Positions 1 to 64,000 of a DNA stretch of 64,000 nt are shown piece by piece. The notes beneath the pieces were generated by a model. That model saw only the letters and a program-made list of their open reading frames with translations, made no database searches and was not told the DNA's origin. The position numbers were made by a program, and so were the translations under genes. Origin of the DNA: Hymenopellis radicata (lineage: Eukaryota; Basidiomycota; Agaricomycetes; Agaricales; Physalacriaceae); assembly GCA_015501595.1 (NCBI GenBank), contig JADNRX010000257.1, forward strand, positions 1 through 64,000. The letters run 5' to 3'. The stretch's first letter is position 1. Every line of letters begins with the position of its first letter.

Positions 1-8
1 CTAATGGC

Positions 9-1253
9 ATGGCAAACGTGGCGAAGATGCACAGCATCTCAGAAGCCATTAATACGCGGCGCCCCCATATATTTTCTCTCTCCGAAACGAAGACTAATTC
101 ACGCGTCTCAAAGAACCTTCCCGATAATGATTATAGTATATTCGAAGAGCCGGCTGTTCCGACAACATCAGCACGCACCTATAAGTGGGGTGTTGTTGTT
201 GGTGTTCGGAAGGACATTACCGTAGCCCAACGCATACCAATCACTGATCCGGTTCTTCTAGGTCGGGTTGTCGCACTGGACCTAGTTCTCTCGACAGACC
301 AGGGTTCGGGTTTTCTTCATAGATTCATCGGGGTTTACGCACCATGGAATCCGGGCACCACTGAGGGTCTTTTCTGGTCGAGACTAGCGCCATTATGCAC
401 GTCTGCGCCGAACGAGTTGTGGACTATTGCAGGTGATGTGAATGCTACTGTTGTGCCATCTGAACGCGTTACTGGCGGGTCTGATGCTAGGGCGTACTAT
501 CTTCAATTTCTGCGAGACACGAATGGGTTTGATCTTTGGCAATCAGACCCTGACAGAACGCGTGAACAAGACTGGACGTGTCGCGCGAAAGGTCAATCAG
601 CTGGGACTATTATCGACAGGGTGGCGACATCTATCTTGTGTCTCGGTGAAGTTGATATCTCTGTTGCATGTTCCTCATTTGACTTTGTTCCTGGTACCAA
701 CCATCGTGGGATTGTGGCGAAACTGAACGTTCGACCTCCCGACGGGATCAATGGGAAGTTTAGCACATCGACAAATTACCTTAACCGACGGCAGTTCCCA
801 CGTCCTCGGCTCAAGTATCCGTCAAAGCCGGAGAAAGAACGGTTTGCGCAGTTTCAGACTAAAGTCGATGAGGCAATAACACATGAGAGGCTACGTGATC
901 TTCCTGTTCTAGACGATGAGGCGTTCACTTTCCGATATGTCAGGCTCACAGAGATCCTTCAGAAGTGCGGAGATGAAGCCTTTGGGCGGAACAAGACAAG
1001 ATCAACGTCTCGCTCCTACTATGTTACATCACCGACTATCCGGAGTCTGACTGCCTCGATCCGGCAAATCGGTGGTGCACTAAGACTGGCAAAGGATCCA
1101 AATGCCAACGTATCCTTCGGTCACAGAAGGCCCTTGCACATTTCTCAGCTAAGTACAGATCATCGGCTTCCTCTCTTACACTCAATCATTTTCTCGTGCA
1201 TGAAAGACGTCTCTTATGCCGACGACTCTATAGGAACGACTCAAGGAGATTGA
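9..1253 (+). pseudogene. LINE endonuclease domain (EEP family), partial
   Basis: This 414-codon open stretch covers the endonuclease/exonuclease/phosphatase-fold domain of the LINE, which nicks target DNA to prime reverse transcription. A GDVNAT motif near residue 146 matches the conserved GDxN box. A TNHRG stretch near residue 232 matches the final SDH-like box, here with Asn replacing the usual Ser/Asp. It then runs into the linker upstream of the RT and ends at a stop, where the homologous reading continues in another frame toward 1290. It sits at the window edge, so the true N-terminus may lie outside. Confidence 0.75.
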
Positions 1254-1285
1254 CCGCCGAGCAAAGAAGAGGGACTCGTCTCTAA

Positions 1286-2497
1286 TCAGCTCAATTCTGG
1301 CAGGTGGCTCAGTGAAGCGCCTCCTTCCGGTGCGTCTTCATATGGCCTTCCCACAGCTGTCAATGCTCTTGATGGCTCCGGGCGTATCGTTACGGACCCA
1401 GATGAGCTCAAAGCCGTTACGAGAGAGTATTTTGAGCGTCTATATACGCACGATGAGACGGTGGATGTACCAAAGCCATGGCTCTCGACACCATCAGTCA
1501 CTTGTGTTCGAGAGCGTGTCTTGAAGGAAACCATTCAGATGGCCGATGCTTGCTAAATATGTCTGAATTTAGGGCCATGTTGCGCAAAGGAAACCCTCGG
1601 CCAGCTCCAGGTCCAGATGGTTGGGAAAAGTGGTGTCTGAAAGCACTATCGGACGACGCGCTGAGCCTCGTGCTCGACTTACATAACTACGAGGTTTATG
1701 AATGCTCGTTTCCCAGGTGACGTGACGGATATGTGGTTAACGTACTTTCACAAGCGCGGCTTACAAACAGATCTTTCAAACTGGCGTGGAATCATGCTAT
1801 CAAATTTCCTTGCAAACTCTCCTTTGACGTGGCTCAATTACAAGTTGATACCTTATGCAGCTAAGTTTAATCTTATTCCGGATACTCAGGTCGCTACTCA
1901 AAGGGGTGTACAGACACGCGATATCGTGAGCTACCTGTCCCAGGTAAAATGTTACGCAGAACGGAGCCGGACACCCATCTACGCGCTTCAACGAGATCAA
2001 ATGAAAGGGTTTGATTACCTCTCCCCACAGGGCTTTTTACGATGCACTCAGTGCCTATGGGCTTTCCAGACTCGATTGCTGATCTGGATCGAGCAGCGCA
2101 AAGGCAAGTCCGGGCCTTTCCTCGAACAGCGTATGGCACTGCAGGCGCACTTACAGTTCGAGGCCTGACAAAGCAGGGCGGTGCTCTATCCCCATTGAAA
2201 TCGACGCTGACGACGAGTCTTGGACACCGTTATCTTCAGGATCTATCGGAAGCGGAGCCTGGAACACTGGTAATATCATCCATTCATAAACGCGAGTTTG
2301 ATGATCCGCACTTTCAGGCTCACAACTCGTCTCTTCGTGTTGTGATGGCAGAAGCCACAGATGACTCGTATCTCTTCGGTGCGGGACGAAACGCCATCAC
2401 GGCGCTTCAGCGGTTTTGTCTTGAAGCGGAACGATTTCAGTACGCATATGGTTGGCTTTCAACTGGCCGAAGTGCAAGATCTTTGCTTTGGGAGTGA
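1286..2497 (+). pseudogene. LINE reverse transcriptase, multiply frameshifted
   Basis: RT motifs are spread over overlapping frames. A linker reading VTDPDELKAVTREYFERLY lies near 1395-1445. A PAPGPDGWEKW box at about 1600-1630 is the conserved PGPDG motif. DQMKGFDYL near 2000 corresponds to the DxxKAFD catalytic motif A. ATDDSYLF near 2350 takes the place of the FADD/YADD box. At least three frame changes separate them, so no functional polymerase can be made. It is continuous with the endonuclease upstream and RNase H downstream and shows the same level of decay. Confidence 0.7.
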
Positions 2498-2947
2498 AAG
2501 GTGATGTGCCCAAGTCATTGTCTATGCCCTCAGTGACATTGGCGCCAGGTGTCCATCCCTGGACGGTAACACACCATGACGTTCCGGTGGTGAGGAACGA
2601 GCTGGAATTTTTTGCGAACTAAAGTCGATGATATGAAGGCACGGTACGACACGCTGCGTGACTTCATATCTGGTTTTATGTTCCCTCGATTCTCTGTTCG
2701 TACTCCGATAAACCTTGCTACGAAAGGTCGTCGCACAGTCTATTATTCCGCGGGTGTCGCGCGCTTCTAACGCTTCAACCTATCAAGCTGAGTGATGCCT
2801 CGTCGTTGGACAGTCTGATTGCTGAGAAAGTACACGTTGCTTTAGGATTTCCTTTCCGGCCAAGCTCAAAATTACTCTCGCTTCCGACATCGCATCTAGG
2901 TTTGGGATTTCCGTCAGTATACCGTATTAACGCAGGTCTTCTCCTAA

Positions 2948-4741
2948 ATGGTTTTGTCGCGCGACTTGAACCATCATATTCCCGCATACAGACAAATGGC
3001 GGCGTTAACACTCGCCGACTGGCAGTGTTACTATAACGGGTGCATTTATCCACTCGACGAACATGGACTGACACGCTCGTTTACAGGATCGTATGGCCGG
3101 ATCCCATCTACGTGGATTCAAGCACAGTCTCTCTTGAAAACACTCCAGCTGAGTCTCCGCTCCACTGATTCGAGCTCAATTCTCACGGGAGATTTCTCAG
3201 TTTCACACGCGCTAGGCGTCTGCAGGTCAGCGGGCCTGGAGATTCCAAACAATCATGCAGTCCGTGCGCTAGCGACGCGGGGCATCGTGCAGCTACGTGA
3301 CGCCGGCAGATGGGTTATTGGGCCCGAAGCCGCGGCTGTCTTCGATGTTCCTGATATACCGCCCTTGGTGGCTCAAGGATGGACACCGGGAGCACAGCGT
3401 CAATGGCGTCAGGTCTCTGAATGCCTTGGTCAACTTCGGTTGCGCTGGCTGTTCTCCGGCGATCTTGCCCTGTTAGTGCCTCGGACGATACGCCAGCAGT
3501 ACGCCGAGGACTACATACGTGCCCTGCCAATTTGGACTTTTGCTTCGCGGGGACCATCTCTTCTTCCACATGGCAATCGCGTGTGGGCCTCGGACGGCTC
3601 TATGTCTCCCGCATCGGCCATAGTCACTGCTCCGAAGAATGTCACAGCAGCAGTGGCTGGTGCTGCGAACATTGTCGTTCGAGTACCAGGATGGAACAGC
3701 TCGATATTGCACGGTGAGCTGATGGGTGGTGTTATGTCTTTGTTACTGTGCAACCCGGCAGATAGCCACATCCACGCAGACTTGCTATCACTTGTCAACT
3801 TTGTCAGTGATACCCGCTCTGGCGATAAAGCCGATGACCGCCTCCGATACTGTAACACCCGCTCATATTTCCGGTGGATACAAGCGTGTGTGCGACGGCG
3901 CCCATCGACGATGGTACACCACGTCAAGGCACATACAGATGGACGTTCCCTACCGTCACGTTTAAATGCTGAGGCGGACAGGCTGGCATCCTCAGCACAA
4001 CGTTCACTCTCCACACTTCTAGCGGCGCCAGTTCCCTCTTTCCTCATGAATCCGTACACCTTCTATGCTCCACAGCACGGATGGATCGAATCCAACATCC
4101 AACAGTTCGTCGACGAGCTGTTGGTGCGGAAGACAGTCCAAGTGTTGGAGTCGCGGCATCTGCGACTCAGACACGAGCTCTACGATCCTCGCCCGCCTCC
4201 ACAGTACCCGTATGTTCGTGCCACATCGGCATACACAGCGGTGGTCCAGCTATATGCGAGGTGTGGCCAGCTTCCGACGGGCGATCGTTTAGCGTCTCGT
4301 GGTTTGGCCGCACGAAGCCTGTGTCGGTATGGGTGTCGAACAATCGACGACGAGCATCACATCTTCATCGAGTGTCGGAGGTTCCATAAACTTCGCGAGG
4401 AAGCTACGGTGAGCGTATCAAGACTCACAGCGACGAGGATTGATGATACGTTAGGTGTAGGTGTACATGGCGATTTTGGTCCGCTACGAACGGCAGCTGA
4501 GCTGCTGTTCTCGCGCGATGGTTCGGTATGGCCGCTTGGGAGCTCAACATATTACCTGGGCTACCTGCCTCCGCTGGACGCGCTCCTTTCGGCGGTCCGG
4601 TTTGACACGGTCATCGCCCGGGAAAAATTCTTGTCTGGTATAAGTAAAGGGTGGCACTATAGTGGGATAAGGCTGGCTTCAAGGATTTTCGGATTGTATC
4701 AGAAAGAGAGGCGGGATGCGGAGATTAAACGGACGAGATAG
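2948..4741 (+). pseudogene. LINE C-terminal part: RNase H and terminal Cys/His knuckle
   Basis: This is the longest open frame of the element (597 codons). RNase H signatures lie in its middle: a WASDGSM motif (first Asp), HGELMG (Glu), an ADLLSLV stretch (third acidic residue), and LNAEADRLA near the end (last Asp). Around 4320-4375 it carries CRYGC...EHHIFIEC, the CCHC-like knuckle typical of LINE C-termini. The frame is intact, but it is cut off from its RT by upstream frameshifts, so it is a remnant. RNase H would remove the RNA strand during target-primed reverse transcription. Confidence 0.8.
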
Positions 4742-5025
4742 AACCGTGATTACTTTACCTTATTGGGTCCGTCGAGGCGCTTTGTCCTTAGTCACTTGTT
4801 TGGCGGAGGCGGATATCACAACTTCTCATTCTCATTCCGTCCTCCCACCATCAGAAAAGCCTCCAACATCGCCAACGCGTTTTCACTCGACGTTGAGCGC
4901 TTGCTATTCTTTCTTTGGGGCCTATAGACGGCTTAGGCGTTGTTTGAGCCTTTTTCCTATTAGGCGGGACGACGTACGGTTCGAGGCCAGCCGCGGAGCT
5001 TATTCGCTTCAGGAAAATTTTCGCG

Positions 5026-7393
5026 ATGGCCCCGAGAAATTCGAAGGGAGGCGAGCCAGCGACGCGTAGTTTGCGTTCAGGAAACTCGCTGGCAGGGAAA
5101 TCTGATAGCCTCGATGGCGAGATCTGGCAGGGACTGGACAAGGCGACCGGCCGTAGGCGTCCGGCGGTTTCGCTGGACGAAGCGGTGCGTAGCTTTGGCG
5201 GGATAGAGAACCTCAGCCCAAAGGACGACATCGAAGAACTGGAGGGTTCGGAGCCGGGCGAGGCCACGGACGACATTGAGGACGCGGACGCCTTTTCGCA
5301 GCAGACACCGCGGGATCCGCTAGAGCCACTTAGTTCCAGTCCGCCGTTGGCGGCAGAGCCTGGAGCGGGACCTGCAGACACCTCAGAGCCACTAGGATCT
5401 GCGCGAGTCCCTCCTCCCCCGCGCACAGTACGTTTCGCGCAAGGCTTGGAGACGGCTACGGGAACCTCTTCCTTAGCTCCATCTCCAGTCATCAGGACGT
5501 CGGGTTACGAGCCACCTTCGTGGAAGACGACGTCGTTTCTGAACCGAGGTCATCAACCTGGAACCCGGGGAGACGCTAGTACGAGCTCTCTGGGGACTGG
5601 CACGACCACCTTGGGTTCTGCGACAGAATCGGTTCCCGCGAAGACGTCAGGCACGTTTCGACCAGCGACGACGAAGACTGCGTCTATATTTGGGAGGAAG
5701 GAATCCATCCCAGCGGTCTTACCAGACAAGTCAGGTTCGTCAGGTGCGTTAGCCCTGGCAGAGCTCGGGGTCCCAAGTTATTAGACTCTCGATGCTAACG
5801 ACGGCCCTCGCAGGTTTCTTCGCGAGTCACAAGGAACAGGTCGTCGAGGTGCCGCCATACAAGGAGCCAAAGTTCGGGGGTTTTGGTGCCTTCGCAGCCC
5901 CCAGTCATGCATTTGCAGCATCTGCAGGTATGAATCAGTTGGTTCGGGCTAGGATCACGCTCACGGATATTTCAAAAGGTGGCGCGACAGGCACTCAAAG
6001 TTCAGCTTTCTATCCAGACCCTCCGCTAGTGCCGAAGTCGGCGACGCCTTCCAGGACGCAGAAGGAGCCTCCTGTGGAGCCCGTGGTTACCGGGGAGCAA
6101 GGTCAGGAGGAGGAAATCCCTTCGGAGCCTCCAGCGCAGACGCCGAAATCATCAAAGGCGAAGCCAAAGAAGAAGACGCCGAAGTCCAAGAAGTCGGCAG
6201 AGGCAGACAACTTGGGGCCCCCAGTTACGCGAGCGGCGGCGAAGAAGGCGGCTCCAGAACCAGTTCCGGCGGTGCAGGATCAACAGACGGATCTCCAAGC
6301 AGAGCAGTCGGCGACTACTGGCACAACGCGGAAACTCCCAGCGGGGGCGATGCGTTGGGGCTGGGGGGATGCTCCTCCAAAGTTCCGAGACGGGGTAGAG
6401 ATTTCGCGGGAAGAGGCACGTTGGTTTGACTATTGTGCGGAACCCACATTTACCTTGGCAATGCAGCAGGCGAGGAAGTCGTCATTGGAGGAGAGACAAC
6501 GCGCCATTCGGGAACGGAACGAGGCTCAGAACAGAATGCAGCCCCCCGTAGATCATCCTCAGGACTCCCAGTCGACGAACGAGCCCTCTCAGCACCAGTA
6601 CCAGGACCCCGGCCTAGCGAAGCAGGAGCAGCAGCTTCGAGAAAGGCTGGCGCACGAGAAGCGCATGGCCGAAGCTCGTGCAGACGCTAAGAGGGAAAAG
6701 GAGAGGATGGCGGCAGTGGCTGAACAGCAGCAGAGGATCCGCCTCCTTGAAGAAGAGATTCGGAGGATACGGGACGAGGCGGAAAGACAGGCGAGGGAGG
6801 AGGTGATGGGGCCCTCTGAGTCACAGCCATTTCCTCCCCCGAGGGAATCTCAACCCCGACCCATGTCGGACGACGACTCGGACTCTGACTCGTCTGAGGT
6901 AGTCGCTCCCCCTCCCCAGTCAGGACCAATCTACTTCGCTTCGGAAAGAGAGCTAGAGAAGGCGCTTCGGGCGAGAGGGTACTGCAGACTGGACGAGCGA
7001 AGGAAACGTTCGGGTTCTACTACCAAGGCGTCGAAGTCTCCGTCCCAGAAGAAGCTGAAGGCGGTGGAGGCGGCGAGAGTGGCCGCGGAGTTCCAGTCTA
7101 CCTCATCGAAGCACGCACGTTCGCCAGCCGCAGATACCGAATCGAAGAAAAGGAGGTTGGCAGTAGTTGACGAAGTCTCTGCAGCTGCGAACGCGGCCGT
7201 TCCAGCATATTTGGTCAAGATCTTGGCAGACGGCTGGACGGAACCGATTCGTTTCTCGGAGTTCACGGCGGAGGCGTGCGCTGCTGACAGGCGACGGGAG
7301 CTCACTCGAGGCAAGAGTACGCTTGAGTTCAGCACAGAGTCGGGTATGATGGAGATAAAGAAAAGCGCCCCAAGAACGTGGCGTCGGACCTGA
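5026..7393 (+). CDS. DIRS-like Gag protein, N-terminal part (two exons)
   Basis: Two open stretches, 5026-5784 and 5792-7393, are interrupted by a stop. They join in frame if an intron is removed: donors at 5735, 5744 or 5777 are all phase 1, with a gctaac branch-like site at 5794 and a cag acceptor ending at 5813. The 5744-5813 version (70 nt, donor gtgcgt) looks best. The protein is acidic, Pro/Ser/Lys-rich and low-complexity. A charged, predicted coiled-coil segment lies near 6600-6800 (EKRMAEARADAKREKERMA). The frame ends at 7393, while the homologous reading continues one frame over through 7920, so an indel probably lies between about 7300 and 7378. It is the capsid-like component. Confidence 0.65.
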
Positions 7394-7920
7394 CCCTTGG
7401 CATGTTTCAGTGGTTGGACGGGTCCGGGAGGTTCTGCGACAGCGTGGAGAATTTCTACAAGCGCAAGGCGTGCAATATGGACCTTCCAGATGGGCCGGAA
7501 CTCGCTAATCAGTTCCGTACGATCCTGAAGACCCTCACATCCAAGTCGGAGTGGAACAGCGAGTCGCCTCACGGTTTCATGGTCATCAAGATGTACATGG
7601 AAGCGGTACTAGCGACCTTCTGGCGATCGGACCTGGTGCTCGATGTTTCGAAGTTTGGACAGCAGACGTGGGCAGACTGTATGAGTGCGCATACACAGGA
7701 GTGGATGGATAAGGAACGCAAGGAGAGAGGAGCTACTACCTCGTCGACGTCCAATTCTTCCTTTCGAGCGAAGCAGTCAGGACAGAAGTCTTCCGCCTCG
7801 GGGTCGCGTTCGACGTCCTCAGCATCAACCACCAGCGCAAAGAAGGACAAGTGCTGTTGGTGTGGATCGTGCTCGCTCTGTGGAAATCGTAACCACGGAG
7901 CGCAGGACTGCCTCAAGTAG
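7378..7920 (+). CDS. DIRS-like Gag C-terminal part with zinc knuckle
   Basis: This 180-codon stretch continues Gag after the frame break. The frame is open upstream of the first GTG codon (reading DKEKRPKN before VASDLTLGMF), so 7378 is not a true start. The last 25 residues hold CCWCGSCSLCGNRNHGAQDC, which includes a C-x2-C-x4-H-x4-C nucleic-acid-binding knuckle. A Ser/Thr-rich linker precedes it. The RT frame starts immediately downstream in a different frame and overlaps it, as in many retroelements. Confidence 0.7.
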   Translation: MASDLTLGMFQWLDGSGRFCDSVENFYKRKACNMDLPDGPELANQFRTILKTLTSKSEWNSESPHGFMVIKMYMEAVLATFWRSDLVLDVSKFGQQTWADCMSAHTQEWMDKERKERGATTSSTSNSSFRAKQSGQKSSASGSRSTSSASTTSAKKDKCCWCGSCSLCGNRNHGAQDCLK

Positions 7921-7921
7921 G

Positions 7922-9802
7922 GAGCGGGGGAGGGAGGAAGGAGAGGTGGGCGCGAAGGAGGAGGGAGGAGGCGCCGAGGGAGGAGTGGATGAGGATCTCT
8001 TTTCTATCGTTACGCCGTTCAAGGCGGATGCGTGGGAGGAGGAGTTACGGCTGGCAGGGGTGCTCGACGAATTCGCCGACATTCCCAAAGGCATCAGAGA
8101 AGGTTTTTCCATAGGACTCTCCGCTTTCGAGCTGGATCGAACCTTCATTCCCAAGAATCATGCAAAACTTCCGCATCATACTCAGTTTATTCAAGATCAG
8201 TACGCTTCAGAGATAGAGATGGGGAGGTTATCGAGGGGTTTCCGACCCGAAGAATTAGAGGAAAAAATTGGTAGGCAATTCAGCATCGCGAGAACGTGCG
8301 GGGCTGAGAGAGTTCTAGGCTTTTTCCGTACGGCTCCGATGAACGTGGACGAACGTCCGGCTGCAGATGGGAAGCCAGCAAAGCTTCGCATAACTACAGA
8401 TCACTCGTTCCCGCGTGTACCGCTTACGGCAGAATTTAAAGAGCAGATGGAATCAAGAGCAGTGAGTGAGAATCCCGATAGAGAGCCAAAGATAAAGATG
8501 AACCCCGAGGAGGTCTCCATAAACGCAGTTATAGACGCAGACGACTTTCCATGCAAATGGGGGACCTTTGCAGAGTGTTATTTGCTCGTGGCGCAGGCTC
8601 CGGAGGGGACTCAGGTGGCGACGTTCGATGTGAAGTCGGCGTTCAGGAATGTTCCAGTGCATCCAAGCGAGAGATGTTTCACCGCGGCACTAATAGGCGC
8701 CCTCGTTCACCTGAATCCTACCCTCAATTTTGGAGCCTGTCCTTCGCCGGGTATCTTTGGGCGGATAGCAGATGCAATGGTCTATATCCTTCTCAGATGG
8801 GGGGTTCAGGCCTTGCTAAAGTGGGTTGACGACTTCATCTTCTTTCGATGGCCGAAGAGGAAGCTGGAGGATGGCTCCTTCGAGTACAGCTACGACGCCG
8901 ACATCATCTGGCAGGCGGTGGAGAAGGTGGGATGGCCATGGGCCCCCGAGAAGTTCAAGCCGTTCGCGTCGTACTTCGCGTACATCGGTTTTGACTGGGA
9001 TATCGTGGAGAAGACGGTATCACTGCCGGACGGGAAGAAGACAAAATACCGGGGGAAGATTCAGCCGTTTCGAATCGTCAAGGCAAAGATGACGAGGAAG
9101 GAGGCAGAGTCGATAGCGGGGACGCTCAACCACGTTTGCCTTGTTTGCAGGGAGGGACGGTCGAGGATGCCCTCCATTTATAGATTCCGATCCAGTTTCA
9201 AGGAGACGACGCCGGCGTTCATGGCCCATACGATTCCGAGAGAGATGTCAGAGGACCTCGAGTGGTGGTGGCAAACGCTAGGGGACGAATTCGTCGGTAT
9301 GGAATGCGTGGTTCCAACAGAACCCGACGAGGACATCATACTCATGGTGGACGCGTCTACGTCGTGGGGCATAGGCCTCATCCTGAATGGAAAATGGCTG
9401 GCCTGGAGGTTCAAGGCGGGCTGGAGATCAGAGGGAAGAGAGATAGGATGGGCTGAGATGGTGGCCATAGATCTCGCGATTCGTACCCTCAAATCTGCAG
9501 GATACAGGAATGTTCATGTGCGCATCCGGTCGGACAACCAAGGAGTCATCGGCGCCCTTCGAGCAGGATACTCAAGGGGGAGACAACAGAATGCAATATT
9601 GCGAAGGATAGTCAGTCAGATGCAGGACACGGGGATCTGGTTATCACCCGAGTATATCAATACGAAGGAGAATCCGGCGGACGCTCCATCATGAGGGGAA
9701 CTGGGGTCGAGAAAGGAACTGTTGTCGTCTCCCCCACGCGTCCCATACTATCTCAGACCATTCATAGAGAATTCCGTAGCTTATCACGAACTGCCAGCAT
9801 AG
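7922..9802 (+). pseudogene. DIRS-like reverse transcriptase and RNase H
   Basis: The protein opens with an acidic leader, then an RT domain: FDVKSAFRNVPVHP (motif A), CPSPGIFGRIADAM, and WVDDFIFF near 8825 (xDD catalytic box). RNase H follows at about 9340-9690: a MVDASTSWGIG box, the Glu in GWAEMVAID, the Asp in RSDNQGVIGAL, and a closing ENPADAPS. At 9692-9694 a TGA stop falls where related proteins normally read Arg (PADAPSRG). The frame stays open 36 more codons to TAG at 9800-9802, so TGA is most simply a CGA-to-TGA change. Translation start is unclear because the frame is open back into Gag. Confidence 0.85.
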
Positions 9803-10122
9803 AAATAGAGAATTTGCAGAATTACAAAACCGAGTTCATACAAGGATGTGAGAATAAGTAGGGTTAGGGTTTTGATCACCTTGACAAACTACTATCACAT
9901 TCGACGCGGTACTATGGCCAGACGCGGATCTACACGCACAATGGTAGAAAAGAAAGCGGAGATGAGGAAGCAGCTTAGGAGCATACCAGGGAGGAAAGGT
10001 ACGAGGTGACCAGAGCACCATGCGCACGATGACCCAGACGAGAGCCAGGAACGTCTAGTAGGGCCAAGCCACCACTCAAACTGTCGGAGATCCTGTCAAG
10101 ATTCGCGCCGTTCCTCCCGCCT

Positions 10123-11106
10123 ATGGACGCGAAAGTCAAGATGGCATTAGAGAAGGCCTGGGCAAGAGGGTCGCGCAAGGGACATATGACCGGCCTACGC
10201 GACTTCATCCGTTGGGCGGAGGGAGAAGGGATCCCGGACGAACAGTTATTCCCAGCGCCGTCTCGCATTCTGGAAGCGTACATAGCCCAGTGGACGGGAA
10301 GGAAGGGTAGCGCGAGCACGGGAAACAAAGTCTACGGCATCCGAGCGTTCCATATCGCCAACCATCTCCGCTGGGAAGCGACGATACAGGTCAAATATCT
10401 CCTGGAGGCAGTCAAGAAGGAGGTACCAAGAGGGGATATGCAGAAACCGAGGAGACCGGTCACAAGGAACCGACTCGAAATTCTCGCCGAGGGACTGGAC
10501 GCAGCGGATCCAAAGGACGCGGCGGTCAGAGCGATGGCATTTGTAGCATTCTACGCTCAGGCTAGACTAGGCGAACTCCTTCCTACAACGATGAAGCCGG
10601 AGGCCTTCGATCCAAAGTTCCATCCAGTAGGCATAGACGTGGGAGAGGACGCCTCGGATAGAGGCACGAAGCTATTACACCTCCCGTGGACGAAGGTCAA
10701 GAAGGAGAAAGGGGAAGACGTGGTGATTGCAGCACAACGAGGACATACGAACCCGGTGACAGCACTCCAGGATCACATCTTCCTAAACGACATTGGAGAC
10801 GATGACCCTCTAGCGTCGTACCTCGATAAGGATGGAGTACGGAGGATCCTTACGGTGAGGGCGATGATGGCTAGGTGCAACGAGTTGTGGGCAGAGAAAG
10901 GACTCGTTTGGTTAACGGGCCATTGCTTCCGCATCGGGGGTACGACGTTCTACCTACTTGCAGGTGTGAGCACAGACGTAGTGAAAGCACTGGGACGATG
11001 GTCGTCAGATGCGTTTCTACGATATTGGAGGAGCTTGGAACATTTGGGTATCCTACACATCGAGATGATCGCTCCACCGAGATTCAACAGCCTAGCAGAG
11101 CAATGA
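10123..11106 (+). CDS. DIRS-like tyrosine recombinase
   Basis: This integrase of the element belongs to the phage-integrase superfamily and joins circular cDNA to the target through a tyrosine-DNA intermediate. Catalytic residues are visible: Arg in ARLGELL near residue 150, the HxxR box in TGHCFRIGG near residue 266, and a GRWSSDAFLRYW block containing the probable nucleophile Tyr near residue 300. The N-terminal SAM-like core-binding region runs to about residue 100. The frame is open about 20 codons upstream of this ATG without another Met, so the start is tentative and an upstream exon is possible. The ORF is complete to its TGA. Confidence 0.85.
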   Translation: MDAKVKMALEKAWARGSRKGHMTGLRDFIRWAEGEGIPDEQLFPAPSRILEAYIAQWTGRKGSASTGNKVYGIRAFHIANHLRWEATIQVKYLLEAVKKEVPRGDMQKPRRPVTRNRLEILAEGLDAADPKDAAVRAMAFVAFYAQARLGELLPTTMKPEAFDPKFHPVGIDVGEDASDRGTKLLHLPWTKVKKEKGEDVVIAAQRGHTNPVTALQDHIFLNDIGDDDPLASYLDKDGVRRILTVRAMMARCNELWAEKGLVWLTGHCFRIGGTTFYLLAGVSTDVVKALGRWSSDAFLRYWRSLEHLGILHIEMIAPPRFNSLAEQ

Positions 11107-11311
11107 AATTCCAGCCTTTTTCGTCTTCAGTAGAGTTGGGGAGTCTCGTTCACCAGATCGTGACGCGCCGAAAGGCTTAGGGTGGGTTCTCAGATCTGTC
11201 CACTCGGCTCGTCCCCAGGGGGATCGGGTCGGTTCACTTTCCGAAGTGTTCCCCCCTCCTTCCTTCCTCACCCAACTCACAGGTCTCAGTCGTCTGGCTT
11301 GTTGTTCATTA

Positions 11312-11339
11312 GCGAGAATAAAAAGTGTTATATTCTCGC
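11312..11339. repeat. Perfect 9-bp inverted repeat in DIRS 3' region
   Basis: GCGAGAATA and its exact complement TATTCTCGC are separated by 10 A/T-rich bases. The position, 205 bases after the recombinase stop and near the right end of the element, suggests an RNA 3'-end hairpin or part of the element's terminal structure. No second copy of these arms was seen at the left end. Confidence 0.5.
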
Positions 11340-11392
11340 AGTCTTTCAGAAACAGGGATCTAAGTGCTTCCCTATAGGCACCGTCGTGAAAT

Positions 11393-13190
11393 GATGTCCT
11401 CGAAATCCCCATTCTCATAGTCGAGTACGACAAAGCACCATCGGAGGGGAACTTAACCCACAAAGCGCATCTCGAGTCGGCCATGACGGCTGCTCTTCCT
11501 CTACACGCTGCTCTCGGCCTCGACACCCCGCTAGCCGGCCTATACTTTGACCACTTCAAAGGGTACACATTTCTTGCTACTTTGGCGGCGGATCGAAATG
11601 GAAGTTTACAGGTGTGTATGATTCCAATAGTATATTCCATGCACAGATCTCATTATGCATTAGCCATTAATACACAGCGTTCTCCTCAACTGGCGGTCGA
11701 AGTCGCTGAATTTCATGAACGAGAGTTTACATATCTGGCACGTACGAAGCATAATCGCCAACCTACGCAAGATTGCGAAGTGTATCGTATTCGAAAGCAC
11801 GCAGTGCTCGGCAGACACGGCCTTGCACGTCTGCGCCTGGCCGGACAAGTCCCGCATCCAGCCTTCAGACCTTGGAGAAAATCGACGTCCGGTTGATATA
11901 CTACATCCTCCGTTGGTTGCCGGTGATGCGCTACTCCAGTACGCCCATCTTCTTCCATGCTCGGCACTCGCACCAATTCATCCTGTCTAGCTTTTTGTTT
12001 TCTTTAGAGCTAACATTCATTGAAGAATGGTTGGAGAAATCCGGCATCGTCACCGGGGCACCTCAAACAAGTGTGGAATTGCCGACACATATAAGGGAAT
12101 GGATCGATGTCTTCAAGGGCTCCCTCGAAGTGGGCCGTCCACATGTTTTGGTGAGTATTATTTACAAGAGTTAAATCTACCTCCGTCTAATTCTACGGTC
12201 CCGCGAAGGAGATCATCGAGGATAGCAAGAAGGGAATCTCTGATGACGCTCACAGGCTGATTGCACCCTTTCTTTCGGCTTTAGACTCCGTATCTCCTGT
12301 TCAAGCGCTTTCGACAGCCGACGTCTCGTTCTCATTAACTTTCTGCTCGTACGCGAGAGACCTGCAAAACGTCTCTGTTAGCTCGCTTGATAGGCACTCG
12401 CTCACGACCCATTGGATGAGCCTCTATAACTCTCTCTTCTCTCGTGCATGGCAGGCAAAGGAGACAAATCTCATTTTCAAGTGAGTATTCCCTCGCTTCG
12501 TGATCTCGCGAAACTCATGATCATTGATCATAAGCCACTGTCCACCATGGCATGTCCATCACTGTTTCCGCCGCTCGGATGAAGGACAATCAAAGCGTGT
12601 ACCGTTTCTCGAAGAGATGCGTCCGAACGTTGCATTCCTGATGGGTCTCCCTGAAGACTGCCTTATTCTCCCAAAAGGAGAGTGGTCTGAGTTGTCGAAG
12701 CACAGACAGGAAGGTCTTAAGTTTGACTTTGCAGTCACTACTCATTACAACCGATTGCACTGGGATTGACCGTGTTCAGATTCCCGTGCTAGTCGTAGAA
12801 TATGTCTTGCTACCCGACGAGCGTATCGAACACCTCACACATCTATCCATGGCACTGAGGTCTGCAGTGACACTTTGGGAGCTTCACTGTGTCGACGCGC
12901 CCGTCATTGGCTTGCTCGTCGAACAAAATACTGTAACAACGGTAATGGGGTGGATTGACAAAGATAAAAGGTATGATCCTACACATCGTGCATGATCTTA
13001 CAGCTGAGTGAAATTACAGTGCATAATCCGCGAAATTTCTGATTACAGATTCAATGTATTCGATCCGTATAATGTCTTCAAGCTATACGAGGTTGTGAAA
13101 GCGCAAGGCTCCCATGCGTTCCGAGCCCAGATATGCCGGATGATAAATGCCCATGCGGAAGAAGCGCTCGATGGGCTGTCAAATGCTCAG
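11393..13190 (+). pseudogene. Orphan two-lobed gene family, copy C (5' truncated, 3' interrupted)
   Basis: Coding resumes right after the DIRS element with a VLEIPILIVEYDK stretch, matching the two minus-strand copies at 43-49 kb. Visible exons: about 11396-11611, 11678-11938, 11991-12165, about 12185-12480, 12570-12770 and 12781-12970, then 13016 on, with GT-AG introns between most. The second lobe repeats the first lobe's pattern (IPVLVVEYVLLPDE). Homology stops abruptly at the TA-type MITE at 13191. Both lobes follow hydrophobic-VEY-(x)K then His/Leu-rich helix then PVIGLL, which recalls the core of PD-(D/E)XK nuclease folds. That is inference only; the function is unknown. Confidence 0.7.
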
Positions 13191-13439
13191 TACTGTAGCG
13201 TTTCAACCATAGGTTCGCGGCTTGTGACCCGATATGCTGTGAACTTACAGCAAATAGGTTCGTAGACCCTTAAATTCCCTTATTTGGACAGGCCCGCTGC
13301 AGGCGGGACCTGAAATTTCCACTTTTGGATGCCTGTGCCTGGCTGGGAGGCTCCGTGATGCAATATGCAATATGTATAGGTTCAGTTCGTGGGGCTCCGT
13401 GACCCGATATGAGAATATACGGTTGAAACGCTACAGTAC
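13191..13439. mobile_element. TA-type MITE, family 1 copy
   Basis: This 249-bp element is bounded by near-perfect 21-bp inverted repeats beginning TACTGTAGCGTTTC and ending GAAACGCTACAGTA, with TA at each end as the probable target duplication (Tc1/mariner-like). A second copy, about 90% identical by eye, lies at 45964-46211. It has no coding capacity. It is inserted in the 3' coding region of orphan copy C. Confidence 0.85.
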
Positions 13440-13660
13440 TGCAGCTGGAAACTGGCTGCTGCCAAGAGGGCTCCGATTGCTGAAATGTATGGTAATAAAG
13501 AGGCTGTAGAGCGCTGGAGTGTTGGCGTACAGTAGTGTCTACTTGTAACGAAATGACAAAGGGTTAATTGAACAGCAAGCGTAGCTGAGAGCAGTCGATA
13601 CCGTGATATTGGCCAGAAGACGGACGGACGGAAGAAAGTGGGTCGGATGACATCATCCTT

Positions 13661-13920
13661 GTCCTCTTCCCGCCATGACCGACGACGAGCGCAGCGACGG
13701 CAGAGGCGTATCAACGAGCCCGGTGCCCCACGTCTCTGAGAATCTCTGAGAAAAGGACCATGGATCAACGCGTGTCTAGGCCCATGGGACCCACAGACGT
13801 GCTTTAAAAGGGATATGCACCAACGACCAGCTTGGGGCGAACCAGACGCGCTTTCTGAGAGCAGTTGAGGCCTAGACGACCTCTCCTTGACGGCTGGACG
13901 ACCATATATTCGTAGAATGA
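13661..13920 (+). repeat. Dispersed repeat R1, copy 1
   Basis: About 250 bases are shared with 16455-16770. The shared part includes a small reading frame starting MTDDERSDGRG, retained in both copies, and ending PMGPTDVL just before a stop; this copy has one extra in-frame stop. After it both continue with a stretch ending near ccatatattcgt. The preceding ctcttcccgccatgac also occurs at about 16013. The element type is not recognised. Confidence 0.6.
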
Positions 13921-14302
13921 GCAGTTCGCGTGATGGTTTCGACGTGCGGGGATATATGGAATGGTGGTCAGGAAAAAGGGACGGTCACTGATCGGAATCG
14001 TCAGAGACTGATTGCCGTAGCCTCTTGCTTTTGTACTGCTCGCTTCCAAGGCTCGTTTTCTACTGCACTCACAGAACACGGAGAAATGCTCCACAGTCCG
14101 CACAGTATGCTCTTTCCACCTGTTTTTCACTCGCTCATCTCAGTGACAATGACAGGTGTCGACTGGATTGCGCCACTTTTCTCAAGTAACAGCACATACT
14201 GATACTTGGTTTCAGTAAGCTTTCGAAAATATTCTAAAAGACGTCCTCCAACTATTTTCAAGGTTACCTGAAGCTCTTTATAGACCCAACAATACGATCC
14301 AA

Positions 14303-15322
14303 ATGTCATTAGTGACAAGTAGTAACCGGATGGTCGAAGTCAAGGTCCTCAAAGCGTTCCTCCCGTTCACCAACTCTGCTTGCATTTTAATCCAGCCACT
14401 TCAGCCTGTACCCGATCTTCCAGACACGCTCGTCTGTAAGCTCGCTGATCGGCGGATTGGACCGCGTACTGTGCCCTGGAGCGTTCAGCATGAGAGACAG
14501 TTCCAGGCGAATCTTCACATGTACATCGAGCGCACTGGCGGACCTCCCGAAGTTAAGCGACATGGTCTGTCGGAAGATGACCCGGAGTGGTTCAACGAGA
14601 TCATCCGCTGGCTATACTACGATGATGCCCTCCGCACCGAGCAGAAGGCGTACGAAGCTCTCACTGAGGCCCAGAAGTTGGGTCTTGTTCCGAAATGCTT
14701 CGGTCGTGTATGCATCCCTATGTCGTCCGGCTCCTCTATCCATCCATCACTAGACGCCATCGACGGTCTGTTGACCGAGTACATTCCCGGTCGTCTTATG
14801 TCCTCCGTTTGCCCAGGAACCGATATATCCATAGAGGAAGCGGAGGATATTTCCCAGAGAATCCTCAATCTGGCGAGGCGTCTCCGCCGCTACGGCGTCT
14901 CGCATAACGACCTCCATTCCGACAACATCATCCTTCGCCACGGGAGCAATGATCCTGTTCTCATCGACTGGGGACGCGCGGGATTTCATGCCCTTTCCGA
15001 GAAAACATTTGCAGCGCGATGGATGAATAACACAATGTGGCAGGACTTCCGTTCGGACGTACGCAAAATCTTAAAACGCTCAGATGGGAACATCTGGCAT
15101 CGCTTTACTACGCCTCTTTCGGATGCGGGCAAATTAGGCTGGTGGAAAGAGCAGTCATGGAGAGATATCAACAAGGACATCAGAGATTTGCCCGAAGAGC
15201 AGTTGGAGATGTTGTATTACGAGGACCCAACCGTGGACCCGGAACGTGGGTTGAGGTGGAGAGTTAAACCAGGCGTGAAAACTACTAGCATGATGTGGGA
15301 TGATCCTGTTCCGCCTTACTAG
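14303..15322 (+). CDS. Protein kinase-like fold protein
   Basis: This single-exon 339-aa protein carries core kinase motifs: a Lys in VCKLADRR (about K46) as candidate ATP lysine, the catalytic loop HNDLHSDN (H201, D203, N208), and DWG at 222-224 as the metal-binding DFG equivalent. An N-terminal beta-rich part and a C-terminal Trp-rich tail complete it. It looks like one of the expanded basidiomycete kinase-like families near FunK1/phosphotransferases. The substrate cannot be told, and a small-molecule phosphotransferase is possible. The start ATG at 14303 is the first in frame, and no introns are needed. A frameshifted inverted copy lies at 22122-23135, and orphan copy C lies just upstream. 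Confidence 0.75.
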   Translation: MSLVTSSNRMVEVKVLKAFLPFTNSACILIQPLQPVPDLPDTLVCKLADRRIGPRTVPWSVQHERQFQANLHMYIERTGGPPEVKRHGLSEDDPEWFNEIIRWLYYDDALRTEQKAYEALTEAQKLGLVPKCFGRVCIPMSSGSSIHPSLDAIDGLLTEYIPGRLMSSVCPGTDISIEEAEDISQRILNLARRLRRYGVSHNDLHSDNIILRHGSNDPVLIDWGRAGFHALSEKTFAARWMNNTMWQDFRSDVRKILKRSDGNIWHRFTTPLSDAGKLGWWKEQSWRDINKDIRDLPEEQLEMLYYEDPTVDPERGLRWRVKPGVKTTSMMWDDPVPPY

Positions 15323-17098
15323 AACCATCATCACCGCGTATATTCCAACCAGAGATCTCGAAATTTATTAGTGTGACCACCTTACTTACTACTTAGATTG
15401 TAGATTTTATAGAGTGAGGCACGAGCTCGAACAAATCGAGGTCTTCGTACGGACATGTGATGCGGTAACTCCTTCCTCTTTCGTTACCGTCATCACGACG
15501 AGTCGCGCGTCGAAGACACTCGCGTTTCGGGCTCGGCTCTTTCACTTTTATTTCCCACCCGCCGCTCCCTGAGAAATGTGTTCAATCATAGAATGAACTC
15601 ATGCAGCTGAGAACTTGCGCGCTCTGCTCTAGCACGGCAAGTCCTAGTGCCAGCTGCGTGGCCCACCCACCCATCGCAGCTGACCACGTCTACAAGGATT
15701 AAGAACCGTTGCTGGGGCCCGAAGGCTTCGCCTTCACCCACACATGAAGCTCATTGTTCCAAGCTCACACTGATGCATAGTGATCTACACATCTACATAG
15801 CATTTAATGCAGTACAAAGAGATCTCAAAATTTGATAGTGCGAACAAAGTATAAATGCTACCTACTGTAATGAACTTCATTGCCCACCAGTGCACGAAAA
15901 TGCTATAGCACCGTGGGTTCCAGATATGAGCAACGATAAGGAGATGTCTACTTTACAAGAACCCTTCCTTCGTTGAACCAAGTTCTCGGTCGGATGATGT
16001 CATGCATCTGTCCTCTTCCCGCCATGACAGGACCCCGACATGCCGCCTAAGAGGTTCGATCCAAAATCGCCTGTTTTCGGCACTTTCTGTCACGAAGTCT
16101 TTGACCAGTTCTGTACGATTTTTCGCCCAGGGCATCCATTTTGGGCCCAAAATGTCCGACCTTTGAAACTGACCTTCCAGCCGACGGACCTTCAAGGCGG
16201 CGCGTACACAGGACCGACAGTACCATTAGGTCGATGTAGACCATGTTCCGAGCGTCGCCTCTGGGGCAGGTCGCGTTTGTGACGAAAGATGTCCGACAAT
16301 CCGGCCGGACGTGTTAACCTGGTGAGGCTTTGTGTACGACTAAATATTCAGACGTCACCTTGATATAGGCCACATATGTACGACAAAATAACGGACCTTC
16401 AGCCCATTTTTCGTCTCAAATGTACGACAAAAAAATCGAACATCTTGGGGGCATGCCGGGGTCCTGCCATGACCGACGACGAGCGCAGCGACGGCAGAGG
16501 CACATCGACGAGCCCGGCGCTCCGCGTCTCTGAGGAACGGACCATGGATCAACGCGTGTCTGGCCCCATGGGACCCACAGACGTGCTGTAAAGCGGATGT
16601 ACACCAACGACCACGACGACCAGGGCAGCGGCAGTGCAAGGCGAGGGCATTCCAGCGTATTGGTCGCTGCAGGATACAATGGCTGGCGAACCCGACGCGC
16701 TTTCTGACCGCAGTGGACGTCTAGATGACCTCTCCTCCATGGCTGGACGACCATATATTCGTCCTGGATGGCGTGACTCGACAAGACAATCGTCTTTTTA
16801 GCTTTTCCAGCGATGGACAGTATCCTCGAACGACGGTTCATATCACAGACGTTTTTTTCTTTGGATACACAGCGTCGAAATGGTGTGTGTGTGTCAACTT
16901 TGTTACGTCGATGTCACTTATCTCTATGCCAGCCTCTGTACCTCCATCGTCCCTACTATCGTCGCCCTCTTCTCTCTCTGGAACCCCTTCCATGCTGTCC
17001 CATCATCTTCTTCCATTTCCCAAGCACGTCTTTTGTCGTCGTACATGTATACTTGTCCAGCGCTACCTGCATGGTCAGCTCCTCGACGATTCGGCTTC
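15323..17098. other. Intergenic stretch without recognisable gene
   Basis: Apart from the second copy of repeat R1 (16455-16770) I see no gene here. Short open stretches lack splice-compatible extensions or motifs. A further ctcttcccgccatgac fragment at about 16013 is shared with the R1 copies. Confidence 0.5.
16455..16770 (+). repeat. Dispersed repeat R1, copy 2
   Basis: Same repeat as at 13661. Here the MTDDERSDGRG frame is uninterrupted for 40 codons (16470-16592) and ends at TAA. Relative to copy 1 there is an insertion of about 60 bases (GACCACGACGACC region, near 16605-16670) before homology resumes at cgaacccgacgcgctttctga. Conservation of the small frame could be chance or a remnant of a coding exon. 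Confidence 0.55.
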
Positions 17099-17106
17099 CT
17101 GAGACC

Positions 17107-19386
17107 TAGGGTTCGAAGGTCAGGTTAAGCTTGACCGGTCAAGTAGCTTAACTTGACCTGACTTAACCGAAATTTTGACCGATGACCGATGACCGGTCAC
17201 ACAATTTGACCGGTCACAGTCAACGGTTAAGCCCCAAAGCAGGATTTTCCTTGACCGCAGATAACCGGTCATAACCAGTCATAACTGGTGATTTTGTTCG
17301 TGCCGTACGAGCGAGCCCGCGCTAAATAGCATGGGCCGCATGTCGCAATGCACGATGACCCCGCACCTCCCGTCCATGCAACATTAAAAGTAATTATGCA
17401 TGACCGGAAGGTAGCGGGGGATAAATAGTATGGTGTTTTCGTCCCATGTCGTGGTCGCTGTCGTAGTCCCATCTTTGTGTCGGTACCATCGTGGAAGTAT
17501 CGTCGTTCTTGTGTGGAGTCCGCCTAATGAAGGTGTTATCACCGTCGTTATGGTGATGTCGTCGTTGTGGTCGCGGTGTAGTGGTTGTCGTTGAGGTCGC
17601 AGTGGCAGTTGTGGTGCTGGAGGTGCCGTCGCCGTCATAGTGGAGGTACCGTCACCGTCGTCGGCTTTGGGATGCTGTCGTTCTCGCAGTGCTGCTGCTG
17701 TCGTCGTCATGCTGCTGCTATGACCGCGGCTGTACAGATTAGTTACTGCCAAATACTATAAGAGATAGAAATACGCACCTTGAGACGACGCCAGTCAGCA
17801 GACAGAGCAGCGTCAGATTCCCCAGATCTTCGTAGTGTCTTAGTCGTCCGTGTCGTGATGGTCGCATAGTGGTGATGGTGGGGCGAGAGTAATCGTCGTT
17901 TGTCATTGTCGTCGGGGGTGGTGGTCATTGGGGTCGCATTGGGGTGGCGGTAATGGTGCCGGAGTGGAGGTGGAGGTATTGTCGTCATGAAGGGATCCTG
18001 GTAAAAGTAAGTAGTTACTCGAAAACAGTAAAAAAAGACGCACCCTGGCAATTAAGCAGCGCGGTGTCGAGGTTCCAAGCCGCCATCGGATCATCATCGT
18101 TGTTATTGAGATCTGCGGCGTCGATGGACGGCTTATGCGTCCAGCGGGGTTCAAGTGTTCGTGGTCGTTGCGGAAGCGTTGTGGCTTTGCTGGTGTCGTC
18201 CGGGTACCGTCGTCTTCGTGGTGGTGCTACCATTGCGGTTGTAGTCGTCGCCACATCATTGTAATCGTGAGGATGCTGGCGTGCAGTCGTCGTCGTTGTG
18301 CGATAGTCCTAAGTTGAGAGATGAGTCGGTATTCGTGTCCAGCAAACAACATGCACCTTGACGAGCGCCGCCTGTCAGCAGACAGCGCGGCATCGATTCC
18401 AGCATCAATCTCCTGCATCCTCCGCCCCATGGAGGGCCTCAACCATCGTCGTCGAAGATTTGCGGCCTCGTTTGAGGGCTTACGCGTCCTGCGGGGCCGC
18501 CGGGGCTCTTCAAGCCCGCAGATCCACGAAAAAACCAAAAGAAGTAGATAGATGGAAGTAGAACGACACCTAGAAGACCCGCGTCCCAAGGTCGGGTCTT
18601 CGGCGTCCAGGCGTCGCGAGGTGGTGGTGGTCGAAGGTCAAGATCTGACCATCGATCACCACTCGGATGATCGGTCCGGACGACGGAAGCGACCTCGGGA
18701 TGGCTCCAAAGCCACAACGAACGCCGCACGCGCGCTCGGATGTGTCGGGATGTGTCCTAGAAATGTTCTTCCGCATCTTTGAATTTTACCTATTTTTTAG
18801 GTAGCGGAAAGGATTGCGTTCTATTGAGTGTAGCCTGGGGACACAGTTAACACGAAAGTACAGTACTGACAACTTGGTGTTAGAAGATGAATCATTTATT
18901 TCTTGAAGAATACATGTAGAATGCTACTGGTGATTATAAGAGAAGTTACTACGGTACAAGGCTTCGTCTACAGTGAGTACAACATGCATTAGTGATTAGA
19001 GCTAAGAGGATTATTGTTTGAGAGCGTGCCATAGGCGTGACTACTGCTCTCAGGCCAAAAGATCCACACCAAGCATGTCCTAATGGTGTAGGGGGTTCAA
19101 TGCGAACATGATTCAGACTCAAAGTCAGAAGCCTTGTGTTCAACCCTTGCCTTTGCCATTTTGTTTGACTCTGGCATCGGTTCTAACCGACCAAGACCGG
19201 TCTTCACCCGGTTACGGTCCTAACCGGTCAAAACCGACCTAACTGGGCGTAACTTGACCGGTCTGGTTAGTTGACCGGTCACGGTTACGGGTCAAGCCCA
19301 AATGCTGAATTTGCTTGACCGGTCCGGTCACCGGTTAACTCAGATTAAGGTCACTTAACCTGACTTAACCGGACTTTCGAACCCTA
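17107..19386. mobile_element. hAT-type non-autonomous element E1 (2280 bp)
   Basis: The ends are inverted: TAGGGTTCGAAGGTCAGG on the left and TAGGGTTCGAAAGTCCGG read inward from the right. The 8-bp target duplication CTGAGACC is perfect (17099-17106 and 19387-19394), which is diagnostic of hAT-superfamily insertion. About 180-240 bases inside each end are packed with GACCGGT and TTAACC/GGTTAA motifs, as expected for transposase-binding subterminal repeats. The interior is GTC/GTT-rich with exon-like units (see 17730-18395). No transposase is encoded. Confidence 0.9.
17730..18395 (-). other. Repeated exon-intron-like units inside E1
   Basis: On the minus strand three intron-like segments of similar size occur: 18356-18309 (donor gtgcat, acceptor cttag), 18043-17998 (gtgcgt, ttaccag) and 17778-17730 (gtgcgt, tgtacag). 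Two of the three exon ends just before the donor encode the signature DAALSADxRR; the middle one is a diverged DTALLNCQG. Related units occur in element E3 at about 32790-32820 and 32942-32975. Frames across the introns do not all stay open, so a functional protein is doubtful. The pattern looks like amplified captured exons. Confidence 0.5.
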
Positions 19387-19650
19387 CTGAGACCCAAATC
19401 GCTCGTCATTTTCTGCCTTTCCTTTCAGTGCCTTGGAAGCGCAGCCGCCTCTCTCAAGCTTGTTATTAGCACCCGCACCCCGCGAAGGACTTGCCTTCAT
19501 TGGAGTCTTGATATCACTTGGTCGAGCTTGTCGTTGCGTATGAATCGTAGTGGTCATTTTCATCGACTTGACTGTACGAAATGTGTTGTTTCTTTTCGGT
19601 ATGTGCAGCATCAATATCCTAGATCGCGCAGGAGGCATGACAAAAAGCAT
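19387..19650 (-). pseudogene. Reading frame interrupted by E1
   Basis: An 88-codon minus-strand frame starts at 19650 and now stops two bases inside E1. If E1 and one 8-bp duplication are removed, the frame reads on past FGSQ into EAESSRS and then a stop. It is basic and has no recognisable domain (several Lys/Arg/Thr stretches). Another repeat-bounded element (19651-20495) begins directly at its ATG, so upstream exons may have been displaced. It is weak as a gene, but useful as a footprint of the target site. Confidence 0.35.
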
Positions 19651-20495
19651 CTCGTCAGTTAGCGAATGCTAACTGGAATCGGGACCGATTTCAGTTACCT
19701 CCAACGAATTTCAGTTACCTCCGACCGCTTTCAGTTAGTGTCTGGCCCGCACTCGCCACTGACTGGAATCGGGATCCCGCCCTCATAGTCGGGCCTTGGT
19801 CTGGATGGTGGGACTCATATCGTCATCAGACACCGGCGGAGGAACTGGTCATTCAATGGTTACGCGCGCGCGTTTCGCCGCAGGGGGACGTGATTGATGC
19901 TATGGAAGAGAGGGAGGTGCATCAAGGATTTCCAGGGATGGTGAGCGTGGGCGTCTGAGAGCAGTCGATCTTGGGACGCGATGAGGGTCTATTTTTGGTA
20001 AGCAGTTTTCCAAACGGAGCATGGGGAACACGTACAGTGCGCCACCTGTCTGCGAACTGGCCGAATCGTTCAAGAATGCCCGATATTGTTTGAGATTGAC
20101 CCACTCCAATCGTTTGGTCTCATCGAAGCAGGCAGCAACATCAGGCCGCAATCCTGAATCCCGTGTGAGTACGGTGGTAGTAGTGGTCCGAGTCACTAAC
20201 AACACGTACCAAGGTATCTCTTGTAACGTCCGATACCATCAGGACTCGCCCGAACAAGGTCTAGTGTCGTCTTCGCGTCGTCGTCCATGGTGGAGGCCAG
20301 GCGGAAGAGAAGCGAAAGGAAAATGAAGCAGGCAGCAACCGTTTGATGCTGACATCCCAAAACGGAAGGGCGGCGGCGCCAGTACCAATTCCAGTTAGTA
20401 GAGAGCGGCGGGATGTGCCACTGCCAATTCCAGTCAGGTAGCTCCGATTTCAGTTAGTCTAATCCAATTCCAGTCATATATATATAACTGACGAG
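19651..20495. mobile_element. Non-autonomous element E7 with CAGTTA/TTCCAGT subterminal array
   Basis: Inverted ends CTCGTCAGTTA (19651) and TAACTGACGAG (ending 20495) bound an 845-bp segment. Both end regions hold repeated TTTCAGTTA, AACTGGAAT and TTCCAGT motifs: at least six in 19655-19765 and six in 20375-20485. The interior has no coding signal I can support. The ends resemble hAT-like subterminal architecture, but no matching 8-bp target duplication was found, so classification is tentative. Confidence 0.6.
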
Positions 20496-21283
20496 AGTAT
20501 AGTTGTATATACTCATCGCGCAGTGATGAACTTGCATCTAGACTGGTGTCGCCTTATCAGCGTTTATTCGCTCAATATCATCCGCGTCGTCTTGTTAGCG
20601 CTCGCGAACACTGGCTGCTACACTAAGAAGGAGTGGTAGTGCGGCGGGATAACGTGTGGTCTATGATGGATGGGATCTCGGTATATCGTTCGACTTCGCT
20701 CATCGCGCGTTGGTCTTATCGTTGCGGTTCCCCTGGAGGCACATTCCTTCACCCAGTTGGCCACCGGAAGAATTCTCAGCATTCTTGGATTCCGAACGGC
20801 GCTGAAAGCGGATGCTTGCCTCCCAAAGTCATCCTGGTCATGCACCGTTCTGCGCTTCGCCACTATCTTCCCTCCTCCTTGGTGGCGGTGACAGCTCGAG
20901 GGCGATGGGCTCCATGCCAAGTCTCCCCCCCAACTTTCTGAAAGTCCAAAACACTTTCCATGCGATGGCCAGCAATTCATCATTCTGTCAGGTTGCCCTC
21001 TGATACGCGCGTGCTGTTGTTGTGGACCCTTCTCGTCTCTTTTATCCACGGGGAAGGAAGCTCCCGCCATCGAGAACGATTGGCGCAGTGTCGTCAGCAT
21101 CGTGTTGACCACTCAGCCCTCTCGCTGTCCAACTACTGGGTGACCAGTGCACGCGGGGATGATTGGACAGCGATCCCCGACCTGCTGGCATGGAACGATG
21201 AAAGCAGCGGGCTTATGGACACGTTTTCACCGGCTACAATCGGAATTGGAAAATGCTTTGCTCGTATAGACCGCCTGGCTACT

Positions 21284-21700
21284 CCCACGAAGAATGGTGG
21301 CATGAGGCCAGGGCTCAATTCGTTGCGGGACGGTATCTCATCATCCGGTTTTTGCAGGGGTAGGACGACGATCAACGACGCGCCCTTCTCAATGTCCTTG
21401 TGCTCGACTTCCTATATTGTTTACTCTCTATCCCATCCCTCGCGCCGACATGATGCGTGTCATTCGGTGCACATTAGCATACCAAATCATTTGCGAGGAA
21501 TGGTGGCGTGAGGCAAGGGCTCAATTTCGTTGCGGGGACGGTATCTAATCTTCCGGTTTTTGCAGGCGCAGGACGACGATCAACGACACGCTGTTCTCAT
21601 CATGTCCTTGTGCTCAACTTCCTGTATTGTTCGTACTCGCTGCCCCAACCCTCGCGGCCACATGATGCGTGTCATTCCATGATTTTCTGTCCGCATTGGC
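21284..21700 (+). repeat. Imperfect tandem duplication of a coding-like unit (about 200 bp)
   Basis: Two adjacent units share the sequence from gaatggtggc(a/g)tgagg to catgatgcgtgtcattc. In the first unit one frame reads EEWWHEARAQFVAGRYLIIR and then DDDQRRALLNVLVLDFLY. In the second the same words occur but in shifted frames. An upstream frame reading SRLVSPYQRLF (about 20530-20600) may belong to the same lost gene. The family is not recognised. The rest of 20496-22121 shows no gene I can support. Confidence 0.5.
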
Positions 21701-22121
21701 ATACCATTACACGAGCTACCATTCCTCTCTTTCTGGTGAAGACGAGGATGACACAGGGGAGGATTGCTCGAATGTGTCTTTGTATGCGGGCGGTACAATG
21801 AAGATCTGAGAGTATTAGCTGGCAGGCAGTTCAGGCAGGGTAGGTGATTTGATCATCGCCGCACTGGCTTAAATTGAGTACACCCCCTGCTGTGAGGTTT
21901 CAGTGACCGGCCGGATATTTTTTATGACGGGACTCATGTGCCCATCGGACGGGACTCTCTTGTATGCAGGAATTTTGTCGCGCCACGATCATGGTTTGGA
22001 GGTTGGACGTTGCGTTATGCCATAATACCTCTTGCAAGTGCAGAAGTTCTACATTCCCATCACAATTAATTCTTGCTAATAAATTCAAGACCCTCTAGTT
22101 GAAATATACTCGATGGCGGTT

Positions 22122-23135
22122 CTAGTACGGCGGCACAGTGTCATCCCAGTCCATGCTAGTAGTTTTCACGCCTGGTTTGACTCTCCACCTCAGCCCACGT
22201 TCCGCGTCAACGGTTGGGTCCTCATAATAGAACATCTCCAACTGCTCTTTGGGCAACTTTCTGATGCAGATGTTGATATCCCTCCATGACCACTCTTCCC
22301 TTCCACCAGCATAGCTTGCCCCGCATCCGAAAGAGGCGTAGTAAAGCGATGCCAGATGTTCCCATCTGAGTGTCTTAAGACTTTGCGTATATCCGAATAG
22401 AAGTCCTGTCTCATTGCGATATGACTCCATCGTGCGCAAATGTTTTTCTGGAAAGGGCACTGAATTCCGCGCGCCCCCAGTCGATGAGAACCGGATCATT
22501 GCTTCCGTGGCGAAGGATGATGTTGTCGGAATGGAGGTCGTTATGTGAGACGCCGTAGCGGCGGATGCGCCTCGCCAGATTAAGGATTCTCTGGAAATAT
22601 CCTCCGCTTCCTCTATGGATATATCGGTTCCTGGACAAAAGGACGACATAAGACGACCGGGGATGTACTCCATCAGCAGCCCGTCGATGGCGTCTAGTGC
22701 TGGATGGATGAGGAGCCGACGACATAGCGATATGTACAGGGCCGAAGCATTTCGGAACGAGACCCAACTTCTGAGCTTCCGTGAAAGCTTTCGTACGCCT
22801 CCTGCTCGGTGCGGAGGGCATCATCGTAGTATAGCCAGCGGCTGAGCTCGCTGAACCACTCGGCTCGTCCTTCCCTCGAACCATATTCCCAGTACGGGAG
22901 GTCCGCCAGTGCGCTAGATGTACATGGAAGATTCATCTGGAACTGCTCGCGTCGACGTTCCAGAGCCATACGGACGACTCTCCGATCCGACGGTCAGCGA
23001 GCTTACAGACGAGCCGTGTCTGGAAGATCGGGTACAGGACGAAGTGGCTGGATTAAAATGCAAGCAGAGTTGGGTGAACGGGAGGAACGCTTTCAGGACC
23101 TTTACTTCGAGGCATTTATTTCTTGGCAGCCACAT
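22122..23135 (-). pseudogene. Inverted, frameshifted copy of the kinase-like gene
   Basis: It is closely similar to the 14303-15322 gene over its whole length, in opposite orientation about 7 kb away. The same catalytic words are present (VSHNDLHSDN, PVLIDWGRA, and the C-terminal RWRVKPGVKTTSM) but they fall in three different frames. At least three frameshifts are visible: near the start around 23050, near 22700-22800 and near 22590. It also lacks a good start context. It is a duplicated pseudogene with no sign that it is expressed. Confidence 0.8.
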
Positions 23136-23267
23136 ATGAAGGATACGATTGGGCTCATAAAAGACTTCAGGCGATCTTGAGTAGCGCAGTTAGCTAGATT
23201 CTACGTCTTGTTAGATGCTTACTGAACCACTGGCTACGTGCTACAGCTTGCGAGAAGTGGCGAACAT

Positions 23268-24713
23268 CAGGAAAAACTGTAAATTCTACATACGTCTACG
23301 TAGGTCTACATAGCCCAGGTAGGCCAGGTACAGAGGTACCCCTATACGTAGCCCTAGCGTAGACATCACCAAGCTGTACGTATACCTCCTGTAGACCTAC
23401 GTAGACTACACCGCAAATACAATATACCTGCAGCCAGACCACCTCCGGTGGTTCCGTCAAATATGAGGAATATCAGAAAAGAATCAGGCAGGAAGAGGAG
23501 GAAAACACAATATATTGGCACATAAATGAAGACATGTACACGACAGGATAGCTAATGGTAAATAGGGAGAGGGAAAGTAGGTAGGACAGCTCGCGATGAA
23601 GTACGTCGTGCAGACTTGGAACATCACACTGCCCTGCATATGGCGGGGTCAGTGACATGGCACTACGAAGCTGAGGGAGAGCGATTCGCCAGTGGCGCCG
23701 CCAAGGTCGTCGGGCCCCATTCCTGTTTGGTCGTTGTTGGCGCCTTGGTTACGGTATGCTCCTCGCTGGTTGTGTCTCCCCTCGTGGGTTGGGGCCTCGT
23801 TCGTCGCAATTAGGGCCTCGTTCTACATTCGTCGCAGATAGAGCCCCGTTCGTCGCAGATCGGTCCTCGCTGGTCGCAGTTGGGTCCTCGCTGGTCGCAG
23901 TAGGGGGTCCTCATTAGTCGCAGTCGGGAGCCTCATTAGTCGCAGTCGGGAGCCTCGTTGGTCGTGTGTCGTTCGTGTCCCACTCCTCGTTGGTCGTGTC
24001 TCATTCCTCGTTGGTCGTGTCTCGCTCCTCGTTGGTCATGTCTTGCTCCTCGTCGCTCGCGCTTCCTTGTTCAAACGCGTTCACGTTTTGTCGGTCGTGT
24101 AGCTCTGCTAATCCTGTGCCGTTGTCGGTCATGCAGCTCGAGTACATTGTTCTAGGCTGTCAACGAAGACGCCTCGGCCCGGTTGTTTGAATCGCGTCCA
24201 GAAGCACAGCGAGGTGACAGAGACAAGCATGGCATGGGGAAAGGAGGAATGGGCGACTGGGCGGAGTTCAGAAAATAAATTTGAGTCTTGCCGCGGATGA
24301 CGTGTTGCGCACGGACCATTTGATCGACTGGACTTGGCAAGATTTCTGCCACTTAGGTTTCCGGATCCACGACTTGACGATATCGACTCGAATGCTTAAA
24401 ATCCACGATGGACAGTTAATTTCTTCTTCATTGCAATATGCCTCGACAGTGCACATGAAGCCTCTCATTAATGCTCCAAAAATATTTTCGCCATGGCTGC
24501 TGCCGACCACCGTACACTTCACCAGCAACTACGTAGATCTATGTAGTGCTCACCAAGTACATAGATCTACGTAGTGCTCACCAAGCTGTACATAGATCTA
24601 CGTAGTGCTCACCAAGCTGTACGTAGATCTACGTAGGTCTATGTAGACACGTCCCTTCTTACGTACCCTACGTAGACAGGCCCCCGATCTATGTAGAATT
24701 TCAGATTTCCCTG
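23268..24713. mobile_element. Non-autonomous element E2 with CTACGTAG subterminal palindromes
   Basis: Inverted ends: CAGGAAAAACTGTAAATTCT from the left and CAGGGAAATCTGAAATTCT read inward from the right. Inside each end is a cluster of ctacgta(g)/gtagatctacgtag palindromes: about 23285-23410 on the left and 24530-24700 on the right, where 'agtgctcaccaagctgtac' repeats three times. The interior holds a minisatellite of about 20-25-bp TCGTTGGTCG-type units (23820-24050). The adjacent 8-mers GCGAACAT and ATGAATGT match at four positions and differ only by transitions, so a decayed target duplication is possible but unproven. Confidence 0.65.
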
Positions 24714-25280
24714 ATGAATGTTACTAAGCGACATTCGTTTCCGGCACTGAAATGTACTGAAAGTCAGTGCGGTTCAAAGGATCGTGCGCAAGCATACGTT
24801 AGCGAGCATGTTTTCTTGTGGCGCGTGAGCGTAGCATAGGAGGTGCCAGAACTGAGGAAAAAGCAGGGTATGATACGACGGCAAGATGCTCCGGCAAATT
24901 CCGGGAGTCGATTTGTCCCACGGGCCTCGCCGATGTGACCTACACCCCACCATTGCACTTATGGCTTCTGCATTTCTACTGATATCTTCTCAGAGATACT
25001 TCCAACATTTTCTGTGTGCGCACCTCCTTTTCGTTTCCCGTCTGCAGTCCAAACCTGCTGATGTAACACATTTCCTCTTGACCGCGCCATGATACACGCT
25101 AGACGCTTAAAGCGTCCTTGAGAGCTCCTTCCTCGTTCTCTGATACCCCTCGCGACTAAGACTTGGAGACGGAATCATCTCGTTCATCCTAGACGTGCTT
25201 GTGACGAAAAGAGAACAACGACGCGCGCGATCACTTGAAGGGCCATGTTGTCAATGCAGCCTCATCAAAGCCCCGGACAC

Positions 25281-25287
25281 TTATAAG
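25281..25287 (+). promoter_or_regulatory. TATA-like box of the C2H2 gene
   Basis: TTATAAG lies 58 bases upstream of the start codon at 25345, the spacing expected for a TATA box with a short leader. A CT-rich, A-poor leader follows. Confidence 0.5.
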
Positions 25288-25344
25288 GCACGTTCTCAGT
25301 GAATTCTGGAACAACACTCACTTTTCGCCCGCTCCTTTACTATT

Positions 25345-26419
25345 ATGACTTTCAGCAACTCCAACCTGTGTCTACCATATCCTCCGACGTTGCAGGACAA
25401 CTCGGAGGCACCATGGGATCTCAGCATTCACGCTGAACACACCGAACTTGACCTTCTGTACGACAATTACGAACGCTGCCCTGATCTCTTTCCCGATCTC
25501 CGTCTACCTCACCATGAATGCGGAAACGAAAGCGACATGCTCTTGGACATGCTCGCTTCCACCGGTCCATATTCTATGAATGCACTCCCAAAGCATCATT
25601 CCACCCAACTGTATCCTGCTGGCACTCAAGATCCTCGTGTCCTCCCAGGTCCGATTCCATGCGATGATAATGCCGACGACTTCTCCTCGTATTACCAAAC
25701 AGTATTACAATCATTCACGGAGCCTTCCAGTTTCTCTGGTCTTTCGTCGTATACCAGTAGGACACACCCACAGGATCTTCCTTCCCTCGGGTGGAATCCA
25801 TCCTGGATTCCGCCACTCGACAACATTAGCCATTACGCCACACCAGGTGTGGTGTCCCAGGAGGCGCCGCAGAATGATCTAGAGCTGGGCACCACTACAG
25901 GGTCGATTATAACTTCTTGTTCATCATCCACACCGGGATCTTTTATGGGCTGTAGTACAGTGAAATTTCGGTTGCACGCTACATCGCCTGCGCCCACTGA
26001 TTCGAGTTGTATGAATTCGACGATCATTGGATCTCCTCGCTTGTCGATAGGCTCCGTGTTCCGACAGAAACGGAAGGCCATCCTGGCGCAGAACCCGGAA
26101 AACAATAAACGTAAGTATGAACATCCTGCCAGAGTTTCGCGGTTTGCTGACCGTCTGTGTCAGCTTGCTTGTCGTGCGAAATGGAATTCAAGTCTAACGA
26201 TAAATTGAAGAGACATGAACTATCGGCCCATTCTACGACAAGTAAGCCCATTCTTTCCTCAGTTTCTCGGAGTCTCAACCGCTGAATGGTGTTTCTACAG
26301 AATTCTCGTGTCCCGAGTGTCCCGCTACCTTTGGTAAAAAGAGATGCTGGACGTATCATCATAGTCGAATGCACAAGTTCCAAACGACTCATGGCGCCCA
26401 AATCTCATTATCAGCTTAG
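25345..26419 (+). CDS. C2H2 zinc-finger protein, probable transcription factor
   Basis: Three exons (25345-26110, 26164-26241, 26301-26419) with introns of 53 and 59 nt (gtaagt/cag and gtaagc/cag) give 320 aa and close perfectly in frame. Residues 1-250 are Ser/Pro/Thr-rich, acidic and probably disordered, as in activation regions. A basic RQKRKA patch precedes two tandem fingers, residues 257-278 (C257, C260, H273, H278) and 285-306 (C285, C288, H301, H306), both C-x2-C-x12-H-x4-H. The fingers are encoded only after splicing, which supports the intron model. DNA binding in the nucleus is expected; targets are unknown. Confidence 0.85.
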
Positions 26420-26585
26420 ATACGACCCGATGTCCTTACGAAGTTGAGACAATTTTAACCCGAATCAAACATTCCATCTGCTATTGAGAAAGCAGCAATT
26501 AAAGAGTAACTCCAATCCAATCTGCGAGGCATGTATGTATCAAGGTTACGGTGGGCATAGGTAAGTAAACAATCCATAGAACAAT

Positions 26586-29500
26586 TCACTCCTTAAGCTG
26601 TAAGAAGACCTTCAGTCGATCCCTAAGACTGTCCTCCTCTCTCCGTGCACCATCCTGCAAGTCCTCCAGCTCCTTTACTCGCCTCTTCAACGCGTCGCCC
26701 TCCTCCTTCAACCTCCTGTTCTCTTCCATCAAGCCCCGCTCCCGGACTTCCCAACCGTCCTTCGCGGCATGCAGCTTCTCAATCTCCCTCTCCTTCCTCT
26801 CCAAGTCGCGCTCCTTTCTATCCAGCTCACGTTCCAACCGATCCAGCATCCGCGATTCGGCCATACTCGCAATGGGCGACATGTAGCGCTCGCTGAACAA
26901 AGACGGCTGCCTTTCTTGAGCGGTCGATTGTCCCGACGACGGACGAGAATGCCATTGCGGGGGATCAGGTATACGGAACGACGAGTCGTCCATGTCCATT
27001 GCTTGCGAATGTGGGCTGGCCACTGTCGAGCCAGAGGACGGCGGGACGACAGGCTGAGTTGGCGGAGGACCAGACATCGAGATGCTTGACGCTGCCTGAC
27101 TCGACGGAGGAAGTGACTGATGCTTCGTTCGTTGGGGTGAGGGGGTCGGCAATCGATACTGCGGGAATTCTTCTCGAGGAGACGATGATTCAGTACGCGG
27201 AGCAGAAGCCGTTGCTTGTGTGCTCGTATAAGGAGTCTGATCCTTGGGTGTAGCCACCTGGGAAGTAGTCGCATTTGGAACGGCATTCGAGCTCGCCATG
27301 GAGAGAAAGGGCGTGGAAGTGAACACGGCGCCCTGGTTGATATCATTCTCCAGCTCAGCCAAATCCACTGCCACCTCCTTTCCCTTCTCGCCCTGCTTCA
27401 CAGGTGACTTCGGCGGGAGGCCCCCACTTGGGAGCCTCTTCCTTGGATCCATGGGGAGCGCCACAAGCGGTTCCTTCCCTGCCGAAGCCGTCCTGGTCAT
27501 CCGCCGTTCGCTAGACGGACTACTAGTCACGTGTGGCTGGACAGCCTGGGGACGCCAGCCATAGTTGCTACGCCTAGCCATGGTCTTTAATCGTTGGGGC
27601 GGTGGCGGTGGCGGCGGCGCTTCATCGTCCTCAGATTCAGATGGTGATGGCGTCAACTCCTCGTCGTCCTCATCCGCTTCCTCGTCCTCATCTGCTGCAG
27701 TACTTACGTTCCTTTTTCGAGGTCCAGGACACGGCCGATGTGAGAGTTTGCACCGCCGACACTTCATTGTCCTATCGGAGCCCTTTATCGGATAATGGCA
27801 TGACATTCCCCTTGGAGCACAGTTTGGGCACTGCACGTAGGTTTAGCCAAGCGCTCCGCACCTGCGAATAGTAACATACCTTTTCCTCCCTCTCCGTAGG
27901 AATCAAGTCCCATGTTTTGATATTGACCCGCGATATCAGGGTCCCTACCAAAGGCGCGTGGTAGTCAATCGACAACGCCACCATCTCGCTCCAATCATTC
28001 GCGCTGACTACCGCCTTTGCTTGCGCTTCTTCCTGCTCCGACATTTTAGGCACGAGATCACGCAGAGCAGTATACCAAGCCGTTTTCTGGGACTCCTCGA
28101 CCGGGGGAGTGTGGTAAAGATCCGTAAACTGATCATGGGAAGGTAAGAAGGCAGATCAAGATGAGCAGAGACCAAGGGGAAAAACTTACACGATTAAGCA
28201 GGTTGTTGTTGTCAACCGAGCTGAGTACCTGAGACGATTGATGTGTGGAGGAGGGCTCTGGGAGTGCAGAATGCGCCCGAGAGGTAGGCCCAGTCGTCTC
28301 CGTAGTAGGCAGCCACCCACTCGGGAGCGGTAAGGCTTGAACTGGCGTCTCCTTGACCGGCGACTGAGACTTAACCTTCGTAGCAGGCTTCACACTCGAT
28401 TCCCAACATCCATCTTCCTGCTTTGCAAGATAACAACTTCTGCATGGTTTCTTCTCTTTCTGCCCCAGAGCAATATACTCGCACGTTGTCTTCCGTTTCG
28501 TGCATTCATCGCACTAAAAATAGTCTCGATAAACGGAACACACATACGAAGGGAGGGAGCATACCGCCTTGAGCGCAACTGCCGGGACCAAATCCCAGTC
28601 GTAAACACTCCGCTTCCCATAAATGACGGTCGAGTTCAACTTGACGCTCTTCCGTCCTGGTAGCCCTAGATGCACCATCTGGACCCAATGCCCGCGAGTC
28701 ACTGCGTCCTTGATCTTCTTCTGTGCTTGTGCTTCGAGTTTCGCGGCCCAGTCCCGCAATTCTCCAATCCATTCGCTATCGGGAAGCCTTTGAACTTTCG
28801 TTTTGTCGTAATAGACGGCGAGGAACTGGAAAGACGATTAGGGGGACTGGATGGAAACGCAAGGAGGGAAGACGAGCACATTTTCTACAGACATATCCTG
28901 TGGCGGTCGGGGCTCGTCGCTAGGCGAACACCTCTTCCCCAGCATCACACACCACCTGCACTTTACTGGGCGTCCTACACCAACATTATACCGACGTCGA
29001 GTTTGACACTCCACTTCCTTTTCGACACAGTTGTGACACTAAAGAGCAAAACAAAATCAGCATGTCGTGCATATGAAAGATACACTGCAATGACGTACAG
29101 CAGTGTTCATCTTTATGGGAAACATATCCCAATCCGTTACATAGACTCGGTTGTTATCGAGTTTTGCTTCTGGGATACTCTCCTTGATACCGGCAAACAC
29201 AAGGTCAGTCCAGTGCTCGGGAGTTATGACATCTTGTAGCGTGTTCAGCGTCGCATCGTCCATGTCCCTGAGCATATTTCGTAAATCGGAAATCCATTTG
29301 GGATTGTTCAGGCGAGCTTTCGTGTCTTTGTAGAACGCTACGACCTAGGCGGAATCAGTTTCTATAACGAAGACGCGACGAGTACATACATCGGCGGCGC
29401 CTGCAGGTACTTCCACATCTGTATTCATGTGCTGTCGAACCCCGTCAAACTGGAAATCCGACTCGACGCCAGCCTGGCGCATCGACCTCCGCTCTGGGTG

Positions 29501-30949
29501 CGGACGCTTGAGCTCGCAAGCTCGTCGGGTAAATATGCACGCCCGGCATAGCAGTACATTCGCGTTCGTTAACAGGCAAGAAATTTTACGCTTGACGCAG
29601 TGAGGGCACTGTTTCAATATGGGGTGAGTACAGGAAGACATGGATTGAAAGGGTAAAACGGAAATCGACGAACTGGAGTAGGAGAGGGAACTGGAACGAG
29701 ATCCCAGTCGACGATTGGCGTGGCGCCGTAGAGTTTTCCATCGATGAACGGATAGGGCCCGTTGGTACTGAGTGGGAGTGTCTGGTAAACAATCTTTGCC
29801 CACACATCGGGTCCGATTTGTTCGCGTGCTGATGCTTGTTGTTTGATGTTCATAACAAGTAAAAGCTGCGTGAGACCCTTCACCCATGCAGTCTCGTCGG
29901 CCAATCTTTTTTCAACATTATTGAATAGGGAGAGAACCTCTTGAAGAGGCAATAGAGCTACAACCTGAAAAAGAGAAGTTTAAGCGAAAGTGGAAGACGG
30001 AAGAAATATCGCTACTGACGTCGTCTAGGGTGACGTCTCTCCTCTCCGTTGAGGACTGGGTCTTGCTGGTCTCGATGCGCTTAGACGGATGGGAGGGACT
30101 ATCGTCATCGGCTCGTTTTCGTTTCCCTAGCGTCGAAACACACTGCTGTCCTGTGATGAGGCATTCCCGACAGCTGGCCGCCACCGCATGCGCAATTTCG
30201 CAAGGCAAGTGATGTGCTCTACACCTGTCGCACTGCAGGATCCGGATTGAGATATGGCGCACATGATGCGAAGATAACTTACGGGATCTGCCATGGGAGT
30301 TGGGAAAAGATCCCATTCAAAAATGAGGGCATGCCCAACTGTCTCCCCGATGAGCTTACGGCCGTCCACGGCCCGAATGCCTGGAAAGACCAGCTCGCTC
30401 CAGATTTCCGGGCGCGATTGTGTACGCGTTTGAACCATCTCATTAGGCGTCATCAAGGACACTATATGCCGCAGGTCAGCGACCCACTGGCGCCGGTTAC
30501 TCTTGCACTTCGTGGATTTAAATTCGGAATCAAACTGAATGGAAATTCAGGATTTCAGTATGTACAGCGCAGCGCAATGTGAAGTCATACTCACCCAAGT
30601 AATACGATCGACGTGCTGGGCCGTGAGCTCTGACCAAACCTGCTCCCCGACATGGGTACGCGCGAGTTTTTGGTTCTCAGGTTCAAGTTTGTTCAGTAGT
30701 CCGCGCAGCTTGGTCAGCCATGTAAGCTTCTGGTCTGCCTGTGTCGGCGTCTCCGAAAACACGTCTTTGAACTGTCGTTTATGCAATGTTAGCGCGATTA
30801 TAAGAATTGTACGGATTGCTGCCAAATACCGTGTCGTAGATGCTCGCGTCCTTCTCGGCATACATTTGCGTCATAATATCGCGTTTCCTAAGGGTAGCCA
30901 CGGGGACGGTGCGCGGCGTGGATTCGTTGGGAGGCGCGCTTCCTGACAT
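26586..30949 (-). CDS. Modular protein with five tandem Zn2Cys6-like clusters (12 exons)
   Basis: Exons (minus): 30949-30830, 30771-30595, 30534-30283, 30232-30020, 29964-29674, 29608-29390, 29344-29099, 29038-28889, 28825-28565, 28513-28190, 28128-27880, 27830-26586. All 12 lengths divide by three and all 11 introns (45-65 nt) are phase 0, giving 1248 aa. A helical exon with a W(D/E)xxV...(D/E/T)WD(L/M)xP core is followed by an exon starting at the first Cys of C-x2-C-x6-C-x9-15-C-x2-C-x6-8-C. The pair occurs five times (clusters at residues 184, 352, 507, 644, 835), preceded by an unpaired helical exon (41-99). The last exon adds a Ser/Pro-rich stretch and a coiled coil (about residues 1130-1230). 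The spacing fits fungal Zn2Cys6 clusters; a nucleic-acid-binding role is inferred. Five separate paralogues are less likely, since no stop or start falls between modules. Confidence 0.85.
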
Positions 30950-31286
30950 GACGATGATGGTAGGAGGCAAGGGGAATTCAAACTCCGATCGTGATCACCC
31001 TCCTATCCATCTACTTACTGATCCATTCAAGCTCTTGCATATTGCCGAAAGCTCCGTTCTGGACGCAAAATTGGGGTTGCCCGCCTCTTTTTGCGTTCCT
31101 CTTTAGCACACTCGTCGTATATATGGAGAACCGCCCTCCGAGTCTGCCAGCACCAGCTCGGAATCTGTCTGACTTCCCTTGACTGTCCATCGAGACGACC
31201 TGCTTCTTCACCCATCGTATACTCGTGTCGTCACTCGTGACTAGGCCCAGTTCGCACTTCATGCATTACGACGGACTCTGGCTAAC

Positions 31287-31439
31287 TACTGTCCTATTTC
31301 GACCGTAAGTTCACGTCACAGGTCACAAGGCCTCTGAATTTCCTTATCGGACACCGGAAAACGCCTCCGATCACTTATCAGGCGTGGGAAGGTCAAAAAA
31401 TTCAAAATTTTGTGAACTTACGGTCGAAATACTACAGTA
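31287..31439. mobile_element. TA-type MITE, family 2 (153 bp)
   Basis: Inverted repeats of 28 bp with two mismatches: TACTGTCCTATTTCGACC on the left, and TACTGTAGTATTTCGACC read from the right, continuing GTAAGTTCAC on both sides. TA is the likely target duplication. The ends resemble those of the 13191 and 45964 elements (TACTGTAG..TTTCGACCGTA), so they may use the same transposase. It lies upstream of the modular zinc gene. Confidence 0.8.
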
Positions 31440-31817
31440 CTCTCATCGAAAAACCCATTCGGGAGCCTTGAAAGGGTAGACCACTACACTTACCGTTCAC
31501 TCTCAATCAACTGGTTTACTGGTATTGCCATTGGTCAACAGAAGTACGGAGGTTCAACGCTTTCTCCGTGAGAACCCATGCTTGATTTAATTCATTCATA
31601 ATTGCAAGAATCAACTCGAGGACTGATTGTTGAGTCCCAGGATTTGATCCCCTACGACGCCCCTACTGCCTCTCTTCAACGGAGCCCGGGAGTCAAGCGG
31701 CCTGCAAACGTTCCAGAGAAGGGAACGGTAGTCTGAGATACCGCCGTCCCGTTTTCATTCGGGAAACTCTCTGCTTTTCCTGTATGTGTTTACAAGTCCA
31801 CTCATTCAGGAACTTAT

Positions 31818-33559
31818 CAGTAAGTACCAGCCTGTATGGTTGGTATGGAGTCATGCCAACCATACCAACCATACAGCCATGATCGTGTATGGTGACATAA
31901 ATGACCTGCATACCACCATACACGCTCCCGCCACCAGCCATACAGAGCCATACAGAGTGACCATACTATACCATACCTGCCATATTCCAGGCTTCAATGC
32001 CACAATTTGCTTGTACGACGGGTAGGATGGGGGAATATGAAATGTGCATTGAGCTACAACTACTACACAAGCATGATATACCAAAATACAGGACAGCTAG
32101 TGCTACTGGGAGGCTCGCGGCGCCACATGTTGTGGCGGTGGGTGGGTGGATGACCCAATCCTCCTTTTTCCACTGTCTTAGGCACGACCATGGGGACCTA
32201 CTATGGCCGTCGGAGGCATACTTCAGCGGCTCAGGTGGTGGTGCATCTGCATGTATATTAGAACGGGGATCAGGCAGTCTACGAATCTCACCTTGTTACA
32301 TGTACCGCGTCGCGATCTTCCAGTGCATCAGCGTTGTCGGTTATCTTGAGAACTCGCCGTCTGTGCAATGTCGCTGCCTCGTCTTGTCTTGCTCGCAATC
32401 TTGCCGTGTCCTCCTGCAGTCTCCGCTCGGGTTCAAGCGTTGTCGTGGCTCGCAGTCGTTGTTGTAACAGTCGTGAGTGTCGCGGCTCGTCATGTCATCA
32501 TCGTCGTCGCAGCTCATCATCATCATCGTTGGGTCTGCACAGCGGTCCGCAATTCTTGCTGATGGTGTCCATCGTCCTCGTAATCGTGCTCGTCCTAGTA
32601 TCGGCCTCGTAAGTATCTGTGGTAGTCGTAAGTACCTGTCCTCATCCTTGTGCCCAGTGTCCTCGCCCTCGTACCCGACATCCTCGTCGTACTTGCAGTC
32701 GTTATCGATATTGTGGTCCTCGTCGTCTTGGTCCTCGTTGAAGACATAGCCAGACGAAATCTGATGAGAATATGGAGAAAAGCACGCACCTCGACGCCGT
32801 GCTGGCAGCAGACAGCGCACCGGCGAGCTCCTAAGTCTTGAGGACGTTATCGTCGTGCTGCTGCGGTCGCGGTCATTGTACCGTTGTGCTGTCGTCGTCG
32901 CGTTAATGTTGTTGATGAAAAAGAGAGCAAAAAACGTGCACCTCGCCAACGCCGGCCGTCAGCAGACAGCGTAGCGTCAAGCGAGCTTAATCCTCCAACC
33001 CGTGGTGGTCGCAATCATCGAGTCCGGGTACGAACAGCCTCGTTCGAGGGCTTACGCATCCTGCGGGGCCGCCGGGGCTCTTCAAGCCCGCATATCTAGA
33101 AAAAAAGGGACTAGCCAAGAGTTAGATGAATAAAGAACGACACCTGGAAGGCCCGCGTCCCGAGGTCGGGTCGTCGGTGCCTAGGCGTCGCGAAGCAGTG
33201 GCGGTTAGAGCTCGTTAGAGGACAAGAGCTGCTCGAACGCAAAGTCAACATGCATGTGATCGATTGCGTGCTCACGCACAGACCATGCATCTCGGACCGG
33301 TGCTTTGCCGGATCCGTCAACGCGCTGTCTTCAACATCGACAACCAATGCACGTAGAGTCGTAGACAAACCAACTACACTCGCACAGGAGTCCCTATATC
33401 ACACTTTCCATAGCTATTGATTTTTCCCCCAGACATGTGTATGGCAAATGTGCCCATGTATGGTCATCTGGGTGTCTGGCATCGTATGGCAAGTATGCTA
33501 CCATGCCTTGCCATACGCCATGCTGCACCATACACTGCCATAACGATAGGAATTTACTG
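31818..33559. mobile_element. Non-autonomous element E3 with CCATAC subterminal array
   Basis: The left part (31830-31985) and right part (33435-33545) are filled with CCATAC/GTATGG hexamers, at least ten on the left and seven on the right. The presumed ends are CAGTAAGTACC and, read inward from the right, CAGTAAATTCC; no clean target duplication is visible. The interior shares two blocks with E1: a 40-base block around 33050-33095, with cctgcggggccgccggggct identical in both, then a GAACGACACCT..AGGTCGGGTC block, plus exon-like ends with the ALSA signature before GTGC donors at 32889-32788 and 32941. No transposase is present. Confidence 0.6.
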
Positions 33560-34135
33560 ATGCAAGTGGATTGAAGGATAGAGAAAGTTTCTTTGTTCTC
33601 GTCGCCCTATTCAACGCCTGTGCGATCCAATCCCAGAATTTGCGAGAGTTGCCGTAGCTTCCTCGATTCATCGAGAGGGCGCTGGTTTAATAGCAAAGAA
33701 GGAGAGTCCTTCTGACACGCAACATGTCAGCCGCGACAACATTATCTGTGCAACAAAGGAATAGCTTATCCAGCGAGGACGACCTGGACGTCGAGATGTG
33801 GGTTCAACGGAACCTTCACGAAGGGACCAGATAGTCTCCCAGGTAGCGCAGCGAAGGTGGTCGTCAAATCCTAGACGGCATGCGACGGAAAAGATCGGCA
33901 GCGGATCGAATACACCAAATGGCATGAAACGCAGAACACTGTACAGTAAAACGTAATGTGTGGCGTATAGATCGCCTTGTTCATGTCCTTCCACTGATTC
34001 TCGTTTGGGCATCCTAAATGCCGTAGGCATCATGCGCCGCAGATTAGCGACACCACATATCATCTTTTATAGAAGCGAGTCGTACGATTCTCGAAGCTCA
34101 ATTCGACCGGGACACGTACAGAACATGCACACTAT

Positions 34136-35682
34136 CTATTGCAAAGAATCCGCTCTTTGTCGTAAAATCTGATTCTGCATCACTACCAGAAGGCTATACG
34201 CCATCTCTATCCTTGGGATCGCAACCCCACGCTCCCGCGCTAACCGTACTACCGAACCCCAAATCACATCGATCTCCATCGGCACGCCCTTCTCGCAGTC
34301 GAGCAACGTAGATGGCTTGTGAAAGCTCCAAGGCTAAAAACACATTATCATCTCACGAGAGTTGAACGGGAGAGTCTACGCACAGTGTCGTGGTTTGCTC
34401 TATTGAACGCCATGGCCTTCTCCCCAGCATCACTGGGCAGTCCGTCCTTAGAGTCCGGAAAGCCGAGTGCACGTCCTAACTCTGTGGTTAGGATGCCACG
34501 GAAGTATTGTACAATCGACCTACCAAGTGTTATAAGCTCATTAAACATTTCACGCATCATGGGAACAGTGAACTGATCGACGAGCTCGCCCGTGGTGGGA
34601 TATACATAAGGTGCGTATTTGAGATCTGAACCTGGCGGTGGCGGCGAGCGGAATACCGCAGTCATGGCATAACTGTATTCAGTTACGCGTCAGTCAGTAC
34701 AGACAAATGGACGTATGAAGTGCGTACCGTGTCAACAGTGTTGTCGCAGCAAATACAACGTTATACATGTTCTTGTGGAATTTCTGGCGCTGGATTTCAG
34801 GAACAACAGAAGCGTTGCTTCCACCTTTCACGAGGAGATCCTTCACATCGTTAAGTATCCGGAGTTCCGAATCGGAATTGACAGTTGTGGTGTAATCGCT
34901 GTGTCGATAAATGCCGACTTCCACTCTCTCCTACCAAGCGAGGTTAATAACACGCGTGTAATTTTGAAGTGACAAGGTCATCTTACCGCATCGTCGACTG
35001 CGACAGTGTTCGGTCCCTCCTGTGAGGCGAACAGATATATCGCAGTGTTAACAATATTGAGCGGCTTCTTCAAAACATTTAGCCCATGCTCGTACAAATC
35101 CTTTTCAATGCCTAATCCATTCTGCAAGAGGACGTATGTTGGCTGTTCGAACTGCGACGTGAGTAACGGTTCAAGGAGCTTCGGCGTTGTCAAGATCTCC
35201 GGGACACACTTGGTCGCGAGAAACGTATACCGGTAGGCGGTATCCGCCGCCTCAGCAACCGAGCGGCATACTGCATTCACGTTAACCACACAGATCATAA
35301 CGTTAAGCGAGGTATAAGGTGGGTCTTACATCTGTCCGGCTTCCACCCAGGATTATTCCCGAATGACCGACTGTGGATGTTGATTCCGTGTTCTGTCGTC
35401 GAGTCAGATGCACTACACCGTACACCGGCAACAGGGAAAGAAATTTTACGGGATACGAGGTCGTGATTGCTCCTAGCAACGACTGTGACGCGGGCCACGC
35501 CAGACCTCTGCAATAGGAAGGCATCTGTAGGCTCTCAATCAGAATGGTGGAGAAACCTATGCCCAGCTTGAATACTTGCATAGAGCGCCGACAGCTCCTA
35601 AGCCAATGACGAGAACGTTTTCCTTTGAAGATGGGCTCCCTGAAAAGTCTTCTTTGGAAGATACTGTCGACGTCGCAAACAT
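34136..35682 (-). CDS. 2-dehydropantoate 2-reductase-like protein (ketopantoate reductase family)
   Basis: Eight exons (35682-35580, 35524-35450, 35392-35330, 35270-34987, 34930-34728, 34672-34524, 34475-34384, 34333-34136) give 388 aa with exact frame closure. The N-terminal Rossmann motif GLGAVGAL (near residue 28) binds NADPH; the QNGLG motif and KNMYNVVFAA segment (probable catalytic Lys) are typical of the ApbA/PanE family. The C-terminus ends EMAYSLLVVMQ. In pantothenate synthesis the reaction is ketopantoate plus NADPH to pantoate, but fungi have several paralogues, so the substrate is uncertain. Intron 1 (35579-35525) starts with GC, not GT: GCAAGT...ACAG. The alternative GT donors give stops. 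Confidence 0.85.
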
Positions 35683-36652
35683 CCGGTATGGTCTGACTAG
35701 AAATCGCTGAGCTCGCGGTCTAAATCAACGCGATCTGCTTACTGATTGAAGATGAGGCACGGCTCAATCGCCGTGCTTGGTGAAACGAATGTATACTTGC
35801 ACGTAGGGGCCTGAACATGAACAGGAACTTGGTCCACAGCGCGGGGGAATAGTCGAACGTGAGGGAAGGAAGGGAAGTTCGGTCGGCATCATTGCATGAC
35901 ATGTGTTCCTTGATGCCCATCAGGGCCGAAAAGACCGCTTCACACCGCGCGTGTATGGGAACGATGGCGCCTATATTCGGTGATCACTAACGCACCAGAG
36001 TGGACATCCGCAACGCGATATAGTTCCCCGTGAAGCTTCATGGTCCACAGTCAAACATTGTAGATTCTGGTAGCACATTCATGCAACCGCGTCGAACCTA
36101 ACAAGTATATAGGAGACCGTTTTGCGACTCCAATGAAAGGAAGGAACAAGATGACCACGACGCGATCACGCCATGTTGGGAGGTGTTTGTATCGATTGTC
36201 GTCGCACAACAGGGTACCCTTTGCTCTTCACTTTCATCTCCTTTGCTTGGGCTTTGCTAATTCTTTCTTAGCTCCTACGCCAATTTATGGTGTTTCGCAT
36301 ATGATTTGAGCCGGATTGTCAACATGGGGAAAGCAAATGTATAGCACCGACGCGTCACTCCTGTCTGTGAACACCTCTGTGTAATTCTCCGCATCACAAC
36401 TAGTCCTGCAGCCGTATCTCAATCTGGCAATGGCATAATCTGTAAGCCCTTTCGTTGCATCGCTACTCATCGCGGCCTCCGCCATGCTTGAATCGGCTAA
36501 TCATTGGTAGTGCCGCGGATACTCGTCACCCAAATGCGTTCGGCATCAACATACTGAATAAGGACGATGCTTCATAAGCAAGCGGTGGATGCTTTATAAA
36601 CCAAGACCGATTGAAGGCTGTCTTCTTACTGCTACTACTACATTCGCGTCTG

Positions 36653-38112
36653 ATGGCTTTTCACGATCCGACTGCAACCGTAAAACTCAACACCGGCGCA
36701 TCGATGCCTGTCATAGGTATACTATCGTCGTGATGTTACTCGCAAGGCTCTAATCAAGTTGTAGGTATCGGGGCATGGGCCGGCATGGAACCAGAAGACC
36801 AAGTAGCTGTAAGACATTGGATCTTGACTGCCTTGAAGGTGGGCACTTTTTTGTTTTGCTGATCTCGTTAACTCAATACGCCTCAGGCTGGATACAGACA
36901 CATCGATACTTCTCTCATCTACCGTATGTGCTTGCTGCTGCGTTGATGCTGCATGAATAGACCATGCCACTTAAGAAACCGAAGCGTCTATCCGAGTCGC
37001 CATACAGAACTCCGGCATACCTCGGGATCAGCTGTATATAACTACCAAATTTCCGTGAGTATGCGCCGGATCTATCACTGCGCCGTATCTTATCCGTTGA
37101 ACCCCAGCTGGAATGGCCACGGCCGCGTAAAGCAATTCTTCGAGACGAGTTTGCAGAATCTCGGTACGGACTATATCGACATGGTAAGCCCTTGTTAACG
37201 CTTTCTTTGGCCTTGGGTTCATGTCTCATGAAGTATCTCATGCACTGGCCTCAACATGTCGTATACGAAGGTACCACTCTTCATATCTCATTGTACCCTG
37301 AAATCTTGTTCACGTTTGACCAGAGGGAAACTACATGCCCAGAACCCGACGGAAGCCTCCGAGTAACAGATGAAGTTAACTTCAATCAGTCATATGCGGT
37401 ACTGGAGGGACTTTTGGAGACTGGAAAGTGCAAAGCCATTGGCGTCAGCAACTTCTCAATCAAGAAGTAAGCATTTTCTCTGGATTACTTCACAACCTCA
37501 GTGTTGACGTGCTATACAGCCTCGAGAAACTCTTCGAGACCGCAAAGGTCATACCTGCCGTGAACCAAGTCGAGTACGTCGAAGTCGCGTCATGCGTTCG
37601 TGCCATCTGACGTGGCAGATTACACCCATATCTCGTTCAAGAGGAGCTCGTGAAGTACTGCAAAGCAAGGGCATCGTTGTCGTCGCCTATACCCCTACAG
37701 GCGAGCACCCTGTGTCGTGTTTCGATTAATATGGCACTGACGCTTGCTTCTTGAAGGGAAGGAGACGGTCCGCCGAGACCCTGTGATCGTTGAAATTGCG
37801 CAGAAGTACAGTGCGACCACGACCCAGATTATTCTATCGTGGCATCTCGCCCGCGGCGTGGCGATACTACCGAAGAGTGCCAATGAAGAGAGGCAGAAAG
37901 AGAATTTGAAGGTCTGTGTCCGTGCTATGCCTTTCTGTATCGGTCATGCTGATGCAGAACTTGTGAAGCTCCCTGTTCTAGAGGCAGAAGACGTGACGAG
38001 GTTGAGTGCCTTGGATAGGAACGATAGGATAAGCAACAAGGAGTACGAAGTTGACGGAGAAAAGGGTCGAACGGTGTTTGGATGGACATATGAGCAACTG
38101 GGTTGGGCTTAG
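36653..38112 (+). pseudogene. Aldo/keto reductase, multi-exon, apparently frameshifted
   Basis: The AKR fold is clear: AGYRHIDTSLIYQ (catalytic Asp and Tyr), LYITTKF (Lys), LMHWPQH (His), GVSNFS, and C-terminal ILPKSANEERQKEN (NADP binding). Introns with gt..ag ends separate the exons, for example after KF (gtgagt) and after IDM (gtaagc). At about 37666 the reading KYCKA needs one extra base to continue into the expected GIVVVAYTPT. Just after it the next donor would be GC (gcgagc, about 37700). Near 37270-37326 a possible intron can only be skipped in frame. So either one base is lost or the gene is a young pseudogene. It reduces carbonyls with NADPH in the cytosol. Confidence 0.75.
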
Positions 38113-39181
38113 TGAGATGGCCGCATGAATTTGAATCGTTAAGAAAAATTGATTTGTCCCCGCGAGTTTGGTGTCGGTATTGATTAGTTCCCCAACACAT
38201 ATGTTGTACGTATAGGGATTGCCTCTGAAAGGTATCAGAGGGTTCCTGTTCTTCGTACGTTCAAAGAGAATGAGTAGAACGGTGCCCTTGGTTGGTAGAA
38301 TCTGACACCAATCTGAAAGCGTTACGAGTGGTGATGACAGATGTCGGCTCTTGGCGATCGCATGTTGGGGGTGAGGCTGATGTGAGGATGCAGACGTCTG
38401 TGAGGGGCTTCCACCCATGTACTCAGGACGCGTGGGGTTATCTCCGCATTTCAGAAGGTTTCTGCGGACCCTGGTACTACTGTACGCTCAACAGAATTGT
38501 GAACTGCTATACGAGTCCTGTAGCCATAGTCGTCGTCATCGCTTGTAAGAGCCTGCGCGCGCAGCCTTATTGGTTTATTGGTATTACGCCAGGTCCGTGT
38601 ACGCGCCTTTTTTTGCGTGCTCCAGGCCTCCAGCGGTTGAGGAATGATGCGGCGCCTCGGACGAATTGTCCTTGACCGACATGACGCTCTGGTTTATCCT
38701 GTGTGAAACAGATTGCTCTGCACCGCTTCGGCGTGCTGTATCGCCGACACAAGTGAGTTGTGAACATGGTTTCTAGAAGGAGTTGGCAACTCGAGTCTCG
38801 ATGTTTACCGCAAGTTCCTGGCAGTTTATCTGCCGCGACACAACGAATGCCATTGCCTGAGATGCTTTTACATCGTGCCGGAACCATTCATACCTGTTCG
38901 AAACTCAACGCACGCGAAAGTTACCGAGTAGACTGAGAACTGCTTTGAAGTTTGAAAGTAAACGGTGCGGCAAAGTGTCAGCTGATCGAGTCTGCCAAGG
39001 AGACTACCGCGCAGCCTTATGTCAGCCTTATTGACACCGTTCAGCCGATCAGATTTGCTCTCTCTGCACATCCATCGTGCCGTGAAACACGCATCGCTTC
39101 GCCTCGCCATCGCAGTACAGATAAAAATCCCTCGTCCTGCCATTCACCATCATCAGTCCACCCAACTCCAACTAACTATCA

Positions 39182-40113
39182 ATGTCTGGCTTTAACAACG
39201 TCCTCGCCATTGGCGCTTCGAGAAACATTGGCTATTACTCGGCTGTACGCCTTCTGCGTACGTCTTTCCGTGTACTCCTACCTTGGCGACACTCATCTTC
39301 ATCTAGGACTCGGCTCGTCCGTAACGTTTCTGCTTCGGAACCCGTCCGCATTCGACGGCAATGAGGAACTCGCACCTTTCATCAGTTCCGGGAAGGCAAT
39401 CCTGGTCAAGGGCGACGCTATGAAACAAGACGAGATTAAGTCCGCATGGGACGCCGCGTCTGAACACGGGCCTATAGACGTGATTCTGTTCACAGTCGGT
39501 ACGTAGTCCACTATCGATCCTCCAGTTAGTCTTACTCACATTCATCCAAGGCGGCATACCGTCGTTCAGTCTAAAACGAGGTGTCTTCATGACGCCCGAA
39601 AACCTCGTAACCCAATGCCTGCTGAACCTGCTCTGCACCATCCCCTCCGACTTGTCTGCACCTCCGAAACTCGTCGCCATCACATCCATGGGCGTCACTC
39701 ACGACTCACATAAACGTGTCCCCGTTCTATTGAAGCCCCTATACGCGTATGGCCTGGCAGCACCTCACAAAGATAAAGTCGGTGCCGAACGCGCTATATC
39801 ATACTGTACCGGGTGGCCGTGGAACGCAAAGGCCGACGGAGAACCTGGTGACAATATTATGGGAGCGAACTGGAAGGAGAGGGAAGGGCTGCCCAAGGCA
39901 GGCGCGTTGAGGAATGTTATGGTGGTGCGGCCGGCTCTACTGACAGATGGGGACTGCAAGGCGGATGGCGCGGATGAGCCTGCGTATCGGATTAGCGAAG
40001 GTGACATTTCAGGGTGGACGGTTTCGAGGAAGGATGTGGCGCATTTCATTGTCGATGCCGTGACGAAGAGATGGAACGAGTTTGGCGATAAGACGATGAC
40101 TATCGCCTATTGA
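39182..40113 (+). CDS. NAD(P)-binding Rossmann-fold protein (NmrA/SDR-like)
   Basis: Three exons (39182-39257, 39307-39498, 39551-40113) with 49- and 52-nt introns give 276 aa with clean frame closure. The N-terminus VLAIGASRNIGYY is an atypical-SDR GxxxxxG-type nucleotide motif. VTFLLRN (Arg after beta-2) suggests NADP(H), and a LVAITSMGV strand follows. The classical SDR YxxxK is not obvious, so it is closer to NmrA-like or extended-SDR sensors/reductases. It is transcribed away from the GDH gene at 40431-42196, whose 3' end faces it. The substrate is unknown. Confidence 0.75.
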
Positions 40114-40430
40114 GGACTCTGTGTGCTCATGAATGTTACGATCTGTAAAAGCTGTAGATATCTTGTATTCGACATGTCTTAATCTGTAGAGGGCATTAGT
40201 ACTTTCATCTCGTCCGCAATGCCGGGCCATTTTGTTCTATGTTTGATCTTGACAGCTTATCGATGAGACAAGGTTCACGACAACCATACAGAGACGCCAC
40301 CACTCCATTCAGTGTTATCATGCGGACACACGCGGCTTATCGCAAGGAATCGGATGTACATATACTTAGAACTGTTGTACACTAATCAATATGCTACATA
40401 TAAACAGTACATTGGCGGACACTCGTCCGT

Positions 40431-42196
<1,766 letters not shown>

Positions 42197-42643
42197 GATG
42201 ATGGTGGATGGAAAGCGGGGTGAATGGGCGGCTGTATGACATTGTCTCCTTTTATATGCCTCGGGTTCGGAAGATTCTTTTTTTAAATCTCAATAGATAA
42301 CGAGCAGACGCGTCGCGGAAAGATAACGACCTCGTGGGAAATGGTGGTAAGACCGAAAGCCCGAAATAATGTCCCGTGTCTAGCCGGTCGGTGGCGGTGC
42401 TATCCATTGGTAAAGCGAGCAGCAGAGCGACCGCATGGCTGCCCGTTCCGTATTCGTCCGTTGGCCTACGCGCAAGACGTAGGCCATGGCAGTTACGTTC
42501 ACAAGTCGGCCGACAGTACCATCGCCGTCAAGGTGTATCCATGAGGTCTCGACAGCGTCAATGTGGTTGAGGGAGGGAGTATGCGGCCGATGGAACTCAT
42601 GCTGGAGCTGGCGAGGATTATAATTAGTGCTGTGAACAACGGA

Positions 42644-42892
42644 TCAGGAAAACGCAGGAGGAGAAAACAAGCGGGAATGGAACAGTAGGAATCCGCCGAG
42701 GCAAGCCATATTTGCCACTTGAGAGTTCATGACAGGAACGAAAAGGGCTTGCCGAGAATAACCCATCCTTCTTCCGACCGCGTGGCGGTCGTTGATTGAG
42801 AGGAGCTCTCCATTGAAATACATCGCAGAGGTTACGAGTATATGCTCGTGTCGCGGGAAGCCCTCGATCAATTGACGGTTTCCAACGCTCAT
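42644..42892 (-). CDS. Short unidentified reading frame
   Basis: An 82-codon frame lies between the GDH gene and the orphan family, starting MSVGNRQLIEGF and containing VTSAMYFNGELLSIND and VANMACLGGF. The composition is protein-like, but no family is recognised and no flanking exon could be joined. It may be an isolated exon of a lost gene. The rest of 42197-43120 shows nothing I can support. Confidence 0.25.
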   Translation of the reverse strand: MSVGNRQLIEGFPRHEHILVTSAMYFNGELLSINDRHAVGRRMGYSRQALFVPVMNSQVANMACLGGFLLFHSRLFSPPAFS

Positions 42893-43120
42893 GAAAGCAG
42901 AGTCGTCTCAAGTAGAGAATCATGGGGCGTAATCACCGAATGTTTGCCCAGGATTTCAGGTAGGACTCAATTGGAAGCGTCAACCCTTACGCTCGGGACC
43001 TGGTACGTTTGTATATGGAGCTACAATGACTCTGTCATAGAATATATTCTCCTTTATTTCAAGCCGTGTTATTTGTAGTGGCCAACCAGGGCTCACGAGA
43101 TACGAACACGGTACACCATA

Positions 43121-45964
43121 TCAGACATCTTCCCTCCATGTTCGGTAGGACGGATCAAGCAGTCTTTCTATGGCCGTCATTGCATGTGTGTCCACCTTCT
43201 GGTCCAGATTATCCCAAAAAGGCTTCGAGGAATAGACTTTCAAGAAGTGGAACAGTCGAAAACTCTCATAAGGATCCAACAGGTCGAACCTACACTCCGG
43301 AACATCGCGGATTATACACTAGGGTAATGTCAGTTTACGATCTCACCCAATCACTTGGAAGTATACCTTTCCGTCATCGTCTATCCAACCCAACTTCGTC
43401 TCGACAATGTTGCACTCCATCAGAAAACCGATAACAGGACCTTTAAGGCAATGGATCTCCCAAAGTGCAAGAGCCGACCGCATCGTCATAGCAAGATGCG
43501 AAAGATGCTTAGCTCGCTCATCGGAATCGCCGGGCACCAAGACGTATTCGCCCACCATCACGGGGATGTTAACGATGAACCCTCCTGATAATTCGTTTAC
43601 CAAGCTTTGAACTGTGAATTCCGGGTTCAGATACTCTACACCTTCCACGTCGCGAGGAAATTTCCGCATTATGATATGATCCTCGCCAACTTGGTAGGAG
43701 TAAGCACAGCTTGGACGAATTTCATCAAGGAGATGTTTCTCCGTTCCGTTGCTGAAAGAACGGAGGTTCCTATGCGGATTCCATTGGGGGTAGGTACTAG
43801 TAAACGGTGAGTTAACATGGTCACAAACGTCATGGAGGACTGACTCGAAGAGGATACACGGGTTCTGAGACTTCTGCTTTGCACGCAGAAAAAGGGAATC
43901 ATAAATCGTCGACCAATGAGATGAAGCTGAATGAGGATTGAGCCCGTTTGCGGGTGCCTTATGGAGGTCTGAAGCATGCGAGCAGACCGTCAATGATGCC
44001 CAGACGTCGCAGCTCAGAGACGCTTTCAGAGAGTCCGAGAGCAGCGTGTCGCGGGAAGTCGATGAATATGGATACCTCGACAGAAACGTAGGTACAAGGT
44101 CCTGAGCCCGGTCAGACAATCCCTTGATGCTGTCCGCTACGACTTCCTGTTATTGGACAGTCGTTAACGGGACGATGGTCAGGAAGTATGCCGCTTACAC
44201 GAATCCAGGCATCTGGGAATCGCTCGGGCTCCGCGAAGAGACACATCCAATCTCGAATTTCTTTGGGGAGTTCCACCGTAGTCTCGTTCTTTTCTGTGAC
44301 ACTGATGTGTCCTCGAGAAAGCCAGCGCGTGACGTCATCTAGGTCGAGTGAGAAGATGGACCTGCAAATCGTAATCAACCAAGGTGTAAAATCAAGCGGC
44401 TTGAACCTACTGCAATGCGTCATCTTCCACAACGAGTGGTGGGCGTTTGGTATCTATTACTCGTCTGTTCGATGGGCATCGAAAGTTCTCCTGGTCCTGG
44501 AATTCAATGTAAGGCCTCAAGTCCGTAAATGTATCATTCTTGTTGTCTTCAAGAATACTCCTGGCGCTCTCGCCGAGGTTAGCGATGATGTTTCGCAAGT
44601 GCAAGACATGAAGACTTCGGTGAAAAAAGTCAACACGTTGGCCAGGGTGGATAACAATGTCATGAATGGCAGGCTATACGGTGTCGTTTAGGAGAGTTCA
44701 ACAAGAAGGTCTGACTTGACTTACCATGGTAATGCCATTCACCTCCGCCAGAGTACCCGCGCAAGAGTCAGCTGTATATCTGTCGATGAATAGGCCATAT
44801 ATAGGTGTCCTGAGACCTAGGACCTTGTGCATCGGTAAGGCAGCAGCAATTGCAGCCTCCAAGTGCTTCCGGTGAACCTCAGATTTCACGGGTCGCAGGT
44901 CTAGATCGACTTTATCATACTCGACGATGAGGATCGGGATCTCGAGAATGCTGTCCTGGGTGGCCTGATCAGAAAAGGCATATGCTGGATGGTACTGGCG
45001 TGCTTCAAGTAGGCGGCGGCTATCGGATATGGGCACCATCGCCGAGAAGACAACGTCGGGAACGATGGCGGGCCACTCGCCGGGTGTACCTGTTTTCGAA
45101 GGATACAAACTCCATCTAGGACGAAAGCTGAAGGATGTCAGCCGTCGAGAATGTCTAGGCATTATGAATTTACCTGACGCTGACCTGCGCATCCTGCAAG
45201 TCATCATGCCAAACAGATTCCATCAAGGAGTTGTACACAGCCGTCCAGGGCGGTCCAGAGGATTGTACAACGTCGAAGGTTGAACAAAGAGCATGACGGA
45301 GGCGGCGTACGGCCTCGAAGCTGGCAGAGACACCGCTTGACTGGTGGTCCGTCTGAAAACGGTAGAATTCGTACACCGCTTTGTTGTCTGCGGCATCCAA
45401 GTACATGTTTTCCATGGACCATGCGTATTTCTTCAAGAACGCAGGTGGGTCAAGTATTTGCAAGTCCTTGCAGTTGATACAAATGAGAAGAGTAGGAAAC
45501 AACAGATGGAAGACGTACCTCCTCCTGCAGGACGTCGGGCCAAGAGCACTTAAATATCTTGTCGACGGATTGGGTAAGCGCTGACTGCGCTGAAGTATCG
45601 CCGACACAAATACTATTGCTTGTCTTGATAAACTTCAAATGCTTTTGTTCTCGTCGAACGCCATATAGAAACCTATTCTAAGTCAGAGAATGTTGGACTG
45701 AACAAACGACCGCACATACTCGCGAACTTCGTCATCGGGACAATATGGGTACACAGCTGAGGTTTCCAGAGGATCAGGGGTTTCGCTTCCAATTGAGGAG
45801 CAGGGCATTTCAAAGGAATGCTGTTTGCTGAATTGTCGTGGTTTAAAAGGAAGCAGTCGGAGGGCGGGCCGAATGTTCAAAGTCCGACGCCTGCATTCTC
45901 CGTCGTCTTGTGGGGACTTCTGCATCCACATCAGTACGTTCTGACTCGTATTGAGGATGCCCAT
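43121..45964 (-). CDS. Orphan two-lobed gene family, copy A
   Basis: This is a multi-exon gene; the first exons 45964-45716 and 45677-45519 are phase 0, followed by exons around 45460-45186, 45128-44724, 44650-44407, 44360-44160, 44140-43365 and 43312-43121. Two lobes share one pattern. Lobe 1 has PDVVFSAMVP then ILEIPILIVEYDK, KHLEAAIAAALPMHKVLGL and PIYGLFI. Lobe 2 has GFIVNIPVMVGEYVLVP, KHLSHLAMTMRSALALWEI and PVIGFLM. A fold related to PD-(D/E)XK nucleases is possible, with E-x-x-K in place of ExK, but the catalytic set looks incomplete. The C-terminus stops early (REDV) by a one-base shift relative to copy B. A MITE abuts the start codon. Confidence 0.6.
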
Positions 45965-46211
45965 ACTGTAGCGTTTCGACCGTAGGTTCGCAGCTTGTGA
46001 CCCGATATGCTGCGAACTTACAGTGAACAGGTTCGCAGACCCTTAAATTCCCTTATTGGGACAGGCCCGCTGCAGGCGGGACCTGAAATTTCCACTTTTA
46101 GATGCTCGTGCCTGGCTAAGAGGCTCCGTGATGCGATATGCTATATGTATAGGTTCGGTTCGTGAGGCTGCGTGACCCGATATGAGAATATACGGTCGAA
46201 ACGCTACAGTA
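45964..46211. mobile_element. TA-type MITE, family 1 copy
   Basis: This 248-bp copy of the 13191-13439 element has exact 21-bp inverted ends (TACTGTAGCGTTTCGACC...GGTCGAAACGCTACAGTA) and TA at both borders. Its left border supplies the T of the start codon of orphan copy A, so the annotated start of that gene may itself be created by the insertion. Confidence 0.88.
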
Positions 46212-46372
46212 TATCATGTACGCTCCAGTCTTAGAGTCCGAGATGTCCTTATGGCAATGCTCTCATATGAAAAGAAGACAAAGCCTACAAGGAATTGCCT
46301 ATGGATCGAGGAGATACTTTATTTGTAGTGGCCGACCAGGCCCACGAGATATTGAAGATGACTCAGGGCTAA

Positions 46373-48965
46373 CTAGTCCTCAACCAACGCATCTGAGGTA
46401 GCAGTCTCTTCAACAACCAGGTCCCAGGAAGGAGCATCATTACGCCACCGAGTCGTGTATGCCAGTTGCTCTGGTGACATGGTCATGTACTCATCGCCAC
46501 TCCCATCGCTACTCCCGTCGTACATATCAGACAGGTCCCTCCATCTTTTGTAGGACGGTTCAAGCAGTCTGTTTATGGCCTTCACTGCATGGGCGTCCAC
46601 CTTCTGTTCCAGACGAGTCCTGCAAGTCTCCGAGCAATAGACTTTCAAGAAGTTGAACAGTCGAAAGGTGTCGTTGGGCACCAGGAGGTCAAACCTGTAC
46701 TCCGAGGCATCACGGATTATACACTATGGTAAAGTCAGTTCGTGATCTCACCCAATCACTTGGAAGCATACCTTTCCGTCATCGTCTATCCAACCCAACT
46801 TCGTCTGGACAGTGTTACTCTCCATCAGAAAACCGACGACGGGACCGTTAAGGCAATGGATCTCCCAAAGCGCAAGCGCGGATCGCATCGTCATAGCGAG
46901 ATGCGCAAGATGCTTAGCTCGCTCATCGGAGTCTTCGGGCACCAAGACGTATTCGCCCACTACCACCGGAATTTCAACGATAAACCCTCCAGTTAAAGCG
47001 GATACCAAGCTTTTGACTGTAAATTCCGGCTTCAGATACTCTATATCTGGGACGCGAGAGCATTTCTGCATAATGACGTGGCCCTTTTGAAGGCGGTACG
47101 ACAACGTACAGCTCGGACGAATTTCATCAAGGAGGGGTCTCCCCGTCGCCGAACTGATAGTACGAAGGTTCCTGTGCAGGTTCCATTGGGGGTAAGATCT
47201 AGTAAACGGTGAGCCGACGTGGTCACTGCAAACAGCATGCAGGACTGACTCGAAGATGATGAGGGCTTCCTCATACTGCTGCTTTGCGCATAGAAAAAGG
47301 GAATCGTAGATCGTCGACCAGTGGGTTGAAACTGAATGAGGATTGAGCCCGCTTGCAGGTGTATTATGAATGTCTGAAGCATGCGAGCAGACCGTCAATG
47401 ATGCCCGGACGTCGAAGCCCAGAGACGCTTTCAAAGCTGAGTCCGCGAGAGGCGTCTCGCGGGAAGTCGATGAATACGGATACCTCGACAGAAACTCAGG
47501 TACAAGGTCCCGAGCACGTTCAGACATTCCCTTCATGCTGTCCTCTACCACTTCCTGTTATTTGACAATCGTTAGTTGGGACGATTGTCAGGAGATATGC
47601 CTCTTACACGAATCGAGGCAACTAGCTCCCGCTCCGCGAAGCTAGACATCCAATCTCGAATCTCTTTCGGGCGTTCCACGGTAGTGTTACTGTTCTCGCT
47701 GTCGACACTGATTTCTGCATGCGAAAGCCAGGGCATGACGGCGTTCAGATCGAGTGAGAAGATGTACCTACAAATCGTAATCAGGCGTAGTAAGATCAAG
47801 CGGCTTGAACCTACTGCAATGTTTCATCTTCCGCAACGAGTGGTGGGTGTTTGGTGTCAATTACTCGTCTGTTCGGTGCGCATCGAAAGGTCTCCTGGCC
47901 CGGGCATTCGATGTAACGCCTCAAGTCCGCGGATGGATGATTTCTGATTTCGTCGAGAATACTGCTGGCGCTCTCGCCAAGGTTGGCAATGATGTTTCGC
48001 AAGTGCAAGACCTGAAGTCGTTCGTTATAAAAGTCAACACGTTGGCCAGGGTGGATAACAATGTCATGAATCGCAGGCTATATGGTGTCGTTTAGGGGAC
48101 GTTTAGGGGACTTCAACAAGGTCTGACTTGACTTACCATTTTAATGCCATTCACCTCTGCCAGAGTACCCGCGCAATAGTCAGCTGTATATCGGTCGATG
48201 AATAGGCCATATATAGGCGTCCTGAGACCTAGGACAGTGTGCATCGGTAAGGCAGCAGCAATTGCAGCCTGTAAGTGCTTCCGGTGAACCTCGGACTTCA
48301 CGGGTCGCAGGTCTAGATCGACTTTATCATACTCTACGATGAGAATCGGGATCTCGAGAATGCTGTCCTGGGTTGCCTGAGTAGAAAAGGCATATGCTGG
48401 ATGGTACTGGCGTGCTTCAAGCAGGCGACGGCTATTGGATATGGGGACCATCGCTGAGAAGACAACGTCGGGAACGATGACGGGCCACTCGCCGGGTTTA
48501 CCTGTTGTCGAAGGATACAAGCTCCATCTAGGACGAAAGCTGAAGGATGTCAGCCGTCGAGAATGTTCAGGCTTTATGAATTTACCTGACGCGGACCTCC
48601 GCACCCTGCAAGTCATCATGCCAAACAGATTCCATCAAGGAGTTGTACACAGCCGTCCAGGGCGGATTAAAGGATTGTACAACGTCAAACGTTGTACAAA
48701 GAGCATGACGGAGGAGGTGTAAGGCGTCGTCAGACCTTGAAGAGACACCGTGTGACTCTTGGTCCGTCTCAATAGGATAGAACTCATACACCGCTTTGTT
48801 CTCTGCGGCATGAAGGCACATCTTACTCATGAACCCTGTATATTCCTTCAAGAACGCAGGCGGGTCGAGGCTTTGCAATTCCTTGCAAGTGATACAAATG
48901 AGGCAAATGGAGAACAACAGATCGAAGACGTACCTCCTCCCAAAGAACGTCGGGCCAAGAGCACT
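46373..48965 (-). pseudogene. Orphan two-lobed gene family, copy B (5' truncated)
   Basis: It is a close paralogue of copy A over nearly its full length, adjacent and in the same orientation, so A and B are a tandem duplication. Exons are around 48880-48597, 48550-48140, 48070-47811, 47780-47575, 47560-46772 and 46711-46373. Lobe signatures: LEIPILIVEYDK and FIVEIPVVVGEYVLVP. The C-terminus is longer than in A, ending in an acidic Ser/Asp/Gly stretch (DGSSDGSGDE). The 5' end is cut at 48966 by an LTR, after the part matching copy A's KIFKCSWPDV. The missing first exon is not found on the far side of the retrotransposon. Confidence 0.65.
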
Positions 48966-49486
48966 TGTCAAGAACAGTGACCACGTGAGCACAAGACCGC
49001 TCGGGCCGCGACTAGAGGAGCGGGAGAATAGAGATGCGATAAGAATGACAGATGATAAAGCGTAGAGGACGCTGTGCTAGCTCGACGTAGTACAGAGGGG
49101 ACTGTGTAGTACGGAGACAAAGGAGGACAGAGTGGGGAACTATCTACAAGGGCTGCGTATATGTATATAGAGTCTGTGGCTGTACGAACAATGGGAAGAC
49201 CTAGGATGGAACAATAGACAGTGGGAATACCAATCAGATCATCTGGAGTCATGAGGTGGTCACATGACTTAGCAGTGGATAGATTTTGGCCCATGGGCCA
49301 AAATCCAGACGACTCACTAACCGGCATCTCGGCACTTCCGGACCGGGACCCGGACCGCTTGACACATGACGATGTTAGAGCATGATAACACTGGAGTGTG
49401 ATAATGGAGTGGCCCGGAGACTCTAGCGCGCCCTTATTAGTGAAAAAGGAAGGGGCGCTAGGTCACGAGGAAGGCGATTCGTGACA
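48966..49486 (-). repeat. Gypsy 3' LTR
   Basis: 521 bp. About the first 215 bases (48966-49182) and the last 45 match the other LTR at roughly 97%. The central part (about 49183-49440) is unrelated to the equivalent part of the other LTR and holds an inverted repeat around ttttggcccatgggccaaaa (49271-49290). Confidence 0.85.
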
Positions 49487-52400
49487 ATACCCCCTCTTTA
49501 GGCTGTGCTTGCGCCTGGAGCACAGGAGTAGCACGCCAAATATCCCCCATGGTGATGCCGAAGAGAGCACGTGTACGAGGAGCGGGGGCGCGATAGGCGG
49601 TCGGGTTGTTTCGGTGGAATTCATAAATCTGCTCCTTCGCGTGTGCGGAGAAGTTGGAGGCCGGCTCCCAGGTGTTCTTGGAGTCAGGATAACCAAGCCA
49701 TTTGACTTTGTAGCTGGTCCCTCGTCCATTTCGTGGTTTGCGGGAGGCAAGAATGGCTTCAACGTCGAACTTCTCTTTGCCACCCTCGAGGTCGGGGAGT
49801 TCAGATGGGAGGGGAGGCCCGTGGGCATCGGTCTCGACCCAGGGGATAAGAAGGGAGGCGTGGAATACGTTGTGAATCTGCCATTTATTCGGCAGTTTGA
49901 GGCGGAAGTTTACTGTTCCGAGGACTTCAGTGATTTCGAATGGCCCATAGCGTTTATTCGACAACTTAGCTTTCGGCCTCGTTGTAGCGAGGTTTTTTCC
50001 ATCCAGCAACACCTTGTCTCCAACCTTGAACGTCGGATGTTCCAGCAGGTAATTGCCGTGCTGCGTCTTCATAACCTCCGCTGCGCTCTTCAAGCTCGCC
50101 TCTACCTCTTCTCGTAATTCCTTCAACGTCTCTAGGCGGGACTCAAGCGTCGGGAGATGTGAGTCAGTGCGCAGCGGCGGGAATAGTCTTGGAAGGAACC
50201 CATGCAGGAGTTCAAATGGAGATTTCCCTGTAGCGGAGTGAACGCGAACGTTATGGGAGAATTCGGCGAAAGGAAGGTGCTTAACCCAGTCATCCTGGCG
50301 ATAATTGCAGAATATGCGCAGGTATTGTTCCAACTCTTGGTTGTACCGCTCGGTTTCCCCATCCGTCTCTGGATGGTAGGCGGTACTGAGGGCTGAGATG
50401 ATACCGAGGCGTTTATGGATTCCTTGCATGACCTGGCTGGCGAACTGAGGACCTCGGTCGGTGATCATCTTGTCCCAGAGTCCGTATCGTCGGTAGGTGT
50501 GATTGAGAAGAAGGTCGATAGTGCCGTCGGCGTCAATGGTATCTCGGCATGGAGTGACGACAACGCCCTTGGTAGATCGATCAACGACACAGTGGATAGC
50601 ATTGTAGCCGTCACATTCAGGGAGTCCGACAATAAAGTCGCTGGTAATCGTACCAAAGGGACGAGTGGGGATTTCGTTGGGGACGAGGGGAACATGGGGT
50701 GGATGATTATTGACCTTGGTGACCTGACAAGTGGGACAGCCTCGCACGTAGTCGCGAATAAAAACAGACATGCCTGGCCACCAGAACTCGCGACTCACGA
50801 GTTCATAGGTCTTGTAGCGTCCTGGATGTCCGGCGACTATTGAGTCATGGTACATCTTGACGACATCCCGGCGAAGAGCGGCATCCTTAGGAACGTAAAC
50901 CTTTCCTCGAAAGAGTACTAGGCCCTCTTCGTAGTTCCATTCCTGTAGGTTTTTGACCAGCGAACGAGGCCCATTGTTGAGAATAACGTCTAACGCACTG
51001 AGCACTTCCTTGTCCCTTGATGAACACTCGCGAATCCGCCTCCGCAACTCATTGTCTCCAATGGACGACACTGCACTAGGGCGGACAGCGCGAATGCGGA
51101 AGAATGTGGGGTCGAGCAGTATGCGATCTGCATTATCGTCTTCGACCCCCTCTTTATGGTCTGGGCGGCGAGAAAGGGGATCGCTGTGGTTCAGGGTTCC
51201 TCGTTTGTGAATCAGTTCAAAGTCAAAACGTGTAAGGAATAACGCCCATCGGGCTTGACGGCGACTCAGCTTCTGGGACTGTGTAAAGTACTCGAGGTTC
51301 TTGTGGTCGGTGATGACCTCAACCTTATGACGAGCACCCTCAAGGTAGTGTCGCCAATCCTCCAGCGCTCGGATAATCGCAAGAAGCTCCTTATCGTGGA
51401 TATCGTAGTTGCGCTGCGTCTCGTTGAGCGACTTGGACAGGAACGCGCAAGGGTGCCACTGCTCGTCGTCTCCTTGTTGGTAAAGGGTGGCACCAGTCGC
51501 GAAGTCAGACGCGTCTGCTTCCACACGATAGGGTTTATCAGGGTCGGGCATAATTAGAACGGGAGCAGAGGTGAACGCATCTTTGAGGGCCTGAAAGGCC
51601 GTTTGCGACGAGGGATTCCAGTCCCACGTCTGATCCTTCTTGGTAAGATCAAAGAGCGGTCGAGCAATCTTGGAGAAGTCCTTGATGAAACGTCGATAGA
51701 AGTTACCGAACCCTAGGAATGCTTGTACGTCTTTGACTCGTCTTGGGGTCGGCCACTGAGAGACGCCCGACACTTTAACGGGATCCATGCGGAGGGCGTT
51801 GTGAGAGATGATAAGCCCCAAGAACTCGACGGACTCAGCTTCAAAGACGCACTTCTCTGGTTTCGCATAGAGGTCATGCTCCTGGAGTCGTTTTTAAGAA
51901 CTTCCGTACGATGCGCCGATGTTCTTCCAACGTCTCGGTAAAGATCAAGATGTCATCCATTATAGACGACGACGACTTTTCCGGAGTCGATGAGATCCTT
52001 GAGAATGCTGTTCATCATAGCCTGAAAGGTCGCTGGAGAGTTCATGAGTCCGAAGAACATGACGGTTGGCTCGAAGAGTCCTGGTTGGTCTTGAAGGCTC
52101 CCTTCCACTCGTCTCCTTCCTTCATACGCACATTGTTATAACCCCAACGTAGGTCGATCTTGGAGAAGATACGCGCGCCTTTGAGTTTGTCGATAAGCTC
52201 TGGGATGAGCGGAAGGGGATACTCATTCTTGACAGTGCCTTTATTGAGTTCTCGATAATCCTGTACGGGGCGCAGTGATCCGTCCTTTTTCTTAACAAAG
52301 AAGAAAGGACTCGCCATAGATGACTTCGAAGGTTGGATATACCCCTTCTTGAGGTTCTCGTCGAGGAACGAGTCCAGCTGCTGCTGCTCATCGGGTGATA

Positions 52401-52539
52401 GAGGATACGTCTTGCAAGCCTTGGGCTCAAAAGTCCGGTTTAAGATTGATGGCATGATCCCAAGAACTATGCGCTGGTAGTCGTTCGGAGGTTCACTTGT
52501 CAAAGACGGTGAGAAAGGCATGATATGGGGAGGGAACAC
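49458..52539 (-). pseudogene. Gypsy Pol: RT, RNase H, integrase, chromodomain (frameshifted)
   Basis: The 787-codon open part (51821-49458) covers the RT end, RNase H (VEADASDFATGA, ITDHKNLEYF), the integrase zinc finger (HPGRYKTYE..CPTCQ), the DDE core (TSDFIVGL, TDRGPQF, and Glu in DGETERYN) and a chromodomain (YKVKWLGYPDSKNTWEP). The RT N-half lies in other frames: [20 protein letters not shown], then MDDILIF near 51955. Single-base lesions are inferred near 51892, 51961, 52081 and 52432, with a stop at about 52499. The chromodomain usually steers insertion to histone marks. The frame runs 29 bases into the 3' LTR. Confidence 0.9.
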
Positions 52540-52943
52540 ACTCCTTGAGCGGACGATTGTCCGGTTTAGCTTGCGCTTGAGCCGCTTCAGCTAACTTCTG
52601 CGCGTTCGTGAATGTGGCTCGAATATGGATGTCGGTGGGATCAGGTGGTTTGGAGGCAGGTCGGGGATAATCGTCATGGTAGTAATGCTGTTCGAAGACA
52701 TCCTGCGTCCAGACTGGTTCGACATCCAGCTCCTCTTCTTCATCTTCGGTGAAAAGGACAACAGGTACTTGGACATGGTTGAAAACACGAACAGGACAAC
52801 GTCTTCCAGCACGGCGCTGTACCGGTTTAGCAACCGCGCCTGGGATGGGGTCGCTCCACTTGACTTCGTAGTCTCGGTGGTGCAGTCGAGGGTTCGTGAG
52901 GTTGGGTGTGAGCAATGACAGGGGTTTGTTTAGCTTTGGCACG

Positions 52944-53096
52944 TACTGTACTATTACGGCCAAGTCTTCACAGATTTTTCAAAAAAAAATTTGATGGAAA
53001 CCCGATTAGGATTTCCAGGCGATCGGCGGGGTCCGATAAGATCAAAAGACCCCCCCGTTACGCGTTATGCGAAGACCAGCCCGTAATAGTACAGTA
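52944..53096. mobile_element. TA-type MITE, family 3 (153 bp), inside gypsy
   Basis: Inverted ends TACTGTACTATTACGG and CCGTAATAGTACAGTA are perfect over 16 bases, with a further TCTTC match inside, and TA at each border. It interrupts the region between protease and RT of the gypsy element. Simple excision did not by itself restore a single frame there, so other lesions must exist. Confidence 0.8.
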
Positions 53097-53651
53097 CATG
53101 GGTGACCGGTTTCTCAGGCCGGTGAATACAAGAGGCCGGACACCGTGTAAAGTGAAGCTCTGAACCTGCCCAGTCGATCTCGGGGTTGTGTTCATCAAGC
53201 CAGTCAGTCCCTAGGATCACGTCATGATCACCAATGCCGGTGACATAGAGTTCAATCTCCTCTTCATGATGCGCTGTGCGGTCGTGATTGTAAATTCGTG
53301 CACGTTGAAGAGTAAAATGAGTGACGTAGCCCATGACATTCTCAGATCCATCAACATTTCGAACGGGGAAGGGAGTGGGAACAGGAAGAAGAGTGAAGTG
53401 GTGTCGTTCAGCGAATTTGTTGTTAATAATGATTCCTTCAGCGCCACTGTCAATGAGCGCTTGAGCAACGATTTGCCTGCCGATAGTTTTCCGATGAACT
53501 CAGTTCGGAGTACGAGTGAGGGTGTCTGTCGGTTTCTTGTGATTGCTGACATCCGCAGTTCTGAGGGATGAATACGCTCACAAAGGGATGACAAAACCGA
53601 AAATTTATTTCGCCCGGCACTTCCAGCAGTATATCGTACAACTCCTCCCAA
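53065..53651 (-). pseudogene. Gypsy aspartic protease region
   Basis: Reading the minus strand across overlapping frames gives ALIDSGAEG at about 53440-53466, the retropepsin active site (D-S-G), then NVMGYVTHFTL and DVILGTDWLDEHNPEIDW at about 53160-53215, the conserved second half. The two halves fall in different frames. The protease would process Gag-Pol. A TA-type MITE cuts the region at 52944-53096. Confidence 0.75.
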
Positions 53652-53671
53652 CGTTGCAGTGGGGGAGTGCT

Positions 53672-55980
53672 CTAAAAATCCAAATGCGCAACAAAATCTT
53701 TCAAATAATTGGCCGCCTCCGCCTTCTCTTCTCCCTGGAGCCCTCTCATGCGGTTAAACGCATCGCTCAGTTCCTTGATCGTGTCGCGAATTTCGCCGGG
53801 TTGGGCCGTCGATATGGATGCAACTGGGGTATCAGCAGCAGCTACGTCAGTGCTGCGGATGGATCGCCAGCTGATTGGGAGGTGGAGTTGGGTCTTGGAT
53901 CGCGGACGGGGCAGTCGCGAGAGATGTGCCCAGGTCGACGGCATTTAAAGCAGGCGCCCTGGCGGCGAAGACGTTCTCTTTCCATTGGGGTCAGTCTCGT
54001 AAGTCTATCAGAGCTGGAATTTGCACCTGAGGAACGCCGTTGCGCGTCAACATCCATAGGAACACCCATATCCTGGGCTGGTGCGCTGTTGGAGCGCGAG
54101 GACTGGGTGTTGCGCGAAGGATAGTACCGAGTGGACGACTCGGCCCTCAAAGCGGCACGGGAGTTCTCCAGGTTGACAACTCGAGTCTTCCTCGTAGAGC
54201 ATGCCACAAGTTTCGGCCAGCGCAGGTAACTCGCAGGTAACCTGCGACTCGCGACTTGCGACCCGGGTTCGCGCAAGTCGCAGGTTTGAGGTTGGAGCAT
54301 TCTGCAAGTACTTGCGCAGGTTCCGGTAGTCAGTTAAGATATAATATTATGCATATAAACTGTGTTATACATATGAATATGATCTAATAGAGCTGCAATA
54401 GGCTATAGAGATCATGTTTGCATTAGTTTGACCTCAGTTGGAGGTGATATGAGTGGGTTATGGCTCAAAACTCGTCAAAAACTCGCAAACTCGCGAGTTT
54501 TAGACCTGCGACTCGCGAGTTTGAGACAAGTCGCAAGTTCGGACTTCAGATATGCAAACTCGCGCAAACTCGACCCGCCGGACCCGGGTTTAGACTCGTG
54601 GCATGCTCTATCTTCCACTCTGCAAGGGTAGTGGGCTGGGGGTGTTGATTGGTGATGATGGTGCGAAGTTCGTGACGAATGCCCTGTTTAAAGAAGTGGA
54701 TGAGGGCGGCGTCTTCGTACTTGGACTTCATCGCCAGGGTCTCGAAACGGGTCATAAACACGTCAATGCACGCAAAGTCTCCTCGTTGACGAAGAGAGTC
54801 GAGGTCATTGCGAGCAGCGGTGGTGGGGTCAAGAGCACCAAAGGCATTGTTGAACTGGGTGATGCAGTTAGCGATCGTACTCCAGACCTTCGTACCAGTG
54901 AACGTGGTGAGCTGCTCTTCGTCGTAGGCTTCTATTCCATTCGAGGCCCACTCGCCTGCAGTGGTCTCTCGTTCGAAGCAAGTGAAGAAGAAGGAGACTT
55001 TGTCAGCCTCCGTGGTGTAGTTGGCAGTGTTGAGACGGAGGAAATTGTTGAGCTCTTGGATGAAGAGGCGCGACTGGCCGCGGTCGCCATTGAAGGGCTT
55101 GGGTTTGTTACCGCGATCTGAGCGAGACATTGGTCGAGGGATGACAGCGATAGCAGCGGGTGGTGGTGACGGCGATGGAGATGAGGGCGGTGATGGAGAC
55201 GGTGGAGGAGATCGGGTAGTGCGATCAGGAGATTCTGGGTTCTCGTTATCTAAGGGGTTTTCGTCGTCTTCGTCGTCGTCAAATGGTGTATGGACGACGG
55301 GGGGTTCAGGTGCAAGGGGTAATGATGAGGTTACAATGGGAGTTGTGATGCGAGAGAGAGCAGGGGATCGCCCTATGTGATGTCCAGATGCTGCAAGGGG
55401 AGCTAGGGCAGTGGCTAATTGCTGTGTAAGGGCAGACTCAGCTTGGGTATCCTGCTCTTCGTCGTCACTAGGTGGATCGGGAAGATGATGGAGTTCGATG
55501 AAATAAGACTTTTCTGAGTTCGCTCTGTAGTACCACCCTACTCGTTCGTCGGGATTGGTCGAGGTGATGGAATCTGATCTCTCGATTGCCAACACCCTTG
55601 ATATCGAAATAGCGTAGGTTGTTAGTGCCGATAATAGAGGTGGGGAGAGGTCTTGGATCTGTGAGATCAGCGGCAGTGACGTACTGCGGGGCTGAGAAAG
55701 ACGTGGTGATGAAGGGGGTTTATGCAGAGGTGTATTTGGCGGGGACGAAGGTAGGAGGTGGTCGACGGTATGGGTGGGAACGTTGATCACGTTGATCTCG
55801 GCGCAGGTACTGCCGATATTGTGCAACTATGGGGAGGTGCAAGCAGAAGGCGGCGTGGTTATCTAGGATTCTCTCACCAGGAGATGCCTTCTTCAAGGTA
55901 AGCTTGGTAGTTCGGGGACGACGTGGGCAATCGGGGAGATGATCGTAGTCGGCAGTGCAAGAGTCCTCGGTGCAGGACAT
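53672..55980 (-). pseudogene. Gypsy Gag, frameshifted and split by a miniature element
   Basis: Likely start ATG 55980-55978 (MSCTEDSCTADYD). The frame changes between about 55826 and 55720 and then runs to 54611: an acidic Pro/Ser-rich stretch, then a capsid-type domain (KPKPFNGDRGQSRLFIQEL, FFFTCFERETTAGEWA) ending at TLAEWK. The hAT-like element at 54194-54610 follows. Gag resumes with TRVVNLENS and the knuckle CFKCRRPGHISRDC (C-x2-C-x4-H-x4-C) near 53930. Without the insertion the two parts join in frame at the usual Gag 'LAEW' helix. Confidence 0.85.
54194..54610. mobile_element. hAT-like miniature element E6 (417 bp) inside gypsy gag
   Basis: Inverted ends TAGAGCATGCCACAAGT and TAGAGCATGCCACGAGT differ at one base. 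Flanking 8-mers TCTTCCTC (54186-54193) and TCTTCCAC (54611-54618) differ at one base and look like the target duplication. Subterminal motifs ACTCGCGAG, GCGACTTGCG and CTCGCAAACTCGCGAG crowd both end regions. The centre is A/T-rich and non-coding. The ends and motif alphabet match element E5 at 61818, so both are probably one family. Confidence 0.85.
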
Positions 55981-56012
55981 ACGCGGGGCGAGCGTAGTAG
56001 ACTCTGTTCTAA

Positions 56013-56480
56013 TGTCAAGAACAGTGACCATGTGAGCACAAGACCGCTCGGGCCGCGACTAGAGGAGCGGAGAATAGAGATGCGATAAGAATGATAGATG
56101 ATAAAGCGTAGAGGACACTGTGCTAGCTCGACGTAGTACAGAGGGGACTGTGTAGTACGGAGACAAAGGAGAACAGAGTGGGGAACTATCTACAAGGTGA
56201 TGTGTATATAACCGTGTCCATCCATCTATCTAAGTCATCTGGGCGGTCCGATGTAACGATCCGGGTGTTCAGGTGATGGAGGTTGCATATGAACTTCGGA
56301 TATCCACTGAGGTTGAACCGACTTCGAGGTTATCACATGCGTGGGAATGTGGCTGTGCTCTGCACGCAACTTTTGGCAACCTTGCCAAAGTTGCGTGGAT
56401 TGCCATGTGGCAGATAGGGGTGTGGGAAAGAGAAAGGAAAAGGAAAGGGGCCTAAGTCACGAGGAAGGCGATTCGTGACA
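56013..56480 (-). repeat. Gypsy 5' LTR
   Basis: 468 bp. Its outer parts match the other LTR closely, but about 56228-56430 is unrelated to the corresponding segment there. It contains its own inverted repeat around gcaacttttggcaa/ccttgccaaagttgc (56368-56396). Confidence 0.85.
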
Positions 56481-57911
56481 CTTGTATGAAGCGAGTCGTA
56501 CTGTTTGTTTCCACCAACGTCCAGAAGTTAATGTGTTGACCTATACCAACCAGTTAACGAGGACAGAAGCGTAGCAATAATCGAACGTACCTGGCTGCGA
56601 AAGAATACCAGACCCGGCCGAATTGTACAATTCCGTATCGGTTGAGTTGGCGTCGGCGGTATTGACGGCCGTGTAGTTATACACATCGAAGCCAGCAGCA
56701 GATTTGACCGTTATCGAGAAAGTTGGGTGGTCTTTGATGACTGTTCCTACAGGCAACTCGATCCACTTGCTCTCATCTGGAAGCGTTATCCCCGTGGCAC
56801 CGGATTGCACAATGGAGATTTGCTCAGAAGGACCGATGCCCGAGTTGAAGAGAAGTCGTGGCGTGGATAACTGCTCTCACGTCAGTTTCTTTTATCACCG
56901 AAAGAAGGAACTAAAAACCTACCGCGCCAGCTGCAAGGATAACCTTCCCATTTGGATTGAGACTGATTACTTCACGTGTCGACTTCGATGAAGTTTCAAT
57001 CTCAACGCCAGTCACCGTCGACCCATTACGAACGACACGAGTAACCATCGTATCCAACCTAAGCTCAAAGTTGTCGAACGATTTGGCCAAGGGGAGATAC
57101 GTCGTGACTGGGCCTGCGCACCGCGAGTTTAGGATATTCCAAGGCGGATGGGAGTAGACCTAGTGTTTCTCTTCCGGACTAGCGACGGCATCGACCTGAG
57201 TCCACGAGTTATTAGCGAGAAGACTCGACACGATATCGTAGACGGCAGTGTTGTACAACTTCCCATCGGCACTAGGGAGAGTGGTCCCGGGATTGCGTTC
57301 GTACAGTCTCTTAGCAGATGCCTCAACATCATCCCAGCTCCAACCTAAATAGTTCGTTCATCAGCAAACAAATACCAGCGTATGATGAAAGACAAACTCA
57401 CCAGCAGGCCAGTTCTCAAAGTCCGCCGGTTGGGGCTTCACCCACACGAGGGCATTGACCACACTTCCACCACTAAGTATACATCCAGCCACCGATGCCG
57501 TATCGGTGCAGAAGAAACTGGTGTCGTCCAACGTCAAAAGTAAGTACCCATTGGCAGGCAGGTCAAAGATGGTAATCGTGTCCTTCCATGGCAAGGTTCG
57601 GTCCCCGCCTGAAGAGTACAGCGACGCGTTTCCGCGCTCCAGTAGGAGGACGCTGGATCCTGCTTCGGCCAGGCGCTCAGCGACTAGGGAAATCATCAGG
57701 TTACTATGACCGAGATGGAGAATGGGTGACACACCGATTATACCAGCAATACCGGCACCCACAACAATGGCATCTAGGACATATGAGCAAATGGTTTGAG
57801 CGTGTTAATGATCTTACCATAGCTCGTGTTCACAGGAGTGGATTGTCCGGTGACTTGTCCAATGCCATACAGCAGGGCACACGAAGCCGCAAAGGCACGC
57901 GCAGAGAGCAT
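56481..57911 (-). pseudogene. GMC oxidoreductase, cellobiose-dehydrogenase-like flavin domain, truncated
   Basis: Exons: 57911-57818, 57773-57735, 57683-57402, 57344-56923, 56870-56590 and 56540-56481, with introns of 44-57 nt. The start encodes a signal peptide (hydrophobic AFAASCALLYGIG), then VVGAGIAGII (FAD binding), VLLLERG, VAGCILSGGSVVNALVW (GMC signature region) and KDHPTFSI. A secreted sugar oxidase or cellobiose dehydrogenase was probably encoded. Two defects are visible: an in-frame TAG at 57160-57162 where relatives read Met in a KHMVY stretch, and truncation at 56480 by the LTR in the middle of FIQ. The C-terminal half, including the substrate His region, is missing. Confidence 0.8.
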
Positions 57912-58136
57912 ATCCGAAAGTGGAGGCGACTCGGAGAACACAAAGCCCGCTACTTTATACTACGCCGGAGTGTACTGTAAAATTGTCAGTTGCAACGGAA
58001 AAGCCAAGACGGCGCGGAACAACATGAACTCGTGGTTTGGAACTTTCTGACTGTTTCTGAGGCGGATGGAGAGAGCTATGGAGAGGTGAAAGTGGAGGGT
58101 AGCTTTGATCCGCATGGTAATCAAATCAGATAAGAT

Positions 58137-58373
58137 TACTGTAGACTTTCATTCAATTCGTCGGGCCATGTGACCTGTGACCGGTCCGACGAAATTATGG
58201 TTTCGTCGAATTACCATATATGGTAATTGCCGCCACAGCGGAGCTGCGGCGGGAGGCTGGCGGGGGCCCCGCCGAGGACTTTTTCTCAATTTTCGCTGTG
58301 ACTCTTGTGACTTTTCGTCGATTTCGGATCCTCTGTGACCCGTGACCGACGAATTGAATTAAAGTGTACAGTA
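58137..58373. mobile_element. TA-type MITE, family 4 (237 bp)
   Basis: Inverted ends TACTGTAGACTTTCATTCAA and TACTGTACACTTTAATTCAA (read from the right) match at 18 of 20, and both then continue with TTCGTCGG. TA is at both borders. The interior is G/C-rich with a ccatatatgg palindrome and gcggagctgcggcgg. It lies about 226 bp upstream of the GMC start codon. Confidence 0.8.
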
Positions 58374-59273
58374 TTCACATCGCCTTCGGAAAAAAGTCTC
58401 TCCGAGCACCATAGAGGAGAAGCTAGGGAAATTTAAAAGCGGTTCGAGGATCTGCGCTAGAGGTCGACCGGTCAGAAGCGGAAACCTGCGAGACACCACA
58501 CGGGGGAATGAAGTAGGACCTGGACCTGAATCTAGCAAGCTTGAATCTGGCAGGTAAAGGGAGTCAGACGATTCGAAGAGAAAGAACCGAGTCCTGATGG
58601 TGGTGGAAGAGGAATTTCCGAGGAACGAGTCCCTAATCGGGAATGAAACACTAACGTCCAAACGATTGCGAGATGCTAGTAAGCAAAACATAAAATTTTC
58701 TTGGCCGCTAGTCGAGGCATATCCGGTTGTATTTGCTCTACCAATACCGGAGACACTTGCTCGCATGGGACCAGACACCTCATGGGACAGACTGTCATCG
58801 AAGAACTGCCATGCCACAAGGAATTTATGATGGTGAATGTCAGTTCCGCGAAGTGAATCACTGCTTGGGAGCTGGCAAGCACGCGCGACGAGAATCCGCA
58901 TTGCACGGCGCCGACATGTCGAGCGACGTTTTAGAGATGAGGCTAATTATGCATATTCGCGGCAAAGCAGGTGATGCTCCATTTGAAAGAGAAAATTGTG
59001 AAGAATACTGGACAACAGAGGGGATGAGCAAACACAGGGCGAAATTGGGCGAAAGCAGTTTGGCCAGGTTGGGAGCTGATCTCAACACGTCATGTCACGA
59101 GGGAAACACTGACCTATTGGGAGATTATGTAAGGTCTAATCTTCTGGTCCGATGCCGTCAATGTGCCGTTCAAACTTCTTTCATCCTTCCATCATTCGCT
59201 ACTAGCTAGGTACATACAAGTCCTTCGTAATCTTTCCATAATTCTGACGAATATATGTCTCCCTAGCTCCATA

Positions 59274-60002
59274 ATGAGCTCTCCTCTTCCCCCTGAACTT
59301 GTCGAAATAATTCTAACCCATCTCCCCGACGACGCAAAAGCCCCACGGTTCCTCAGGCACTACGCGCTCGTTGCTCGAGCATGGTCCATCCCCTGTCAAC
59401 GCAATTCTTGCATAACTCATCTCCCCGCGCATCTCCGCTGCTACCCCCACCTCCAAAACTACATTCGCCATGTCACCATGTCTCAGCTAGCCACCAATTC
59501 TCCAGAAAGCGAAAGTTGCATCGCCGCTCTTTCCGCTCTATTCAGCCTAATGCCTCGTTTGATTTCCATGGATATCACATTCACCAGTGACTGCATACCC
59601 TGGGCTGACAGCAACCGACGCTTCCTAAAGGCATTCGGTGCATTCCTGCACACATCATCCCTTGACGCGATTGTCGTTCACGGTCTTGCCTATGATACTC
59701 AGCTCGGGGAGATGTTTTCATATCTGGAGAACACGAAGACCAAGCGGGTTAGCTTGCAGCAGGATGGCGGTTATGATTATGACGCCTTCGACGATCGCGG
59801 AGTCGTCACGGCAAAGAATATCATGCCACTTCCAGGGCTCGAATTCCTGCGCGTGGATCTGTGGCGGGCTGATATCTTTGAGGAGGACATGGGGTATTAG
59901 ATATCCAAGCACAAGACAATGTTTCCGAGTCTCAAGCACCTGGAGGTCGTCGTGCACCAGAACGACGGCCTGACCATCTGGTCCAATATTCTGCAGCATC
60001 AG
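59274..60002 (+). pseudogene. F-box-like protein, nonsense-mutated and interrupted
   Basis: The ATG at 59274 begins MSSPLPPELVEIILTHLPDD, a clear F-box-like start (substrate-adaptor subunit of SCF ubiquitin ligases), followed by the usual degenerate LRR-like region (MPRLISMDITF, LPGLEFLRVDLW). A TAG at 59898-59900 ends the frame after 209 codons. Downstream it stays open and coding-like (MFPSLKHLEVVV, LTIWSNILQHQ) until 60005, where an inserted segment begins. The family is typically about 350-450 aa in mushrooms, so this copy is broken at two points. Confidence 0.7.
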
Positions 60003-61074
60003 TAAAGCAGAACTCACTACAGAGTGCTACAGAGTGCTGTGCAGTGCCGTAGAACGGTAGACACTCCCCATCTACACGGTGCTCTGCAGTTCCTCTGTAG
60101 TTATAGGTAGTGCACTTATCTGATCCCATTTGGTAGCTCTACGGTAGAGCACCGCAGTCTCCCTCTAATCCATCCCAAACAGTACCGGAATAGGTGCCGC
60201 CAAATCCAATTTTTTGTTTGTATTCTTCGCACCATTAGAGAGTATATGAATGAAATTTGATTTCTTTAAATCTATTATACAGGAGCGAGAGGTATGTGTG
60301 ATACTATTCTACAGGGCAGAGATGGTGCTCGAGGTCATCGTGGTCGGGATGCTTGTACTCATCTTCGCCATGCGAACCAATGTCTTGCTGCTGGGAGGTG
60401 GGACTGCCGTGTTGGTAAGAGCGTCTACAAGGCTCGCGGTCATGTTGAGGTGCGTTCTCTGTGCTTATTATTCACCTGCAGGAAGTCAGCGACTACTAAC
60501 TAGGAGCAATGGTCATTGTGGTACTTGCCTGATCCCTGTACTGCCAGTGCGTCTATGCTCAGTGGTCTTTGCCGCACCACGTTGACCTTCGCCGTAGTTA
60601 TTGTTGAGGTACCTACGGGTGGCTTGATGTGTTCACGGTCAGCCTCAGAAATGTTGGGAGTGATGATATTTACCTTGCTCGCTGTTACTCTCGAGGTGCT
60701 CCTGGTTACTTTCAGCACCATGCTTGTTGTCGTCCTGGTTGCGCAAGCAAATGTCCTTGCCGTGCATGCTTGCGGTCATGCTCGCCATGCATGCGGTGCT
60801 CGTGCACGGTGGTGGTGGTCAGTGCTCGCCGTGGTTGGAATTCGTGGTCGCGGATGGTGCTCGCTGTGATTGGAACTCGTGGTTGCGGATGGTGTTCGCT
60901 GCGATTGGAACTCGTGGTCGCAGGTGGTCGCGGATGGTGCTTGCTGCGGTTGGCACTCGTGGTCGCAGATGGTGCTCGCCGTGGTCGCAGATGGTGCTCG
61001 CCGTGGTCGCAGATGGTGCTCGGTCGCAGACGATGGGGAAGATATTTACTGTGCGGCTATCTATATAATATCAT
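60003..61074. mobile_element. 1.07-kb insertion flanked by an 11-bp direct repeat
   Basis: TGCAGCATCAG occurs at 59992-60002 and again at 61075-61085. After the second copy the F-box frame continues as EYGSWT and a stop. The inserted segment starts with CTACAGAGTGC/GGTAGAGCACC motifs (60020-60165) and ends with G/T-rich minisatellite (about 60850-61025, including three exact 22-bp GGTCGCAGATGG-type units) and an A/T-rich terminus. No inverted ends were found, so the mechanism is open. Confidence 0.45.
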
Positions 61075-61089
61075 TGCAGCATCAGGAAT

Positions 61090-61340
61090 ATGGGTCTTGG
61101 ACCTAGGTTTACTATAGTTAACCTAAGGGAATCTGGTTAACCGAGAGCTTAGAAGTCTCTGATGCAGCCAGATCAACTCAGGACACAGTCTACACCTGCA
61201 TGCATTCCCAAGTTAACTTCAAGTCAACTTCAGTTAACCTGAGCTGTGTAGAATTCAACTGAAGTTGCATTCAAGTTAATCTTAGTTGTTCCTTAGTTAT
61301 CTTCAGCAGCGTCAAAGCTAACTTGTGACACTATCAAAGA
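61090..61340. repeat. One-sided GTTAAC/AAGTTAACTTC array
   Basis: At least ten copies of TTAAC/GTTAA occur within 250 bases (for example ccaagttaacttcaagtcaa). This resembles the subterminal arrays of the larger elements, but no partner array was found in the window, so it may be half of a broken element. Confidence 0.45.
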
Positions 61341-61817
61341 TACCTAAGTGTTTATAAGATCCCTTACTGATACCTTTCGAACAGCCGGCACACAATCATG
61401 ATATGAGATGCAAAGGATAGTATAGAATTCCGGAATAGATACATGAAGATTAGTATAGTACCATGCAACATAGTTATCGTCCTCCATTGTGCATCATCCT
61501 TGTTGCCCCATGTGTGATCCAGGTGGCAGGTCCTCATCATACATGATCGCCATCCTCAACGATGACGATGCGGTGTCGATGCCTGCACCATGGCCATGGC
61601 ATTCCTAGAAAAATGCAGCATTCAGTATGTTACATTGTGTGGAAGACAAAGACAACATACGAAAGGACGCCATTCGGCATGTGTGCTCCGAACCGAGCAG
61701 TTACAATGGCCTGTGTGCTCCGAACCGAGCAGTTACAATGGCCTGTGAGCCTGATTGTTGCTGACGAGCGTCTGTCTGGCTCAGTGCCGTATTCAATGTG
61801 GCGTTCATGGTGCTATT

Positions 61818-62914
61818 TAGAGACCTCAACGAGTCATACTCGGGTATGACTCGCGATCCATCAAGCGGGTACTCGCGCTCCAAAGCGCGTACCCGTGATC
61901 CGCCTTTTACTCGACTCGCGTTTACTCGCGAGTCAAACGAGTCGAGTACTCGCGATTCTGGCGAGTACTCGTTGGCGATCCGGATTGCCAACGAGTCAAA
62001 AATACTCGCACGTCACATCGCGTGCATTCACCTAACCCAAAGTCCATTCATGCCCGACGAGCATCCCCGGGCAATTGCACGGGGACACTCAGCCGTGCAT
62101 GAAGCAGGGACTGAGGGTGGAGGTGGTGATGGTGGTGATGGAGGGAGTGACGGTGAGATGGTGGTGATGGTGGTGGTGGTGGGATGGCAGTGAATAAAGA
62201 AAAAGGAAGAAAAACTCACCTGAAACTGTTCTCGCCTTGGCTCGCCATCCCGCCGCCGCCACCATCGCCGCGTCATCTTGTTGTTGGTATGGTCGTCGAC
62301 GCGTCCTCGTGAACACATTGTTGGTATCCTCATGCATCGGCGGCGTCCAGCGTCATCACAATATCGTCCTCCGTCGTCCGCGGTCCAGTCGTCGTTGTCG
62401 TCCTCTGCTGCTGTCGCAGAGACAGCAGCAGCAGGCTCGGCACGGTGCCAAGCCAAAGATCCAGCACCTGGCATGCAGCCAAGGTCAAAACACACACCCC
62501 AAAGGCCGCCTGACAATCGTCAGAGCAGCAGAGGCGACAATCGTCGCACTCTGGGTGGTGGTAGTGATGGTACGAAGCAAGTGAAATGACCCGATCGCAC
62601 GCTTACGCGGCCTGTCGGCATTTGCCGGATCGTGAGAATTTGCGAGAAATTCACGCGAACGGCTCATTTGGGCCACGCAAGGGCCCGTTTAACTTACAAA
62701 AAATTTCTAAATTTAGCTTAAATATATATCTACATAATTGCGAGTCAGACCGAGTACTCGCGGCAAGTACTCGTGCCTCCAAGGCCGTACTCGCGATCCG
62801 TGTGTGATCCGACTTGTTATCGATCCGCGGATCAAACGAGTCGGATCACCGAGACCCCCGACCGGATCAAGTACTCGAGTTTCCTTGTGATCCGGAAACT
62901 CGTTGAGGTCTCTA
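61818..62914. mobile_element. hAT-type non-autonomous element E5 (1097 bp)
   Basis: Perfect 17-bp inverted ends TAGAGACCTCAACGAGT and a perfect 8-bp target duplication GTGCTATT (61810-61817, 62915-62922). Subterminal regions are dense in ACTCGCGAGT, CGAGTACTCG and GATCCG motifs (61850-62010 and 62740-62895). The interior is rich in GGTGAT (62105-62190) and, on the minus strand, shows an exon-like end followed by gtgagt (about 62218). No transposase is present. Together with E6 it forms one family by ends and motifs. Confidence 0.93.
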
Positions 62915-62922
62915 GTGCTATT

Positions 62923-63850
62923 GGGTGTCGTATTCGTCGTCCACGTCAGTGGACTTGCTTGGGGTCGCTCACCGCCATTCTTGGTGGTGGGGTCAGTCGT
63001 CATCCTCCTGGGTGCGTCGTTGTTGTTCTGGGTGCGTCGTCGTTGTCCTGGGTGTGTCGTTGTTGTCCTTATTCACAGTCAGTAAAGAGTGGATACCGCC
63101 CACAACAGCGGTTACGGACGCACCTGTCAATGCCCGTCAACAGCCTCCGGCGCGAATTGTCGTAAATGTCAGTAGGCTGTGAATATGGAGGGAGGGAAAG
63201 ACTTACCACTACGCCGCTGTCATCATGGTGAGACAAAGGTGAGCATCATTATGGTCCTCGGTCTCATCTTTGTTGTCGTTCCCAGTGCCGTCGCTGTTTG
63301 TCATGTTGGCTGGGTATCGTCGCTGGCCCGTGCTTGGTGTCCTTGCTGCTGTTGTCCTCGCCCTGTGTCGCTATTTTCGAGCTCTTGTTTGCCGTTGTCC
63401 TCAAGGGCATGCTACTCTCGAGGTCCTGCTTGTTGTTGTCTTGCTCGGCGTGAAATTGTGGATGTGAAGGGGTGTGGGCATGGAGTTGAGTCATAAGTAT
63501 CGTGGTGGACCTGACACGTTGCCTTGGTCGTCGTTAGGTGGTCGTTGTGGCCGGGGGTTGAGGGCGTCGTAGTCTGTTCATATCATCCTATTAGCATGCA
63601 GTTAGTCGTTAAGGAAGAATTCAAAAGAACGCTCACCGACAGTTACACTATTTTCCTCCAAATATGCCTGGCCACTGTGAAAGACGGTGGTCGTGAAAGG
63701 AAGGAAACAGATGATCGGACTTACATTCCCGCGATCGAACGAAAAACTAACATGCACGTGATGTTGACGACGGCCGAGGCCCGACGGAAGTCGTCGGCAG
63801 ATGGACTTGCACAACTTTTCAGCTGAAGTGAAAAGGAGGAGCTAAAGAAC
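62923..63850. other. G/T-rich low-complexity tract without supported gene
   Basis: Repeated gtcgtcgttgt/cctgggtgtgtcg words resemble the interiors of E1, E3 and the 60-61 kb insertion, so this is probably the continuation of a larger repeat element into which E5 inserted. Open frames here are low complexity and not supported as genes. Confidence 0.4.
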
Positions 63851-63932
63851 AGACACAAAGCTGACAGCTGGCCTACAAAGCCCTGCTCAAGGTCGGCCTG
63901 GCTCTCCATAGGCCAGCTGTCAAATTGTGTCT
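63851..63932. repeat. Long imperfect inverted repeat (hairpin)
   Basis: Arms AGACACAAAGCTGACAGCTG.. (63851-63875) and its near complement (63909-63932) share 22 or so pairs with one small mismatch patch, separated by about 33 bases. The function is unknown; it could be an end-structure of a mobile element that continues beyond the window. Confidence 0.5.
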
Positions 63933-64000
63933 GCTGTGAATGTGAAAGGTCGAGCGGCCAGTCATGACACGACGTCGGAGATGGTGTGGTGGTGGTGGCG

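Follow-up and report, generated by a model that had tools for sequence, protein, structure and literature searches.

The window analysed here, a 64,000-nucleotide stretch of the Hymenopellis radicata genome, carries a minus-strand gene built from five tandem copies of a two-exon module, in which a helical exon is followed by an exon with a six-cysteine zinc cluster. Judged from its sequence, the gene appears to be a member of a small family that shares this module, probably of Agaricomycetes, and its product may be a multivalent nuclear scaffold on chromatin, not a sequence-specific Gal4-type activator; we put the probability of this reading slightly below one half (about 0.47).

The rebuilt gene (Table 1) is spliced into one open frame of 1251 residues without an internal stop. 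All 12 exons have lengths that are multiples of three and all 11 introns (45–65 nt, GT...AG) are in phase 0, as the original prediction had it, and the claimed alternation of helical and zinc exons was present from exon 3 on, together with the orphan half-module at residues 41–99, which corresponds to exon 2. The five zinc exons had rightly been said to start on their first Cys; each start lies directly behind an AG, at residues 184, 352, 507, 647 and 838, the last two having been wrongly given as 644 and 835. Exon borders of the first model were placed by hand according to module homology, and they are backed by fragments of a relative (at the borders given in Table 1) and by the borders of paralogues. 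A 17-exon path obtained by unconstrained splice scoring, which splits homologous units, was set aside because the crude splice score rewards extra introns. Behind cluster 5, exon 12 continues with an acidic tract from residue 884 and a Pro/Ser-rich region, and ends in a charged, coil-like tail (about residues 1160–1244) recognized by eye and by coiled-coil Pfam models scoring below their cut-offs. Besides the acidic tract, basic KRKR-type motifs are present in the protein.

Table 1 Features of the five-module gene and its upstream repeat (positions in the window; aa, residues of the protein)
Feature	Position	Strand	Basis
Whole gene, ATG to stop, 12 exons, 1251 aa	26586..30949	-	rebuilt model; borders 5/6, 8/9 and 9/10 backed by relative's fragments
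Exon 1, N-terminus, aa 1-40	30830..30949	-	gene model
Exon 2, truncated helical unit (orphan half-module), aa 41-99	30595..30771	-	gene model
Exon 3, helical unit of module 1, aa 100-183	30283..30534	-	leave-one-out 48.5 bits; AlphaFold2 pLDDT 78.0
Exon 4, zinc cluster 1 and basic KRKR tail, aa 184-254	30020..30232	-	Zn_clus 19.3 bits (cut-off 21)
Exon 5, helical unit of module 2, aa 255-351	29674..29964	-	leave-one-out 37.2 bits; P0003 84/97 identical
Exon 6, zinc cluster 2 (KRK kept in loop), aa 352-424	29390..29608	-	Zn_clus 13.2 bits
Exon 7, helical unit of module 3, aa 425-506	29099..29344	-	leave-one-out 53.0 bits
Exon 8, zinc cluster 3 (acidic loop, 15-residue middle spacer), aa 507-559	28880..29038	-	Zn_clus 16.3 bits; P0002 20/22 identical
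Exon 9, helical unit of module 4, aa 560-646	28565..28825	-	leave-one-out 46.4 bits; P0002 76/87 identical; AlphaFold2 pLDDT 74.7
Exon 10, zinc cluster 4 (KRK in loop) and Ser/Pro-rich linker, aa 647-754	28190..28513	-	Zn_clus 16.8 bits
Exon 11, helical unit of module 5, aa 755-837	27880..28128	-	leave-one-out 40.3 bits
Exon 12, aa 838-1251 and stop, zinc cluster 5 first	26586..27830	-	gene model; cluster 5 without Zn_clus match
MITE-like dispersed repeat, 28-nt inverted ends, about 340 bp upstream of ATG	31287..31439	.	context, outside gene

The fragments of the relative matched the window gene in its exons at 180 of 206 residues, compared with 21 of 54 for the translated flanking introns. 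Fragment P0003 covers exon 5, and P0002 covers exon 9 together with the tail of exon 8, in which Cys6 is conserved. With the full protein as query, none of 6909 candidates matched at E ≤ 0.001. The zinc-exon profile gave no match at E ≤ 0.01 among 247, so that the tail of cluster 3 is all that was recovered of the relative's zinc clusters. Scanning viral contigs with P0002 gave no relative.

The full helical exons encode about 85 residues, end in a W-D-x-x-P motif and are only 14–34% identical between modules. In leave-one-out tests, the five profiles scored the omitted exon at 37–53 bits, whereas none of the 2000 shuffled exons used in each test exceeded 12 bits, and because these scores lie so far above those of shuffled exons, the helical exons are, by the evidence of their profiles, homologous despite the low identity. 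AlphaFold2 models of exons 3 and 9 were mostly helical. The helical part had no significant match to Pfam models or PDB sequences, fold searches with both exon models gave nothing significant, and PDB sequence searches with the module and with the zinc profile returned only insignificant matches (best E 0.59 and 0.61, respectively).

The predicted six-Cys spacing, C-x2-C-x6-C-x(9-15)-C-x2-C-x6-8-C, was found in all five clusters, with middle spacers of 9, 9, 15, 12 and 12 residues and last spacers of 6, 6, 6, 8 and 6 in clusters 1 to 5; a middle spacer of 15 is longer than usual for Zn2Cys6. All 30 cluster Cys residues are present, and zinc exons are 23–34% identical between modules. The pattern occurs five times, always after an AG, and nowhere else in the six frames of the 64 kb, and it was absent from 500 dinucleotide-preserving shuffles of the gene region. 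The assignment of the clusters to fungal Zn2Cys6 domains thus holds for the spacing; it does not hold by the curated Pfam Zn_clus cut-off (21 bits), which none of the five reached, nor by the loop between Cys2 and Cys3, which in most clusters lacks the canonical basic residues. At the four canonical basic positions, which we take to be those of Gal4, the eight scored family clusters averaged 1.0 basic residue, compared with 3.07 in 14 control clusters of the same genome, which came from a Zn_clus search and are biased towards basic loops. Arg follows Cys4 in 8/8 family clusters and in 1/14 of the others; this Arg and the W-D of the helical unit, both invariant, are structural in appearance. 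Paralogue modules 1 and 2 at locus C488 have no canonical basic loop residue (0/4), and the clusters of C774/C849 and of C488 module 4 depart from the pattern, with loops of 8 and 4 residues instead of 6. DNA binding by some modules is nevertheless possible, since two of the four positions are still Lys/Arg in modules 2 and 4 and loop position +3 is as often basic in the family as in controls (4/8 and 8/14; p 1.0).

The original prediction had also proposed a look for copy-number variation of the module, and such variation was present within the same genome: one module occurs at C963 and at C774/C849, four (partly frame-broken) at C488, and five in the window gene. When the helical profile was run over 68 loci, every locus of the four family genes scored at least 39 bits; none of 25 Zn_clus loci (of 44 Zn_clus places in the genome) exceeded 5.9 bits. 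A profile made from the helical exons of the window gene only gave 52 bits on C963, 46 on C488 module 3, 41 on C774/C849, and 27 and 22 on C488 modules 1 and 2, the best shuffled score being 9.8. The fourth helical unit of C488 was weak (9.5 bits, E 0.049). In C488, an uninterrupted frame of 490 codons runs from module 1 up to the third helical unit; its modules follow one another, with a single coil-like tail behind them, and what appear to be frame changes are present as well. Two further loci are broken copies, C1307 a partial one of the window gene and C72 a shortened one of C488.

Serial duplication of an exon pair, as first proposed, agrees with a phase-0 exon pair as the repeating unit and with borders shared with paralogues: the C963 splice model has both module borders; C774/C849 and C488 module 1 have the zinc border. 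On the other side, no intron precedes the cluster in C488 modules 2–4, which shows that not all relatives have retained the exon-pair layout. The duplications are old. In the module tree, branch support was 16–65 except for the C774/C849 pair (98), and the window modules did not group together. Unequal exchange, first put forward as the origin of the orphan half-module, is a conjecture. By eye, a half-unit may precede the C963 module, with a profile match that is not significant (E 1.9). Overall, the first reading of the gene is partly supported.

In the splice model of C963, whose exon joins were anchored on expected segments, a PHD pair stands directly before the module (Pfam PHD E 2.6e-8), with PDB matches to DPF2 (E 2e-14) and KAT6A (E 8e-13), and we infer that the pair and the module form one protein. 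The histone-reading domain that C963 apparently carries hints at a chromatin role. This PHD link was seen in one paralogue only, and a Pfam scan of the full window protein gave no PHD match. The family resembles the DPF readers (DPF2/ubi-d4, DPF3, KAT6A) in C963, where a DPF-like pair accompanies a single module, and differs from them in the window gene; we know of no composite helical/zinc module in DPF2 or KAT6A.

Gal4-type Zn2Cys6 factors (PF00172), which are likewise fungal and share the Cys spacing, usually have one cluster near the N-terminus, whereas the window gene has five, each behind its own helical domain and below the Pfam cut-off; the basic loop is mostly missing from its family and an Arg follows Cys4 in every scored cluster. 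Tandem C2H2 arrays also repeat a zinc unit serially in one protein, with short linkers between units; here the units are six-Cys clusters spaced by helical units of ~85 residues, and each unit is an exon pair. NCBIfam had no family for residues 1–878 and PADLOC none for the exon 12 reading frame. The prediction's statement that no described family has this layout agrees with our finding of no named multi-cluster family of this layout in Pfam, NCBIfam, the PDB or the searched open-access literature, which does not prove absence. Dual-specificity fungal transcription factors also hold more than one DNA-binding-type domain per protein, combining different types, e.g. C2H2 and Zn cluster, and differ from the window gene, which repeats one composite module (Shelest 2017, PMC5415576).

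Could the protein instead be a genuine transcription factor with sequence specificity, which dimerises through its C-terminal tail and uses five DNA-binding domains of the Gal4 Zn2Cys6 type to read arrayed half-sites? The six-Cys spacing, the weak Zn_clus matches of clusters 1–4, the KRK in loops 2 and 4 and the control-like +3 position speak for it. We consider it unlikely, given that no cluster reaches the Pfam cut-off, that cluster 5 has no match, that most loops are not basic (acidic in cluster 3, 0/4 in C488 modules 1 and 2), and that no Fungal_trans match was listed for the full protein at E ≤ 5, where HMMER filters drop most matches above 0.1; Fungal_trans is also absent from some Gal4-type factors. 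Variable loop charge, the charged coil-like tail and the structural look of the W-D and Cys4-Arg positions would suit a fold with a solely structural or docking role (towards proteins or RNA), serving an oligomeric assembly that has nothing to do with chromatin. Against this, the PHD pair next to the C963 module and the basic KRKR-type motifs both point to the nucleus, and we give this explanation similarly low odds.

The gene lies in repeat-rich DNA, with repeats on both sides and no allelic match over its length; it may therefore be accessory or expressed at a low level. These features, the MITE-like element near the 5' end, the broken copies at C1307 and C72 and the frame changes in C488 would fit a gene that arose by internal duplication and is now decaying or not expressed, in a region rich in transposons and possibly present in one haplotype only, an improbable account when all 12 exons are open, no cluster Cys is missing and the relative keeps exons at higher identity than translated introns. 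That several adjacent single-module genes stand here instead of one is hardly credible: the exons are 45–65 nt apart with phase-0 introns and a stop-free spliced frame, and C488 likewise has successive modules before one tail, with its 490-codon frame.

Under the preferred reading of a nuclear scaffold, the composite module would consist of a helical exon ending in W-D-x-x-P, a phase-0 intron and an exon opening on the first Cys of the cluster. The ancestor probably had a single module and, like C963, a coil-like tail at the C-terminus; ancient duplication, within the gene, of the exon pair with its phase-0 borders would then have led to four modules in C488 and five in the window gene. Each cluster may hold two zinc ions and pack on its own helical part, the two together forming a docking unit for proteins or nucleic acids. 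Judged by eye, the charged tails of the window gene, C488 and C963 could form coiled coils that dimerise the protein, which would present about ten docking units per dimer on chromatin. More tentatively, the helical W-D-x-x-P unit and the six-Cys cluster with Arg after Cys4 might constitute an undescribed domain that defines a family of mushroom chromatin proteins, which would have started from one unit beside a histone-reading double PHD finger and been multiplied in-gene into polyvalent scaffolds able to bridge multiple partners at a time, whether histones, proteins or nucleic acids.

The six-Cys zinc clusters of fungi are commonly regarded as DNA-binding domains that occur once per protein. 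One module is of a size that suits expression, zinc testing and structure solution. If the proposal is true, the family would represent a second use of the fungal six-Cys scaffold, with a helical partner, a mostly lost DNA-contact signature, one to five repeats and a histone reader beside one member; it would also be a clear fungal example of the duplication of a phase-0 exon pair.

When rebuilt from sequence, the five-module gene of the window comprised 12 exons encoding 1251 residues, separated by 11 introns that are all phase-0 GT-AG, 45-65 nt each and 608 nt in sum. Assuming that half of introns are phase 0, the probability of 11 out of 11 is 0.0005. The original prediction had each zinc exon opening on its first Cys codon, and this held for all five, directly behind an acceptor AG; the starts at residues 184, 352 and 507 were correct, while the last two lie at 647 and 838, three higher than predicted. 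The six-Cys pattern occurred five times in the gene region, always behind an AG, was absent from the six frames of the rest of the window, and appeared in none of 500 dinucleotide-preserving shuffles of the gene region. Pairwise identity of the window helical exons is low (14-34%), with four columns (W, L, W, W) invariant across the six window copies. In a leave-one-out assay, the profile of the remaining four scored each of the five full helical exons at 37-53 bits, and none of 2000 shuffled exons per test exceeded 12 bits. The charged tail of exon 12 appears coil-like, as judged by eye and from coiled-coil Pfam models below their cut-offs.

To find further members, residues 1-878 were searched at E <= 1 against this genome's assembly (75.5 Mb in 1405 contigs), and of the 15 matches obtained, eight represent the window gene and seven lie elsewhere. 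The paralogue at C488 (locus L024) has four modules followed by a coil-like tail, with no intron ahead of the cluster in modules 2-4 and a weak fourth helical unit (9.5 bits, E 0.049). Its frame appears to change twice, once in zinc cluster 3 and once in helical unit 4; assembly error or decay may account for this. In module 1 of this paralogue, the 45-nt intron before the zinc cluster does not interrupt the reading frame, and RNA retaining it would therefore remain readable there. C774 and C849 are allelic-looking copies of a single-module gene, with aligned DNA 95-97% identical. Between them, 85 codons of the helical part show 2 residue differences (dN 0.010, dS 0.019) and 188 aligned zinc-exon codons show 7 (dN 0.019, dS 0.048), dN being below dS in both parts on few changes; their first residues as read may, by eye, be partly intron end. 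C963 holds one complete module. At C1307:2107-2468 (L028), window 30534-30888 recurs at 82% DNA identity, introns included and with stops in the matched frame, as a broken partial duplicate of the window gene's start, and a broken, internally shortened C488 copy lies at and around C72:3553-3768 (L060). Locus L030 (C2:111153-111590) has a different architecture, a tandem series of several dense Cys clusters that lacks the helical module.

A profile of the window helical exons alone gave 52 to 22 bits on C963, modules 1-3 of C488 and C774/C849 (best shuffled score 9.8 bits). When it was run across 68 loci, those of the four family genes all scored at least 39 bits and none of the rest exceeded 10.0 (10.0 for C72, 5.9 or less for 25 loci matching Zn_clus, the Pfam model of Gal4-type clusters, and no score for C1307). 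The family alignment has 12 rows, with the two C774/C849 alleles making two rows and two C488 rows being pieces; W-D is present in all 12 rows and Cys4-Arg in all 11 covering that position. The module tree gave no well-supported order of duplications: branch support was 16-65, except 98 for the two C774/C849 alleles, and the window modules did not group together.

The window is rich in repeats, including a MITE-like element found at 95-99% identity in at least 33 other genome places among 40 scored candidates, a longer dispersed repeat and retroelement reading frames; genome matches numbered 6 for the class II peroxidase extension and 166 for the KDZ transposase, as would be expected of an Agaricomycete. 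DNA searches of the own assembly found no contig running alongside the gene or its 6 kb flanks, which could reflect a hemizygous gene or a second haplotype absent from the assembly. Near-identical matches were confined to the far left edge, where C929 (100%) and C1127 (96%) match 20000-20511, as either a repeat or the other haplotype.

Features of the five-module gene and its surroundings
Feature	Position	Strand	Description
Five-module gene	30949..26586	-	exons 1 to 12: 120, 177, 252, 213, 291, 219, 246, 159, 261, 324, 249, 1245 nt
Exon 1		-	short N-terminus
Exon 2		-	truncated helical unit
Exons 3-12		-	five helical/zinc pairs
Exon 12 beyond its cluster		-	acidic tract, Pro/Ser-rich region, charged tail
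MITE-like element	31287-31439		28-nt inverted ends, 93%; ~340 bp upstream of gene ATG
Dispersed repeat, ~1.45 kb	23263-24718		many contigs carry full or partial copies, 71-97%
Inverted duplication	22076-23110 and 14334-15371		86% identical
Reading frame	14219-15319	+	matches APH phosphotransferase family
Ty3-type retroelement frame	49461-51893 and 54549-55826	-	RNase H, integrase, chromodomain; weak gag match further along
Reading frames	1-4738	+	Exo_endo_phos and zf-RVT matched weakly, each below its cut-off; suggestive of a non-LTR element

Among 389 candidate proteins, three matched a profile of eight helical exons at E <= 0.01. P0002 and P0003 are pieces of the window gene's counterpart in a relative, and P0001 is part of that of the C963 gene. 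Identity to the window gene was 84/97, 20/22 and 76/87 over exon residues (180/206 summed) versus 4/22, 9/18 and 8/14 over the translated adjoining introns (21/54 summed, gapped columns excluded), and for P0001 against C963 it was 77/85 in exon and 9/21 in intron; the contrast is crude, the relative being known from translations only. This fall in identity supports some of the proposed exon borders. Of the relative's zinc exons, only the final part of cluster 3, including the last Cys, was recovered.

We then compared the clusters with the Gal4-type Zn2Cys6 domain. Scanned alone with Zn_clus (cut-off 21), clusters 1-5 gave, in order, 19.3, 13.2, 16.3 and 16.8 bits and no match, and Zn_clus was not listed in the Pfam scan of the full window protein. 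Of the four loop positions that are basic in Gal4-type clusters (+1, +3, +4, +6), a mean of 1.0 was basic in 8 family clusters versus 3.07 in 14 other clusters of the genome (Mann-Whitney p 0.0014), these controls coming from the Zn_clus search and being biased towards basic loops. Family and controls differed at +1 (1/8 vs 12/14), +4 (2/8 vs 11/14) and +6 (1/8 vs 12/14), with no difference at +3 (4/8 vs 8/14), and Arg immediately behind Cys4 was present in 8/8 vs 1/14 (Fisher p 3e-5). Excluded from this count were C774/C849 and C488 module 4 (loops of 8 and 4 residues, both with Arg), C488 module 3 (frame change), and L040 (loop of 7), one of 15 distinct controls. Since clusters 2 and 4 retain Lys/Arg at two loop positions, some modules may contact DNA; that the protein is a true multi-domain DNA-binding factor, we consider unlikely.

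A stop-free splice model of C963, anchored on expected segments and including two very short, probably erroneous exons, reads as a PHD finger pair, the module and a coil-like tail. It matched Pfam PHD at E 2.6e-8, and its first 147 residues matched double PHD fingers in PDB (DPF2, 2e-14; DPF3, 5e-13; KAT6A, 8e-13). Given that the PHD exon continues open into the pre-module linker and lies ~300 bp from the module, the two likely belong to one gene. We tentatively favour, at a probability of roughly 0.47, a window protein acting as a multivalent scaffold: its modules would bind zinc, the protein would sit in the nucleus and dimerise, and the modules would dock multivalently on chromatin. Our confidence in this reading is tempered by the +3 loop position, at which family clusters and controls are alike. 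Docking unrelated to chromatin is a doubtful alternative, about as probable as the DNA-binding factor; a decaying gene appears less probable still, and several genes instead of one very improbable.

The helical part matched no Pfam or NCBIfam model and had no significant match among PDB sequences, and the portions of the literature covered, including PMC5415576, PMC3998117, PMC10141177 and PMC8396895, yielded no multi-cluster family of such layout. At the sequence level, the analysis establishes a repeated composite module, a family of one to five modules, and a predicted histone-reader domain adjoining the module of one member. The Zn2Cys6-like cluster itself is of a known kind, and what appears new is its placement in a composite, repeated setting.
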